A stretch of DNA of 64,000 nucleotides, taken from the NCBI GenBank assembly GCA_009746045.1, contig RPFO01000079.1, positions 1,320,785-1,384,784 of the forward strand. Reading direction: 5' to 3'. A program made the translations under genes and the position numbers. The notes below the pieces were generated by a model that saw nothing but the letters and a program-made list of their open reading frames with translations, did no database searches and had not been told where the DNA came from. Shown in pieces: positions 1 to 64,000 of the stretch. The first letter of the stretch is position 1, and every line of letters starts with the position of its first letter. Origin of the DNA: Mesostigma viride. Its lineage: Eukaryota > Streptophyta > Mesostigmatophyceae > Mesostigmatales > Mesostigmataceae.

Positions 1-192
1 CCATCCATCCATCCATCCATCCATCCATCCATCCATCCATCCATCCATCCATCCATCCATCCATCCATCCATCCATCCATCCATCCATCCATCCATCCAT
101 CCATCCATCCATCCATCCATCCATCCATCCATCCATCCATCCATCCATCCATCCATCCATCCATCCATCCATCCATCCATCCATCCATCCAT
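1..192. repeat. (CCAT)n microsatellite
   Basis: About 48 perfect CCAT units run from the window edge to position 192. The array probably continues to the left. The same motif forms the much longer array at 60659-61833, where it follows a LINE 3' end. Confidence 0.98.
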
Positions 193-200
193 CGGGGTTA

Positions 201-243
201 ATGCTCCGTGACTCCCCAACGGGAGCACGAGTTTCATTAATTA
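201..243. repeat. Short palindromic dispersed repeat, copy 1
   Basis: The segment from GCTCCGTGACTCC to GGGAGCACGAGTTT recurs in diverged form at 21289-21335. Each copy is an imperfect inverted repeat (GCTCC...GGAGC) followed by an ATTAAT-rich stretch. It may be the end of an unidentified element; no coding content. Confidence 0.4.
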
Positions 244-256
244 AGGGGACGTGACA

Positions 257-297
257 CCCCCGAATTTTTTGGCGCAAAAAAATTCGCGCCGGAACCG
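257..297. repeat. Candidate left terminal inverted repeat of the Mutator-like element
   Basis: The reverse complement of this AT-rich core flanked by GGCGC/GCGCC aligns with 3846-3893 around GCGCCAAAAAAATTC. The two segments bracket the decayed transposase at 881-3325, so they may be degenerate element ends. The core is itself partly palindromic, which could produce the match by chance. No target duplication was found. Confidence 0.3.
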
Positions 298-452
298 AAG
301 CTAAAATTTCACGTTCACGGAAAAATTGTGCGAGACGAAGGTGCGATGGCGGCGGTGATTGGCGATCAGGCCCTAAAAGACGCGGCTGTTCAGGCCATTT
401 TATCAAGGAAAGTGTTAAATATGGGTATGGTACATTTGAGCTCGAACAAATC

Positions 453-692
453 GTGTCACAGGAAAAGCTAATTACTCTCGGCTCGACCAGCAGAAATCAC
501 ACCCCTCCCCAGGCGGTCACGGACTCGAACAATAAGTTTAGAAACGCAGCGTATCGCTGGTTTGCTGCGATAGTTGGGTGGATCGAGCCAGACGGTAGTG
601 CCAAAGAGCTGCCAAAAGAAGTCTACGACATTTTTCGCGCTCAATTTCCAGATTCGGCGTATGTGGGCTTCATACCCACGTCGGACAGATAA
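453..692 (+). CDS. Short ORF, unknown
   Basis: A 79-codon open frame with no in-frame ATG at its start (it opens at a GTG). It includes a [13 protein letters not shown] stretch and is not recognised as any family. It lies between the candidate left end and the transposase remnants of the Mutator-like element, so it may be an N-terminal exon or accessory reading frame of that element. It could also be fortuitous. No ribosome-scanning or splice evidence decides between these. Confidence 0.25.
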
Positions 693-880
693 CTGGTTTT
701 TTAGTGCAATATACTTATCACAACTCCTGCAAACAGTAGAAATGGCCAGGGCAAAGAGGAATTCAAGGGCGGGCGCAGCAGAGGCGGCGGGTTGCGGAGG
801 TAGCCGCTGCGTGGCTAGGCGATGATCTTCAGGCAGCAGCAACGCCGCAACCGAGCAGGGGCAGGGGGCGCCCTCGCGGC

Positions 881-3325
881 TTGACCAAAGAGAAAGGGCC
901 AGGTCGGCGGAGCACACAGTCGAATAAAAAGAAAAGCAGGGCATCAACAAGCGTCAGCCCAGCAACACCAGCAACGGCCGATCGACCCCTGGCAGCGAGG
1001 GTGCATGGTGCGCATTCAACTCTGTCGCGAGCACTGGGCGCAAGAGGAAGGCGCACCAGAGCTCATGTATGGACCATCGCCCAAGAAGATCGACCTTCGA
1101 AGAAATCACATCAAAGTATACACCTCGCGTCAGACTGCGCCTGCCCCTACTCAGTACTAGCTCGTGGCCAGCCATTTGAGATGCCTCGTTTGCTGGTAGA
1201 TGCCCACAATTTTGAGGCCATTCTAATTGGTGCCATGGCATGCCCGTTATGCAAGATGTGCACTGTCAAGATAGGAGAACCAGAGCTGCACGCGGGGTCT
1301 GATCGTGGCATGCAGCCCATCTTCTGTGGTGCTGTGGTGCACTAATAGCAGCTGCACGGGGGTGGATGGCGGGCCATGGTGGTGTACCAATGAAGACATC
1401 CTGTCACCCAACTCTGACCTGCGGCCGGGTGTGGATCGCAACATGCTCAACAGCCTCATGTGGCAGTCGCTGGGGCCGTTGTTTGGTATCAGCCAGCCCA
1501 CGCTAATTGCGCGTCTAGTCACGCTCCTAGGGCTGAGGTGCACGACTGGGCATATCACGTGGCGCAAGGATGTCGCAGCTGCCACGTCTATTGTCACTGA
1601 TCAAGGAGCACCTGCACGATCAGCTAATGGATAACAGGGAGACGGTGCGGGCATGGGAGCAGGAGCACAAGCGCTTTGGCGTAGATGGGGAGGGGAGGCA
1701 GGGCTGCCGCCTGACGCTGGATGGGTCATCATGGTTCAACCGCGGGGGTTTTGCATCCCCCTTTGGCCAGCAGTCGGTAATTCACGATGGCACTGGGCTG
1801 TGCGTGGGGCCGGCACCATGTCTCTGGCAAGTGGTGTACATGCATAATAAGGCCTGCGAGGCGGCTAGCAAGGCAGGCAAGGAGCCCGGGCCCCGTGTGT
1901 GCTATCTCAACCACACAGGCACTCAGTAGAAGCATGGAAGGGGAGGGGGCTGTCTTCTTGCTGCGTGACCTGCATGGCATCAACGGTTGCGGGCATCAGC
2001 ACAGGGCCGAGGTGGTGCACGGGGAGGAGGGGGCAGCAGGGGAGGAGGGGGCAGCAGGGGAGCCGGAGGGGGCAGGAGGGGAGAAGGAGGTGCTGCCAAA
2101 GCTGCAATGGCGCAACGCCTGTACGCTGCTGAGGTGCATGGTTAGGGATGGTGACACCACCTGGTTTGCACGGGTCAAAGAGGACATTGAAGTTCCTCAC
2201 AGAGGCAGGCATCATCCCCGAGAAGAAGGAAGACATCAATCACTTGGGGGGGTGTTTGTACAATGCACTGACCAAGCTCAAGAAGGAGCACCTGGGCAAG
2301 CTCAGGGGGGTGCTAGATGACCCCACAGTGAACTCCATGTGAACATTCCATTTTCCTTCCGCACGTGCATCCATGCCAACGGGCACATGGGGGCAGTCCA
2401 CCTCAAGGGGGCACTAGCCAACGCACTGCTGCACTACTTTAACAAGCACGACAAGACTGCATATGTGAGCAGTGGCCTAACCGTATACGTGCGGCAAGCG
2501 GATCCAAGCCGGCAGCCGCATGTTGAGCAGCAGTGGTGTGGCTCTGTGGTGGGGGACACAACTCCCGGGTGGGGTGGGACCACGTGGCTGCCCGTCGCGG
2601 CGAGCACGCCTCAGGGTGTGACGGTGGATGCATGTGCTGGGGCTGGTCAAGGCTCAGCTGTCTGGGCCAAGTACACCACGATGGAGATTCTGGAGGCCTG
2701 CACCCACGATGCCAGCAGCAACAGGAATGAGTTCCTGCACGTACTCCCATGCAGCAGATCAGGGCTGTCCCCGGTGGGAAGGGTGGGTTTGGGGCAGGGC
2801 TGTACCCAGGTGCATGCGCGGTGGGCATACTGCACGTGCAGCACGGTGAACAGAGGTGGCTAGAGGATGCAGAGGACTGGGTGTGACAGTGACCCCCGCT
2901 GTCGAGGCGCAGCTGGGGACCATCCAGGCCAAGAGGGAGTGGCAGCAGCAGCTCAAGGGGCAGCATGACTGGAAGCGGCGCAAGATGAAAAGGAAGTTAG
3001 AGAAGAAGAAAAGGCACTGGAAGGATCGAGGGCAAGCAGACTTACTGTCCTGACCGCTGCACATACAGCAAGGGGGTGCAGTATGAGGAAGAGGGGGCAG
3101 GGGATGAGGATGGGGATGACATGGATATTGATGCTAGACTGTGCATGTTCTGCGGTGGCCCCACGCACTCAACTCACAACCCCTTCCTCATCTGTAATGG
3201 CACTGACTGTGCACAGGGGGCCCACATGCTGTGCACCGGTCTCACCCGGCCTCGAGACCGTGCCAAAGGGGGAGTGGTACTGCCAAGACTGCAAGCCTGG
3301 GGACGCCTATAGTGATGATGAATGA
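881..3325 (+). pseudogene. Decayed Mutator-like transposase with C-terminal PHD finger
   Basis: Fragments of one protein run in order across all three plus frames. First comes a Lys-rich N-terminus with a CPLCKMC zinc-type motif (881-1345). Next is a segment with LSPNSDLRPGVDRNMLNSL (1305-1634). A catalytic-core-like piece follows, containing LTLDGSSWFNRGGFASPFG and VCYLNHTGTQ (1570-1929). MEGEGAVFLLRDL and RDGDTTWF come next (1930-2175), then HLGGCLYNALTKLKKEHLG (2230-2310). The pattern of DGxW, C...N.G...ME, a DGD motif and a downstream H..N.L..L is that of the Mutator-like transposases found in algae and animals (my assignment from family knowledge). A PHD finger (CMFC, CNGTDC, HMLC, then CQDC after a frameshift near 3240) closes the remnant. 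At least five frame changes make the copy non-functional. A KDZ-type transposase is the main alternative. Confidence 0.6.
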
Positions 3326-3359
3326 GCTTTTGGCTAGTGTCTGGCGCTACCAGGTGTCA

Positions 3360-3800
3360 ACCTATGAACGTTAATAACTGGAGCTGTGGTTGTCAGAATG
3401 ACCTCAAAATTTGGGGTTGCATGTCCCCCAACCTCTAGTATTTGAAAATATGTGGTATGACATCATTGGAAGTGTTTATGATTCGTTAATTTTTTTTTTG
3501 TGTGAAAAAAAGGACCCTTTTTGCGGGAAAATTAATAACTGGTGCATCCATGCTTATTTCTTGGTCCCAATTAGGCATACTTTCTCAAAAGTCAGGGAAC
3601 TACATGGAAATATGTGATTTGGTCCCAATATATGTTTCCCCACTGCCCTAGGGAAAATGTGACAAAAATAGCGTCTTTTTTCTATTTTTAGCGCATTACC
3701 GGTGTATACTGTGGGGGCTAGTACCCCCCCCAAGTGGCTGGAAAATTTTTTTTATCATATTTATGGTCCCCAATCATCATTGGATTTTTAGCACATGCAT
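3360..3800. repeat. 3' untranslated segment of the Mutator-like element, copy 1
   Basis: About 420 bp starting near AATAACTGGAGCTG and including TTTTGCGGGAAAA, TCTATTTTTAGC and the small palindrome GGGGGCTAGTACCCCCC. It aligns end to end with 5840-6262 at moderate divergence. Here it directly follows the PHD-finger end of the transposase remnant, so it is probably the element's 3' non-coding part. Confidence 0.7.
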
Positions 3801-3845
3801 AGGTATGGTTTCCAGAAAAGTGCCCTGTAGGGGTGTCAGGGGACT

Positions 3846-3893
3846 CGGCGCGGCGAATATTTTCCGCGCCAAAAAAATTCCGCGGTACCCTCC
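3846..3893. repeat. Candidate right terminal inverted repeat of the Mutator-like element
   Basis: GGCGCGGCGAAT...CGCGCCAAAAAAATTCC matches the reverse complement of 257-297 imperfectly. Low confidence because of the internal palindromy. Confidence 0.3.
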
Positions 3894-5839
3894 GTACCGT
3901 GAAAAGTGGGTGCACGGTGCGCGCACCCCTTGCGGAAGTGGCCATGGCGACTGCTTTTAGACGAAACGTGACAAATCTGGCTCGCGGAAAGCAGAAAAAA
4001 TGCTCGATTGTTGGAGAAAATTAGTTACTGATTCTAATTTATGGCGGGATGGTTGCGATCTATAATGTCGCGGGCTTTTTTTCTTTGCCATCGGCAGGGG
4101 GGGTCCGGCCTGAATTTCTGTCGGGATGAATAAAGTATAATGGATGCCTGCCGGTGTGATTGTCGATTGTTGCCAGTTTTGATGGTCGTAAGGAAAGCTA
4201 GTTTAATGATGTTTCTAAAGCCGTAAAAATTCCCGCTGCTATCTTTACCTTTCCCGTCATTTTGCGGTAAGATAACATTACATAGGCCTGCGCGATGCGT
4301 GCCCAACCTCTCCATGAAAGGGTGGCCTTTCTTGTGCGCCTGGGCACGAATAAATGCCCGTTATGGTACGTTCTTGTATTAAACGCTAGCAATTTCCTGC
4401 TTTCTTAGCTCGTTGAGCGTAAGCTTTTTGCCTTCTTTCCGGCCAGATGCAGCCAGGAAGTTGCGGGTCCTGGCGCTGCATCGCTGGATTCCTGGGTGTC
4501 TTTTAGCAAGTTCGTCTGTGACGTGGCTGGCTTTCTGCAGCGCGTGGCCCGCAACCTGTCGGGAAGGTGTAATGCTTTTATTTCCATGCTTCTCTGAAAT
4601 TTCTTTTGCTTTATAGACAGTTGTGTTCGAGGAAATTCACGCGGTCTTCCTAAGCAGCGGCATCATTTTCCCCAGACAATGACGAGCTGGCACCTGTCTC
4701 CTATTTAGAAAGCGGCTCGTGCTTGTTATAGAAAGGAGGCAGTGTGCATTTTGCGGGACACAATGCTTTGGTGGCACATGCGTCAGGTAGGCTGTTCCAA
4801 TGGTCTCTTCACCTTTCCCACTGAGTAAATGATAGCCTTTGTCATGCTAACCAGAGCAGCTAGCCACAGGTTGGCTGGATAAAAAGTCAGCTTATTTTCT
4901 CTTTATATATAGTACTGCGTGTGTGGTCCTCCACGTGTCCGGCTTGTTGGGCATTTTGGAAGAGTGCTGTCTTTTATTATGGCTCGCAGTCACATTGGTG
5001 GGTAACCTATAACAACCTGTGTTGATTGGTGAACCAACTGGTGGTAATTCATACAAGTTTGTGTTCACCCATGCATCTTGTCTGTGTTAATTGGTGTTGG
5101 TATTTGATGAGCTGATGTGGGCTATGTGTTGATATGGTATTGTGACTCATCGAGTGGGCGGAAGTCTATCAGTGATCGGAAGTTGAGTACTTTCCTCCGA
5201 TGTGGCCGATGTGTGTGGCGCCGCGCCGGTACTTGTGCAGTTTTACTACTTGCGGTGGTATCGCTCTATTTCTAGTAGGTACTTTGTGGTGTCGCGTTGA
5301 TAGCTTCAGTTCGCGGTATGTGTGTCTTGTGGTCGAGCTGATGCGTTGCGGTGATGATCCACAAAGGCAGCCGTCATTACATTTTGGGGCGCAATCACCA
5401 TGTGAGCGCGCGCACCTACGGGCCTAAGGGCTGCGGGCTATGGATCTGAGCACAATACCCACTACCATCATCTTCGAGGATCTTCGCCAACTCCTTAAGC
5501 TTGTAATTGATGCTTATTTATTTAACAAAGAGGGTTTTTAATGTGTTGTTGGGTGGAACAACTTGGTTGTTGGCACAAAATCACACATTATTAGCCTGAG
5601 ATAGGCATAACTATTACATATGCTGCTCAGGCGTGTCGTCCTACCAGCCTTGTTGTTAAGGGTAGACTCACAAGGCTGGCTGTGCCGATGGAGGGGTGGG
5701 GCGTATGACGCTCCGGACATCCTCCTCACACTCCGTGATCAAAGTGGGCATGTTTTTGGGTGTCTAGGGTAGCAAAACAGATGTCATTTTGGCTCAGCAC
5801 TAGCTCAATTCTCTTTTAGCGTCTACCCGGCAGGTGGCA
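3894..5839. other. No recognised gene
   Basis: About 1.9 kb with only short, unsupported open frames (none over 75 codons), no LTRs and no long tandem repeats. Nothing recognisable. Confidence 0.6.
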
Positions 5840-6262
5840 TCACAGGAAAATCAATAACTTGAGCTACGCTTGTCAGAATGAGCTCAAACTTTGGGTTTGT
5901 GTTTCCCCCCACTCAGTGGAATATAAAATGTATGGATGCAGGATGACCCAATCTGATGTGTTAATGATTTGATTTTTTTTTTTTGCTCAAAAAAGTACCC
6001 ATTTTGCGGGAAAACAAATGTGACCATTTTGGCGATGTAAATAGCCCAGCTTTTAAAAAAGTGGGGGAACTTTGCAGAAATGTATGGGCAGGTCATTTGG
6101 ATAAGTGGTTTGTCTTGGGCAAAATATCTCATAAATAGCGTCTTTTTCTATTTTTAGCTCGCCACCGGTGCGTGGTTGGGGGTAGTACCCCCAACAAGTG
6201 GTGGCATGAATGTCCAAACATCATATTTATGGTACTCAATCATCACTAGATGGTTCCCGAGT
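5840..6262. repeat. 3' segment of the Mutator-like element, copy 2
   Basis: Diverged duplicate of 3360-3800 in the same orientation. It shares AATAACTTGAGCTACG, TTTTGCGGGAAAA, TCTATTTTTAGC and GGGGGTAGTACCCCC. No transposase fragment precedes it, so it is a truncated second copy or a non-autonomous derivative. Confidence 0.65.
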
Positions 6263-6347
6263 GCATTGGAACTGATATTCATTAAAGTCAGTTTTTCAGG
6301 CTTTTGGACGTGCGAGTTCCCTTAATTAATTTACTTGCATTAATTAA

Positions 6348-6592
6348 TTAACTAATTAGGAACATAACTCCGTTGGGAGTGTATCTCGCACATATATCCC
6401 AGAGAAGGGGCATATGGCTTTTAATACATTCTAAGTTACTTCCTGCAAGGGTGCGAATGTGAGCAACCCTTAATTGCTCTAGGTGCACCAAGGGCACCTG
6501 CACCACCAGATCGAGCTATCAAGCTCAACCCAACGTTATATAAGGGGATTTACTTGCATGTGTATCATAATGCTGGCCGGCGTGCACTATAC
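6348..6592. repeat. Foldback-family repeat arm
   Basis: Direct counterpart of the right arm at 20100-20330. Shared blocks include AACATAACTCCGTTGGGAGT, GGGGCATATGGCTTTT, ACTTCCTGCAAG and GCTCTAGGTGC. Only one arm is present here. Non-coding. Confidence 0.65.
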
Positions 6593-6639
6593 ATGCACTT
6601 GGCAGTTGGCACATTTAAATGGAAGTTAGACAGGGCATC

Positions 6640-6838
6640 CTACCGCCTCGTCTGCCATTACAGTAGAGGACAGCTCGGATGAGGATTACATCCCCATCTA
6701 GTGCTTATAATGGTTGGGGAATGATGCAGACGATATTTGTTTAAACTTTTGTGTAATTATTTTTTTCTAATGAGATTAGCATAGTACTCCGCGGCATGCC
6801 TTTGCGCATGACACGCAAGTACTTACTTACTACTTACT
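6640..6838. repeat. Dispersed repeat, inverted counterpart of 19408-19598
   Basis: About 195 bp nearly identical in reverse complement to 19408-19598. Shared blocks include ATTACAGTAGAGGACAGCTC, the CCCCATCTAGTGCTTA block and CATGACACGCAAGTACTTAC. It ends in a TACT/TTAC run. No coding content; family not recognised. Confidence 0.8.
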
Positions 6839-7299
6839 AGACAGGGCATGAAAGTTTCAGATCGCTGTATATATAAGTCTGCATGCACCTAGAGCTCCAA
6901 AGGTTAGGTATGTCAATAATTATCTGTACTCCCCATGCAGGCCGCGCGCGGCAGGGCCGCCACCCGGCCGTGGACTTTTCGTGATAGACTCGGCATGGAC
7001 ATGTGCTACACTAGACGTGACGGGCTCACAACCGGGCAGCCTCCTGGTTTGTCTGTAATATGGAGGCAGATGGTACGCAAGGATAGATGTAGTGTGTCCC
7101 GGTACGGGTACGGTGAAATACGGTACGGTCACGGGCCGGCAGTAAATACGGGAAAAATACGGGAAAGTACAAGAAAATAAGGTAAACACGGAAAATAGCC
7201 CATTTTGTATCAAGGAGACAAGCAGCATTTTGTATAGTTTTGAAGGGAATTCTGATGTCCTACATATTCGCGATACGCGAGCGGCGTTTACGAAAATGG

Positions 7300-7470
7300 G
7301 GTACTTTTGTACGCGCCGCGTATTTTTGCGTATTTTCTTGCGTATCACGTATTTTTGGTTTATTATTTTGCGTATTTTTGGCATATTTTTGGCGTATTTT
7401 GGCGTATTTTTGGCGTATTTTTGGCGTATTTTTGGCGTATTTTTGGCGTATTTTTGGCGCATTTTCGGCT
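7300..7470. repeat. 12-bp minisatellite (GCGTATTTTTG type)
   Basis: Tandem units of about 12 bp (TTTTTGGCGTAT), regular from about 7380 to 7460 and degenerate before that. The repeat produces spurious repetitive open frames on both strands. Confidence 0.9.
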
Positions 7471-8135
7471 TACGAGGTGGGTTTGGGCATCATTTTACAG
7501 CCCGCGTTGCTTGCCTACATAGCCGGTCTGTATCATTGCTGCTCGTAAATAGCATCATCTGCACCCATTTGCTCATAATTGGCAGGGCATCTATCAAGAC
7601 AACAATCATGATCTATAGACTATGTATAAGCTCCTCGTAGAAGCGGTAGGAACACTCTTGCCGGGGTGAATCTACCTCAGCACGGCTTACAGTATTCAGC
7701 TTTCTAGGGATTAATTTGTGAAATTTATGTGCACGTGAATGCATGTACATGTGCACATGTGTGCACATGTGTGCGCGCACATGTGTGAGACAACTATTAT
7801 GAATGAAAACTGAGAGACAACAGTGCTCTCTTATGATGTATGTGCAAAACATAAGTTAATGTTGCATATATGTAGCATGCATGCATGCACGACATTATAA
7901 TTCATCCATGGCATGTGTCGAGTCTTGTCACCTATACAATATCTGACTTTAATTAAGAAATGACTGACGTACGTGGTCCCGTATAAGGGACTCATGCATG
8001 GAGCATAAGTCTTTGGATGAAAAGACATGACATGAATGAATAAACATCATTCACAGCATGCCTAATGCATTGAACGCATGCACAACATCCTAAGAAGTCT
8101 AAATGACAGTTGCATATTGTCAACTGTTTACAATG
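7471..8135. other. No recognised gene; alternating purine-pyrimidine tract
   Basis: No gene seen. About 7725-7792 is rich in alternating TG/CA/GC steps (GTGCACATGTGTGCGCGCAC), a composition that can favour Z-DNA. The segment ends with the ATTAT target-site copy at 8136-8140. Confidence 0.5.
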
Positions 8136-8140
8136 ATTAT

Positions 8141-8843
8141 TGTAACAACCAAATGTTACATCCAAAGTTTTCCTACTGTTGAATCTTATTATGAGTTCTT
8201 TAGGACAATTATTTGAGAAGTTAGGAGGCTTCGACGTCTGATAGATATTGGGCCTGTTGAGATCTGTCGAATCTATTGTTCTACCCTCATTGGTCGTGGC
8301 CTGATCCACGTAGGGTACTTTGCATGGTGTTGTTTAGTCAGTCAAAGATTCTCTGCAGTACCGTTGTACCTGGTGGATTTGGTTCCAGGTCCTTGAGATT
8401 TCGTATGTGCTGGCTTTGTGTTGTGTGGAGGATTCGGAGGCTAAGATCTTATCTTGAGTGATCCTCACTTTTGATTGGTCCTTCCGGGTTAGGGTTGGAT
8501 GGATGCTGCGTGCACGATGACTTTTATCCTGTTTGGGGCGGCCGTGCATGTGTGCGTACGTGAGAGCTAAAGCTATGGTGTAATTCAAGGGTTTCCTTGT
8601 TTCATCAATCAAACAACCCTTGCCAAAAGTCAACTATAACTTCAACAGATAGTCGACTTGGATATAACTTGTCTGTTGTGTCTAACAAGGGTGGGGACTC
8701 ATTCCCTTAACTGTTGAAGATCCATCTTCATTGCTTCTCTGGACGTGAAGTTATCTGTCGCGACTCCAACCCAGGTATAAAGATCTTTTCACGCTAATGT
8801 TGATACTGAGGCTGTTGCAAACACAACATTTTTAGTCGTTACA
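8141..8843 (+). repeat. Chromovirus 5' LTR
   Basis: 703 bp, TG...CA ends. A TATAAAG at 8776-8782 is a weak promoter candidate close to the 3' end of the LTR. The ATTAT target copy lies immediately upstream. Confidence 0.95.
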
Positions 8844-8844
8844 T

Positions 8845-8856
8845 TGGTATCGGAGG
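8845..8856 (+). other. Primer-binding site
   Basis: TGGTATCGGAGG begins one base after the 5' LTR. It resembles the complement of the initiator-Met tRNA 3' end used by many LTR elements (consensus TGGTATCAGAGC, from family knowledge). Confidence 0.75.
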
Positions 8857-9065
8857 TTTCTACCTAGGTGTTGGTTGTCTTGACAGTATTAGTTCACGAT
8901 TAACAATGGAATTCTTGCCAGACCCAGAGAGGGTACGTTATGCTGTGTATTCGGACAGTTCTTAAGAGTGTGACTCATCCTTATGTGACAGTCTTGCTCT
9001 GAGAACTGCCTTGAGCCCATAAGTCTCTAACGTTCCCCAGTCCGGCATGCGCGACCCATGGAGTG

Positions 9066-10848
9066 ATGAGTAACCCGGAGACACAACCACCGTTATCAAG
9101 TAAGAGAGTTGAAGATGCAACCACATCTTTAGCAGCTCAACGGACGACCGGTGATGAAAGGGTTTCATCATCTACTCCCAGACGTCAACTATTTGGAGAT
9201 ACCACCTTAATGTCTGCTTCCCGCAGATATTCGCTGTCGGTCGGCCCAAAGTTCTCCATCTTGCCCCTCGGTGTGCAACCAGGCGAGCCCTCCCTGCGTG
9301 GCATTGGTAGAGGTGTACCACGGTTCTCCAACGTGGGGACACGCGTTCGCCAGCACCCGAATACGGTTCGGCTATTCGTTTTGGCTACAACACGGTGCCG
9401 GGGCGAGACGGCACTCGGCTAGCGGCTGACGAGCTGACAGCGGAGAAAATTCGATTACAACATGAACGTGAGGAAGCTGCGAGAGCTAGAAGTGTGGCGG
9501 AAGCGCTGGAGAAGAGTGTGGGTAGGACTATTGCGCGTGTGCAGCAACTTGAGTCGCAAGGGCAGGCGGGCGATGGAGAGTCTGTTTTCGTGGATCAACC
9601 GTCTCCAACACTGGGTATACGAGGGTATATGCGGTTGACGCTCCTTTTGTTGATGAAGGGACAGATGCACAGGGGCATGAGCCTCCACGGCTCTCGGTGG
9701 CTGCGACATTCGGAGAATCAGAATGCACCACACGCCCCAGTGATGGAGCTCACGTCTTTGTATCCTCGTACTGTTCCTTTTCCTAAGGTGGAGTCGGTAG
9801 ACAAGCTATCGCTGACCAACCTTACCCATCGCAGCTTCGACCATTTCTCCACCAAGTTTCAGGATGTCTTCGCTATCCACTTCGCCAACTATGGGCCCAA
9901 GGCAGAGGAACGTCTCACGATGGACATCCAGAAGAGAATGGTTAGGCAGCGGATGAGCGACAGTGCCAGCGACCGTTTTGATGAGTTTTTGCGTTCTGTG
10001 GCTGGACGTGCGTGTACCGACCTCCCCTCTCTCCTATTGGGCTTTCGCCGGTTTCTGTTACCCCAGGATCAGCTTCGCATGGATCGGGACGCACTGGCTA
10101 ACTGTACGCAGGCTGGTTTGACGCTGCCACAGTTCGTGGAGCAATTCACCAACCTTAGAGCCAAGATTCCCAATGCTCTGACGCAGAGGCACTTCACAGA
10201 CTACTGCATGGCATGGCTCCACACGTGCGACTGGATGTGGACAAGCACTTCTCCCAGTTCGACTACGTGGATTGGCAATGGGACAAGGTGTTGTCTTATG
10301 TGCTTACCCTTTGTCGTGTGCCTGCTTTTTCTGTCAAGTGGGAACCTGTGGCCACGCCAGTGCCACCCATCAAGAAGTCCCTGAACCAGCTGGATGACCT
10401 CCTGGGGGAACTCAATGCATTGGATCCCACCCAGGGTAACTGTTTTATCTGCAACCAGCCAGGTCACTTTGCACGGGACTGCCCTAGACGGGACCAGTTT
10501 CCCCCTGCCACGAGAGGACCTTTTGGCGCCCTGCCATCTCCCAGGCCACCCAACCTTCCTCCTGGCGTTCCTGCTGGCGATCACCGGATACAGCCAGGGT
10601 TCCAGCCCAACTTCCAGCCCTCTGGGAGGTTCCAGTCCCGCGCTAGGCCCTTCAGCAGACAGGATAAGCGTAGGATGGTGAACGCTCTCATGCAGCTGCT
10701 GGCAGATGAGGAGGATGGGGGGACGAGGATGAGCCTCCAGCACCACCTGAGCAGCTTCCACCATCGGGCAGTGGAGCATCCCCAGACCCACCTGAGTCAA
10801 AAAACTAGTTGGGTCCCCAGGTCATCCTTCTGTCATGGCCAGGTCTGA
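9066..10848 (+). pseudogene. gag: Chromovirus Gag, frameshifted
   Basis: The likely start is the ATG at 9066 (MSNPETQPPL). That frame ends at 9422 and the protein resumes in another frame from about 9395, with a charged coiled-coil-like stretch (KIRLQHEREEAARARSV). The capsid-like region lies at about 9800-10210 (FSTKFQDVFAIHFANYG, FVEQFTNLRAKIP). A further frame change near 10210 leads to the CCHC zinc knuckle at 10441-10482 (CFICNQPGHFARDC), followed by a Pro/Arg-rich tail. Gag packages element RNA into particles. The last frame overlaps the protease frame by 14 bp (10835-10848), so a natural gag-pol shift could lie there. The two earlier breaks are damage or sequence error. Confidence 0.8.
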
Positions 10849-11400
10849 CCTGCCTGCTGTTGACGTTAGGCCAGTGAACACTGTGGGTGCTTCTGACCCT
10901 GCTGTCCCTGTGGGTCCTCCTGTACCAGGTCACTTACTCAAGTTTCAGGCTAGGCTCCTCAACGTGCCAGTCCCCTTGGCTCAGCCAGCTTGCTTGTTTA
11001 TGATTGATTCTGGTGCTGGCAGTAATTATATTGCTGCATCCTTGGTGCAGGAGCTGAAGTTGCCTGTGTTGGCCCACCCCACACCTGTCATGGTGCAGTA
11101 TTCTGATGGCAGGAGAAGCTGCTCACCTGGCTATGTGCAGCTCATCTTCCAAGTTTGTTCATCCCAGACTTTGGAAGTGACAGCAGATGTCATTCCCCTC
11201 ACGGCAGCGATGTGATTTTGGGGATCCCATGGTTGTCTGACACCAATCCTGCTATTTCTTGGCCTGACAGGGTGGTCCAGTTCAAGGATGGGACAGTGTG
11301 GGATGCTACCTGTGTGTTGCCAGGGGGGAGAAGAACAGCCACTGAGTGCTGTTCCACACAGACAGCTGTCAATGATGGCAAGGGAGGGGAAGCAGGTGCG
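10835..11400 (+). pseudogene. pol: Chromovirus aspartic protease
   Basis: Retropepsin-type protease that would process the polyprotein. The catalytic DSGA is encoded at 11006-11017 within MIDSGAGSNYI. The C-terminal ILGIPWL motif lies near 11215 in a different frame, so a one-base change near 11200 breaks the domain. The ATG at 10835 opens the frame. This domain precedes the RT, the normal Ty3/gypsy order, in contrast to elements A-C in this window. Confidence 0.85.
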
Positions 11401-11579
11401 AAAGGGGTGGATCAAGAGCCGACTTTGGAGGAGAAACGGGCTGCCCTACTGAAGCATGTGTGGTCTGCCAAGCATACTCTGTCTTATTTGGCCACCTATC
11501 CAGTGGAACACATCTTTTTCCTGCATTTGGTGCCTAATGAACCTGAGTCTGCTAGTGATCATTCTGTCAATGCTGTCAG

Positions 11580-13110
11580 TTCTACTGTCACCACTGAGCA
11601 ACAACAGCAGCATGATGCCTTGTTGGACAGGTATGGAGCCATCTTTGAGGACAAGATGCCCCAGTATCCTCCTGAGGGACCCATCACACATGTCATCAAG
11701 TTGGTAGAGGGTGCTCGTCCTCCTTTGTGCCTATGTACAGGATGGGCCCTGCAGAGATGGCAGAGCTGAAGACCATACTTATTGGCCTGTTGGAGGCTGG
11801 TCTGATCCTCCCAGCTAACAGTCCTTTCAGTTCTGGGTGTTTGCTTGTACCCAAGCATGATGGGGGGTGGAGGTTGTGCATTGACCTGAGGGGACTGAAC
11901 AAGGTGACTGTCAAGTCCAGGTACCCTCTGCCCAGAATTGATGAGTTGCTGGAGAGGACTGCAGGAGCTGCCTTCTTTACCAAGTTTGACCTCAGGCATG
12001 CTTTCTGGCAGATCAGGGTGGCTACTGAGGACATCCCCAAGACGGCCTTTTCTACCCCATGGGGACAGTTCCAGTGGACAGTAATGCCCATGGGTGCCTC
12101 TAACAGTCCTGCCACTATGCAGATGTTTGTCAATGCCATCTTTGGCCACCTGACTGGAAATGCCCTGCCCCAGATCTCACCTGACCTTCGCAACCCCAGG
12201 TTCAAGGACATTGCCCACTTGTGTGACACTACCAGGGTGGTCTTCAGGACTTGTGTGGTCGTCTACCTGGACGACATTCTGGTACACTCTCGTACCTTCA
12301 GGGAGCACCTGGAGAACGTGGAGGAGGTCCTTAAGGTGATCCATCAGTATCATCTGTCGGTGAAGAGGTCCAAGGTGGAGTGGGGCCAAGAGGTGAAGTT
12401 TCTGGGCTACCAGCTGAGCGCTGCAGGTATGACTCCTGAGGCCAGCAAGGTCTCTGCTGTTTTGGAGTGGCCTGTGTTGAAGTCAGCTCAGGATGTCAGA
12501 TCCTTTCTGGGCCTGGTGGGCTGGTACCGACGGTTCATTCCCTGACATGGCGGCCATCTCTGGTCCCCTGTTAGCCCTGCTCAAGAAGGATGTCCCTTTG
12601 AATGGACTGCAGCATGCCAGCAAGCTTTTGATGTGTTGAAGCAGAAGCTTACCACTGCTCCCTTGTTGGTGGGCCCCAACCCAGACTTGCCATACCAGGT
12701 CAGGTCTGACGCCTCACAGGGTGCTATTGGTGCAGTACTAATGCAAGATCATGGTAAGGGCCCTCAACCAGTGGAATACATGTCCAGGAGTATGACGTCT
12801 GCAGAACGTAACTACCCTGTTCATGAGCAAGAGCTGTTGGGATTGGTGGTGGCCTGTCACAAGTGGGAACACCTACTGAAGGGGGCCCAGTTTTCTGTGG
12901 CCAGCAGCGCCAGAGATGGGCAGGGCAACGAGTCTATTACCCTGATGACTGACCACAGGCCCTTGGTACATGTGTTGGAACAGACCCGGATGAGTAAGAG
13001 GATGGCTGGATGGATGGAGTTCCTGGGGGGGTTTGGACCTTTCTCTGTGAGGTACATTCCTGGTACGCAGAATGTGGTGCCTGACGCCCTGTCCAGGAGG
13101 AGGGATTTGA
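11580..13110 (+). pseudogene. pol: Chromovirus reverse transcriptase and RNase H
   Basis: RT-RNase H copies element RNA into DNA. A linker with DRYGAIFEDKMP leads, after a frame change near 11725, to the RT in one frame from 11727 to 12545. It contains WRLCIDLRGLNKVT, FFTKFDLRHAFWQI, the active-site YLDD at 12264-12275 and VKFLGYQLS. Two frame changes near 12543 and 12600 precede the RNase H (QVRSDASQGAIGAVL, EQELLGLVVACHKWEHLL, MTDHRPLVHVL, VVPDALSRR). All catalytic motifs are present, so only the indels disable it. Confidence 0.9.
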
Positions 13111-13559
13111 TGGGAAGTTTTCATGAGGACTTGGACATCTGTGCTGCCCTGATTTCTGTGGTAGAGTGTGGAGCCTTGACTAGAGCTCAGGCCAACAACC
13201 AGAAGGTTTCTCAACTGTTGACACCACCTGTAGGGAATAACGGTGGTCCCGTGATGCTCATCGACCAGGGCTCTGTCCCAGAGTTGACAGGCGTCCAGGA
13301 GGGTGTCCAGTCACTGTCTGACAGTCTTAGGAGAAGTCCTGAAGGTGTGGTGCCCACTCCCACAGAGCAGCCAGGTGAGGGAGGCCCTGCTAGGCGCAGC
13401 AGAGGTAGGCCCAGGAAGTGGGTCATGGACCCTGTGTTGGTAGGCCGGTCCAAGGTGTTGGCCTCTCAGGTGATGGCAAGGTCAAAAGGGCCTATAGCTA
13501 CTACTGTCTCATCCAAGCAGTTGGTGGCTAGCCCTGGGCAGGAAGAGGAGATGCAGATG

Positions 13560-15168
13560 CAGCCCCTGGGACCTGACAAGGACCTGGTGTTGCCTAACCC
13601 TTTAAATATTTCCCTGCTGGACGTCATCAAGGCCTTCACCAAGACGGAGGACATGGCTACTGCAGCTATCCAGAGGGGCAACTTTGGCAATAGACCTGTA
13701 GAATACTGGGAGGGCGTTCTGTATGTTCACACTCATGATGCAGAGCACACGGTGACTAGAAAAGTGTATGTGCCTGAGATGGCCATTCCCACAGTGTTAC
13801 ATTGTTTCCATGACGATGTGACTGCGTGTCATCCTGGTTATGCTAAGCTACTGCATGAGGTGCAGCAGAGGTTTTGGTGGCCTGGCCTTTATCAGGATGT
13901 TAAGGCCTATGTGGACTCCTGTGACTCCTGCCAGAGAAATAAGGTCAGGAACCAAGCCACGCCCATTTTCCCATGGCTATGCCCATTCCCCTGCGCCCTT
14001 GGATCAGTGTGACTATGGATTTTATCTGTGGTCTTCCCATGTCAGATGGTGGCAATGACAGGATCCTTGTGGTCATGGACAGGCTGTCCAGGATGTGCCA
14101 TCTGATTCCTTGCAATACTCATCTCACCGCTGTACAGTGTGTAGATTTGTTTATGAAGGAGATCTACCGTCTGCACGGCATGCCTAGAGTGATCATCACT
14201 GATCAGGACCCCCTTTGGCTGTCAGGGTTTTGGAAGTCATTCTTTGACATCCTAGACACTAAGCTGGCATTCGGTGTGGCATACAGGTGTGCCAGTACTG
14301 GGGCGGTGGAGAGGATGAACAGAATTGTCAGGGAGTGTCAAAAGCACTATTGTACACACGACAACAAGGACTGGGACAAGAAGATACCTTTCATAGAGTT
14401 CGCAATCAACAACTCTCCTCTGGCTCCTCACCAGATGTCCCCCTTCGTGATCTGCAATGGCCAGTGTCCCTTGACACCATTCGACTTGGAACTGCCTGAC
14501 AGAGACGCTGAAGGCCCTTTCCAGCGACGTCTTGGTTCAGTCCAGCAGTTGTTGGCTTCCTTCCAGGAGGCTCACAGCATTGTGGCTACCCAGCTGTTGA
14601 GGACACAGGACAAATACCTGACTACGCCTGGCAGCAAACGGTGGCCAGTCATTCCTTTGTAGCTCCTGGGGACTTGGTGTTGCTGGAAGCCAACAGAGTG
14701 CTGCCTGAGAAGGAGCAATGCAGGAAACTGCAACCACTCTGGTTGGGTCCTTACCCAGTGTTGGCAACCTTCCACTATGGTACAGTGGTCCAGGTCCAAG
14801 TGCCTTCTCACTGGAAGCTCAGGAATAATATTTTTCACCTAGCCCAGCTGAAGCTGTACAGGCGCAACACCTTACCAGGCAGATTGTCTGCCCCTTTGCC
14901 TTATGAATTGGATTCTGAGGGGGAGAAGATCTATGAAGTGGAGCGGTTGTTGGCTCACAGGGTGAAGGGGAAAGGTCGTACCAAACAGTTGCAGTTTAAG
15001 GTACACTGGAAGGGAGAGCTAGAGGTGACTGCTACGTGGCTGTGGTTGTCTGATCTCACCAACAGTCACTCTGCTGTACTAGAGTATTGTCAGCGTCATG
15101 GTATCACCTTGCCTGAGTGGTATGTCATGGGCTCTGAGCGGTGTGCTCCCCTTCATAGCTCCCAGTGA
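13560..15168 (+). pseudogene. pol: Chromovirus integrase with C-terminal chromodomain
   Basis: An HHCC zinc module runs from about 13800 (HCFHDD) to 13935 (CDSCQRNK). After a frame change near 13970 comes the catalytic core with Asp codons at 14018 and 14201 and Glu at 14309, the canonical 35-residue spacing. A further break near 14640 leads to the GDLVLLEANR / LWLGPYPVLATF module. The chromodomain lies at about 14932-15110 (YEVERLLAHRVKG, FKVHWKGEL), which in chromoviruses directs integration to marked chromatin. The chromodomain is what places the element among chromoviruses. Confidence 0.9.
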
Positions 15169-15216
15169 GCACTGCTAACACCTCTTTTTGGTGTTTTGTG
15201 TCTGTGGTTGCCAGCC

Positions 15217-16065
15217 ATGGCCGACTCCCATCCGGAGGGGACACCCAGGCCACCTGCACGAACCCAAGAGGACGTGAGGGCTACGTATGTCTTTCAGCAC
15301 GACTACGCTGGCCCCAGAGCCCCGGGCCCTTCGATCCAGGAAGACGCTGGGTTTGTGGAAGCCCATTTTCTCAATCTGTTCCAGCGTATGGTACATGATC
15401 AGCAACGGCACGAGCAGCGTCACGGGGCCTTGATAACCAGGTTGATTAATGTGGAGGGTCTGGTTACTCAGATGGCAGAACACTTGAGGGCTGGGCACAT
15501 TCCAACTGTGGGTTCTGCTGTGCCTGCAGTTTCTGAGGCTCCAGTAGCTCAGGAGGCTATCCCCACCCCGGTGGTCTCAGTCCCCTCTCCTACGGAGGCT
15601 CCTCCACCCCCTAAGGTGGTGGTACACTTGCCCAGGTCAGCTGTTCCAACAAAACAGGTGGAGCAGTTCTTGGACCACCGTAATTGTGCTCCTGGACAGT
15701 GCGAGTGGTGTAAATCCTTGTACACAGCCATGCAGGCATTGGATCAGACAGTGGTGGAGGAGGGTGAACTAGTACCTGAGGGTATGGTAGAGTTGGCCCT
15801 TGACTGTCTGCCCCCCAGTCTCTGTGAGATTGGGTCACCTATGGTGGCTTACATTATGCACACCGTCTTTGCAGTGTACCCGTGGCCTTCGTTTGACATG
15901 AGGCCGGTGGAGGGCCAGGACTTGATGGAGGCTCTGCCCAGTGACCTGAGACTCGCCTTTGCAGGGCTCAAGCCAGTTGGATATTCCCAGACCTACACTG
16001 AGCTACTTGAGCAGGCTGTCAAGCAGGGAGAGTTTGACCTTACCCGTCGTCCAACTGCTCTGTGA
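15217..16065 (+). CDS. Extra ORF3 of the chromovirus, unknown function
   Basis: A 282-codon ORF between pol and the 3' LTR on the sense strand. The start chosen is the ATG at 15217 (MADSHPEGTP) in a good initiation context, not the upstream alternatives. The N-terminal part looks helical (AHFLNLFQRMVHDQQRHEQ, RLINVEGLVTQMAEHL). A Pro/Val-rich linker (about residues 100-145) follows, then a Cys/His cluster (HRNCAPGQCEWCKSL) and a compact C-terminal part. No signal peptide or membrane segment is visible, so it is not an obvious envelope protein. It is intact in an element whose gag-pol is broken. The stop TGA overlaps the next ATG (TGATG, 16063-16067). Function unknown. Confidence 0.6.
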   Translation: MADSHPEGTPRPPARTQEDVRATYVFQHDYAGPRAPGPSIQEDAGFVEAHFLNLFQRMVHDQQRHEQRHGALITRLINVEGLVTQMAEHLRAGHIPTVGSAVPAVSEAPVAQEAIPTPVVSVPSPTEAPPPPKVVVHLPRSAVPTKQVEQFLDHRNCAPGQCEWCKSLYTAMQALDQTVVEEGELVPEGMVELALDCLPPSLCEIGSPMVAYIMHTVFAVYPWPSFDMRPVEGQDLMEALPSDLRLAFAGLKPVGYSQTYTELLEQAVKQGEFDLTRRPTAL

Positions 16066-16451
16066 TGTCTTGTTTTCCACGCAAGGACAGCACAGTCTTT
16101 GTGGGGCTGCAGTTACCAAAGTTCCCTAACGAGCTGAGGGCCAGGCTCACACCTTTGAGGGTGCTGGTACCCATCTTGGGCGCCAGGTGGGGGCCTATCA
16201 AGGCCTTTCTACAGCTGTGGTGGGCCTATAGCAGCTGGCTATGTCGCCATAAGACTGCCAGTGGCTGGGTCTTCGATCCCCTCCGACAGGCTGTGGTCAC
16301 TCTGTCCTACCCTGCCCAGTGCAGTAGGTTTTCAGCTGAGTTGGGCAAGGCTGCTGAGACCTGCTTGGATATTCAGGTCAGCAGGAACTGGCCAGATCTG
16401 GTGTCCATGGTGGAGCATTTCCCAGTGTTTGGAACGAGGGGAAGGATATGA
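16065..16451 (+). CDS. Extra ORF4 of the chromovirus, or frameshifted C-terminus of ORF3
   Basis: A 128-codon ORF whose ATG at 16065 overlaps the ORF3 stop in a TGATG arrangement. Such an overlap permits termination-reinitiation. Equally, a one-base error could have split a single longer protein, as seen elsewhere in this element. It contains FPNELRARLTPLRVLVPI and WGPIKAFLQLWWAYSSW. No known domain recognised. Confidence 0.45.
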   Translation: MSCFPRKDSTVFVGLQLPKFPNELRARLTPLRVLVPILGARWGPIKAFLQLWWAYSSWLCRHKTASGWVFDPLRQAVVTLSYPAQCSRFSAELGKAAETCLDIQVSRNWPDLVSMVEHFPVFGTRGRI

Positions 16452-16840
16452 AGAAGGGGGATTGGTTCACTCTGTGAAGGGTTCCAGGATGGTTGGAGAT
16501 GGGCTGTGGAGTGAGGTGGGGATCCAGAATGGAGGCGACCAGTTCTGATGTCCAGTCCAGATTTCCAGCAACGACAGTTCTGAGTTCATGGTAGCTTTGC
16601 AGTTGTATTATCCAGGCATGGTTGCCTGTGTGTTAGTCACTTGATGACATTTCATCTGTGGGTGAATTTGTCTTATTCAGGGTTGACATGATCAGATGGT
16701 ACTGAGATAGGAGGCCCTTTGGGGATGTAAAAACCCACTTGCTTGTCCCAAGAGGTGGTGGACTTCCTGTTTAATGTTGTGTTGTTTTGTGGAGGTTGTT
16801 TTTATTCTTCTTGGCTTCTAGGAACTGGGAGTTCCTGTCT

Positions 16841-16853
16841 TGAGGGGGAGATA
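16841..16853 (+). other. Polypurine tract
   Basis: TGAGGGGGAGATA lies directly before the 3' LTR at 16854. It is the expected priming site for plus-strand DNA synthesis. Confidence 0.85.
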
Positions 16854-17556
16854 TGTAACAACCAAATGTTACATCCAAAGTTTTCCTACTGTTGAATCTT
16901 ATTATGAGTTCTTTAGGACAATTATTTGAGAAGTTAGGAGGCTTCGACGTCTGATAGATATTGGGCCTGTTGAGATCTGTCGAATCTATTGTTCTACCCT
17001 CATTGGTCGTGGCCTGATCCACGTAGGGTACTTTGCATGGTGTTGTTTAGTCAGTCAAAGATTCTCTGCAGTACCGTTGTACCTGGTGGATTTGGTTCCA
17101 GGTCCTTGAGATTTCGTATGTGCTGGCTTTGTGTTGTGTGGAGGATTCGGAGGCTAAGATCTTATCTTGAGTGATCCTCACTTTTGATTGGTCCTTCCGG
17201 GTTAGGGTTGGATGGATGCTGCGTGCACGATGACTTTTATCCTGTTTGGGGCGGCCGTGCATGTGTGCGTACGTGAGAGCTAAAGCTATGGTGTAATTCA
17301 AGGGTTTCCTTGTTTCATCAATCAAACAACCCTTGCCAAAAGTCAACTATAACTTCAACAGATAGTCGACTTGGATATAACTTGTCTGTTGTGTCTAACA
17401 AGGGTGGGGACTCATTCCCTTAACTGTTGAAGATCCATCTTCATTGCTTCTCTGGACGTGAAGTTATCTGTCGCGACTCCAACCCAGGTATAAAGATCTT
17501 TTCACGCTAATGTTGATACTGAGGCAGTTGCAAACACAACATTTTTAGTCGTTACA
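16854..17556 (+). repeat. Chromovirus 3' LTR
   Basis: 703 bp, matching the 5' LTR apart from one observed substitution near the 3' end. It is followed by the ATTAT target-site copy. Confidence 0.95.
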
Positions 17557-17830
17557 ATTATCATGATCAGTGCATCAAGGAAGCACATGCAGCAGCTGTG
17601 GCATGCCTTTGGATACGAGCCACGAGCCACGAGCGAACATGGCTGACGGCGGAGCTCAGAACTTTTGCGTCTGAGCCCCAAATGCAGTCAGATCACTTGC
17701 AACCGATGCGTCTTTTCTAGGCGCATCTGCTACTATCATCGGTCACAGCTGTAACGCAGTACTGTGACCAGCCTGCAGCTATTATACGCAATTAAGCTGA
17801 TATAATTTTCCGAAGCTGACTACGCAATAT

Positions 17831-19320
17831 ATGACGAGCAAACGCTCCTCGACGCAACGCAGCCTGGCGGCTGTGCTCGGCAATGAAAATACGTCTGCAG
17901 CTCCGGCTGCAGCTTCGCCCTCAGGTCCGGAAGGCACTGGTGGTGACACTAGTCGCGCACTGGTGGTCGTCCAGATACCTCCCGGGCTTTCCTCGCCCTC
18001 TGCATCGCCTGAACCAAAGCGCAGTCGCCCAGGCGAACCTGGCTGGTCGATCTGAGCGCGATTTTGACGTCGACAGGCTCTTTACCACCTTCGACGTCAA
18101 CAGGCCTGGCCTTTTCGACATGCCACCCATCAAGATACTGGATCTCGTGTTTTACGGGTCACACGCCTCAGTGACTGCTGGCCCTGTGCCTGTGCCGGTG
18201 TGCCAGCAACTCCATTTCAAAACCAACTTTTTCCGCAACGGAGCTGACGGCCGGTTTTCCCACCGCGCATAGATCTGACGCCCCTTCTTCGACCAACCTG
18301 GCCGGCTGGTCTCGCCCCCGCCTTCAGCTCGCAGCTCTCTTTACCATCCTGAAGCGCTCTGCCGAGGACCTCATTCTGACCCCCGCCCCCTTGTCCGCAT
18401 CCACCTTCCTCCTCCACCTCCACGACGCCATCTCACAGCACGTGACGCCCCTAGCTAGCTGCAGATGTGGCAGCTGTGGGTCGCACGCTGGCTGCTGAGC
18501 TCCCCACCATCACCCCACCGCCACCGCCACCCTCCTCGCCTCCCCCCCCCCCCTCCGCCTCCACCGACTCCATCACCACCCAGCTCCGCGACATCGACCA
18601 GCACCTTAAGGACAATGCCATCGCCATCGAGGTCCTGCAAAACACCGCACCTGGGCGGCCGGTAAGGACATTGCCGCCAAGCCCGCCCCAGCTGGCCTGC
18701 ATGGCTGGCGATGCTCCTCCCATCCCGCGACCTGGGCGGACATGCTTAAGCAGCACGTACACCACCTCCACCACCTCCGCCGTCGCAGCACAGCTCCAGC
18801 AGCAGACGCTCGACCTCCGCGAGGAGGCTGAGCTCGCCAAGCGCAGCCTCAACGTCATCGTTAAGAACTTCGACATGGAGGAAGGTGAGAATTCCGAGAA
18901 GCTTACGCGTGCGTTTGAGAGAGAAATCCTTGGTCACATGGGCCTTAGTTAGTGGTGAGATCGAGCTGGTCGCCCACCGCGTTCCCCGCGCGCGCGGGGT
19001 AAGGCAGGGGCGCCCCCGCTCCTTCTCATGCCTTTAAGAACCCGGCGGACAAGATTTCTTTTCTCAGACGCCGCAAGCGGCTCGAGAAGACTCACTTCAC
19101 CCTTGACGACGACTTGACCCTGGCGCAGCAACTGCCAACGGCGACAGGAGCTATGGCCGACCTACCTCCAGCTCCGGCAGACCAAGGCGGGGTGCCCAGC
19201 CGGTGTATTGGAAGGGGGCGGCCATCTACGTCGGCCACACTGAGCCCTGGCACGCGACCCCATCAACTGGTCACCGCGGCCCCAACGACTCCAGACGCCC
19301 CAGCTTAGGGGAATACATCA
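17831..19320 (+). pseudogene. LINE ORF1-like protein, decayed
   Basis: The ATG at 17831 opens MTSKRSSTQRSLAAVLG. The protein continues through frame changes as ERDFDVDRLFTTFDVN (18052 on), a Pro-rich stretch (18500-18570) and a coiled coil (LRDIDQHLKDNAIAIEVLQ, QQQTLDLREEAELAKRSL). It then has an RRM-like segment (NVIVKNFDMEEGEN) and a C-terminal part (KISFLRRRKRLEKTHFTLDDDLT, ELWPTYLQL, PVYWKGAAIYV). Coiled coil, RNA-binding fold and basic C-terminus match LINE-type ORF1 RNA chaperones. The family is inferred. The same C-terminus recurs at 20587-21075 and 53930-54085. Confidence 0.55.
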
Positions 19321-19407
19321 GTAGTAGTGTAGACTAGATAGACCGTGGCCATGTACATGTACGCCTCCTACAGGCACTATACCAGCTGATTCACGAGCAT
19401 TATTTAA

Positions 19408-19598
19408 GTAAGTAAGTAAGTAAGTACTTGCGTGTCATGCGCAAAGGCATGCCACGGAGTACTATGCTAATCTCATTAGAAAAAAATAATTACACAAAAG
19501 TTTAAACAAATATCGCCTGCATCATTCCCCAACCATTAAGCACTAGATGGGGATGTAATCCTCATCCGAGCTGTCCTCTACTGTAATGGCATCTACGA
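19408..19598. repeat. Dispersed repeat, inverted counterpart of 6640-6838
   Basis: Begins with (TAAG)n and CTTGCGTGTCATGCGC and ends with CCTCTACTGTAATGGC. Nearly identical to the reverse complement of 6640-6838. Non-coding. Confidence 0.8.
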
Positions 19599-19623
19599 GC
19601 ATTATTTAGACATGTACATGTGT

Positions 19624-19792
19624 CAGTTGGCGATGCCTTCTTAGGATCAGGAGACGTCCGTCCTATAGTCAGCAAAAGTTGGTGCGAGATGTCCCCAGTT
19701 CGATTCCGGCCTGGATTCATTTGCAGATCGCGTTTTCCGCGGACCGGCACTGAACGCAAATGGTTTCCACCTTTGCGGCGTGCCAAATCAGA
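19624..19792 (+). mobile_element. Candidate tRNA-derived SINE
   Basis: A 169-bp segment flanked by the 12-bp direct repeat ATGTACATGTGT (19612-19623 and 19793-19804), as expected of a target duplication. It contains a pol III B-box-like GTTCGATTCC at 19698-19707. An A box is not clear (TAGGATCAGGAG at 19642 is one candidate) and there is no poly(A) tail, so the call is tentative. Confidence 0.45.
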
Positions 19793-19854
19793 ATGTACAT
19801 GTGTGCCTATGATGTGCCACACCCCAGATGATGCCTAGCTTTATTTAGTTATGC

Positions 19855-20378
19855 TGTGCCCATGCAGAGAGCTGCTCTCTGCTGAGATGCCACGCTCTAG
19901 CTTTTGTATAGCTATGATGATCTTCCCCCCCCATGACTGGCTCCCCCTTTGCTTGGCATAGCTTGATACAGTGTAGATCATGGGGATGCAGGTGCCCTGG
20001 TGCACCTAGAGCAAGTGTCGTTTACATTCCCACCCTTGCAGGAGGTAGCTTACAATGTATTGTAGGCCACATGCCCCTTCTCTGGGCTATTAATTAATTA
20101 GTAGTTAACATAACTCCGTTGGGAGTACATGTAGCACATATCCCGGAGACTGGGGGCATATGGCTTTTACATTCTGGGCTACTTCCTGCAAGAGTGGAAT
20201 GTAAGCAACACTTGCTCTAGGTGCCTCAAGGGCACCGGCACCACCATATGCTGTCTCGGGTTCAACCCAGCTAAGGGGATCCCGGCATGGGGGAGGAAGA
20301 TCATCATGGCTATACAAGAGCTAGGGCATGGCTTCTCAACAGAGAGCGTCTCTCTGCATAGGCATAGCATGCATGGCT
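19855..20378. mobile_element. Foldback (long inverted repeat) element
   Basis: Two arms of about 240-270 bp (19855-20092 and 20105-20378) are inverted copies around a short ATTAATTAATTAG centre. Matching blocks include GCAGAGAG...CTCTCTG near both ends, CTAGAGCAAGTGT and ATCATCATGGCTATAC versus GTATAGCTATGATGAT. No transposase. Single-arm relatives lie at 6348-6592 and 21520-21814. Confidence 0.7.
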
Positions 20379-20586
20379 AAATTCTTCTTAGTGCAACATC
20401 CATGGGAGGTCCCATTATAGGCATGGCGTGGCTAAATGTTGACTTCAGGCATCATCCATGGGGGTTATTATGGGCGGCACATGCGCGTGGGCCACATGCT
20501 AGGCTAAGCCTGACTAATCTACACTACGTACTGGTATATATTCCCTATTATGAGGTGGCAGGAGGGGCCTGGGCCATGGCTTGTTG

Positions 20587-21075
20587 TCAACGTGGATGAC
20601 CGCCCCCCTCCAGTATACCGGCTTCCCCCCTGCGCTCTGCCGGAGCTGAAGGTAGGTCGGCCATAGCTCGCGTCGCCGCTGTTGCTGCATGGGCCAGGGT
20701 CAAGTCCTCGTCCAGCGTGAAGCCAGACCCCGAGAGCTTCTTGCGGCATTTAAGGAACGACAGCTTGTCCGCCATGTACTTAAAGGTGAGGAGCCGGGCC
20801 AGCCTTACCCCGCGCGCGGGGGAGGCGGACAGCCGACATCCGCGCAGCTCACCAGTGAGTTGCATGGGGGCAAGAATGTCGCGCTTAAATGCCGTGAGAA
20901 GGCCCGTCGAGGTCTCACCGACCGGCTGGTCGAAGTGCTTGACGCTGACATTGTGGCTGCGCTGGGTGACGTCGGCCTCCTCGCGAAGGTCGAGGGCTTA
21001 TTGCTTGAGCTGTGCCGCGATGGTGGAGGTGGCGGAGAATGGTGTGCTGGATCGGTTGGGGGCGGGCGCACCCGA
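20587..21075 (-). pseudogene. LINE ORF1-like fragment, opposite orientation
   Basis: Reading the minus strand from about 21030: a coiled-coil segment (AAQLKQ, then an in-frame TAA, then ALDLREEADVTQRSHN), the VSVKHFDQPVGE equivalent of the RRM-like region, and ADKLSFLKCRKKLSGSGFTL with DEDLTLAH. It aligns with 18780-19300 on the plus strand. The stop in the coiled coil and later frame changes show it is dead. Two copies in opposite orientation lie within 3 kb. Confidence 0.6.
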
Positions 21076-21288
21076 GCAGAGTGTCGGTGTTAAAACAAAA
21101 TTTGCCGTCCGGGAGGATGAGGCAATTGATGTCGTGGAGATGGAGGCACAGCCGGGCTATTATGTGCTACATATACTCCGAACGAAATGTTCCTTTGGCA
21201 TGAAGGAGAATGGGGGTCTCTGCCCTTTCTCCTGTTGCACATGCACACACATGGATTACACACACAGGGTTAAAAGCATGCACTTCGG

Positions 21289-21335
21289 TGCTCCGTGACT
21301 CCGGCCCCAATTAACTGGAGCACGAGTTTAATTCA
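21289..21335. repeat. Short palindromic dispersed repeat, copy 2
   Basis: GTGCTCCGTGACTCC ... GGAGCACGAGTTTAATT corresponds to 201-243. Inverted GTGCTCC/GGAGCAC termini. Confidence 0.4.
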
Positions 21336-21519
21336 TTAATTCATTAACTCAGCTGTCGCTACATGTGCAAAAGCTTAAAAACTATCGTGTGTTGCTAAAA
21401 CAGGGGCATGCACATTCTGATCAGATCGGCGTCTATCCGTGATAATGTATGGAACACATATCGAGTAATAGCACCACGGCTACACTCATACTTACACCCA
21501 CCCATGGCTGACCGATCGA

Positions 21520-21814
21520 GTCATGCTTTGCCCATGCAGGGAGTTACTCTCTGCTGAGAGGCCATGTGTACCCCAGCTATAGCCTAGCCACATACCTTCC
21601 ACCCCATATGTCATGCAGGCCTTCTAGGCCCTCTCCTCAAGCCGCCTTGTGTGCCTGTGCTTGTTTAGGAGGCATGAACCATCATGGAGGTGCAGGTGCA
21701 CCTAGTGCACCCAGAGCAGGTGATAGTTGTACATCCTACACCTGCAGGTTGTCGCCCTGATTGTATTACAAACCCATAGATGCCCCTTTCTCAGGGCTAT
21801 GTGTTACATATGCT
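21520..21814. repeat. Foldback-family arm cut by element A
   Basis: Left-arm type sequence (CCCATGCAGGGAGTTACTCT, GGTGCACCTAG, TTCTCAGGGCTATGTG) similar to 19855-20092. It stops exactly where element A begins. Its last five bases, ATGCT, are the target duplication of A. Confidence 0.6.
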
Positions 21815-22506
21815 AGTTAACGCCAAGCGCATTGGCGTGATCCTGATTCGGCATATCTCTGCGATTCCAGCGGCACCGGAACGAGGTCATTCCGACAAGT
21901 ATCAAGAAAGTTATGGCGTTCCGACTTCCCGGTCACGCGCGAGCGCGAGCCGGCTGTTCTTCTAAGTCGGACGTGAATATTTGCCGACGACATATGGGGT
22001 CGACAGTAATTCCTGGGCTGACAGGAATTAGGTGCTGAACCTACGACGGTATTGGATTAATACGTCGTACGCAGGAAATAGGAACCTTAACCTGTGGTCT
22101 GTTGGTACCGCAGGCTTAGTCCTGGACTTCTAGGTGCAGATGCAATAGCCACTGTGGACTGTGCTCTGTGGTCACTGTACCTGTATAGCAGACCTACTGT
22201 ATAGGAACTGGGCGCTGTACAGGTAGTGAATACTGTACCGGGGGTGTTATTACTGAGCAGGCCTCCTAGGCTGCTCAGGACTAGCAAGCACAGTGCACAA
22301 GTATATAATGAATAGGCCAGTGCCAATTGGGCATCTCTTGCGAGCCCGCCTCACGTGTGTTGCCTTGACTTGGCAAACTCGTGTACAAGCCTCAAGTGTG
22401 TGAGCGCTGTAACATTATCCAATTTTAACAAAGCTCCGTTCCAACCACATTCACACATTGCTGCATTGCAACCATATCCTATACATTGCGTTTAAAAACG
22501 TTATCT
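21815..22506 (+). repeat. Element A 5' LTR
   Basis: 692 bp. It opens with AGTTAACGCC and a hairpin (CGCCAA GCGCA TTGGCG) and ends AACGTTATCT, where the 3' copy has AACGTTAACT. It does not have TG...CA ends. Confidence 0.92.
22302..22308 (+). promoter_or_regulatory. TATA box in element A LTR
   Basis: TATATAA about 200 bp before the LTR end. The equivalent TATATAAA is at 45846 in the 3' LTR, and at 32081 and 39412 in element C. Confidence 0.6.
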
Positions 22507-22599
22507 CAAATTACAAGCAGTCTCGACGGAACGGCCAGGAGGGTCGTTGCTGTTTGCTGCGTGCAGCGTTGACGACGCGAGAAGCTCGTCAGGTGTCGA

Positions 22600-23526
22600 A
22601 TGGTGCAGGAAGAACAACGGCAGCAGAATTTCCGGTTTCCTCGGCAGTCTGCTGGTGGTTCCATTTCGCCTGAATTGCGTCGTGTGGTTCGAGATTTATC
22701 TTTATTGCTTGCAGATCGTCCACCTGTTAATCGCAACTTTGTGCAATTCGTCGACGACCAGGTCGAGGATTGGGAGCGCATTCTGCAGCACGTCCGAACC
22801 ATCGTCATTCCGGCACACCGGAGCGTCGACGACATCGAGCAAGAGCTGCACGGTTTGGTCGGGATCCAGACTGTGATTACAGCCTTAGTTGACCGGGTGC
22901 GTGCGGAGTTGGCGGCCAGGCGAGGAGAAGCTGCGGAGCCAGCTGGTGCGGTGCGACACGAGTTCGTGCAGGCAGCAGCGGGTGCGGGTGTACAACGTAC
23001 GTTCGCAGGTGTAATCGGCGACGAGGGAGTTGCAGCGGGACCAGTTCGACGTGAGCGACGCGGGGCGGAGCGCTACAGGCGGCTGGCAGAGGTCGAGGCG
23101 ACTGCGGAAGCCATCACCGGAGGTCAGCGTGCAGCACGAGTCGGCAGGTTTCCGGAGCGAGGGAGAGTTCCTTTTCAGGAACTGCCCCAACCTCTTCGCG
23201 TTCGTGTGACGCGTTGGGAGGAGTTCGCCCCTCTGGGTTACGACAGTGACCTTGAGGTGGGAGCTGTGGGGGTCGCTGGTCTAGGCGACAAAGAGCTTGG
23301 CGACCGCGAGGTGCCAAGATACAACCCGCGGGGTGGAAACGACGGTTTGTCACCTGTCTACTACACTAACGGTGACGACGCTGTCATCGCGGGCCGACAG
23401 CGGGCCGACGACGGCGCAGCGGGTAGCAGGGTGCCAGAGCTGATCATTGTGAGCGACAGCGACAGTGACAGCGACAAGGAGAACCAGCAGGAAGCGCCCG
23501 CGGGTGACCGTGGTGGTCTTGACTGA
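22600..23526 (+). CDS. Element A ORF1, unknown
   Basis: A 308-codon ORF from ATG 22600, between the 5' LTR and gag. The N-terminal half is helical (ISPELRRVVRDLSLLLADRP, FVDDQVEDWERILQHVRTIV, DIEQELHGLVGIQ). The middle is Ala/Arg/Glu-rich. The C-terminus is an acidic SDSDSDSDKEN tail. It has no zinc knuckle and no enzyme motif. The same ORF is intact in element C (32384-33304), so it has been kept open in both copies. B has an unrelated-looking ORF in the same place. A separate structural or nucleic-acid-binding protein is possible; function unknown. Confidence 0.7.
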   Translation: MVQEEQRQQNFRFPRQSAGGSISPELRRVVRDLSLLLADRPPVNRNFVQFVDDQVEDWERILQHVRTIVIPAHRSVDDIEQELHGLVGIQTVITALVDRVRAELAARRGEAAEPAGAVRHEFVQAAAGAGVQRTFAGVIGDEGVAAGPVRRERRGAERYRRLAEVEATAEAITGGQRAARVGRFPERGRVPFQELPQPLRVRVTRWEEFAPLGYDSDLEVGAVGVAGLGDKELGDREVPRYNPRGGNDGLSPVYYTNGDDAVIAGRQRADDGAAGSRVPELIIVSDSDSDSDKENQQEAPAGDRGGLD

Positions 23527-23901
23527 GTGGTAACACTTGTCAATTTCCTTTCTTGTTCAGTAGCTTATATTGCTTTAATTGCTGCTTGGCCACTTGGCTG
23601 GCTGTAGCAGATCTGAACAGGGGCCATCATGAGTGAGGGAGCTATTGACCAACGAGGGCGCGGTATCGGCTTTGAGCGGCGCGGCGCTGGGATGGATGGA
23701 CGCGATGGACGCGATGGACACGATGGACGCGGTGGAGGCCAGGCGCTGGGAGACCAGGCTGCGCTGGCAGATGATCAGAGCCAAGGATCTCAGGGCGGTC
23801 AGAACGCGCCAGCTGCAGATCAAGCAGCACCTAGGCGGCCGACCGTGGCTGAGGGGTACGCGGAGCTAAGCCAGTTTCAGTCCATCAAGGACAATTGGCA
23901 G

Positions 23902-24537
23902 CTACTAAACCCTAGGGTGACCCCGTCACACACCCTGCCGTACACCTGGCCGTACTCTACTACCGTGTGACGGATGGCAGTATCATGGGAGACTCTATCT
24001 AGGCCGCGGGTTCCTATCTACAGTGCTTGATGTGGGTCATTTGCACGCAAAGGGTTTTTTGACCCCCACCCTGTCGGATTTCGATTTATATCCTTCCCTC
24101 CCCGTTACCTATTCTTTGCTGGATACTGTTTTGGATCCCTCTTTAAACATCGACGCGGCCATCATTCCCATGATGGACGCGGTCATCGCGGTGCCTCCGA
24201 CCCAGGACGAGATGGTGGGCATGCAGGCGATGCCTCCACCCCAGGACGAGATGGTGGGCGTCGTGGGCATGCAGGGGTCGCCACCGCTCTGTTACGAGCC
24301 GGTGGGCACCGTGGCCCAGGTGGTGCCGCAGCCGGGGGGTGAGGTGACATGGGATGGGTACCAGCCGGACACCGTGTAAACGTAATATTGATTTTAATAA
24401 AAAGACTTTCCCTTCCACGTGTTCATTGTCATGCATGTTTACCCACAACAATGAGTTACCCATGACAGTTTCATGCCAGGTGGGGTTTTACGTATACTGG
24501 CCAGCAAGTAAAAAGGGGTCACCTATGGTTTAGGTAG
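23902..24537. mobile_element. Non-autonomous TIR DNA transposon in element A gag
   Basis: 636 bp absent from the otherwise matching element C, which defines the insertion exactly. The ends are inverted repeats: CTACTAAACCCTAGGGTGAC on the left, and a right end whose reverse complement reads CTACCTAAACCATAGGTGAC. The dinucleotide AG flanks both sides (23900-23901, 24538-24539), a 2-bp duplication. CACTA/EnSpm-like elements have 2-3-bp duplications, but the termini here are CTAC, so the superfamily is uncertain. It contains one small ORF and no transposase. Confidence 0.85.
24023..24379 (+). CDS. Small ORF inside the TIR element, unknown
   Basis: 118 codons, with no ATG exactly at the opening (alternative start). 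It contains a tandem duplication encoding QDEMVGMQ-like units (near 24205 and 24244) and hydrophobic/Pro-rich stretches. An AATAAA lies shortly downstream at about 24397. It may be a captured gene fragment. No family recognised. Confidence 0.3.
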   Translation: MLDVGHLHAKGFLTPTLSDFDLYPSLPVTYSLLDTVLDPSLNIDAAIIPMMDAVIAVPPTQDEMVGMQAMPPPQDEMVGVVGMQGSPPLCYEPVGTVAQVVPQPGGEVTWDGYQPDTV

Positions 24538-25452
24538 AGCCCCGGGACGCGGAGAGGAATGTTAGAGGACATGAACTTGTACACGGACATCTACACCGGT
24601 GACAAGCTTCGCATCCTGGCGTCTAGTGCCTACATAAGGCAGTCGGCGAGGCGGCTGTTCAAGTTCGTCCGGGAGCGACACACAGCGGGGGACACCTGGG
24701 CTGCGTTTATGACGCGACTCAGGGTGTTCCTGAGTGATAAGACTCATAAGAGGACCATAGATGGTTCTCACCTGAAGCAAGAGTACCTGGACTACAAGCC
24801 CATCAAGGGGCAGCTAGTGGTCCACGCCTTTGAAGACTTTGTCAAGCTGAGGGAGGACGCCATGGCCAAAGGGTTCTTCGTTGCAGATCGGATGGCCATG
24901 GGCGACTTTCTCAAGTCGCTGCAGCTGGATCCTGTCACGATGGACAACGTGACCATCCACATGCGCCAAGTCCATGGCTGGGCTGCGATGACAGACCAGC
25001 TGTATGAGTGTTTCAGAGGCAAGTATGTAGGTGGTAAGCGCCCACGTCAAGGGGACGAGGAGGCAGCTGAACCTGCAGTTAAGTCCATGAGGGGATCGCG
25101 CCACGGGGGCCCAGCGTCCTCGAGGGGTCCTGAGACCTCTTCTAGGGGTCGAGGAAGGTCCAGGAGGGGGCGTGGCAGAATGGCTGGACGGGGGACACCT
25201 CCGAAGTCGGGGCATCCACAGTCCCAGTTTGACTTCAAGAGGGTGGGTGGTCCTCCCAAGGCTGGGCCCAGCAGTGGGACCTCACGGGACATCAGTCAGG
25301 TGGAATGTTATTTCTGCCAAGGGAAGGGTCACTTCAGGAATGAGTGTCCCTCGTACCTGAGGCAGGAAGGTCAGAGCAAGCCAGCTCAGGGTGGCAGCAA
25401 GGAGAAGGCTGGTCCATCCCAGGATAAGGGCAAGGGCAAGGCTGCTGATCAT

Positions 25453-25500
25453 TGACTTGAGCCTGCACACATCCCTGAACCCTGGAGGGTGCCCCCAGGG
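25453..25500 (+). promoter_or_regulatory. In-frame gag-pol UGA with downstream hairpin (element A)
   Basis: UGA followed by C (CAT TGA CTT) separates gag from pol with no frame change. The frame downstream is open without an ATG for many codons. A GC-rich hairpin (CCCTGG ... CCAGGG, 25480-25500) begins 24 nt after the stop. The arrangement is identical in element C. Stop-codon readthrough is the inferred use; reinitiation at a later ATG is the alternative. Confidence 0.55.
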
Positions 25501-28500
25501 GTGTGTAATGTAGCTGCTAGTGACGGCAGTGAGGGGCAGCCCCATGCTCTAGTGACAGAGCCTATTGGACACGATGGGGCAAGCTTGGTTACCACAGAGA
25601 GTATGCCAGCTGTAGCTGCAGTGGTTACTCGCCAACGTGCCCGCCATGGCGGTGCTGAGCCTGAGGTAGGACCTGGTGCTGTGGACCCAGGTGGATCTCA
25701 GAAGCATTCTGACCGTGCAGGACTGGCACAGGATGGTCAGGATGAGGATAGGGCTGGAGACAGTCTGACAGGCACGACCCTGGTGCCTCCTGTACATAAG
25801 GGATCTGTACATACCTTGAGTGCTAATAATGACAATAAAAGATTTTCTCTCTTGTATGACATTGCCTCAAGGTTGCATACCATGTTTGGCCATGCAGCTC
25901 AGTCTTTGCAAGTTGCTAGACGGCTGGGAGGAAGTGAGTTGTACTCCATCTGCCAACAGGTTGCTCAAGCTTGCAAGTGCAGGCTAGTTGCTAGAAAGCC
26001 CAAGCAGTCTCATGCCAGGTCTCCTATTTTGCAGCCAGGCCATGTGCAGGTAGATATTCAGAGAATCAGGGGTTTGAAGCTGCTGGTGGCAGTGGACAGA
26101 TATACCAAGTACAAGACCCTAGAGATCCTGCCTGACATGGAGAAGCCTACATTAATTGCTGCTCTGAAGTTGACAAGGAGCAGGTACCCTGGGTTGGAGT
26201 TGTTGCAGTGTGACATTCAGTTTGAGTGCTGTGAGAACCTGCCAGAGTTTCCAGAGTTGCTGATTACACCCAGGGAGAGCCACGGCCAGCAAGGGGTGGT
26301 GGAGAGAGCCATCCAAGAGATCAAGACTGTGCTGCTGGTGGAGAGGATTCCAAGGACGTCATCTGCCATTGTGACATCTGCATGGCTACGTTCTGTGGAG
26401 GATAGGCTGAACCTCAGGACTCCCATGTTCTTTGGTGACATTGCCATCAATCCTCTTATGCTGCACACCAGGATGCTGCCAGCTGATGCTGAGCAGGCAT
26501 GGAAGGAGAAGCTAGAGGCCAAGTTCCTCAAGCTGAGGCAGAAAGACAAGGGCTGGAGTGTCCTAGAACCTAACGTTGGACAACAGGTTGTTGTGTGGAA
26601 GGAGCCAAGCTTTCCAGGGAAACGTGGCAGCTGGCATGATGGGGTGGTGACCCGAGTAGAAGCCGCTGGCCATAAGTGCTGGGTGGCCATTGATGGCTCC
26701 CAAGCAGTGCACCGTCTGTCCTGGTCAAAGATCCGTCCCCGGGGAGGTAATCAAGGAGACCTCTTCCAGGTGCCCGTTGGTGTACAAGGCGGGGGTGACG
26801 TGGAACTTCCTGATCAGGGTGCTACAGCTGTATCGAGCCCTCAGGGTGACCCTGGCCCGGCCCCTGGGGTACCTTCACATACGGTGGTTGGGCAAGCAGG
26901 CGGACAGGCTGCACCTCCGGAACGGCCCGACACCAGGCCTAGGGGTGTGCGTCTATCAGATATTGTACAGGCTTTGCAAAGAGCCAAGAAGGAGCCTAAG
27001 GTGTCCAAGCTTGTCCAGTTGGATGAACCTGAGGTAGCTGCCATGGAGATAGATACCAATGCACAGGTTTCTGTCATGGGACCTCAGCATACAGGAGAAC
27101 TGCTGGTCGGAGAACCAAGTTGCCCCTGGGTGTCTGATTTCAGTGGTAGGACGCATCTAAGGGTGTTGGGAGAGGTTACTGCCCCTGTCATGGGTGTGGA
27201 TGTGACCTTCCTTGTCCTAGAGGACTATGATGGCCCTGTGATTTTGGGTCAGAATTTTCTGGGCAATCCTGGGATTTCTATCAGAGCTACAGCTCTGAGA
27301 AGAGATGGCTGGGGGATGATTCCCCTAGAAAATTTCAGGACAACATTTCCAGTCAGGTGCAGGGCCAAGCCGGTCAAGGGTGTAAAATGGGATGAAGGGG
27401 AGGTGCCCCCAGCAGCCAGTTTGGTGATTCCAGCTGTGTTGCACCCCAGCAGTATTGGCATAACTCACAGGAGCCTTGCTGCACACTCTCCTTTGACATA
27501 TGACCAGCTAGTCCAAGAGATGAGCTCGCCTACTTTGTTTGAGGCTTGGAAGCTCGCCTTCTCCAAGGCATTGGAGGAGTGGTTGCAGTTTGAGTGTGCT
27601 GCACCAACAGACAGACGTCCCCCAGCATCAAGGAAGCTTGCTTTGAGATTTGTGCTGAAGAGGAAGGTTGTGGATGAGGTATCAGTGCCCCATGTCAGGC
27701 CTGTCCTGAATGAGTATCACGGCACGGGGAGTCTGCCAGGAGAGGAGCTGTACACGCCAGGGATGTTACACGACACATGGAGAATTTTGCTATGTCTCTA
27801 CGTGGGGTTGCTGAACAGGGGAGCAGCTATGTCATCAGTGCTGCTGGACTTCAAGAGGGCATTTTTAAAATCTGATCCAGAAGTGGCCAGGAGGGTATGG
27901 AAGCAGGATGAGCCTTACTGTGTTGAGGTGCCTGCTATCTGGAAGCTGGAGCTGCATCAACATTTCCTGGTTATTCTGAAGGGCCTGGAAGGACTCAGGT
28001 CGAGCCCAATCATCTGGAGACTCACGCTGCAGGAAGCTCTGATCAGTGAGTGTGGCTTGAGAGTGTCTTCAGTTGATCCCTGTTTGTTGCTGGCCCAATG
28101 GGAGGGTCTGCCAGTGTATGCTAGTTTGCATGGAGATGATCTGCATTTGCTAGCCCCCACGACCTGGCTGAAGAAGTTTATTCCTGTCATCAGTGGCAAG
28201 TTTTCACTGGGCAAGGAGCTGTGGCAGGAGCCCAACAAGCCTGTAGTGTTCTGTGGAATGCAGGCTACCCTGTTCAGGAGGGATGGGGAGTGGAGTATCA
28301 GGCTTCAGGCTGGAGGAGATTATAAACAGACCATTGTGAAGGCCTTGCCAGAGAAGATCACCCAGGCTGCAGGACCTGAGTTGAGAGGCATGTGGGCCTG
28401 GTTTGCCAGCATCTGTGGTCCGTCTTTGATGGTCCATAGCAGAATGCCTGATGAGGTGCTTGAGGATGAGAAGCCTCGAGTCATAGCCCGATTGGTGGAG

Positions 28501-28875
28501 AGTACCCCTGATCTGATTTTGTCTGGGATTGACTTTGCCCAGCCTATCACCTTGGAGATCTTTGTTGACAGTTCCATGGATGCTCGCCAGGTTACCAAGG
28601 TCAGGGGGAGATCTGCTGCTCTGTTTGCTTTTTATCAGAGCAGGGCAAGTTTGTTCAGCTGGTACAGCAGACTGCAGAAGAGGGTCTGTATCAGTTCAGA
28701 TGTGGCAGAATGCAGGGCCATATGCGAGGGGATCCAGTCCAGCTTGTACATAAAGGAGTTAATGCTGGAGCTGGCTTCAGTTACCCCTTGGACCTTGCAG
28801 ATGGAGACGTTGTTGCTAACAGACAGCATGGGTATGGTCCAGTTTGTTCACAAGCAGCTGGCCAGAAGCCGGGAC
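25456..28875 (+). pseudogene. pol: Element A Pol (INT-PR-RT-RH), cut by element B
   Basis: One open frame from the gag UGA to the B insertion at 28875. Integrase: His codons at 25876 and 25891, CKC near 25972, Asp at 26053 and 26212, Glu at 26302, then an SH3-like tail (GQQVVVWKEPSF, WHDGVVTRV). Protease: DTNA at 27052, with VILGQNF about 190 bp downstream. RT: LLDFKRAFL (Asp 27847) and HGDD at about 28129. RNase H follows to the break. It differs from the element C protein by only a handful of residues. The C-terminal piece lies at 44438-44608, beyond the nested elements. Confidence 0.9.
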
Positions 28876-29348
28876 AGTTAGTCTCCATGCTTTGCTGTAG
28901 ACTAAGTCTCAAAGGCATTGTGAATACAACGTATGAATAAGCCTTGTAAACCCACGTTGGTATGTGAATATAAATACCACGTGGGCTATGCAGATAGGGA
29001 TGCTAGTCGAGTCGCATACGTTTCCCTAGATAGGTACTTTGGGTACTGAGGTACGTGACAGATGTCAGTACCCAGTATACGTAGTGTCCTGTCATTGGAC
29101 GGTACCAGAGTATCCTAGATAGGGACCGTACTGCAGCGTGCATTGATTTGTGATCGCACGATGCAGTGACTAGGCAGCTACCTGTCATCGTGCGGCCTCG
29201 GGCCAACGGTCTGCACCCAACGGTCACTGGCGGCGCAGCCGGTGAGAGGAACGTTGATAAAGGGTAAACCTATTTTCTAATGAACCAAGCAATTCATTGC
29301 TCACAGCTTTCAGTGTTCTCAAGCAATATATCCCACCGCAGTCTAACT
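28876..29348 (+). repeat. Element B 5' LTR
   Basis: 473 bp, AGTTAG...CTAACT. Only 18 bp separate it from the ORF1 ATG, and that spacer does not begin with the TGG expected of a tRNA 3'-end primer site. Confidence 0.92.
28969..28976 (+). promoter_or_regulatory. TATA box in element B LTR
   Basis: TATAAATA about 95 bp into the LTR, present in both copies. Confidence 0.5.
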
Positions 29349-29366
29349 TGAATTTTATTTGCTACC

Positions 29367-30395
29367 ATGGCTATCACGAACAAGAATGTCGCTAAGAAGC
29401 TTACCTACAACGAGGATGATGATGGGCAGGATCGGCGGATGCCCAGAGACAACAACAAGAAGCCGGCTGGCGATGCGGCCATTTCCAAGAAAAAGAAAAA
29501 GAACAAAAAGACTCACAATGGTTGCCAGGACGAGGGGACGGCGGCTGCAAAGCCGACCGACCTACCCCCCTCCCCTGCGAGGCCGGAGGCCGAGACGGCT
29601 CCCCCCGGGGAGACCGGCTTACCCTCGACTCCGGCGGCCGCCCCAGCCGCAACCACGGCTGGCGCGGCCATGGCGGCGGAGACCTCGGTGGCAAACCCCA
29701 CTGAGGCTCCACAGTCCGGCCCCACGTTGCCATCTCTTCGGGAGCGTATGCCCCGTCAGACGGCCTCGGTGGCACCGGACGGGACGATTACCTTTCGTCC
29801 CGCCACATCAAACCTTAATGTCCCTTTCGCCCAGGGACATAACCACATTGAGCTAACGTTTGGGCGACCCTCTGCGTCCCTTCTTCGCAAGAAGAAGGAC
29901 ATGGAGAGTATTAAACTCGCACGGGTGGTGCGAAAACCTGTGGAACCCATCGCCGGACAACCAATGTCCGACGATGAGGTATCCGACACTGCCAGTCTCC
30001 CCGATGGGGAGACTGAGATCAATCTTACCCCAGCGCGGCTCCTGGCGGTCGAGCAGGCCGCGCTGGTGGCAAATGAAGAACGCCGAGCGCGGCAGCGGGA
30101 CCGAGAGGTCCGCCGAGAGGCGGCTTTTCGGCTCGCCGCTAAGCGGCAAGAATATGAAGAGGAAGCCGCCCGTCGCCTGGCTACCCACCAGGCGATGGCG
30201 GACGCGTACCGCGAGGCCACCCAGCGGTTACGTGACCTCTTAAAAAATGCTGACTATCCCATGGACTATGCGGACAGTCAAGACCTGGCCGAGCTTGCTC
30301 GGTCAGCACACTTTAAAACCATGTCCTCCATCACCCAAGCCAGGGTCACGGAGGCCATCTTGGCCTGCTATGATCATGGGAGACGCACTCCCTGA
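29367..30395 (+). CDS. Element B ORF1, unknown
   Basis: 342 codons from ATG 29367. The N-terminus is very basic (KKKKKNKK near 29490) and is followed by an Ala/Pro/Thr-rich low-complexity region. The C-terminal half is a long Arg/Glu/Ala-rich predicted coiled coil (ERRARQRDREVRREAAFRL). No enzyme motif. Its 3' end overlaps the next ATG (30376). It occupies the same place as ORF1 of A and C but shares no obvious sequence with it. Possibly a second structural or nucleic-acid-binding protein; function unknown. Confidence 0.65.
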   Translation: MAITNKNVAKKLTYNEDDDGQDRRMPRDNNKKPAGDAAISKKKKKNKKTHNGCQDEGTAAAKPTDLPPSPARPEAETAPPGETGLPSTPAAAPAATTAGAAMAAETSVANPTEAPQSGPTLPSLRERMPRQTASVAPDGTITFRPATSNLNVPFAQGHNHIELTFGRPSASLLRKKKDMESIKLARVVRKPVEPIAGQPMSDDEVSDTASLPDGETEINLTPARLLAVEQAALVANEERRARQRDREVRREAAFRLAAKRQEYEEEAARRLATHQAMADAYREATQRLRDLLKNADYPMDYADSQDLAELARSAHFKTMSSITQARVTEAILACYDHGRRTP

Positions 30396-31590
30396 CATAC
30401 CCGAGGATGAAGCTGCCTTTCAGGCAGCCCTCCGGGAGCATGAGGTACGCAAGGAGATGAAGCGTCTCATGCGGGAGGAGGCCAGGAGGAGAGCAGAGGC
30501 AGACACCCCTGCCCGCCCCTCCACCGATGGGGCTGGACCCAGTGGGGTTACCCGGACAACCCCGGGCTCCCCCAGGGCCACCATGACCCCCCCTCCCCCT
30601 CCCCCACCACCCCAGGTTCGCCCTGTGGGTTGGGGCCCCCTCCCAAACCAGGGGGGGTGGCCAGGACCCCAGGAGGCCCTGGGGGGAGGTGCAGAGGTGC
30701 CACAGGCACCCAACAGGCCTGCTGAAGCCCCCCCAAGGAGCGGGGATGTCCTGGAACAGCTCGCCATTCTCCAGGCCCAGCTGGCCTCGTTGCAAGATCA
30801 GCAGTTAACAGCTAACCAGCTGCAAACTGTCGAGGGCCTGCGCGCCCTGATGTCGCGGTATGAGCGGGGGACCATCAACCTGGACCCCACCCGCCTGCAA
30901 CAAGCAACCGACGGCTTCTTGAGGGCCAACCCCCCTCTCACAGGTGTGTTTAACCCTCATAAAAAGGAATCCAAAATCAATATTGCTGGCTTGCCTGAGG
31001 GTCACACTGTTGAACAAGCTAAGCAATTTGTTTTTGCTTTGGAGTATGGGATGGAAGGTCTTAACCTTAGACATCAGTTTAAGGCTCTCAGGGCCTCCTC
31101 CACATTCCATCAATCATCTCCTGCAATCAGAGCATTGATTCAAACCTATCAGGAACGTACCCTGACACCTGAAGCAGCCATTGAACAGTGGCCTACCTTT
31201 ATCACTGATCTGAAACAGCTAGTGCTTACCAATAACCACATGGAAGCAGTAGAACGTTTCAACTGCATGGCTTGCTGCATATAAGGTGAACAAGAATAAC
31301 CTCTCTGGGGATGCAAAAACATACAGGGTAATGATTGAGAAAGACCTTGAGCTTCTCAAGCTCCAACCAAGGTATCTCATCCACACCTGGCTAACAAAAG
31401 CTAATTTGCAACCTTCTGTCCTGGCTACCCTGCTTACAGGCCTCAAGTCCCTCTGGGACAACTTCAGAGCTGCCATGCTCTATATCGAGGAGGCAGTGGA
31501 CCCCCTGGGTACTGGCAACAACCAGGCCCAGGACCCCAAGGTCCAGGGTGTCCAAGGCCACAAACGCAAGGGGCAGGCCAGCCAGGGGGG
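30376..31590 (+). pseudogene. gag: Element B Gag, N-terminal part, cut by element C
   Basis: ATG 30376 (MGDALPDIPEDE) overlaps the end of ORF1. A charged N-terminus and a Pro-rich stretch lead to a coiled coil (LEQLAILQAQLASLQDQQ) and a capsid-like region (FNPHKKESKINIAGLPEGH, WPTFITDLKQLVLTNNHM). A one-base frame change near 31264 moves the protein to another frame (from 31286: NKNNLSGDAKTYRVMIEKD), which runs into the element C insertion at a G-run. After removal of C and one target copy, the frame continues into the zinc-knuckle region at 39627. Confidence 0.75.
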
Positions 31591-32290
31591 AGTTAACGCC
31601 AAGCGCATTGGCGTGATCCTGATTCGGCATATCTCTGCGATTCCAGCGGCACCGGAACGAGTTCATTCCGACGAGTATCAAGAAAGTTATGGCGTTCCGA
31701 CTTCCCGGTCGCGCGCGAGCGCGAGCCGGCTGTTCTTCTAAGTCGGACGTGAATATTTGCCGACGACATATGGGGTCGACAGTAATTCCTGGGCTGACAG
31801 GAATTAGGTGCTGTACCTACGACGGTATTGGATTAATACGTCGTACGCAGGAAATAGGAACCTTAACCTGTGGTCTGTTGGTACCGCAGGCTTAGTCCTG
31901 GGCTTCTAGGTGCAGATGCAATACTAGTCACTGTGGACTGTGCTCTGTGGTCACTGTGCCTGTATGGCAGACCTACTGTATAGGAGCTGGGCGCTGTACA
32001 GGTAGTGAATACTGTACCGGGGGTGTTATTACTGAGCAGGCCTCCTAGGCTGCTCAGGACTAGCAAGCACAGTGCACAAGTATATAAACAATAGGCCAGT
32101 GCCAAATGGGCATCTCTTGCGAGCCCGCCTCACGTGTTGTGCCTTGACTTGGCAAGCGCGTGTACAAGCCTCACGTGTGTGAGCGCTGTAAACATTATCC
32201 GATTTTAACAAAGCTCCGTTTCCAACCATATCACACATTGCTGCATTGCAACCATATCCTTCACATTGCAGGTGCTAAGAAAGCTTAACT
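31591..32290 (+). repeat. Element C 5' LTR
   Basis: 700 bp. It differs from the A LTRs mainly at the 3' end (GCAGGTGCTAAGAAAGCTTAACT), so A and C are distinguishable subfamilies. Confidence 0.92.
32081..32088 (+). promoter_or_regulatory. TATA box in element C LTR
   Basis: TATATAAA about 210 bp before the LTR end. Confidence 0.6.
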
Positions 32291-32383
32291 CAAATTACAA
32301 CCAGTCTCAGCGGAACGGCCAGGAGGGTCGTTGCCGGTTGCGGTGTGCAGCGTTTACGACGAGAGGAGCTCGTCTGGTGGTGA

Positions 32384-33304
32384 ATGGTGCAGGAGGAACA
32401 GCGGCAGCAGGATTTCCGGTTTCGGCAGTCTGCTGGGGGTTCGATTTCTCCTGAATTACGCCGTGTCGTTCGGGATCTATCTTTATTGCTTGCAGATCGT
32501 CCGCCTGTAAATCGCAGCTTCGTGCAATTCGTCGACGACCAGGTCGAAGATTGGGAGCGAATTCTGCGACACGTACAAACCATCGTCATTCCGGAGCACC
32601 GGAGCATCGACGACCTTGAGCAGGAGCTTCACGGGTTGGTCGGCATCCAGACGGTGATTACTGCAGTAGCAGAGCGAGTGCGGACGGAGTTGGCAGCAAG
32701 GCGAGGCGAGGTTGCGGAAGCAGCTGGCGCAGGGCGACACGAGTTTGTGCCGACAGTAGCGGGCGCGGGAGTACCACGTGCTTTCGCAGGCGGCATCGGC
32801 GACGAGGGTGTTGCAGCGGGTCCAGTTAGGCGTGAACGACGCGGAGCGGAGCACTACAGGCGGCTTGCAGAGGTCGGGGCGACAGCGGAAGCCATCGCCG
32901 GAGGACAGCGCGCGACAAGAGTCGGCAGGTTTCCAGAGCGAGTAAGAGTTCCTTTTCAGGAGCTGCCCCCGCCCCTTCGCGTTCGTGTGACGCGTTGGGA
33001 GGAGTTTGCACCTCTTAGGTACGAGAGTGACCTTGAGGTAGGAGCAGGGGGTGTCGCTGGGCTAGGCGACGAGGCACTCGGCGACCACGAGGTGCCAACG
33101 TACAATCCGCGAGGTGCCAACGACGGGTTGTCACCTGTCTACTTTACCAACGGTGACGATTCAGTCATCGCGGGCCGACAGCGGGTCGACGACGGCGCAG
33201 CAGGTAGCAGGGTACCAGAGCTGATTGTGGTGAGCGACAGCGACGACGACAGCGACAAGGAGAACCAGGACGCGCCTGGGGCCAGCCGTGGTGGTCTTGC
33301 CTGA
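32384..33304 (+). CDS. Element C ORF1, unknown
   Basis: 306 codons from ATG 32384, colinear with element A ORF1. It has the same helical N-terminus and the same acidic tail (SDSDDDSDKENQ). Many nucleotide differences from the A copy leave the frame open, while gag of C carries frame errors. Function unknown. Confidence 0.7.
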   Translation: MVQEEQRQQDFRFRQSAGGSISPELRRVVRDLSLLLADRPPVNRSFVQFVDDQVEDWERILRHVQTIVIPEHRSIDDLEQELHGLVGIQTVITAVAERVRTELAARRGEVAEAAGAGRHEFVPTVAGAGVPRAFAGGIGDEGVAAGPVRRERRGAEHYRRLAEVGATAEAIAGGQRATRVGRFPERVRVPFQELPPPLRVRVTRWEEFAPLRYESDLEVGAGGVAGLGDEALGDHEVPTYNPRGANDGLSPVYFTNGDDSVIAGRQRVDDGAAGSRVPELIVVSDSDDDSDKENQDAPGASRGGLA

Positions 33305-33406
33305 GTGGTAACACTTGGCACTTTCCTTTCTTGTTCAGTAGCTTATATTGCTTTAATTGCTGCTTGGCCACTTGGCTGGCTGTAGCAGATCTGAACAGAG
33401 GCCATC

Positions 33407-34585
33407 ATGGAGGATGGAGCTATCAACCAACAAGCGGGCTTTATGGGCTTTGGACGGCGCGGCGCTGGGACGAGATGGACGCGATGGACGCGGTGGACGC
33501 GATGGACGCGGGGACGGCCAGGCGCTGGGAGACCAGGCTGAGGTGCCAGATAATCAGAGCCAAGGATCTCAGGGCGGGCAGCACGCGCCAGCCGCAGATC
33601 AAGCGGCGCCTAAGCGACCAACCGTTGCTGAGGGGTACGCGGTGCTAGGCCAGTTTCAGTCCATCAAGGACAATTGGCAGCCCCGGGATGCTGAGAGGAT
33701 GTTAGAGGACATGAACTTGTACACGGAGATATACAACGGTGACAAGCTTCGCATCCTGGCGTCTAGTGCCTACATACGGCAGTCGGCGAGGCGGCTGTTC
33801 AAGTTTGTTCGGGAGCGACACGCGGCGGGGGACACCTGGACGGCGTTTATGACGCGACTCAGGTCGTTCCTGAGTGACAAGAGGACCATAGATGGGTCCC
33901 ACCTGAAGCAAGAATACCTGGACTACAAGCCCATCAAGGGGCAACTAGTGGTCCACGCCTTTGAAGACTTCGTCAAGCTGAGGGAGGACGCCATGGCCAA
34001 GGGCTTCTTCGTCGCAGATCGGATGGCCATGGGCGACTTTCTCAAGTCGCTGCAGCTGGATCCGGTCACCATGGATAATGTGACCATCCACATGCGACAG
34101 GTCCATGGCTGGGCAGCCATGACGGATCAGTTGTATGAGTGTTTCAGCGGCAAGTACGTGGGGGTAAGCGCCCTCGTCAGAATGATGAGGAGGCCACTGA
34201 ACCCACGGTTAAGTCCATGAGGGGATCGGGCCACGGGGGCCCAGCGTCCTCGAGAGGGCCTGAGACCTCTTCAAGGGGTCGAGGAAGGTCCAGGAGGGGG
34301 CGTGACAGAAGGGCTGGACGGGGGACCCCGCCGAAGTCGGGACATCCACAGTCCCAGTTTGACTTCAAGAGGGTGGGTGGTCCTCCCAAGGCTGGGCCCA
34401 GCAGTGGGACCTCACGGGACATCAGTCAGGTGGAATGTTATTTCTGCCAGGGGAAGGGTCACTTCAGGAATGAGTGTCCCTCGTACCTGAGGCAGGAAGG
34501 TCAGAGCAAGCCAGCTCAGGGTGGCAGCAAGGACAAGGCTGGTCCATCCCAGGACAAGGGCAAGGGCAAGGCTGCTGATCATTGA
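33407..34585 (+). pseudogene. gag: Element C Gag with two frame changes
   Basis: ATG 33407 (MEDGAINQQAG) corresponds to ATG 23629 in A. An extra base near 33473 and a missing base near 34160, relative to A, split the protein into three frames. The capsid-like region (33700-34150) and the CCHC knuckle (CYFCQGKGHFRNEC, near 34440) are preserved. There is no counterpart of the TIR element found in A. The last frame ends at the UGA 34583-34585, in frame with pol. Confidence 0.85.
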
Positions 34586-34630
34586 CTTGAGCCTGCACAC
34601 ATCCCTGAACCCTGGAGGGTGCCCCCAGGG
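34583..34630 (+). promoter_or_regulatory. In-frame gag-pol UGA with downstream hairpin (element C)
   Basis: The same CAT TGA CTT junction and the same CCCTGG...CCAGGG hairpin (34610-34630) as in element A. Conservation in two copies of different age supports a functional junction rather than a random stop. Confidence 0.55.
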
Positions 34631-37600
34631 GTGTGTAATGAAGCTGCTAGTGACAGCAGTGAGGGGCAGCCCCATGCTCTAGTGAAAGAGCCTATTGGAC
34701 ACGATGGGGCAAGCTTGGTTACCACAGAGAGTATGCCAGCTGTAGCTGCAGTGGTTACTCGCCAACGTGCCCGCCATGGCGGTGCTGAGCCTGAGGTAGG
34801 ACCTGGTGATGTGGACCCAGGTGGATCTCAGAAGCATTCTGACCGTGCAGGACTGGCACAGGATGGTCAGGATGAGGATAGGGCTGGAGACAGTCTGACA
34901 GGCACGACCCTGGTGCCTCCTGTACATAAGGGATCTGTACATACCTTGAGTGCTAATAATGACAATAAAAGGTTTTCTCTCTTGTATGACATTGCCTCAA
35001 GGTTGCATACCATGTTTGGCCATGCAGCTCAGTCTTTGCAAGTTGCTAGACGGCTGGGAGGAAGTGAGTTGTACTCCATCTGCCAACAGGTTGCTCAAGC
35101 TTGCAAGTGCAGGCTAGTTGCTAGAAAGCCCAAGCAGTCTCATGCCAGGACTCCTATTTTGCAGCCAGGCCATGTGCAGGTAGATATTCAGAGAATCAGG
35201 GGTTTGAAGCTGCTGGTGGCAGTGGACAGATATACCAAGTACAAGACCCTAGAGATCCTGCCTGACATGGAGAAGCCTACATTGATTGCTGCTCTGAAGT
35301 TGACAAGGAGCAGGTACCCTGGGTTGGAGTTGTTGCAGTGTGACATTCAGTTTGAGTGCTGTGAGAACCTGCCAGAGTTTCCAGAGTTGCTGATTACACC
35401 CAGGGAGAGCCACGGCCAGCAAGGGGTGGTGGAGAGAGCCATCCAAGAGATCAAGACTGTGCTGCTGGTGGAGAGGATTCCAAGGACGTCATCTGCCATT
35501 GTGACATCTGCATGGCTACGTTCTGTGGAGGACAGGCTGAACCTGAGGACTCCCATGTTCTTTGGTGACATTGCCATCAATCCTCTTATGCTGCATACCA
35601 GGATGCTGCCAGCTGATGCTGAGCAGGCATGGAAGGAGAAGCTAGAGGCCAAGTTCCTCAAGCTGAGGCAGAAAGACAAGGGCTGGAGTGTCCTAGAACC
35701 TAACGTTGGACAACAGGTTGTTGTGTGGAAGGAACCAAGCTTTCCAGGGAAACGTGGCAGCTGGCATGATGGGGTGGTGACCCGAGTAGAAGCCGCTGGC
35801 CATAAGTGCTGGGTGGCCATTGATGGCTCCCAAGCAGTGCACCGTCTGTCCTGGTCAAAGATCCGTCCCCGGGGAGGTAATCAAGGAGACCTCTTCCAGG
35901 TGCCCGCTGGTGTACAAGGCGGGGGTGACGTGGAGCTTCCTGATCAGGGTGCTACAGCTGTATCGAGCCCTCAGGGTGACCCTGGCCCGGCCCCTGGGGT
36001 ACCTTCACATACGGTGGTTGGGCAAGCAGGCGGACAGGCTGCACCTCCGGAACGGCCCGACACCAGGCCTAGGGGTGTGCGTCTATCAGATATTGTACAG
36101 GCTTTGCAAAGAGCCAAGAAGGAGCCTAAGGTGTCCAAGCTTGTCCAGTTGGATGAACCTGAGGTAGCTGCCATGGAGATAGATACCAATGCACAGGTTT
36201 CTGTCATGGGACCTCAGCATACAGGAGAACTGCTGGTCGGAGAACCAAGTTGCCCCTGGGTGTCTGATTTCAGTGGTAGGACGCATCTAAGGGTGTTGGG
36301 AGAGGTTACTGCCCCTGTCATGGGTGTGGATGTGACCTTCCTTGTCCTAGAGGACTATGATGGCCCTGTGATTTTGGGTCAGAATTTTCTGGGCAATCCT
36401 GGGATTTCTATCAGAGCTACAGCTCTGAGAAGAGATGGCTGGGGGATGATTCCCCTAGAAAATTTCAGGACAACATTTCCAGTCAGGTGCAGGGCCAAGC
36501 CGGTCAAGGGTGTAAAATGGGATGAAGGGGAGGTGCCCCCAGCGGCCAGTTTGGTGATTCCAGCTGTGTTGCACCCCAGCAGTATTGGCATAACTCACAG
36601 GAGCCTTGCTGCACACTCTCCTTTGACATATGACCAGCTGGTCCAAGAGATGAGCTCGCCTACTTTGTTTGAGGCTTGGAAGCTCGCCTTCTCCAAGGCA
36701 TTGGAGGAGTGGTTGCAGTTTGAGTGTGCTGCACCAACAGACAGACGTCCCCCAGCATCAAGGAAGCTTGCTTTGAGATTTGTGCTGAAGAGGAAGGTTG
36801 TGGATGAGGTATCAGTGCCCCATGTCAGGCCTGTCCTGAATGAGTATCACGGCACGGGGAGTCTGCCAGGAGAGGAGCTATACACGCCAGGGATGCTACA
36901 CGACACATGGAGAATTTTGCTATGTCTCTACGTGGGGTTGCTGAACAGGGGAGCAGCTATGTCATCAGTGCTGCTGGACTTCAAGAGGGCATTTTTAAAA
37001 TCTGATCCAGAAGTGGCCAGGAGGGTGTGGAAGCAGGATGAGCCTTACTGTGTTGAGGTGCCTGCCATCTGGAAGCTGGAGCTGCATCAACAATTCCTGG
37101 TTATTCTGAAGGGCCTGGAAGGACTCAGGTCGAGCCCAATCATCTGGAGACTCACGCTGCAGGAAGCTCTGATCAGTGAGTGTGGCTTGAGAGTGTCTTC
37201 AGTTGATCCCTGTTTGCTGCTGGCCCAATGGGAGGGTCTGCCAGTGTATGCTAGTTTGCATGGAGATGATCTGCATTTGCTAGCCCCCACGACCTGGCTG
37301 AAGAAGTTTATTCCTGTCATCAGTGGCAAGTTTTCACTGGGCAAGGAGCTGTGGCAGGAGCCCAACAAGCCTGTAGTGTTCTGTGGAATGCAGGCTACCC
37401 TGTTCAGGAGGGACGGGGAGTGGAGTATCAGGCTTCAGGCTGGAGGAGATTATAAACAGACCATTGTGAAGGCCTTGCCAGAGAAGATCACCCAGGCTGC
37501 AGGACCTGAGTTGAGAGGCATGTGGGCCTGGTTTGCCAGCATCTGTGGTCCGTCTTTGATGGTCCATAGCAGAATGCCTGATGAGGTGCTTGAGGATGAG

Positions 37601-38176
37601 AAGCCTCGAGTCATAGCCCGGTTGGTGGAGAGTACCCCTGATCTGATTTTGTCTGGGATTGACTTTGCCCAGCCTATCACCTTGGAGATCTTTGTTGACA
37701 GTTCCATGGATGCTCGCCAGGTTACCAAGGTCAGGGGGAGATCTGCTGCTCTGTTTGCTTTTTATCAGAGCAGGGCAAGTTTGTTCAGCTGGTACAGCAG
37801 ACTGCAGAAGAGGGTCTGTATCAGTTCAGATGTGGCAGAATGCAGGGCCATATGCGAGGGGATCCAGTCCAGCCTGTACATAAAGGAGTTAATGCTGGAG
37901 CTGGCTTCAGTTACCCCTTGGACCTTGCAGATGGAGACGTTGTTGCTAACAGACAGCATGGGTATGGTCCAGTTTGTTCACAAGCAGCTGGCCAGGAGCC
38001 GGGACCTGGATTATTTGTTGCTGAAGGAGTTGGCCAGTTTGGTTGACTTGAAGCATATCCCTGGCGAGGAGAACCCTGCTGATGCATTGACAAAGCTGCC
38101 ACACAAGGCCCCAGCCCAGTACAATGTACTGAGGAAGCTCATGAATGCTGACTGTCAAGTCGGTCTATCTGTCTAA
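34586..38176 (+). CDS. pol: Element C Pol: integrase-protease-RT-RNase H
   Basis: A fully open frame after the gag UGA. Codon starts of key residues in order follow. Integrase zinc module: His 35006 and 35021, Cys 35102 and 35108. Catalytic Asp 35183, Asp 35342 and Glu 35432, with 29 residues between the last two. A GQQVVVWKEPSF...WHDGVV segment near 35708 resembles the SH3-like/GPY-F tail of gypsy integrases. Protease Asp 36182 (MEIDTNAQVSVM) with VILGQNFLG at about 36368. RT Asp 36977 (LLDFKRAFL) and HGDD at 37259-37270. RNase H Asp 37697, Glu 37838, Asp 37952 and the final ENPADALTK. RT and RNase H are copia-like; the protease position is not. No ATG lies near the start, so readthrough of the UGA is likely. 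Confidence 0.9.
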   Translation, partial: LEPAHIPEPWRVPPGVCNEAASDSSEGQPHALVKEPIGHDGASLVTTESMPAVAAVVTRQRARHGGAEPEVGPGDVDPGGSQKHSDRAGLAQDGQDEDRAGDSLTGTTLVPPVHKGSVHTLSANNDNKRFSLLYDIASRLHTMFGHAAQSLQVARRLGGSELYSICQQVAQACKCRLVARKPKQSHARTPILQPGHVQVDIQRIRGLKLLVAVDRYTKYKTLEILPDMEKPTLIAALKLTRSRYPGLELLQCDIQFECCENLPEFPELLITPRESHGQQGVVERAIQEIKTVLLVERIPRTSSAIVTSAWLRSVEDRLNLRTPMFFGDIAINPLMLHTRMLPADAEQAWKEKLEAKFLKLRQKDKGWSVLEPNVGQQVVVWKEPSFPGKRGSWHDGVVTRVEAAGHKCWVAIDGSQAVHRLSWSKIRPRGGNQGDLFQVPAGVQGGGDVELPDQGATAVSSPQGDPGPAPGVPSHTVVGQAGGQAAPPERPDTRPRGVRLSDIVQALQRAKKEPKVSKLVQLDEPEVAAMEIDTNAQVSVMGPQHTGELLVGEPSCPWVSDFSGRTHLRVLGEVTAPVMGVDVTFLVLEDYDGPVILGQNFLGNPGISIRATALRRDGWGMIPLENFRTTFPVRCRAKPVKGVKWDEGEVPPAASLVIPAVLHPSSIGITHRSLAAHSPLTYDQLVQEMSSPTLFEAWKLAFSKALEEWLQFECAAPTDRRPPASRKLALRFVLKRKVVDEVSVPHVRPVLNEYHGTGSLPGEELYTPGMLHDTWRILLCLYVGLLNRGAAMSSVLLDFKRAFLKSDPEVARRVWKQDEPYCVEVPAIWKLELHQQFLVILKGLEGLRSSPIIWRLTLQEALISECGLRVSSVDPCLLLAQWEGLPVYASLHGDDLHLLAPTTWLKKFIPVISGKFSLGKELWQEPNKPVVFCGMQATLFRRDGEWSIRLQAGGDYKQTIVKALPEKITQAAGPELRGMWAWFASICGPSLMVHSRMPDEVLEDEKPRVIARLVESTPDLILSGIDFAQPITLEIFVDSSMDARQVTKVRGRSAALFAFYQSRASLFSWYSRLQKRVCISSDVAECRAICEGIQSSLYIKELMLELASVTPWTLQMETLLLTDSMGMVQFVHKQLARSRDLDYLLLKELASLVDLKHIPGEENPADALTKLPHKAPAQYNVLRKLMNADCQVGLSV

Positions 38177-38924
38177 AAGCTGAGAGCTGGGTGCTTAAGT
38201 CTCTGGATATCAGGCTGGGAGCTTGATTGTACATAATCCTGAGCACACCTTGAGGGGTGAGACATGTCTCTGGTGTGGGAATGTCTGACATTGTCTCTGA
38301 TGGAGAGATGTCTATCTGGGGTTTTCATCTCAGTCTGAGGTTTCCCCAGATCTGTGGTTTGTGGGCGGGGTTCGATTCCCTGGTGCCGTCTTAAGGCGGA
38401 GTTTCACGGACTGGCTGACCCATCCACCATGCTGGTGAGGTGGCGACAGGTCCCCTGATTTTCCACGGTTGGAACGAGTATGGGAGCTTGTGTTTTGCAT
38501 GTGCTTCGCGTAGATGTTGTGTCTGGTTCGATAAGGGGCAGCAGACCGGCGCCGACTCCCGTCTGGGGGTCAGCAATGTTTTCTGATGAGCTGTTGTGGG
38601 TGATCTGTGGGGTTTCGCCTAAGGTCCTGAAGGTTGTACATACTTCTCAAGTTCTTAACTGAACACCTATGGGCTGCCACAGTTGGCCAACCTCTTGTAC
38701 ATGGGTAACACAACGAGCCTCCCGTGAAGGGATAGGGACTCATTGTAATTTGTTTGTGCTCCTGAGCCAGTATGGGTGCTATGTACATATAATAAGGAAT
38801 CCAAGCTGACTGTCATGCCCAGCGGGTTGTGACTTGTAGTCTGGGGAGGATATCCAGTACCCATTGTGTGTGTTTGTATGTAGACTTGTGTGAGCTGCTA
38901 CAGCTCAAGAAAAGAAAGGATTGG
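38177..38924 (+). other. Element C 3' non-coding region
   Basis: About 750 bp between pol and the 3' LTR, matching 44609-45358 in element A. It contains a tRNA T-arm-like hairpin, CGGGG TTCGATT CCCTG (about 38367-38383). It ends in a purine-rich stretch, AAGAAAAGAAAGGATTGG, the probable polypurine tract. Confidence 0.6.
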
Positions 38925-39621
38925 AGTTAACGCCAAGCGCATTGGCGTGATCCTGATTCGGCATATCTCTGCGATTCCAGCGGCACCGGAACGAGTTCAT
39001 TCCGACAAGTATCAAGAAAGTTATGGCGTTCCGACTTCCCGGTCGCGCGCGAGCGCGAGCCGGCTGTTCTTCTAAGTCGGACGTGAATATTTGCCGACGA
39101 CATATGGGGTCGACAGTAATTCCTGGGCTGACAGGAATTAGGTGCTGTACCTACGACGGTATTGGATTAATACGTCGTACGCAGGAAATAGGAACCTTAA
39201 CCTGTGGTCTGTTGGTACCGCAGGCTTAGTCCTGGACTTCTAGGTGCAGATGCAATAGTCACTGTGGACTGTGCTCTGTGGTCACTGTGCCTGTATGGCA
39301 GACCTACTGTATAGGAGCTGGGCGCTGTACAGGTAGTGAATACTGTACCGGGGGTGTTATTACTGAGCAGGCCTCCTAGGCTGCTCAGGACTAGCAAGCA
39401 CAGTGCACAAGTATATAAACAATAGGCCAGTGCCAAATGGGCATCTCTTGCGAGCCCGCCTCACGTGTTGTGCCTTGACTTGGCAAGCGCGTGTACAAGC
39501 CTCACGTGTGTGAGCGCTGTAAACATTATCCGATTTTAACAAAGCTCCGTTTCCAACCATATCACACATTGCTGCATTGCAACCATATCCTTCACATTGC
39601 AGGTGCTAAGAAAGCTTAACT
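38925..39621 (+). repeat. Element C 3' LTR
   Basis: 697 bp, AGTTAAC...GCTTAACT, followed by the G-run target copy. TATATAAA at 39412-39419. Confidence 0.92.
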
Positions 39622-39626
39622 GGGGG

Positions 39627-41337
39627 GGCACCCAAGACCCACAAGTCCTCCCACCAAGGGGGCAGTGGCTCTCAGGGGCGTGGCAACACGTGGCACCGTG
39701 TGCCCCTGCATGGCAACCCCAACAACAACAACAACAACAACAACAACAGGTCCCAGCAGGGCAACAATAACAACAGGTCCCAACAGGGCCAAAACAACAA
39801 CAACAACAGGTCCCAGCAGGGCCAGAACCGGTCCCAGCAGGGAAACAACAACAACAACAACACCAACAACAACCAGCCTGGCAACCCTGGGGGGTCCATA
39901 AGGTGCCTGAGGTGCTTCCAACGAGGGCACGCACGGCACAACTGCCCCAACAACGACTCCCTGGCCAACGGGGTGGATCTCTGCCCGGGCTGCTGGCACG
40001 CACGTCATCCCCTGGGGCCTCCAGGCAGCCGTTGCAACAGGCCTCGCTACCCAAATCAATGTGAGTTCACTCACCTTATGTACTCTGAGGATGATGATCT
40101 CATTACCATTGGGGATGGCAACCAGGGCATAATTGATTTTGAGGCAGCAACCTTACTGTCCTCCCAACACCCTGTTCTGGAACCTTACATAAAAGCACTA
40201 ACCCCTACTGTTGACAACTCCATAGATATCAAGGAGCTTGCTCATCAGCTGCACCTAGCCATGGGTCATGAAACAGTGGCTGAGGAACTGGCCAGACGGC
40301 TGGGGGGTAGTAGCATGGGAAAACAACTCAGGAATGCAGTAAAACTGGCTAGACAACACTGTCAAGAATGTCAGTTCAATAGCCCCAAACCTCAAAAATG
40401 GCATACTGCAACTCCTTCCACCAATAGGGGCATGATAGTGGGGGATGTGATGCACATCAACAAAGATGTCCAACCCTACCTGATCCTAAAAGACTCATGG
40501 TCCAGGTTCACAGTAATGGAACCCCTACCTGGCATGTCTGCAGGGCAGCTACGTGTTGCACTCATGATTGCTTTACCCAGATTCTACCCAGTTGACAGAA
40601 TTTTGCTTGATCAACAATTTTCTTGTCTGACTGACCTGGAAGGGTGTGAAGCAATAGAGATTGCTGGGCTGGAAGATCATGAGGGTCAGGGGGTCATTGA
40701 AAGAACCATCAGATCTGTCAAAACCCTACTAGCCAAAAATCCTTCCAAGGATGCTACTTCAGGGGTCTATTGTGACAGGGCACTCTGGTGTCATGAAATG
40801 TGCACAACCCTAAACATGAGACCTGTCTTGCATGCCACGTGGGGTGAAGTAATCCCAGCAGGCCTGCAGGCAGGTGTATATCCCCCAGAGGTGATAGCAC
40901 TGTACAACACTGCACGTGCACAAACCTCAGCAAAACTGGCAGAAAAAGATAAAACCCATTCCAGGCCAGTATTCCAAAAAGGTGATCAAGTTCTCTATTA
41001 CAAGGAAAACAGCTTTGGTAAGGTTGGAACTTGGCTAGGTCCAGTTACCATCCGTGGATTTACCAAAAACAGCAAGACCGTGGAGGTCAAGCACAATATC
41101 AATGGGAAGCGTCACAGGGTGAGCTGTCATAGAATTAAGAAGTATTATTCTCCCATGGCAGACGTGCCTGGGGAAGAGTCTTTAAGCATGGACTCACTAC
41201 TTCTATCTGGCAACTCCAGCATGCCCAGCAGTAGCTCTGAGCCACCAATTACTGCTGTTGACAGCACCACAGCACCCTCTGTGAACCTTCCACCCTCAGT
41301 GAAGCCAGGCCCACTTCACAACCTGGGGATTGCTTAA
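39627..41337 (+). CDS. gag-int: Element B Gag C-terminus and integrase
   Basis: The frame continues from the gag part before element C. An Asn/Gln-rich tract (39720-39880) is followed by a CCHC knuckle (CLRCFQRGHARHNC, near 39903) and a second Cys cluster (CPGCWHARH...CNRP). Integrase: His 40252 and 40267, Cys 40360 and 40369, Asp 40444, Asp 40609, Glu 40699, again with 29 residues between the second Asp and Glu. The tail has GDQVLYYKENSF and GTWLGPVTI, closely resembling the GPY/F-type module. Stop TAA 41335-41337. No protease motif occurs upstream of the integrase. Confidence 0.85.
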
Positions 41338-41357
41338 CCAGGCACGAGGTAGCTGGG

Positions 41358-43586
41358 TTGGAAGCATTAGCTCAGCCCCAAGGCACCAAATTGTCTGCCA
41401 ACCCTCCCGCTCTGAGGTCAAGATTGGCAGTCGCCTTGCAAGCATTACACAGGTCACATAAGCAACAAGCTGCTGTGGCCGCAGGGTTGGCAAAAGTCTC
41501 AGCTGTGTGCACTAGTCAGGACCCCTGGACCCTGGCAATAGACACTCAGGCACAGGTCAGTGTGATCAGTGCACAAGCCATCCCTGGTCTTGAGATTGCA
41601 CCTTCATTTTGGGCACGGGTGCAGGATTTCTCAGGCCAAAGCTCACTGGATGTAGTGGGACAAGTGATGCTCCCTATACTTGGTATTCAGACACCCTTCC
41701 AGGTGGTGGAGGGGTACTCTGGTAACACCTTGTTGGGGGAACCTTTTGTATCCTATCCTGGGGTGCTTATCTCAGCTAATGAGCTCAGTGTCACAGGGGT
41801 GGGTGCAGTTCCTCTGGACCACTTTAAAATCCCTCTCTCCAGTATTGTCCCTGGTATGGATGCTGTCATCAAGGCAGTCAACACTCAGTATGCACCAGGG
41901 GAGATCCCTGATCTGGACAAGTTAGTGCACAGCCAGTTCCTCCATCCCTCAGCCTTTGGGCTGGGTAAGTGGGACATAGCCATGCACTCACCCCACCAAA
42001 TCTCCCACGTCATACAAGAATGCAAAACACAAAAAGGGTTTACCAAGTGGCTGATGGCCATTGTCCACCAAGCCAGGCAGGAATGGGTCCTGCCCAACCC
42101 CAAAAACCCTCAATACAAACCGCCTGTCACCCCTTCATGGGACGTGCCAGAGGGAGCCAAAAAGCTCAGATTAAAATTTGTTCTCAAACAAAAACCACAA
42201 AAAGTGGGCTCCCCAATCTTCCATGCCAGACCATGTGTCACAGAATTAAAGGGGACCTCCACACTGCCAAAAGGGGAAACATACACACCTGGGCTGCAAC
42301 AAACCTCACTCAGGATCATGCTCTCCCTCTTCCTCCACAACCTCAATGCAGGCCAAGACTATGTCTGCAAAGCCACTGATATTAAAAGGGCCTTCCTCAG
42401 GGGGGACCCAGAAAAGGCTGAATCTGTGTGGAAAGGGAAGGTGTACGTGGTAGACACCCCAGCTGTGTGGAAACCTTATATTGATGAGCCCCACCTTATC
42501 ATCAACATTGGGGTGGAAGGGCTTGTCAGTGCCCCAAAAATTTTCAGAGACTCAGCAGAGGAAGTATTCAAAAAGCTCAAGGCCACGTATGATGACCTGG
42601 ACCCATGCTTTTTTGTTGTACCCACCCCCTCTGGACTGCTGTTCTTTGTGTGGCATGGAGATGACCAACTCATTTGTGGGCCTAGAGCTGAGGTGGAAAC
42701 CTTTATTCAGCAGGTCCAGGAATCATATGAGATTGGCAAACAGGTGGAATTGAGCACAACCCCCATCCAGTTCTGTGGCATCATGTTGCAGCTGCATAGG
42801 CAGCCAGATCAGTGGGTCTGCTCTCTCTCCCCTCCTGCAGAATATATCCAAGATTGTCTAGATCTGCTGCAGGACAACTACCTCCCCTTACATATGTGTG
42901 CCACTGTTCAGGGCAAACTGGGGTGGTGGTCAGCCATCTGTGGGGCTCCCTTAGCTGTCATCAGCAGGGTCACCCATGATGTTCTAGTCAAGATCAAATG
43001 CAGTCACATCAGGAAGTTGGTCAATGACTGTCCCCCCCTCATCCTCCATGGCCTGAATCTGATGGAAGACATCCACATCCAATGTGTCATGGACAGCTCC
43101 ATGGAGAGCAGAACAATCAATCAGATGGGGGCACGGGAATCAGGGCTGTTTTTTCTCACCAACAGGTCAGATTACATGTCCCTCACTTCCTGGTACAGCA
43201 GGCTACACCGCAGAAAACCTGGCAGCAGCAACTCAGCTGAATGTCGTGCTGTGGTGTCTGCTGCATTGCATGCTCGTTCCCTGCAGCACATGCTCACCTG
43301 GCTACAAACCCAGGCAGGCAGCACATGCAATGTCATCTCACATCTCTACACTGACAGCTTTTCTGTGATCAGTTTTCTAACCAAGAAATCTGTTTCTGCT
43401 GCTGTCCACACTGACCTGGATTGGGTGATCCTCAAACAGGAGGCAACCTACTTTTCCAGCTGGACTCATGTGGATGATGAGGACAACCCAGCAGACGCTC
43501 TAACGAAGCTGCGGGATGCTGCTGGCCAACAGTACCAGCTCCTCTTTCAGAACATGAACCCCTATGATATCAGAGTCAGTGTTTGA
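41358..43586 (+). CDS. pol: Element B protease-RT-RNase H
   Basis: 742 codons in the -1 frame relative to the gag-integrase frame. The open frame extends upstream across the stop, so the two frames overlap. The position given is the first alternative start. Protease: DTQA at 41541 (AIDTQAQVSVI), with a degenerate flap-side motif. RT: Asp 42378 (ATDIKRAFLRGDPE) and HGDD at 42654-42665. RNase H: Asp 43092 (CVMDSSMES), Glu 43239 (SAECRAVV), DNPADALTKL at the end. Expression would need a -1 frameshift or reinitiation, unless a single indel separated the frames. Confidence 0.88.
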   Translation: MEALAQPQGTKLSANPPALRSRLAVALQALHRSHKQQAAVAAGLAKVSAVCTSQDPWTLAIDTQAQVSVISAQAIPGLEIAPSFWARVQDFSGQSSLDVVGQVMLPILGIQTPFQVVEGYSGNTLLGEPFVSYPGVLISANELSVTGVGAVPLDHFKIPLSSIVPGMDAVIKAVNTQYAPGEIPDLDKLVHSQFLHPSAFGLGKWDIAMHSPHQISHVIQECKTQKGFTKWLMAIVHQARQEWVLPNPKNPQYKPPVTPSWDVPEGAKKLRLKFVLKQKPQKVGSPIFHARPCVTELKGTSTLPKGETYTPGLQQTSLRIMLSLFLHNLNAGQDYVCKATDIKRAFLRGDPEKAESVWKGKVYVVDTPAVWKPYIDEPHLIINIGVEGLVSAPKIFRDSAEEVFKKLKATYDDLDPCFFVVPTPSGLLFFVWHGDDQLICGPRAEVETFIQQVQESYEIGKQVELSTTPIQFCGIMLQLHRQPDQWVCSLSPPAEYIQDCLDLLQDNYLPLHMCATVQGKLGWWSAICGAPLAVISRVTHDVLVKIKCSHIRKLVNDCPPLILHGLNLMEDIHIQCVMDSSMESRTINQMGARESGLFFLTNRSDYMSLTSWYSRLHRRKPGSSNSAECRAVVSAALHARSLQHMLTWLQTQAGSTCNVISHLYTDSFSVISFLTKKSVSAAVHTDLDWVILKQEATYFSSWTHVDDEDNPADALTKLRDAAGQQYQLLFQNMNPYDIRVSV

Positions 43587-43959
43587 ATAAATGACTGGCC
43601 ATAGCACAGTACACAACCACCACACCCCTTACCACAGCGATAGCTGCTGGGCGCCATAAAATTCAACACATTCGTTGTGGGGTGTGAGTGCTGGCTAGGT
43701 CAGATTTGTATCCATTTGCAGCTTGAGGACACAAGCTTTGTATCCATTTACTTAATGTGTGCTTCAGTACCTGGCCAAACCAGCCAGCTGTGTACACCTT
43801 ATTTAATGTGCAATATAACACCTGGCCAGAACAGCCAGCTGTAACCAACCTGGCTCAACCAGCCATGTCTCTTTTGTACCCCTAATCAACTTAAAAACAA
43901 TAACAATAATGTTGGGGGTGCAGACCTGCATTAAGAAATAAATAATAAAACAATACTGG
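43587..43959 (+). other. Element B 3' non-coding region
   Basis: 373 bp without coding potential. A partial internal duplication (CTGGCCA..CCAGCTGT) occurs two to three times. It ends TTAAGAAATAAATAATAAAACAATACTGG, the likely polypurine-type primer site. Confidence 0.55.
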
Positions 43960-44432
43960 AGTTAGTCTCCATGCTTTGCTGTAGACTAAGTCTCAAAGGC
44001 ATTGTGAATACAACGTATGAATAAGCCTTGTAAACCCACGTTGGTATGTGAATATAAATACCACGTGGGCTATGCAGATAGGGATGCTAGTCGAGTCGCA
44101 TACGTTTCCCTAGATAGGTACTTTGGGTACTGAGGTACGTGACAGATGTCAGTACCCAGTATACGTAGTGTCCTGTCATTGGACGGTACTAGAGTATCCT
44201 AGATAGGGACCGTACTGCAGCGTGCATTGATTTGTGATCGCACGATGCAGTGACTAGGCAGCTACCTGTCATCGTGCGGCCTCGGGCCAACGGTCTGCAC
44301 CCAACGGTCACTGGCGGCGCAGCCGGTGAGAGGAACGTTGATAAAGGGTAAACCTATTTTCTAATGAACCAAGCAATTCATTGCTCACAGCTTTCAGTGT
44401 TCTCAAGCAATATATCCCACCGCAGTCTAACT
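43960..44432 (+). repeat. Element B 3' LTR
   Basis: 473 bp. One substitution from the 5' LTR (GGTACTAGAG versus GGTACCAGAG). Followed by GGGAC. Confidence 0.93.
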
Positions 44433-44437
44433 GGGAC

Positions 44438-44608
44438 CTGGATTATTTGTTGCTGAAGGAGTTGGCCAGTTTGGTTGACTTGAAGCATATCCCTGGCGAG
44501 GAGAACCCTGCTGATGCATTGACCAAGCTGCCACACAAGGCCCCAGCCCAGTACAATGTACTGAGGAAGCTCATGAATGCTGACTGTCAAGTCGGTCTAT
44601 CTGTCTAA
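44438..44608 (+). pseudogene. pol: Element A Pol, C-terminal remainder
   Basis: Continues the RNase H of element A after the nested insertion (LDYLLLKELASLVDLKH, ENPADALTKLPHK). It ends at the same stop as element C pol. Confidence 0.92.
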
Positions 44609-45358
44609 AAGCTGAGAGCTGGGTGCTTAAGTCTCTGGTTATCAGGCTGGGAGCTTGATTGTACATAATCCTGAGCACACCTTGAGGGGTGAGACATGTC
44701 TCTGGTGTGGGAATGTCTGACATTGTCTCTAATGGAGAGATGTCTATCTGGGGTTTTCATCTCAGTCTGAGGTTTCCCCAGATCTGTGGTTTGTGGGCGG
44801 GGTTCGATTCCCTGGTGCCGTCTTAAGGCGGAGTTTCACGGACTGGCTGACCCATCCACCATGCTGGTGAGGTGGCGACAGGTCCCCTGATTTTCCACGG
44901 TTGGAATGAGTATAGGAGCTTGTGTTTTGCATGTGCTTCGCGTAGATGTTGTGTCTGGTTCGATAAGGGGCAGCAGACCGGCGCCGACTCCCGTCTGGGG
45001 GTCAGCAATGTTTTCTGATGAGCTGTTGTGGGTGATCTGTGGGGTTTCGCCTAAGGTCCTGCTGAAGGTTGTACATACTTCTCAAGTTCTTCACTGAACA
45101 CCTATGGGCTGCCACAGTTGGCCAACCTCTTGTACATGGGTAACACAACGAGCCTCCCGGGAAGGGATAGGGACTCATTGTAATTTGTTTGTGCTCCTGA
45201 ACCAGTATGGGTGCTATGTACATATAATAAGGAATCCAAGCTGACTGTCATGCCCAGTGGGTTGTGACTTGTAGTCGGGGAGGATGTCCAGTACCCATTG
45301 TGTGTGTTTGTATGTAGACTTGTGTGAGCTGCTACAGCTCAAGAAAAGAAAGGATTGG
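44609..45358 (+). other. Element A 3' non-coding region
   Basis: Near-identical to 38177-38924, including the T-arm-like hairpin and the purine-rich end before the LTR. Confidence 0.6.
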
Positions 45359-46050
45359 GGTTAACGCCAAGCGCATTGGCGTGATCCTGATTCGGCATAT
45401 CTCTGCGATTCCAGCGGCACCGGAACGAGGTCATTCCGACAAGTATCAAGAAAGTTATGGCGTTCCGACTTCCCGGTCGCGCGCGAGCGCGAGCCGGCTG
45501 TTCTTCTAAGTCGGACGTGAATATTTGCCGACGACATATGGGGTCGACAGTAATTCCTGGGCTGACAGGAATTAGGTGCTGAACCTACGACGGTATTGGA
45601 TTAATACGTCGTACGCAGGAAATAGGAACCTTAACCTGTGGTCTGTTGGTACCGCAGGCTTAGTCCTGGACTTCTAGGTGCAGATGCAATAGTCACTGTG
45701 GACTGTGCTCTGTGGTCACTGTACCTGTATAGCAGACCTACTGTATAGGAACTGGGCGCTGTACAGGTAGTGAATACTGTACCGGGGGTGTTATTACTGA
45801 GCAGGCCTCCTAGGCTGCTCAGGACTAGCAAGCACAGTGCACAAGTATATAAAGAATAGGCCAGTGCCAATTGGGCATCTCTTGCGAGCCCGCCTCACGT
45901 GTGTTGCCTTGACTTGGCAAACTCGTGTACAAGCCTCAAGTGTGTGAGCGCTGTAACATTATCCAATTTTAACAAAGCTCCGTTCCAACCACATTCACAC
46001 ATTGCTGCATTGCAACCATATCCTATACATTGCGTTTAAAAACGTTAACT
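45359..46050 (+). repeat. Element A 3' LTR
   Basis: 692 bp, GGTTAAC...CGTTAACT, followed by the ATGCT target copy at 46051-46055. TATATAAA at 45846-45853. Confidence 0.92.
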
Positions 46051-46090
46051 ATGCTCCCCACGGAGCTATGATTTTAACCCGTGTTTTTTT

Positions 46091-46140
46091 ACAACGCGAT
46101 ACATCGCGTTGTAGGGTTAGAACGCGATGTATCGCGTTGT
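46091..46140. repeat. Subterminal 22-bp palindromes, left pair
   Basis: ACAACGCGATACATCGCGTT and AGAACGCGATGTATCGCGTT, each plus GT, lie at 46091-46112 and 46119-46140. A third copy is at 49577-49598 near the right end. They are likely protein-binding or hairpin sequences of the TTAA-flanked element. Confidence 0.7.
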
Positions 46141-46141
46141 A

Positions 46142-49100
46142 ATCTGACACGTGGCAAACCTATTAAACATGCGATTCTTGGTCTGAAACTTTCGACATAG
46201 GTCAGAAACATCTCATAGTAGAATTCAAGAAAAAACCCTGGTATTTTTGGTATTTTTTTTGTGACAGCTGCAAACAAATATGTACCACTGAAATCAGGCA
46301 TTTTCGCGGGACGAAGGTGAAGACGACGGCCATGACGACAGGTAGATCTCGCCAGTTTTCGTGCGAATTTCAGTGGCTGTTGGGTGGCACGACCATGATG
46401 ATGCGTTCAAAGGTTGATAATTAGGTTTCTACGAGTTTGTTGAGGTACTGGGGCAAAGGAAACGTAGTTTGTTCCAGTTTCTCACCCAACTTTCATGCGG
46501 AAACCCTGGAAACCGGCATACATATTATCACATCAAGACTCGGGTCTGCTGCGGCACCATGCTTGGTATTTCCATGGTGTTTCGACTTCTTAACACATGT
46601 TTATTCATTCCGAACGCCCGGACTCTCGACTAAACCGAGATTTGTGCAGACTTTTATTGGGTAGCTCCGGGCATGATGGTGCCTGCAAATAGCGTAAGGC
46701 GTGACCGTGGCTATTGCTACGGTATGCTGTATTTTCCTGGAAATTGCCTCTGCCACCGGCTCAATAGTAGTGCTTGCAGGCGTAAGTATATCGTGTTTCT
46801 ACCTAGTTTCTGCCAGTTTTCCACTTATTTCTACCGACCTCTGCCCAGCCTCTCTAAGACCGCCATCCTACTCGACGTTGCTTGCATGTCAGCCATAGCA
46901 GGTTGCAGTTGTGCAGTATTTAGGTGCTGTATACGTCGTCAAGCCGTGCATATATCGTGAGGATTGGATGTTGATGGTTTATACTGCGTTGATTGTGCAA
47001 GAAGATCAGCTAGGTGCATGCCCATAATCATGGTGTATAATCATGTGTTGTTAGCATCTTGCCACCATTTGCTAGCATGCATTCCAGCGTCATCTTTGCC
47101 TGCATGTAAGCTCATGGATCACTCAACCTATCCAAGCCTTGCATTACACGTGCCTCTTTCTTTCAGTATTGCACGCGTTATGGAATGAAAACCCGGCACC
47201 TTCGTTCCCACGAGGCATGTGCTCAACACGTTGTGAGAGTGGATGATGCTTTGGCTATGGCTGCCTGATTCAGTCATATTAGGTCATCCAGCCAGTCATG
47301 ATGTTTGATGCATGTTTGATGCTGTATAACTTATACAACACCTTAGTATTTTCAACGTTTTGACCCTCCAAGCTCACTATGGCCCCGTTTATGGGGCTCG
47401 TGTCGTTGCGTCATGTTGTGAAGGGCTCTCATTTTTCCCACTGCGAACTTGTACTGCGTTGTAATTGTGATGCTAATGAAAAATAGCTCCAGTGGCCCAA
47501 TGGGCCTGAGTTTTGTTTCACAGAGCCTGCATATGTTGCCCATAGCTCGTGCAAGAAGCCAGATTTTTTTCATGAACCATTTGTGAATAAGCACATGACT
47601 TGTGACCTAGTGTCCATCTTCCCAGTAAAAGTCCTAAATTTAGGACCAAGTGGAATTAAAAAATATATATGCAAACATTAAAATTTGACCCTGGCATTCG
47701 TGCCCATGACAGATAACACACTTTTTTAGTTTCTATCAAAAACCTGGCCGGGGTCAAATAATTACATTTAGTGCATGAATGGGCCCTGCCACCTGCCAGA
47801 CCTCAAAGCGCGAATTTGGCCAAAATGTGGGTTTTAGGACCATTAGGACCAATTATTGTCAACGCATGACCATGCTATCCACACGGTCCCTTGAGCATCT
47901 TACAAGCGCTAGGGGACCCTACGAGGCCTTGGGATGGCGGGGCAGAGTATAACAAGGCCATACCCTGCTGTGGCTGCCTCTATATATACGCGTGATTAAC
48001 GGTGTCACAGATGGTGCAGGTAATGCAATATAGGGTTGCATGGTTGCTGAGGTTGCCCGGCTTGAACATGGCCCACCCCTTGCGGTAAACTTTCTCTAAG
48101 CACATGCCAAACCTTCTTTGACATCACGGACATGCTGGCCACCACCCAGCGATGAAAAAACATTGCATTTGCTTTGCAACTAACACATGAATGCAGCCAA
48201 ATCAAGTTACAAAACAACGTTGTGCTAACATGCAACGCTTTGTGAGCGAATTCAGGGTGCATGTAACACGTAAACCATACTGTATATACTGTCTGAGAAC
48301 ACCCTGAACGACTGCAGGCCATAGGACCATGGTTTATAACATACACATGAGTAAAACTGCTCTTACGCATGTGTGTTTTAGCTGCAGCGGACGACGAAGA
48401 TAGAGACGTAAAAAATTGTATGACGTAAACCAACTATGTGTGACAGTTATGTGCACAGAGAGCGTCCCCTCTTTTTAGGCATAGCTGGCTGACTCAAAAC
48501 ACCACGACAGCGTTGCCAGTTACACTCATGATCTAGGACAACCCGGCACTTACCTGCTACTTACGTCGCCTCATTCCAGATGGTTGCAAAAAAGTCGCTG
48601 AAATCCGCAGCGAGGTCAGCTTTCCGAGAGCTGAGCGCACCAAAGCTGGCCAACCGGTTCGAAAATGATATAAACCACGCTTGTGCTGCGTTCTAGGTCC
48701 AAGAAATACCGAAAGTGAAGACCTATAAGGTGCGCTCGCTGCCCAGCCTGAACGTCCCTAAAACATGGTCGACAATGGAAATCGGGCAAGAATATCACGG
48801 CCCAGGCGCTCCCATGTCAAATACTCCGTTTCTAAACTCCAGACTATAATAAAAATCGTCCACAAAAATTTCCTGGCTTGATTCGCACCACCATTGCTAA
48901 TACACTAACATGTTTGTGCCAAAATCGACCCTCCGCGAGCAGGCGATCTGCGACCCATTTGTGTTGTGCCGCTGTGATACAGCGCTACACATAAAAACTT
49001 GCGCAGAAAATATTCACAGCCTTTAAGCATAACTAACAACCTTTCGTTTTTGCTACTGGGCGCCCGAAATGATAAACGCACGTGAAAACGCCGGCCACGA

Positions 49101-49576
49101 TTGTCAGGTCGCCATATCCACCTCACTTCATTCCCGCACCCACTTTTTCGCTCCAAAATCGGTTATATTTTTGGTCGAGGTACCTACTTTCCCGCCATTA
49201 TACCCGGTACCCGGGTACGGAATCCGGGTACCATGTGCCGGTACCACGGGTCGGGTACATCATGCCGGGTACGGTCCACATGGGGTACGGTCCATATAGT
49301 GACCCCCCCCCCGGTACCTCGGTTATAGTGACCACTAGGACGATTTAGGACAAAGTCCTAAATTTAGGACCGTGGGATGATTAACAGTAGGGTCAAGAAA
49401 TCGCGGTCATGGTAAGACCCCCCTGTATTCAAACCAGTGTATCTCTCTAATGAATTAGCATTTTGTAGGTCTGAGTAGCTCAAAAAATCCTTTGATTTAT
49501 GGGCTTTCAGGAAAGTATACACATGACCATGAAAAAAAAATTTCCTTAGGTGCTATACGCGTTCTAAAAAGAGCTT
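46142..49576. other. Interior of the TTAA element, no recognised gene
   Basis: About 3.4 kb with no open frame above 142 codons and no recognisable domain. The perfect 16-bp palindrome GTCCTAAATTTAGGAC occurs at 47631-47646 and 49355-49370. A GGTAC-rich cluster lies at 49205-49315. The segment may contain older nested repeats. Confidence 0.5.
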
Positions 49577-49598
49577 ACAACGCGATATATCGCGTTCT
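49577..49598. repeat. Subterminal palindrome, right copy
   Basis: Third copy of the palindromic family at 46091-46140 (core AACGCGATATATCGCGTT), located 17 bp inside the right terminus of the TTAA element. Confidence 0.7.
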
Positions 49599-50007
49599 AA
49601 TTAAAAAAACACGGGTTAATTAATTAATGGCTGACCATGACTATCATTTGGCTGGGATTTGTAAGCTATCCTACCTCTCCTAGACGAAACATCCGATACT
49701 GGGTCAGGATACATGCACAGTCAGCAAAAAGATATCCACATGTGGTGAGATGTGCGATTGCTGGCTACACCTTGGCGGCATCTTGGCATGGAGGGCCAAA
49801 TACAACAACCCTGTGGGCCATGGCAGACTCAATTGGCTGGCATAGGGGCATCAAGGGCCACCTAAAACAATCACACAGGCCAGCAGCCATGGCAGATTTA
49901 TGTCGACATCTTGGGACTATGGGCCAATTTAAACTGTTGCAGAAACCACTACATGGAGTACGTGGGAAAAAGCTTTCTAGCCTTGCTTATACGCCTCCTC
50001 CCCCCTG

Positions 50008-51112
50008 CCCTCCTCCTCCTCCTCCTCCTCCTCCTCCTCCTCCTCCTCCTCCTCCTCCTCCTCCTCCTCCTCTCCTCCTCCTCCTCCTCCTCCTCCTCCT
50101 CCTCCTCCTCCTCCTCCTCCTCCTCTCCTCCTCCTCCTCCTCCTCCTCCTCCTCCTCCTCCTCCTCCTCCTCCTCCTCCTCCTCCTCCTCCTCCTCCTCC
50201 TCCTCCTCCTCCTCCTCCTCCTCCTCCTCCTCCTCCTCCTCCTCCTCCTCCTCCTCCTCCTCCTCCTCCTCCTCCTCCTCCTCCTCCTCCTCCTCCTCCT
50301 CCTCCTCCTCCTCCTCCTCCTCCTCCTCCTCCTCCTCCTCCTCCTCCTCCTCCTCCTCCTCCTCCTCCTCCTCCTCCTCCTCCTCCTCCTCCTCCTCCTC
50401 CTCCTCCTCCTCCTCCTCCTCCTCCTCCTCCTCCTCCTCCTCCTCCTCCTCCTCCTCCTCCTCCTCCTCCTCCTCCTCCTCCTCCTCCTCCTCCTCCTCC
50501 TCCTCCTCCTCCTCCTCCTCCTCCTCCTCCTCCTCCTCCTCCTCCTCCTCCTCCTCCTCCTCCTCCTCTCTCCTCCTCCTCCTCCTCCTCCTCCTCCTCC
50601 TCCTCCTCCTCCTCCTCCTCCTCCTCCTCCTCCTCCTCCTCCTCCTCCTCCTCCTCCTCCTCCTCCTCCTCCTCCTCCTCCTCCTCCTCCTCCTCCTCCT
50701 CCTCCTCCTCCTCCTCCTCCTCCTCCTCCTCCTCCTCCTCCTCCTCCTCCTCCTCCTCCTCCTCCTCCTCCTCCTCCTCCTCCTCCTCCTCCTCCTCCTC
50801 CTCCTCCTCCTCCTCCTCCTCCTCCTCCTCCTCCTCCTCCTCCTCCTCCTCCTCCTCCTCCTCCTCCTCCTCCTCCTCCTCCTCCTCCTCCTCCTCCTCC
50901 TCCTCCTCCTCCTCCTCCTCCTCCTCCTCCTCCTCCTCCTCCTCCTCCTCCTCCTCCTCCTCCTCCTCCTCCTCCTCCTCCTCCTCCTCCTCCTCCTCCT
51001 CCTCCTCCTCCTCCTCCTCCTCCTCCTCCTCCTCCTCCTCCTCCTCCTCCTCCTCCTCCTCCTCCTCCTCCTCCTCCTCCTCCTCCTCCTCCTCCTCCCC
51101 CTCCTCCTCCTC
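50008..51112. repeat. (CCT)n trinucleotide expansion
   Basis: About 1.1 kb of almost pure CCT with phase slips near 50072, 50124 and 50567. The purine strand (AGG) is on the minus strand. Such polypurine-polypyrimidine DNA can form triplex structures. All long frames through it are low-complexity artefacts. It abuts the C-terminal end of the hAT transposase remnant. Confidence 0.98.
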
Positions 51113-51269
51113 GTCATCATCCAGCCCCAAGTCTGGGGGAGGCAAGCGGCGTGTGGCAGGGAAGATGGGCTCGTCCTCACCCGGCCTTTGCCACCTCCTC
51201 CAGCTCCGCCGCCGCCACCTTCTCTAGGTCCTTCCTCCTCTTCTCCTCCTCCTCCTCCTCCTCTGACAG

Positions 51270-52620
51270 CAAGGGCGTTGGTGACGACATCATCGTCCCC
51301 CTCCTCCCACTGTGGCACGGGTTCCTTGTAGTCGTACTGCTTGATCTTGTCGATCACGTGGAGGTTGTTCAAAGTAGATGTAGACGTAGCGCTCCAGGGT
51401 GGATGGCAGCATCCGGTTCCGGCGCTTTGTATGGAAGAAGCCGGCGGCCGAGTTGACGCGCTCGACGCCAATGGCGCCAGCGCCTTGCCCAGTCGTGGGC
51501 ATGGCCACCCACCTCAGCTGGGGAGGAAGGCGCCGTAGCGGAACCAAGTGACTTCCATGCTGGCATGGTGCGGCTGTGAGCCTGGACCGCCGGATCGGCC
51601 AGCACGCCGTCCTTCATGCGGAAGCTGATATACTGCTCGTTAGCCAGCGCCACGAGCTCGGGATCCACCAGGATCTTGCGCATCATGATCTCCATCCCCT
51701 CCATAACCTCAGGGTTGCTTTCTTGGTCGTGGGCAGGATCGTTGTACACACTCCGGGTCCAGCGCGTATCCGGCGGCGTGGATCGGGCTTTGGACATAGT
51801 TCCTTGTCTCCTTGATAGTTCCAGCTAGCGGTAGGACCCCAGATCAAACAGCTTCCTGCACTCCGCGGGGCGCAGCCCTGGCACCTCCCGGAGCTTCTCA
51901 CACATCATGAACAGGCGGTGGTAGACCTTGCTGCTGGTTGCCATGCAGGTCCGAGGAAAAGAGACAAGCTCCTTGTTGATCACTTTGTGCACGTGCACGA
52001 CAGGGCCCAGCTTCATCCAGAACTGCTTGTCGCTGACGACATCCGTCAGCCGCTCAAACTCAGCAGCCCACGGCTGCGTTGCTGCGTACTCAGCGACTTC
52101 CCCGTCAAGAAAGGTCAGCTTGATGATGCGCATTGCCGCCATGACGGACTTGGTTGTGAGGTAGCGGCCGGGTCCCAAATTGCGATGGTCGCCATACTTC
52201 TTAAGTTCCGCGCCCCCGTGCGACCGGAAACAGTGCAGCAGCTTGTCGTGGTCCCGCACAAACATGGCCACCTCCATGGCGTCATCCATGGGCTTGGAGA
52301 TGAAAGGGCACTTCTTGTATATGTCCTCGAACAGCAGGTCGAGCCCGTGGAGCACGCAGCTTGCCATGGCAATGCTGGGAAACTCCTTCTCCAGCAATGT
52401 CCTGGCATCCCTCATCACAGTGGGGTTGTCCGTCACGACCTGGGTGACGTTCTTGACCCCCACCTTCCGGATCTGCCGTGCGATGGTCTTGAACATGAAC
52501 TCACTGGACTTGACCTTCCCGGAGACGACGTCCCTTGCCAAGAAAATGCTCTGGCCATTCAGCGTAAGGTGCACAAACGTCTTTCAAATGAGGTGGGACC
52601 AAACCCCCAAGAGCACGTGT
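51270..52620 (-). pseudogene. hAT-family transposase, decayed
   Basis: The main open frame (52574-51825) contains DVVSGKVKSSEFMFK, VTQVVTDNPTVMRDA, ASCVLHGLDLLFEDI and a conserved FW-type stretch (KQFWMKLGPVVHVHK), matching the DUF659/RNase H-like part of hAT transposases. An in-frame TAG at 51825-51827 is followed in the same frame by more hAT sequence (DPELVALANEQYISFRMKDG). A frame change near 51550 leads to the C-terminal dimerisation region (VERVNSAAGFFHTKRRNRM, YVYIYF). The N-terminal zinc finger is missing and the beginning is out of frame. Downstream lies an acidic/Gly-rich tail that merges into the AGG repeat. Confidence 0.8.
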
Positions 52621-52639
52621 AGGCTTTGCACGGGTTGCC

Positions 52640-53920
52640 TGAGACATGGCCAGCATGGCAGGAACTGCCATGCATCTTATGGAAAGCAAACAGGTCTACA
52701 CGGCGGTGGCCAGCCGCAGAGCACTGCACGAAGTAATATAGCCTGCCTTACGTCACATCGGCACTAGGCGCCGATACGCAGCTAAAAACTGGCGATATCA
52801 CAAGCAAATCGATGTCATTCCCTTTCTACCACCAGGACGCACTTACCTTTCACACCCCTCACACCCGGGATCACTAATCACGCATATGCGTTGGCGCTGA
52901 ACGGGGCTGCATCAGAAAAGCTGTTAAAGCTCGGCGTTTTCAAGTTGTCCGGAAGCAATGCAGCCCGCTAGTCTGGCCGGACAGACGCTCCATGCGTCAT
53001 CCATTGACGTATGAAAGTGGCTGCAGCGGCCTCACCAGCGCTGTTCGCATAATAGCGCTCCAATAGCTGGGGGCGCGCGCGCGTTTATTGTCCGCAACCC
53101 AGTTTTTCCTTCCAAAAAACACCCCTTCCTCTACCTACGGATCCACGACAAAAGGCTCGAAAATAGCCAGTGCCCCTTTAGTCACGGCTGCCCCGACATC
53201 CCCCCCCACCGTTCCGCTAGTCTCCTTCCCATCATATGGAAGGGTCGTCCAGCTGGCAGGCGCACTATCCACGCCATCTATGCCCCATCAATCTGATTAT
53301 CACTAACCTGGCATCAAGCACACAAATGCCGACCCCACGAATTAAAAAATCCACTTTTCACACAATTACCGGTCGGGATAGCTGCACGGATAATTTATCT
53401 ACCCAACGCGCTCCTTACTGGTCGAAATGATGCACGAACGTGGACATAAGGTCTATTTTACTCGACGCCGCCATGGTCGTGCATTCGTGAAAATTCTTCG
53501 TCCTGTCCTGGTCCTGTTGCCCGAAAGACGTGGCCAAAATAGGTACGTTCTGCCGTCGACCCCTGTCGACCCCAATGGGGCAGGACGCTCAGCACATATA
53601 CCAGATTCGCGCCACTGGGGCCGGACGACCCATAGGACCGGTCCTTCCCGCCAAAATAACCGTCCCCAGGTGACCTTGGTGAAAAAGGCCTCAATATTGA
53701 GCCAAAAGGCCTCAAATGAGGCCTCTTGACATTGGGACAGCCATGAATGGCATCACATGACATCTGATTGACATCATGATATACATGTGTGCCAAATGTT
53801 CACGTCACGTATGCCAAATGTTCCAATTGCCCATGTCTCACTTAATGCAAACAACTACCTGCCTCTATTCCATGAGGGCCGAGCTTCCACGGTTCGTGAG
53901 ACAGTTGTTGACATAACATA
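52640..53920. other. No recognised gene
   Basis: Only short unsupported frames. Nothing identified apart from low-level GC-rich palindromes near 53540-53660. Confidence 0.5.
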
Positions 53921-53929
53921 AACCGTTAG

Positions 53930-54085
53930 GTCCCCGCGCCCCGCTAGTAGACCTTGGGCTTCTCGGGGCAGGGCGTGCTATGGATGTAGTCAGGCCACAG
54001 GTCGCCTGCCGCTGAGCAGGCGTAAGCGCATCGTCAAGCAACCAAGGGGAGTTCCCCAGCTTCTTGCGGCGAGAGACCTGTGTAA
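53930..54085 (-). pseudogene. LINE ORF1 C-terminal fragment
   Basis: The minus strand reads SRRKKLGNSPWLLDDALT and then, one frame over, DLWPDYIHSTPCPEKPKVY, a stop, and RGAGT. This parallels the KRLEKTHFTLDDDLT / ELWPTYLQL / PVYWKGAAIYV end of the ORF1-like protein at 17831-19320. It is a short dead scrap. Confidence 0.5.
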
Positions 54086-54089
54086 GTTT

Positions 54090-55430
54090 ACACGCCGGCC
54101 GGGAATCATGCATGAATCAGGCATGAATGCATCTTTTCGAAGTTAACGGCTCTTCCCTTGCATGAGTTCAGAAGCGCACGGCTCGCCAACATGAGGCAAC
54201 CTCTCGGGTATATAGCGTTCGCATTGCTGAATCTCATTTACGAGGAAAAAGACGTCGATCCTACATTTTCACAGAGCGCAGCGAGGAAGAGCGCCTCTTA
54301 TTTTCGTCATCTTTCCACGTTTATAAATGGGTTTACTTTTTTCCCGTTAGTTCCTATTTTGGTCGTCATCCCAACATGACGGTGCAATATGAGTCCGCTG
54401 CCCTGTGAGAATTCGGAAAGCGATAGTTAAAGAATTTGAAAGCGATAATTTAAGAACTTGATGGGATACCCTACCAAGCTAGATTCTGGAGCTTAGTCTG
54501 CATACCTCGAGGTTTGTGCGCAAGGCTGCCCGCCTCATTCTAAAAGAGGCGTCGGTTCCATGGCATGCATAGCCTTGAACACTACCTCAATTTTGCATCG
54601 CTGCAGGCTTCAATGACTGACCGAAATGCTTGATAGTATGATGCACGAAGGCGGGTTACTCCGAGGCTTGGTATAGCAGTGAACTTCGGAACTTTTCCTG
54701 CCTGGCTGCGACTCCCGCTTGGTGAGTTCTTGTCCGCATATTTCGATTTATTACGACTATCAGTGCGAATGTCATTAGTATCTTCATTACCACTGTCACA
54801 AATGATTAATTGTGCATATGCTTTCGTTTTGGATCCATGGAACACCGAGCTTGTAACCCTTGTGCAGGGTGATGGTATTGTGGTGGGCCGAAACAACCCT
54901 CCCTCACAGCTAACTGTAGGGACCTGTTTTAAACTCAATCCACCTTCTACGAAAGGGTAAGCGAGGGCGTGCCATTGGACACAGAGCAATATTTGTAGTT
55001 GTCACTGCGCCCAGAAGCCCAGGCAATATGCTTCTCCTCTGCCTCTCTGTTATTTAGCCTTGTTTTCATTCATGCTGCTCCTTGCTGCCTGGGTCTCGCT
55101 ATTGGAGACAGTCTGGCTGCTTGTCAGGGTGTCCATTCGTGCGCCACCTCTGACCTTGCTTATGCCATCGCCTCTCACAGCGTGCCACCCTGGGGATGCC
55201 ACCGCGCCAGGCACCATCGTACCCCATCACATGTCTCATTCCATATCATGTCACACATCAGTATCCCACCCTTATTGCTGTTTCTTGGTGGCACTCAGCC
55301 ACCTGGTGTGTGTGTGACCGGCACACATTGCCACAAGGCACGGCCACAAAGATGTGAGCCTCCTCTTGCAGACACGCCTGCCCGGGGAAACATGCGTCAG
55401 GCAAACGTACTGAACAAATTATCGCAGACG
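54090..55430. other. No recognised gene; possible 5' flank of the phosphatase gene
   Basis: Contains a 93-codon frame at 54679-54960 with no recognised domain and no clear splice context. Nothing else identified. Confidence 0.4.
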
Positions 55431-55435
55431 AAAAG

Positions 55436-55625
55436 CTTTTCCCCTTCCTCTCCCCTTCCTCTCCCCTTTCCCTCCCCTTCCTCTCCCCTTGCTCTCCCCT
55501 TCCCCTCCGCATCCTCTCCCCTTTCCCTCCACTTCATCTCCCCTTTCCCTCCGCTTCCTATCCCTGTCCTCTCCCCTCCCCCCCCCTTCCTCTCCCTGTG
55601 CTCTCCCTCTCCCCAGCCCGCATCC
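55436..55625. repeat. Polypyrimidine repeat (CCCCTTCCTCT type)
   Basis: Imperfect tandem units of CTCCCCTTCC over about 190 bp, with a homopurine complement. It lies about 370 bp upstream of the phosphatase start. It generates long spurious frames on both strands. Confidence 0.85.
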
Positions 55626-55996
55626 CCCGCGTCCTCGCTCACCCCACTCTGACACGCTTTCTGCTTTCCCCTCGCAACTGACGCAGCATCCCCAAGACGA
55701 GTTGTGCATCCACATGCGGCACGAGACCTGTCCACATGTGGCCCCACATCCGAACCTCCACAACAAGTAACAAGTTGCCTCCGTTCCTGTGGGCCCCTTG
55801 CACCCCCGCCCCCATTGTCTTATTGGGCCCACCGCCCACCACGGTGGCTCCTCGTCTACTTGCCGCTTTGACGGTAGCTGGTGGCAGCGATTGCACGGAC
55901 CCGAAACGCAGCATATCCCTGCTCTCCTCCCGCGGTTCCTGAACGCACTATGTCCCCCCTCCCCTCCCCTCCCCGTTAGCCCTCGGGGATGGCCCC

Positions 55997-58896
55997 ATGG
56001 GCCCTTCACCCCGCCGGCCGGTAGCCACACACCCAGTCCTGCGGTGCCCTGCGCCAGCATCATCCACTGGCGATCCGCCCCACTCCCGCATGCCCATGGC
56101 GACCCGCATCATGCCAACGGACACCGTGGTGGCCAACACCAACGTGGCCAAGCCAGAGAGTGCCGAGGGCAACATCCCCCGGCTGGTCGGGGTAGTGGCG
56201 TCATGTAGCAGCAACTCGCTACCCATCCCATTGCCCAAGCTTGAGGAGGCATCCTCCACCAAGGGGGCAGCCTCCAGCACGGCGAGCACGGGGAATGCCA
56301 GGGGCCCCACCGGGGTCCCTGCGGTGGCGTCCTCCATCGAAGAGGCAGAGGCGTCCTCTCGCGCGGCCCCCCCCTCCCTCGTGTTTGAGCGCTTGCTCGT
56401 GGGCTCCTACAACAACGCGCGCGCGGCGACCCACCTGAGGCAGCTGGGCGTGGACGCGGTGCTGTGCTGCGCGGTGGAGCTGCCCAGGGAGGCATGTGGA
56501 GGCGTGCGGCAGTACCTACACATTCCGCTGCATGACTCCCCATTTGCGGACGCGCGCGCCGAGTTTCCCAACGCCATCCAGTTCCTGGGTGCGCATGCTG
56601 CCGATGGCACATTCTCTATCACACAATGACTAGCAATTGGTAGCAATGTCTGTGAATGAGTAGGCTACCATCTGTAAAGAATTCCTATCACTAAAACAGG
56701 ACTTACATTGGGGCATATGGTATAAGCACGCATCTGAATTGTGCGTTCCTTATCATCCCTATCTGGACCTTTATGTGTGGAATGGTGGCAGGTCTAGGTT
56801 GGGACACCCGCTGCTGCGTCCTACGTGGTAGCAACCCATCGCATGTGCCAGTATCGTGCCGTCTATTGTGTATGGCGTGCTATGCATATAGTGACCTGGG
56901 GCATGCTATGCATATAATGACCGGTGGCATGTGCCAGTACCATCCATGCGGCGGGCCCCTGTGCTAGCACTTTTGGGAGCACGACAGACTAGGCTAGGGG
57001 CTGGGCCCCTCAGGGTAGGCAGCCTTTCCCCTGGGCTCTATGTACGTGCTTGCGCTCGTTGCGGGTGCAGGCAGGCATGGGCTGCTGCCGGCACCCGCCC
57101 ATCGCACCTGTTCAGTCGCGCGTGGCTATCTACCTTTGTCTGGCATACACAGCATCTGGGGTCTGTCCGCTGTCGCTAGCTGGCCCCCACTGTGTTCTAA
57201 TGCTGTCCCCCCTCCCATGCCCTCTTCCGTCCCATGTGCCATGTCTGTTGCCACGCTCAATAGCTGGGAAGAATGGGTGACCGATGACCCCCCGCGCGGG
57301 CTGGAAACAGGGCCCAGGGATGCTGGCTGCTTTTAATTCTTTGCCTCCTTTCTTTCCTTTGCGCCCTTTGCGTCCTTTGTTCATCCCCCGCCACCCGCCT
57401 AGGGCATCCAAACCGCGACCCGGTACCAGCCACACCCAAAGTTCCTGCATGGTTGCCCCCATCCGTGCTGCTGCTGCTGCCTTGTCACCTCCCTCCCTTG
57501 CTCTTGCTTGCCTCCCTCCATCCCTTCCTCCCCCTCTCCTGCCCTCCCCTCTTTCCTCTTGCCCCATGCTCACCATGCGCAGACGAATGCCAGCGGCAAC
57601 ACCGGACAGTGCTCGTCCACTGTGTGCACGGGCTGTCGCGCTCGCCCACCCTCGTGTGCGCATGGTGAGGCATTCGTGCCATGATGCATGTGGGCGTGTC
57701 CATGGTGAGGGATGCTGCCATGGGTGGGCGCGCGGGGTGGTGATGTGGGTACGGCGCGGTGGGCACTGATGGGCAGACGTGCTGCTGCTTGCGGAGACCG
57801 GCCTGGGATTGTCTTCGAACGTTGTTACGCGGTCCGTTTGCGCGCTGTGTAACTTTTGTGGGTGTGGTGGGCATGAGATGGCTACCCATGCAAGCTGCCT
57901 CTTTGAATCTAGGGCATGCACGTTGGGCACACACATAGTGCACGCACATAGGGCACGCACATAGGGCACGCACATAGGGCACGCAAATAGGACACGCACG
58001 TAGGGCACGCACATACTGTGGCTTGTGTTATCGTACTGCTGCACGTCAGCGTGTATGCTCCATCGCCCCCCTCCCTTGCATGACTTCCACCGGCGAGCTG
58101 GTGTCGAGCCGCTGTTGGTTTCCACACATTGCACATGCTGGTCGCCTACCACTCGTTTGTGCTCGTGGGTACTGTCACGTCACAGACATGCCATGTAACA
58201 AGTGTTTTGTCACAAAGTGACGGATGGCAGCACAAGCCGTGTAGATGATGCATACCCACGTCCACTTCCACAATTAGCTTGTGAACCTGGCACAGCCCTG
58301 TGTCGTGGTCTTTAGTGATACGTTCGCCTGAGCCTCAGCCCTACTAATTTCTTTTCCTTGTCGCGAGTGCCGTCAATGACAGCAACGCACGGATGATGAC
58401 GTGCGCACGGGTGGTGTTCCTCCTGCCCCTGCAGGCTCATGCGCTCCCAGGGCTGGACGCTGCAGCAGGCCATCCACCGACTGTGGTCGGTCAGGGAGCG
58501 CGTGCGGCCAAACCACGGCTTCCAGCGACAGCTCATGGCCTTCGACCGCGAGCTGTATGGGCAGGTATATTGCATGCCAGACCTTTTCTGTATGCCTGCT
58601 ATAGTGTACGCGGGGTACGCGGGATGCCAGATGAGTTATGAGCCATGCTTTCTGACAGGCAGATGTGCCAGGTAGCTGAGCCTGGTACCAGACTGTGCCC
58701 GGTGTCCCAGTCCAAGGGCTTGCTTGTGCGTGTTCTTTTGCCCAGGGGGCCAATGCCATCAATTGGTTTCTTGTCATGTGTCCTCATGAACTGTCGGTGT
58801 GCATGCATAAGTGTCTTATCTACGGCGCATGCCCGTGAAGCATTCGGTCTGCAGGTGCTTCTTGCCAAACCAGATGCCAGGGAGTTGAGATGCTAG
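55997..58896 (+). CDS. Dual-specificity protein phosphatase, four exons
   Basis: Predicted exons: 55997-56588, 57583-57664, 58435-58564, 58855-58896. All introns are GT-AG (GTGCGC, GTGAGG and GTATAT donors; GCAG acceptors) and the frame is kept at every junction, giving 281 residues. The N-terminal 125 residues are low complexity. The catalytic domain begins at LLVGSYNNARAATHLRQLG (about residue 133). Asp180 in HIPLHDSP is the likely general acid. The signature HCVHGLSRS, with Cys211 and Arg217, spans the exon 2 start. Exon 3 encodes GWTLQQAIHRLWSV and RPNHGFQRQLMAFD, the typical helices of this family. It would dephosphorylate phospho-Tyr/Ser/Thr; the substrate is unknown. Starts at the in-frame ATGs near 56090 or 56111 are alternatives, and an alternative last exon may lie at 59237-59359. 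Confidence 0.8.
57912..58015. repeat. 13-bp tandem repeat in phosphatase intron 2
   Basis: About eight units of GGGCACGCACATA with small variations, wholly within the predicted second intron. Confidence 0.85.
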
Positions 58897-59236
58897 GGTA
58901 CTGCCAGTTATGTGCACGAGCATGTTCACTGCCTTTGCAAGTACTCGCGTCACACGTGGAATGACAGTACGTCCATTGTTAATGTGCCAGCAGTGTGAGT
59001 GTCATCCTAAAGTTCTACTTTTTCTTTGGAAATAGTCTTCAGGCGTGACTTTTATTCGCAAATAATCAAAATCCCGCTCATACAGAGTTCCATGCTTCCG
59101 AACAAAGGTTGCTGACAGCAAGGTTGAAGACGTGCAACACTCTTCGAGGATCGTCAGAACAGCAATAACCTTCCTAATATTATGTGCGACTCCTGCTCGT
59201 GGCAAATAATCATGGTTTGTTTCTTCTTGCTTGCAG

Positions 59237-59359
59237 AACTCCTTCAACTTTGATGCGTCGCAAGCACCTGGCGTGAAGACATGCGAGGTTTGCAACAAGC
59301 AGTTCCTACCGCGTGGCTTCCCCATTCACCAACGCAGTTGTCAAGCCAAAAGGCCATAG
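59237..59359 (+). CDS. Candidate zinc-finger terminal exon
   Basis: Preceded by a good acceptor (TTGTTTCTTCTTGCTTGCAG). The 41 codons read NSFNFDASQAPGVK and then CEVCNKQFLPRGFPIHQRSC, a C2HC-type finger, ending at TAG 59357-59359. Phase 0 fits the end of phosphatase exon 3 (58564), so it could be an alternative last exon. It could instead be a fragment of the adjacent LINE, whose proteins also carry such fingers. Confidence 0.4.
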   Translation, partial: NSFNFDASQAPGVKTCEVCNKQFLPRGFPIHQRSCQAKRP

Positions 59360-59739
59360 TGATCCACGACCCTGTGCAGGACTTTTCAATTACCGCCGGT
59401 TTGGTTCCAGGGCCAAGCAAATAGGCCCTGCCAGGGTTAGGCGCCGCGGTGGCCAACATTGGAATACCGCGACATGATTTTAGCTGACACGCAGAGCAAA
59501 GACGCTGTTGGCGTCATCCGCTCAACCTCTCTTACTCAGATATGGTCGGATATTACATTTTTAAAAATGAGCAGCGTTGGGCGGACCTTGTCAAAGACTA
59601 CGACCCCCCAACTGTGGGTCCTAGGAAATATAAATAGCAATAGTATATATGCCTTCGCGTCTTTCCTCTCAGACAACTACCCTAGTCCTTCCACGGCGTT
59701 GGATCGCCATGCGTCCAGGCATAGTTATCTCACTTCATA

Positions 59740-60571
59740 TATAAAATCTCCGGTCGCCACATCCTCAGGGCGGCTGTGGATGCCGGCGCTGCAGCCGCTG
59801 TGGCTGAGCGCGACAAGTTTGCCTCCTACGGCAATGTGGGGCCCCACTGGGTCATCCCCTTTGTCCTTGAGGAGTTCGGGGCCATGGGCCCCAAGACGGC
59901 GGAGTTTTGCCACGAGTGCTGCCATCGCCGTGAAGACCGCCTCGACCTCGAGGGTCAGACCGCCCCGTGGTCTGCCCGCACGTGGTCCTCCTATTGGCGG
60001 CAGCCTGTCACTCGCCCTCACTCGCACCGTGGCTGATGTGTTTTTCCGCCGCACCTGGGCCGACTTTGTCGCGACCCATGCGGTCCTGGTCCTCCCTGTT
60101 CTTATGTACGGGGCCGAGACGCGGACCCTCACAGCTGACCTTGCCAGAAAGCTGGACGGCGCGGTCACCAACATGCTGCGATCGGTTTTTCGTGTAGGAT
60201 ACGCTGCTCATGTTCGCAATGAGGACCTGTCCCTCGGCATGCCATATATCTGCACAAGCACCTGCAGCTAGTAGGGTACTTAGCTCGAGCACCAACCAGG
60301 TAGATACATCACGTTAGCCCCCCCGCGGGACTGCGCCCAGCTCAGCCTGGTCGGCACCTCCTTACGTGGGCCGGGTCCCGCGACTGCTAGACGCCGCAAG
60401 GCCCGCGTGCACCTTCAAAGAACAGCTAGCAGAGGACATGGGGGGCCTAGGCCTCTCCGTGATTTGGAGCAAGATGATGCGACAAGGGCAAGTGGGCCCA
60501 AGTCATAGAGGACAACGACCCCCCTCCCGTGGGGAAGCGCCCGCGTCTGCAAACACGCGGGAAGCACGCTA
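59740..60571 (+). pseudogene. LINE ORF2 C-terminal region
   Basis: Spread over several frames: AERDKFASYGNVGPHWVIP with EEFGAMGPKTAEF (59800-59910), ADVFFRRTWADF (60035-60070), the hallmark VLPVLMYGAETRTLTADLARK and LDGAVTNMLRSVFRVGY (60087-60200), then [16 protein letters not shown] (60410-60460). The LYGAETxTL...LD....MLR pattern is diagnostic of the region after the reverse transcriptase in LINE-type ORF2 proteins. The RT core itself is absent, so the copy is 5'-truncated and frameshifted. It is followed after about 90 bp by the (CCAT)n tract. Confidence 0.7.
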
Positions 60572-60658
60572 GATAGGACCCCTAGGCCGGTAGAGAGCTT
60601 CGAACAATAGAGTTGGCGTGATGTTGTAGATAGATAAGACCGGTAGGATTGTGTGTCC

Positions 60659-61833
60659 CCATCCATCCATCCATCCATCCATCCATCCATCCATCCATCC
60701 ATCCATCCATCCATCCATCCATCCATCCATCCATCCATCCATCCATCCATCCATCCATCCATCCATCCATCCATCCATCCATCCATCCATCCATCCATCC
60801 ATCCATCCATCCATCCATCCATCCATCCATCCATCGGCCATCCATCCATCCATCCATCCATCCATCCATCCATCCATCCATCCATCCATCCATCCATCCA
60901 TCCATCCATCCATCCATCCATCCATCCATCCATCCATCCATCCATCCATCCATCCATCCATCCATCCATCCATCCATCCATCCATCCATCCATCCATCCA
61001 TCCATCCATCCATCCATCCATCCATCCATCCATCCATCCATCCATCCATCCATCCATCCATCCATCCATCCATCCATACATCCATCCATCCATCCATCCA
61101 TCCATCCATCCATCCATCCATCCATCCATCCATCCATCCATCCATCCATCCATCCATCCATCCATCCATCCATCCATCCATCCATCCATCCATCCATCCA
61201 TCCATCCATCCATCCATCCATCCATCCATCCATCCATCCATCCATCCATCCATCCATCCATCCATCCATCCATCCATCCATCCATCCATCCATCCATCCA
61301 TCCATCCATCCATCCATCCATCCATCCATCCATCCATCCATCCATCCATCCATCCATCCATCCATCCATCCATCCATCCATCCATCCATCCATCCATCCA
61401 TCCATCCATCCATCCATCCATCCATCCATCCATCCATCCATCCATCCATCCATCCATCCATCCATCCATCCATCCATCCATCCATCCATCCATCCATCCA
61501 TCCATCCATCCATCCATCCATCCATCCATCCATCCATCCATCCATCCATCCATCCATCCAGACATCCATCCAGACATCCATCCATCCATCCATCCATCCA
61601 TCCATCCATCCATCCATCCATCCATCCATCCATCCATCCATCCATCCATCCATCCATCCATCCATCCATCCATCCATCCATCCATCCATCCATCCATCCA
61701 TCCATCCATCCATCCATCCATCCATCCATCCATCCATCCATCCATCCATCCATCCATCCATCCATCCATCCATCCATCCATCCATCCATCCATCCATCCA
61801 TCCATCCATCCATCCATCCATCCATCCATCCAT
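60659..61833. repeat. (CCAT)n microsatellite, 1.17 kb
   Basis: About 293 units with rare interruptions (CGGCCATCC at 60836, a CCATACATCC at 61075, two CCAGACATCC at 61558-61575). Its position just past a LINE 3' end suggests an expanded LINE tail. Element D begins exactly at its end. Confidence 0.98.
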
Positions 61834-62500
61834 TGTTACGGCCCAGACCTTTGTATGGGCGTAACAATGCCTTCAATAAATAAGTCGAAAGTCATTTGTT
61901 ATTCGTTTGGGACTTTCGATAGCTCGCTTTCATAGTCCGCCGGACTATAGGACTCAATTCGGGACTTATCTGGGAATTTGTCCTAAGTTCGGGACTTTGT
62001 GTGTTTATTTGGTACTTTGTGTGTTCCGGACCAGTTATTTTAGGCCTAGCCAGAAGTAGGGGATCTTCTAGGGGCCGGACCGGCCCTAGACGTCATACAG
62101 AACCTATTGGGGCTTGACGGCAGTATCTGGAAGATCGGCGCGCATGTCGGCGCGCCTGCACACCAACTTGCCAGCTTGGTAGCGCAGCTAGGTGAAATTG
62201 GTCTGTGGACGATGGACTCTCTCTCTTTGGTTTGATGATTAATGAAACGAGTGTTGACGACTCTCTCAGACCAGGGGGCACTAATCCGGATGTCATTTGC
62301 CTCATGACATGCCGTGTTATATAGCTAGATTAATTAATCAGGCTATAAGGCCTAGCTGAGGATAAACCGCTGCTCAGTTAGTCAATTTACTGCGATCTTT
62401 GCTTGCTATCGCGGTACGCGGATGCGCGGCTATGCTGGCTTATTAAACTGCACCTTATACTAGATTAGATCTTTCGCACCATCCGGCTCGGGATGTAACA
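61834..62500 (+). repeat. Element D putative 5' LTR
   Basis: TG...CA ends with inverted TGTTAC/GTAACA. A TATATA lies at about 62319. Called from ends and context only, because the second copy is not in the window. Confidence 0.65.
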
Positions 62501-62501
62501 C

Positions 62502-62512
62502 TGGATCGGAGG
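62502..62512 (+). other. Element D primer-binding site
   Basis: TGGATCGGAGG starts two bases after the LTR. It shares ATCGGAGG with the chromovirus primer site at 8845. Confidence 0.6.
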
Positions 62513-63209
62513 TAGTTCTAGAGGTTTTCCACAGGTGCTCGCGAAGAGCCCTCGTGTTTAAGCCGCAAGGTGCATTCTTAATAGCGCAGGGCCTGCGCAG
62601 GACCGGCCCAATATTTAGTGAGATAGAAAGCCGAGTTCGACCCGCCGGCCTGGGAAGCTGGCTGTGGTGAACGACGGCATCGTCTAGCTGAAAGGGCGGT
62701 CATAGGTAGGGCTTAGAAGCATCACCTGTCGACTGGGCACCGACGGGGAGCTCGGCTCTGCACCACACAAGGAATCGGCGCCACAAGCTAGGGAGGAAAG
62801 TCGGCTGCGCAACGCCAAGGTACGTTTTGTCATGCAGTATGTGGTAGTAGCTTGCAGCCAACCGCCTTGCTCCGTCTCTCTTACCTGCACGCGTAGGATG
62901 TGCGCCCATCCTTGTTGTTTTGTTTGTGAATTTGTCGTTTCTGTGACGTATTGTGACTAGCGTCCTGGCTGCGAAAGCTGTGGGCGCTGGTAGGGTGGTT
63001 TCCGTGGCTTCGTCCTTGCGAAAAGGCGGGCAGTTATCACGGAGGCTACCCTCTTGTATGGAATTAGGGGCGCGAAGCTCCTGATTTCTGTGATAGTGAT
63101 TAGATTAGAGCCAGTTGGCATCCCCCCCCTGTGACAGGTCACACACTAGAGGTAAAAAGGTTCCTTTCTCTTTTCTATCTCTGTCTGCTGGCAATAGACA
63201 ACGTGTGTG
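62513..63209 (+). other. Element D leader
   Basis: About 700 bp of untranslated sequence between primer site and first ORF. No recognised feature. Confidence 0.4.
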
Positions 63210-63635
63210 ATGGCTAATAGTAATAATAGAAATAATATTAGATATAATAATGGAGCACTTGGGGGTTGGGATAGTGATGTATCTAGGCAACTTTACTATG
63301 CTGTGGCACATGATGGAGGCACAGGGAAAGTAGGTATTTTCTATAGCTGGGTAGACTGCAAGAACTATATAGTGGATAGGCATAGGGCTATCTTTAAGGG
63401 ATTCAAGACAGCATGGGAAGCAGATAGGTTTATCCAGGAATACATGACACGTCCAGTAGGCTTGCACGTAGAGGCACCACCTCAGGAGATTAGGACTCGC
63501 CCAATGCCTAGGGGCCGTAGCTGTGCACCCAATAGTGCAACAGTAGAGAGCAGGACGGGGGACACACAGGCTGTCACAGTCACGTTCAGCCAACTCACTG
63601 TCAGCACCCCACCTAGGCAGCCACCTAGTTTCTAG
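63210..63635 (+). CDS. RNase H1/viroplasmin N-terminal-domain protein of element D
   Basis: 141 codons from ATG 63210 (MANSNNRNNIRYNN). Residues about 27-75 (YYAVAHDGGTGKVGIFYSW, CKNYIVDRHRAIFKGFKT, EADRF) match the small hybrid-binding domain found at the N-terminus of eukaryotic RNase H1 and in caulimovirus viroplasmins. That domain binds dsRNA or RNA-DNA hybrids. The C-terminal half is low complexity and Pro/Thr-rich. There is no RNase H catalytic domain. As the first ORF of an LTR element it may bind the element's nucleic acid. Confidence 0.7.
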   Translation: MANSNNRNNIRYNNGALGGWDSDVSRQLYYAVAHDGGTGKVGIFYSWVDCKNYIVDRHRAIFKGFKTAWEADRFIQEYMTRPVGLHVEAPPQEIRTRPMPRGRSCAPNSATVESRTGDTQAVTVTFSQLTVSTPPRQPPSF

Positions 63636-63794
63636 AGGAGTAGAGTACTAATTATAGCTTACTATATAATAGCTACATTAGCAGAATAACGTAGGGCAGT
63701 CGCTTGGTTGATTGCTTGTGGGCATGTGCATGGCATTTTCCTCCTTCTTCCTCTCTCCTTCCTTCCTTCTCTTGTGGATGTGGTACTGGTAAAC

Positions 63795-64000
63795 ATGCCG
63801 CGGGGTAAAAAGAAGGTACGCGGCACGACTAGGAGTCATTCCGAGGAGGGAGGTGCAGACTTGGATAGGCAGGGCAGCCCAGAGTACCAAGTACAGGAGG
63901 TATCACAACAGGGCTCGTCCTACCAGCAAGGCAGTCCTGTAGGTCACCCAGGTGAGCTGGCTAGTACCTCCCGTGAGCCGCGAAGGCCACGAGGAGCGGA
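63795..64000 (+). CDS. Element D second ORF, N-terminus only
   Basis: ATG 63795 opens MPRGKKKVRGTTRSHSEEGG, a basic then Ser/Gln/Glu-rich sequence with no stop before the window end. Probably the N-terminus of gag; no domain is visible yet. Confidence 0.5.
   Translation, partial: MPRGKKKVRGTTRSHSEEGGADLDRQGSPEYQVQEVSQQGSSYQQGSPVGHPGELASTSREPRRPRGA

Follow-up and report, generated by a model that had tools for sequence, protein, structure and literature searches.

LTR-element families are defined in part by their gene order, and a nest of retrotransposons in the streptophyte alga Mesostigma viride raises the question of whether an LTR lineage can carry its protease (PR) between integrase (INT) and reverse transcriptase (RT). 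The window analysed here is a stretch of 64,000 nucleotides of contig RPFO01000079.1 (assembly GCA_009746045.1, forward strand, 1,320,785 to 1,384,784). An initial annotation, made from the sequence alone, had proposed the order integrase-protease-RT-RNase H (RH) for its elements and had taken them for a distinct lineage. Three LTR elements are nested in the window, with C inserted in the gag of B and B in the RNase H of A. Their features are as follows (positions are those of the window):

21815..46050, + strand: element A, an LTR retrotransposon split by the insertion of B (LTRs 21815-22506 and about 45359-46050; target-site duplication ATGCT)
25456..28875, + strand: pol ORF of A, INT-PR-RT-part of RH, resuming at 44433 past B
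28876..44432, + strand: element B, gag split by C (LTRs 28876-29348 and 43960-44432; ends AGTTAG...CTAACT; target-site duplication GGGAC)
29352..31590, + strand: gag region of B, broken in the window copy and a single 882-codon frame in copy L009
31591..39621, + strand: element C (LTRs 31591-32290 and 38925-39621; ends AGTTAA...TTAACT; target-site duplication GGGGG)
32384..34220, + strand: ORFs of C 5' of pol, presumed gag region (306 and 287 aa)
34586..38176, + strand: pol ORF of C, INT-PR-RT-RH in a single frame (1196 aa)
34976..35896, + strand: integrase of C (H-x4-H, Cys pair, D-D-E; the tail resembles GPY/F or SH3, as a resemblance only)
36155..36460, + strand: retropepsin-like domain of C (DTNAQVSVM ... 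VILGQNFL)
36740..37440, + strand: reverse transcriptase of C, limits approximate (DFKRAFL ... HGDD at 37259)
37650..38100, + strand: RNase H of C, copia-type, limits approximate (NPADALTK end, 38072)
39610..41337, + strand: ORF of B with CCHC knuckle (about 39900) and integrase (40204-41160)
41514..41819, + strand: retropepsin-like domain of B (IDTQAQVSVI ... LLGEPFV)
41262..43586, + strand: ORF of B with PR-RT-RH (774 aa; HGDD at 42654; NPADALTK at 43485)

A and C belong to the same family (99.4% amino acid identity over 1140 aa), and B is diverged from both, with identities of 28% in INT (307 aa) and 33% in PR-RT-RH (720 aa). A third family, D, is marked by the M. viride predicted protein P0002, which matches the assembly at 100% over 629/629 residues. 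In addition, the ENA protein P0001, 72% identical to C and possibly not independent of this host, carries INT-PR-RT-RH in a single chain. The order INT, retropepsin-like domain, RT and RNase H was found in C, A, B, D and P0001. It is thus shared by strongly diverged families, as had been proposed, with the motifs of C lying where the initial annotation had placed them (the aspartate of DTNA is codon 533 at nt 36182, ILG is codon 596 and HGDD lies at 37259). If the middle segment is PR, the Ty1/copia order PR-INT-RT-RH occurs in none of them. When P0001 was scanned with Pfam at E<=10, just three families came up, all under their cut-offs: rve at 214-265, gag-asp_proteas at 557-628 and RVT_2 at 751-923. 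Gag was assigned from its position and the CCHC knuckle. Upstream of pol, the 306- and 287-aa ORFs of C had no Pfam match and a CCHC knuckle was seen by eye near 34430; the knuckle of B matched zf-CCHC_3 under the cut-off (E 0.0045).

Two LTRs and a target-site duplication were found in elements A, B and C of the window and in copies L009-L012, L046 and L047, and the LTR pairs of the window are 99.8% (B) and 99.3% (C) identical. All three families have LTR ends of the form AGTT...AACT and 5-bp target-site duplications (A, B and C in the window, four B copies, and D copies L046 and L047). Canonical LTR ends are TG...CA, and ends of the AGTT type are found in certain insect gypsy elements. Inspection by eye of the sequence that follows the 5' LTR of elements A, B and C gave no obvious tRNA primer-binding site. 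Elsewhere in the window, a Ty3/gypsy-type element at 8141-17556 has the order RT, RNase H, INT (RVT_1 E 5.8e-35, rve 2.1e-8; PR by eye) and is flanked by 703-bp direct repeats that are 99.9% identical. Long simple-sequence arrays lie at 49900-51500 and 60400-61900, the latter translating as (WMDG)n or (SIHP)n depending on the frame, and a minus-strand ORF (51828-52583) resembles part of a hAT-type transposase by eye.

The order might in principle be an artefact of a chimeric assembly, a nested insertion or a single rearranged copy, and the window is indeed a nest of three elements. Copies were counted in the M. viride assembly of 440 Mb and 2243 contigs. B has at least 58 near-identical copies, including that of the window, at about 100% protein identity, and D at least 70, all 70 scored matches being at about 100% and 65 of them showing a 797-aa frame. 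Of six B copies fetched (L009-L014), four (L009-L012) had both LTRs, with pairs 99.4-100% identical and a 5-bp duplication in each; L013 and L014 had no LTR pair in the fetched stretch. The LTR pairs of five D copies (L045-L049) are 96.3-99.4% identical, so the D copies are older than those of B. Copy L010 sits inside an element matching the gypsy element of the window (10169-12404), with the duplication CACAC. An artefact is refuted by these many dispersed near-identical copies, by the clean LTRs and target-site duplications in those that were read and by the presence of three families in one genome, and we give it practically no credence. The claim that no local rearrangement is involved therefore stands: with this many copies of B and D, the origin lies at the level of the lineage, and the segment order is real, repeated and lineage-wide.

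The reading frames are less uniform than the order. The statement that pol occupies one frame holds for C (1196 aa). It does not hold for the B copy in the window, in which INT and PR-RT-RH lie in separate overlapping ORFs (39610-41337 and 41262-43586), implying a frame break between INT and PR. This junction is open in 40 of the 58 B copies, with open frames of 946-1767 aa that reach 1225 aa or more in 37 cases, and the remaining 18 have the same 774-aa frame as the window. Its sequence was inspected directly in L001 (the window copy), L002, L004 and L009-L014. In copy L009, CCHC, INT, PR, RT and RH share 1381 codons that overlap the 882-codon gag frame. D copy L045 carries INT-PR-RT-RH in one 1224-codon frame. 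Copy L047 has a 934-codon frame for Gag-CCHC-INT, overlapped by one of 797 codons for PR-RT-RH. The junction is likewise split over two frames in L046, L048 and L049, where the upstream frame is broken. It should be noted that the shared frame of Gag, CCHC and INT in L047 (1573-4374), apart from PR-RT-RH, would mean an integrase made at Gag level, if real. Because the frame relation of Gag, INT and PR-RT-RH differs between copies of both B and D, the mode of expression is uncertain. The differences may reflect length variation in short C-runs, either real or introduced by assembly, and we do not propose programmed frameshifting.

To which known group the lineage is related was judged from RT and RNase H. 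Alignment by hhalign of this region from four lineage members with two copia proteins gave 98.1% (E 1.3e-13, 456 columns), and 93.8% with one of the two alone, compared with 0.6% for the gypsy RT of the window; a search of a protein database with the lineage profile also returned two copia proteins (E 1.8e-4 and 3.6e-3). The Pfam profile RVT_2 scored 24.0 bits on B (E 3.4e-5 to 4.8e-5) against a cut-off of 31.6 bits and 15.5 bits on P0001, also under the cut-off, and was not listed on the RT of C or D, whereas canonical copia elements of the same genome reached 148-178 bits in 150 scored places. Strong hhalign values together with low RVT_2 scores indicate an RT-RH that is copia-related but remote. 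A Ty3/gypsy assignment does not fit an RT without an RVT_1 match and an INT that comes first rather than last. The YxDD box reads HGDD in C, A, B, D and P0001 (28129, 37259 and 42654 in the window; 5745 in L047), and HGDD instead of Y/F-x-DD is unusual for an active reverse transcriptase.

As a control, one copia element out of the 150 scored places (L050) was analysed with the same Pfam scan in the 1.2 kb upstream of its RVT_2 place. It showed Pol_BBD at 19-95 (E 1.4e-14), gag_pre-integrs at 120-166, rve at 201-300 (E 2.3e-9) and SH3_retrovirus at 361-400; by eye, it has the copia LLS motif and DSAA at the catalytic triplet. PR thus precedes INT and INT precedes RT in this element, which means that the alga carries both gene orders.

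The proposed order presupposes a protease between INT and RT. All four families (C, B, D and P0001) carry [IV]DT[NQ]A[QS]VS[VI] followed by [IL]LG[QE]xF, with exactly 63 residues from the catalytic Asp to ILG, and an ILG motif about 60 residues after the Asp is a feature of retropepsins. The 89-aa segment aligns without gaps at 29-62% pairwise identity among the four families, compared with 36-77% for RT, 34-80% for RNase H, 29-57% for INT and 28-70% for the PR-RT linker. Its conservation is therefore similar to that of INT, slightly below that of RT and not above that of the adjoining linker. What this shows is that the entire stretch is maintained; with a linker conserved to about the same degree, PR does not stand out.

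This equal conservation would also suit a different reading, in which the segment is part of a conserved linker joining INT and RT, its motifs arose by chance, and the protease is lacking or hidden elsewhere. Such a reading is further favoured by the results of profile and structure searches, in which no PR profile match reached a curated cut-off, a PDB profile search with the segment gave no match and two AlphaFold models gave no usable fold (pLDDT 40.8 and 38.2). Under the Pfam cut-off, gag-asp_proteas was listed on C (E 0.2, behind the unrelated DUF6898 at 0.16) and on P0001 (E 0.086), and nothing was listed on the PR of B or D. On P0001, however, the match is in register over 78 of the 92 positions (14-91 of the profile), and the identical spacing of both motifs in four families speaks against chance. 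A relaxed aspartyl-protease pattern plus ILG, which was adjusted after the sequences were seen, matched once per protein, at this segment, and in 1, 2, 0 and 1 of 3000 shuffles. Moreover, no alternative protease motif has emerged upstream of INT: in line with the initial annotation, motif scans of C, A and B gave no [LIVM]D[ST]xA there (the one further occurrence in B falls within RT), and the fuller pattern was absent from the gag of B, the pol of B before INT and the gag-INT of D. Pol_BBD, the copia PR profile with the LLS motif, was not listed at E<=10 on this lineage, which has ILG or LLG instead. We therefore regard the chance-motif linker as quite improbable and the middle segment as likely to be a retropepsin.

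Its activity is a separate matter. Retropepsins almost always have Gly as the third residue of D-T-G, and here it is replaced in all four families (DTNA or DTQA), so that the D-[ST]-G triplet of clan AA is absent; this is the main doubt about PR activity. The domain could thus be a retropepsin fold that has lost catalysis (DTG to DT[NQ]), with processing by a host protease or no need for processing, as the N or Q at the third residue of the triplet in every family might suggest. On the other hand, all four families retain the ILG loop as well as the Asp, Thr and Ala, and the DSAA of the canonical copia element in the same genome indicates that an element without that Gly can persist, which counts against loss of catalysis. 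On balance, a catalytically dead domain appears unlikely. Activity of the segment is less probable than its being a retropepsin. The word protease used initially is partly supported, by motifs, spacing and sub-threshold profile matches, and it is weakened by the missed Pfam cut-offs, the low model confidence and the replaced catalytic Gly.

For the integrase, a three-sequence profile searched against PDB gave 53 sequences at E<=10 (best E 0.016), of which 52 were named integrase or Pol polyprotein and one was a mitoribosomal protein, and the catalytic positions were aligned in the two alignments shown. The four-family alignment contains H-x4-H and a Cys pair followed by D, D and E. In family D the third catalytic Glu is replaced by Asp (copies L047 and L045), in a family of at least 70 near-identical copies. 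Pfam listed Agenet (0.0057, on the tail), rve (0.056, sub-threshold) and TTD (0.15) on the INT of C and nothing, rve included, on that of B, so the Pfam check suggested at the outset for both PR and INT gave sub-threshold support on C and none on B. The INT tail (GTWLGPV and similar) resembles the GPY/F module, as a resemblance only, and SH3_retrovirus was not listed for C or B, though it was present in the control copia. By hhalign, INT reached 0.1% to one copia INT and 0.2% to one gypsy INT.

Taken together, these results point to a copia-related LTR lineage in M. viride with the arrangement Gag-INT-PR-RT-RH, in which INT directly follows Gag/nucleocapsid and a retropepsin-like protease precedes RT-RH, a reading we consider probable. 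The order, the LTRs, the target-site duplications, the copy number and the shared PR motifs and spacing are observed, and the frame change, the processing and the PR activity are what we infer. The element RNA would be translated into Gag and, if the ribosome changes frame at the Gag/INT region or beyond it, into a Gag-INT-PR-RT-RH polyprotein. PR would dimerise in the assembled particle and cut at both of its flanks, freeing INT N-terminally and RT-RH C-terminally, after which RT would copy the RNA and INT would insert the cDNA with a 5-bp target duplication at the AGTT...AACT LTR ends.

Compared with known systems, the lineage resembles Ty1/copia in its alignable RT and RNase H, the H-x4-H at the start of INT (by eye) and the NPADxxTK-like RNase H end, and differs in having PR after INT, a PR ending in ILG and the RT box HGDD. 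With Ty3/gypsy, it shares a PR directly before RT-RH and an ILG-type PR end (VILGIPWL in the gypsy element of the window, by eye), whereas its INT is first rather than last and its RT is copia-like without an RVT_1 match. According to the sections of Llorens 2009 (PMC2774666) on these motifs, copia PR carries LLS with very few exceptions and the others ILG, and copia INT is without GPY/F. The same survey ties the copia/gypsy split to an int rearrangement and gives, in its account of int positions, five states: int follows pr (all known copia and Gmr1), follows rh, is truncated and reversed (REM1), has been lost, or lies upstream of gag (PVCV). In the LTR lineage Gmr1, too, INT has shifted its place compared with related elements, but it lies between PR and RT, and the RT is of gypsy type (partial texts of PMC2774666 and PMC8220671); in the present lineage INT comes before PR, and RT resembles that of copia. 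Petunia vein clearing virus likewise has INT in an unusual upstream position, but upstream of gag (PMC2774666, same account) rather than between gag and PR.

INT-PR-RT-RH is none of the five int positions in that account (Llorens 2009, PMC2774666), which agrees with the initial statement that no LTR group is known to have PR between INT and RT, and no description of this order was found in the literature searched. In the methods text of Neumann 2019 (PMC6317226), GAG-PROT-INT-RT-RH was the order of the 5410 plant copia elements kept, and all elements with an unexpected domain order were removed as probably mispredicted; this lineage may therefore have been overlooked elsewhere. For M. viride itself, 60339 LTR retroelements have been reported, and the words copia and gypsy are absent from the main text as available (Liang 2019, PMC6947507).

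The proposal of a distinct lineage is upheld as regards a lineage-level origin and several families, and is qualified by the Ty1/copia-type RT-RH. Because that region is recognisably copia-type, the lineage seems to be a copia offshoot, rearranged or chimeric, and not one that falls outside all known groups. We also see some possibility, short of an even chance, that Gag-INT-PR-RT-RH, the ILG-type PR, the GPY/F-like INT tail, the HGDD RT and the AGTT...AACT ends mark a separate deep LTR lineage, either a mosaic that joins the RT-RH of copia to PR and INT from outside copia, or a relict form midway between the gene orders of copia and gypsy.

What is new is the INT-PR-RT-RH arrangement within LTR retrotransposons with copia-type RT-RH. 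If true, a multi-family lineage with PR between INT and RT would be a third arrangement able to transpose and spread, and would bear on the assembly history of LTR elements and on the regulation of a protease in the middle of the polyprotein.
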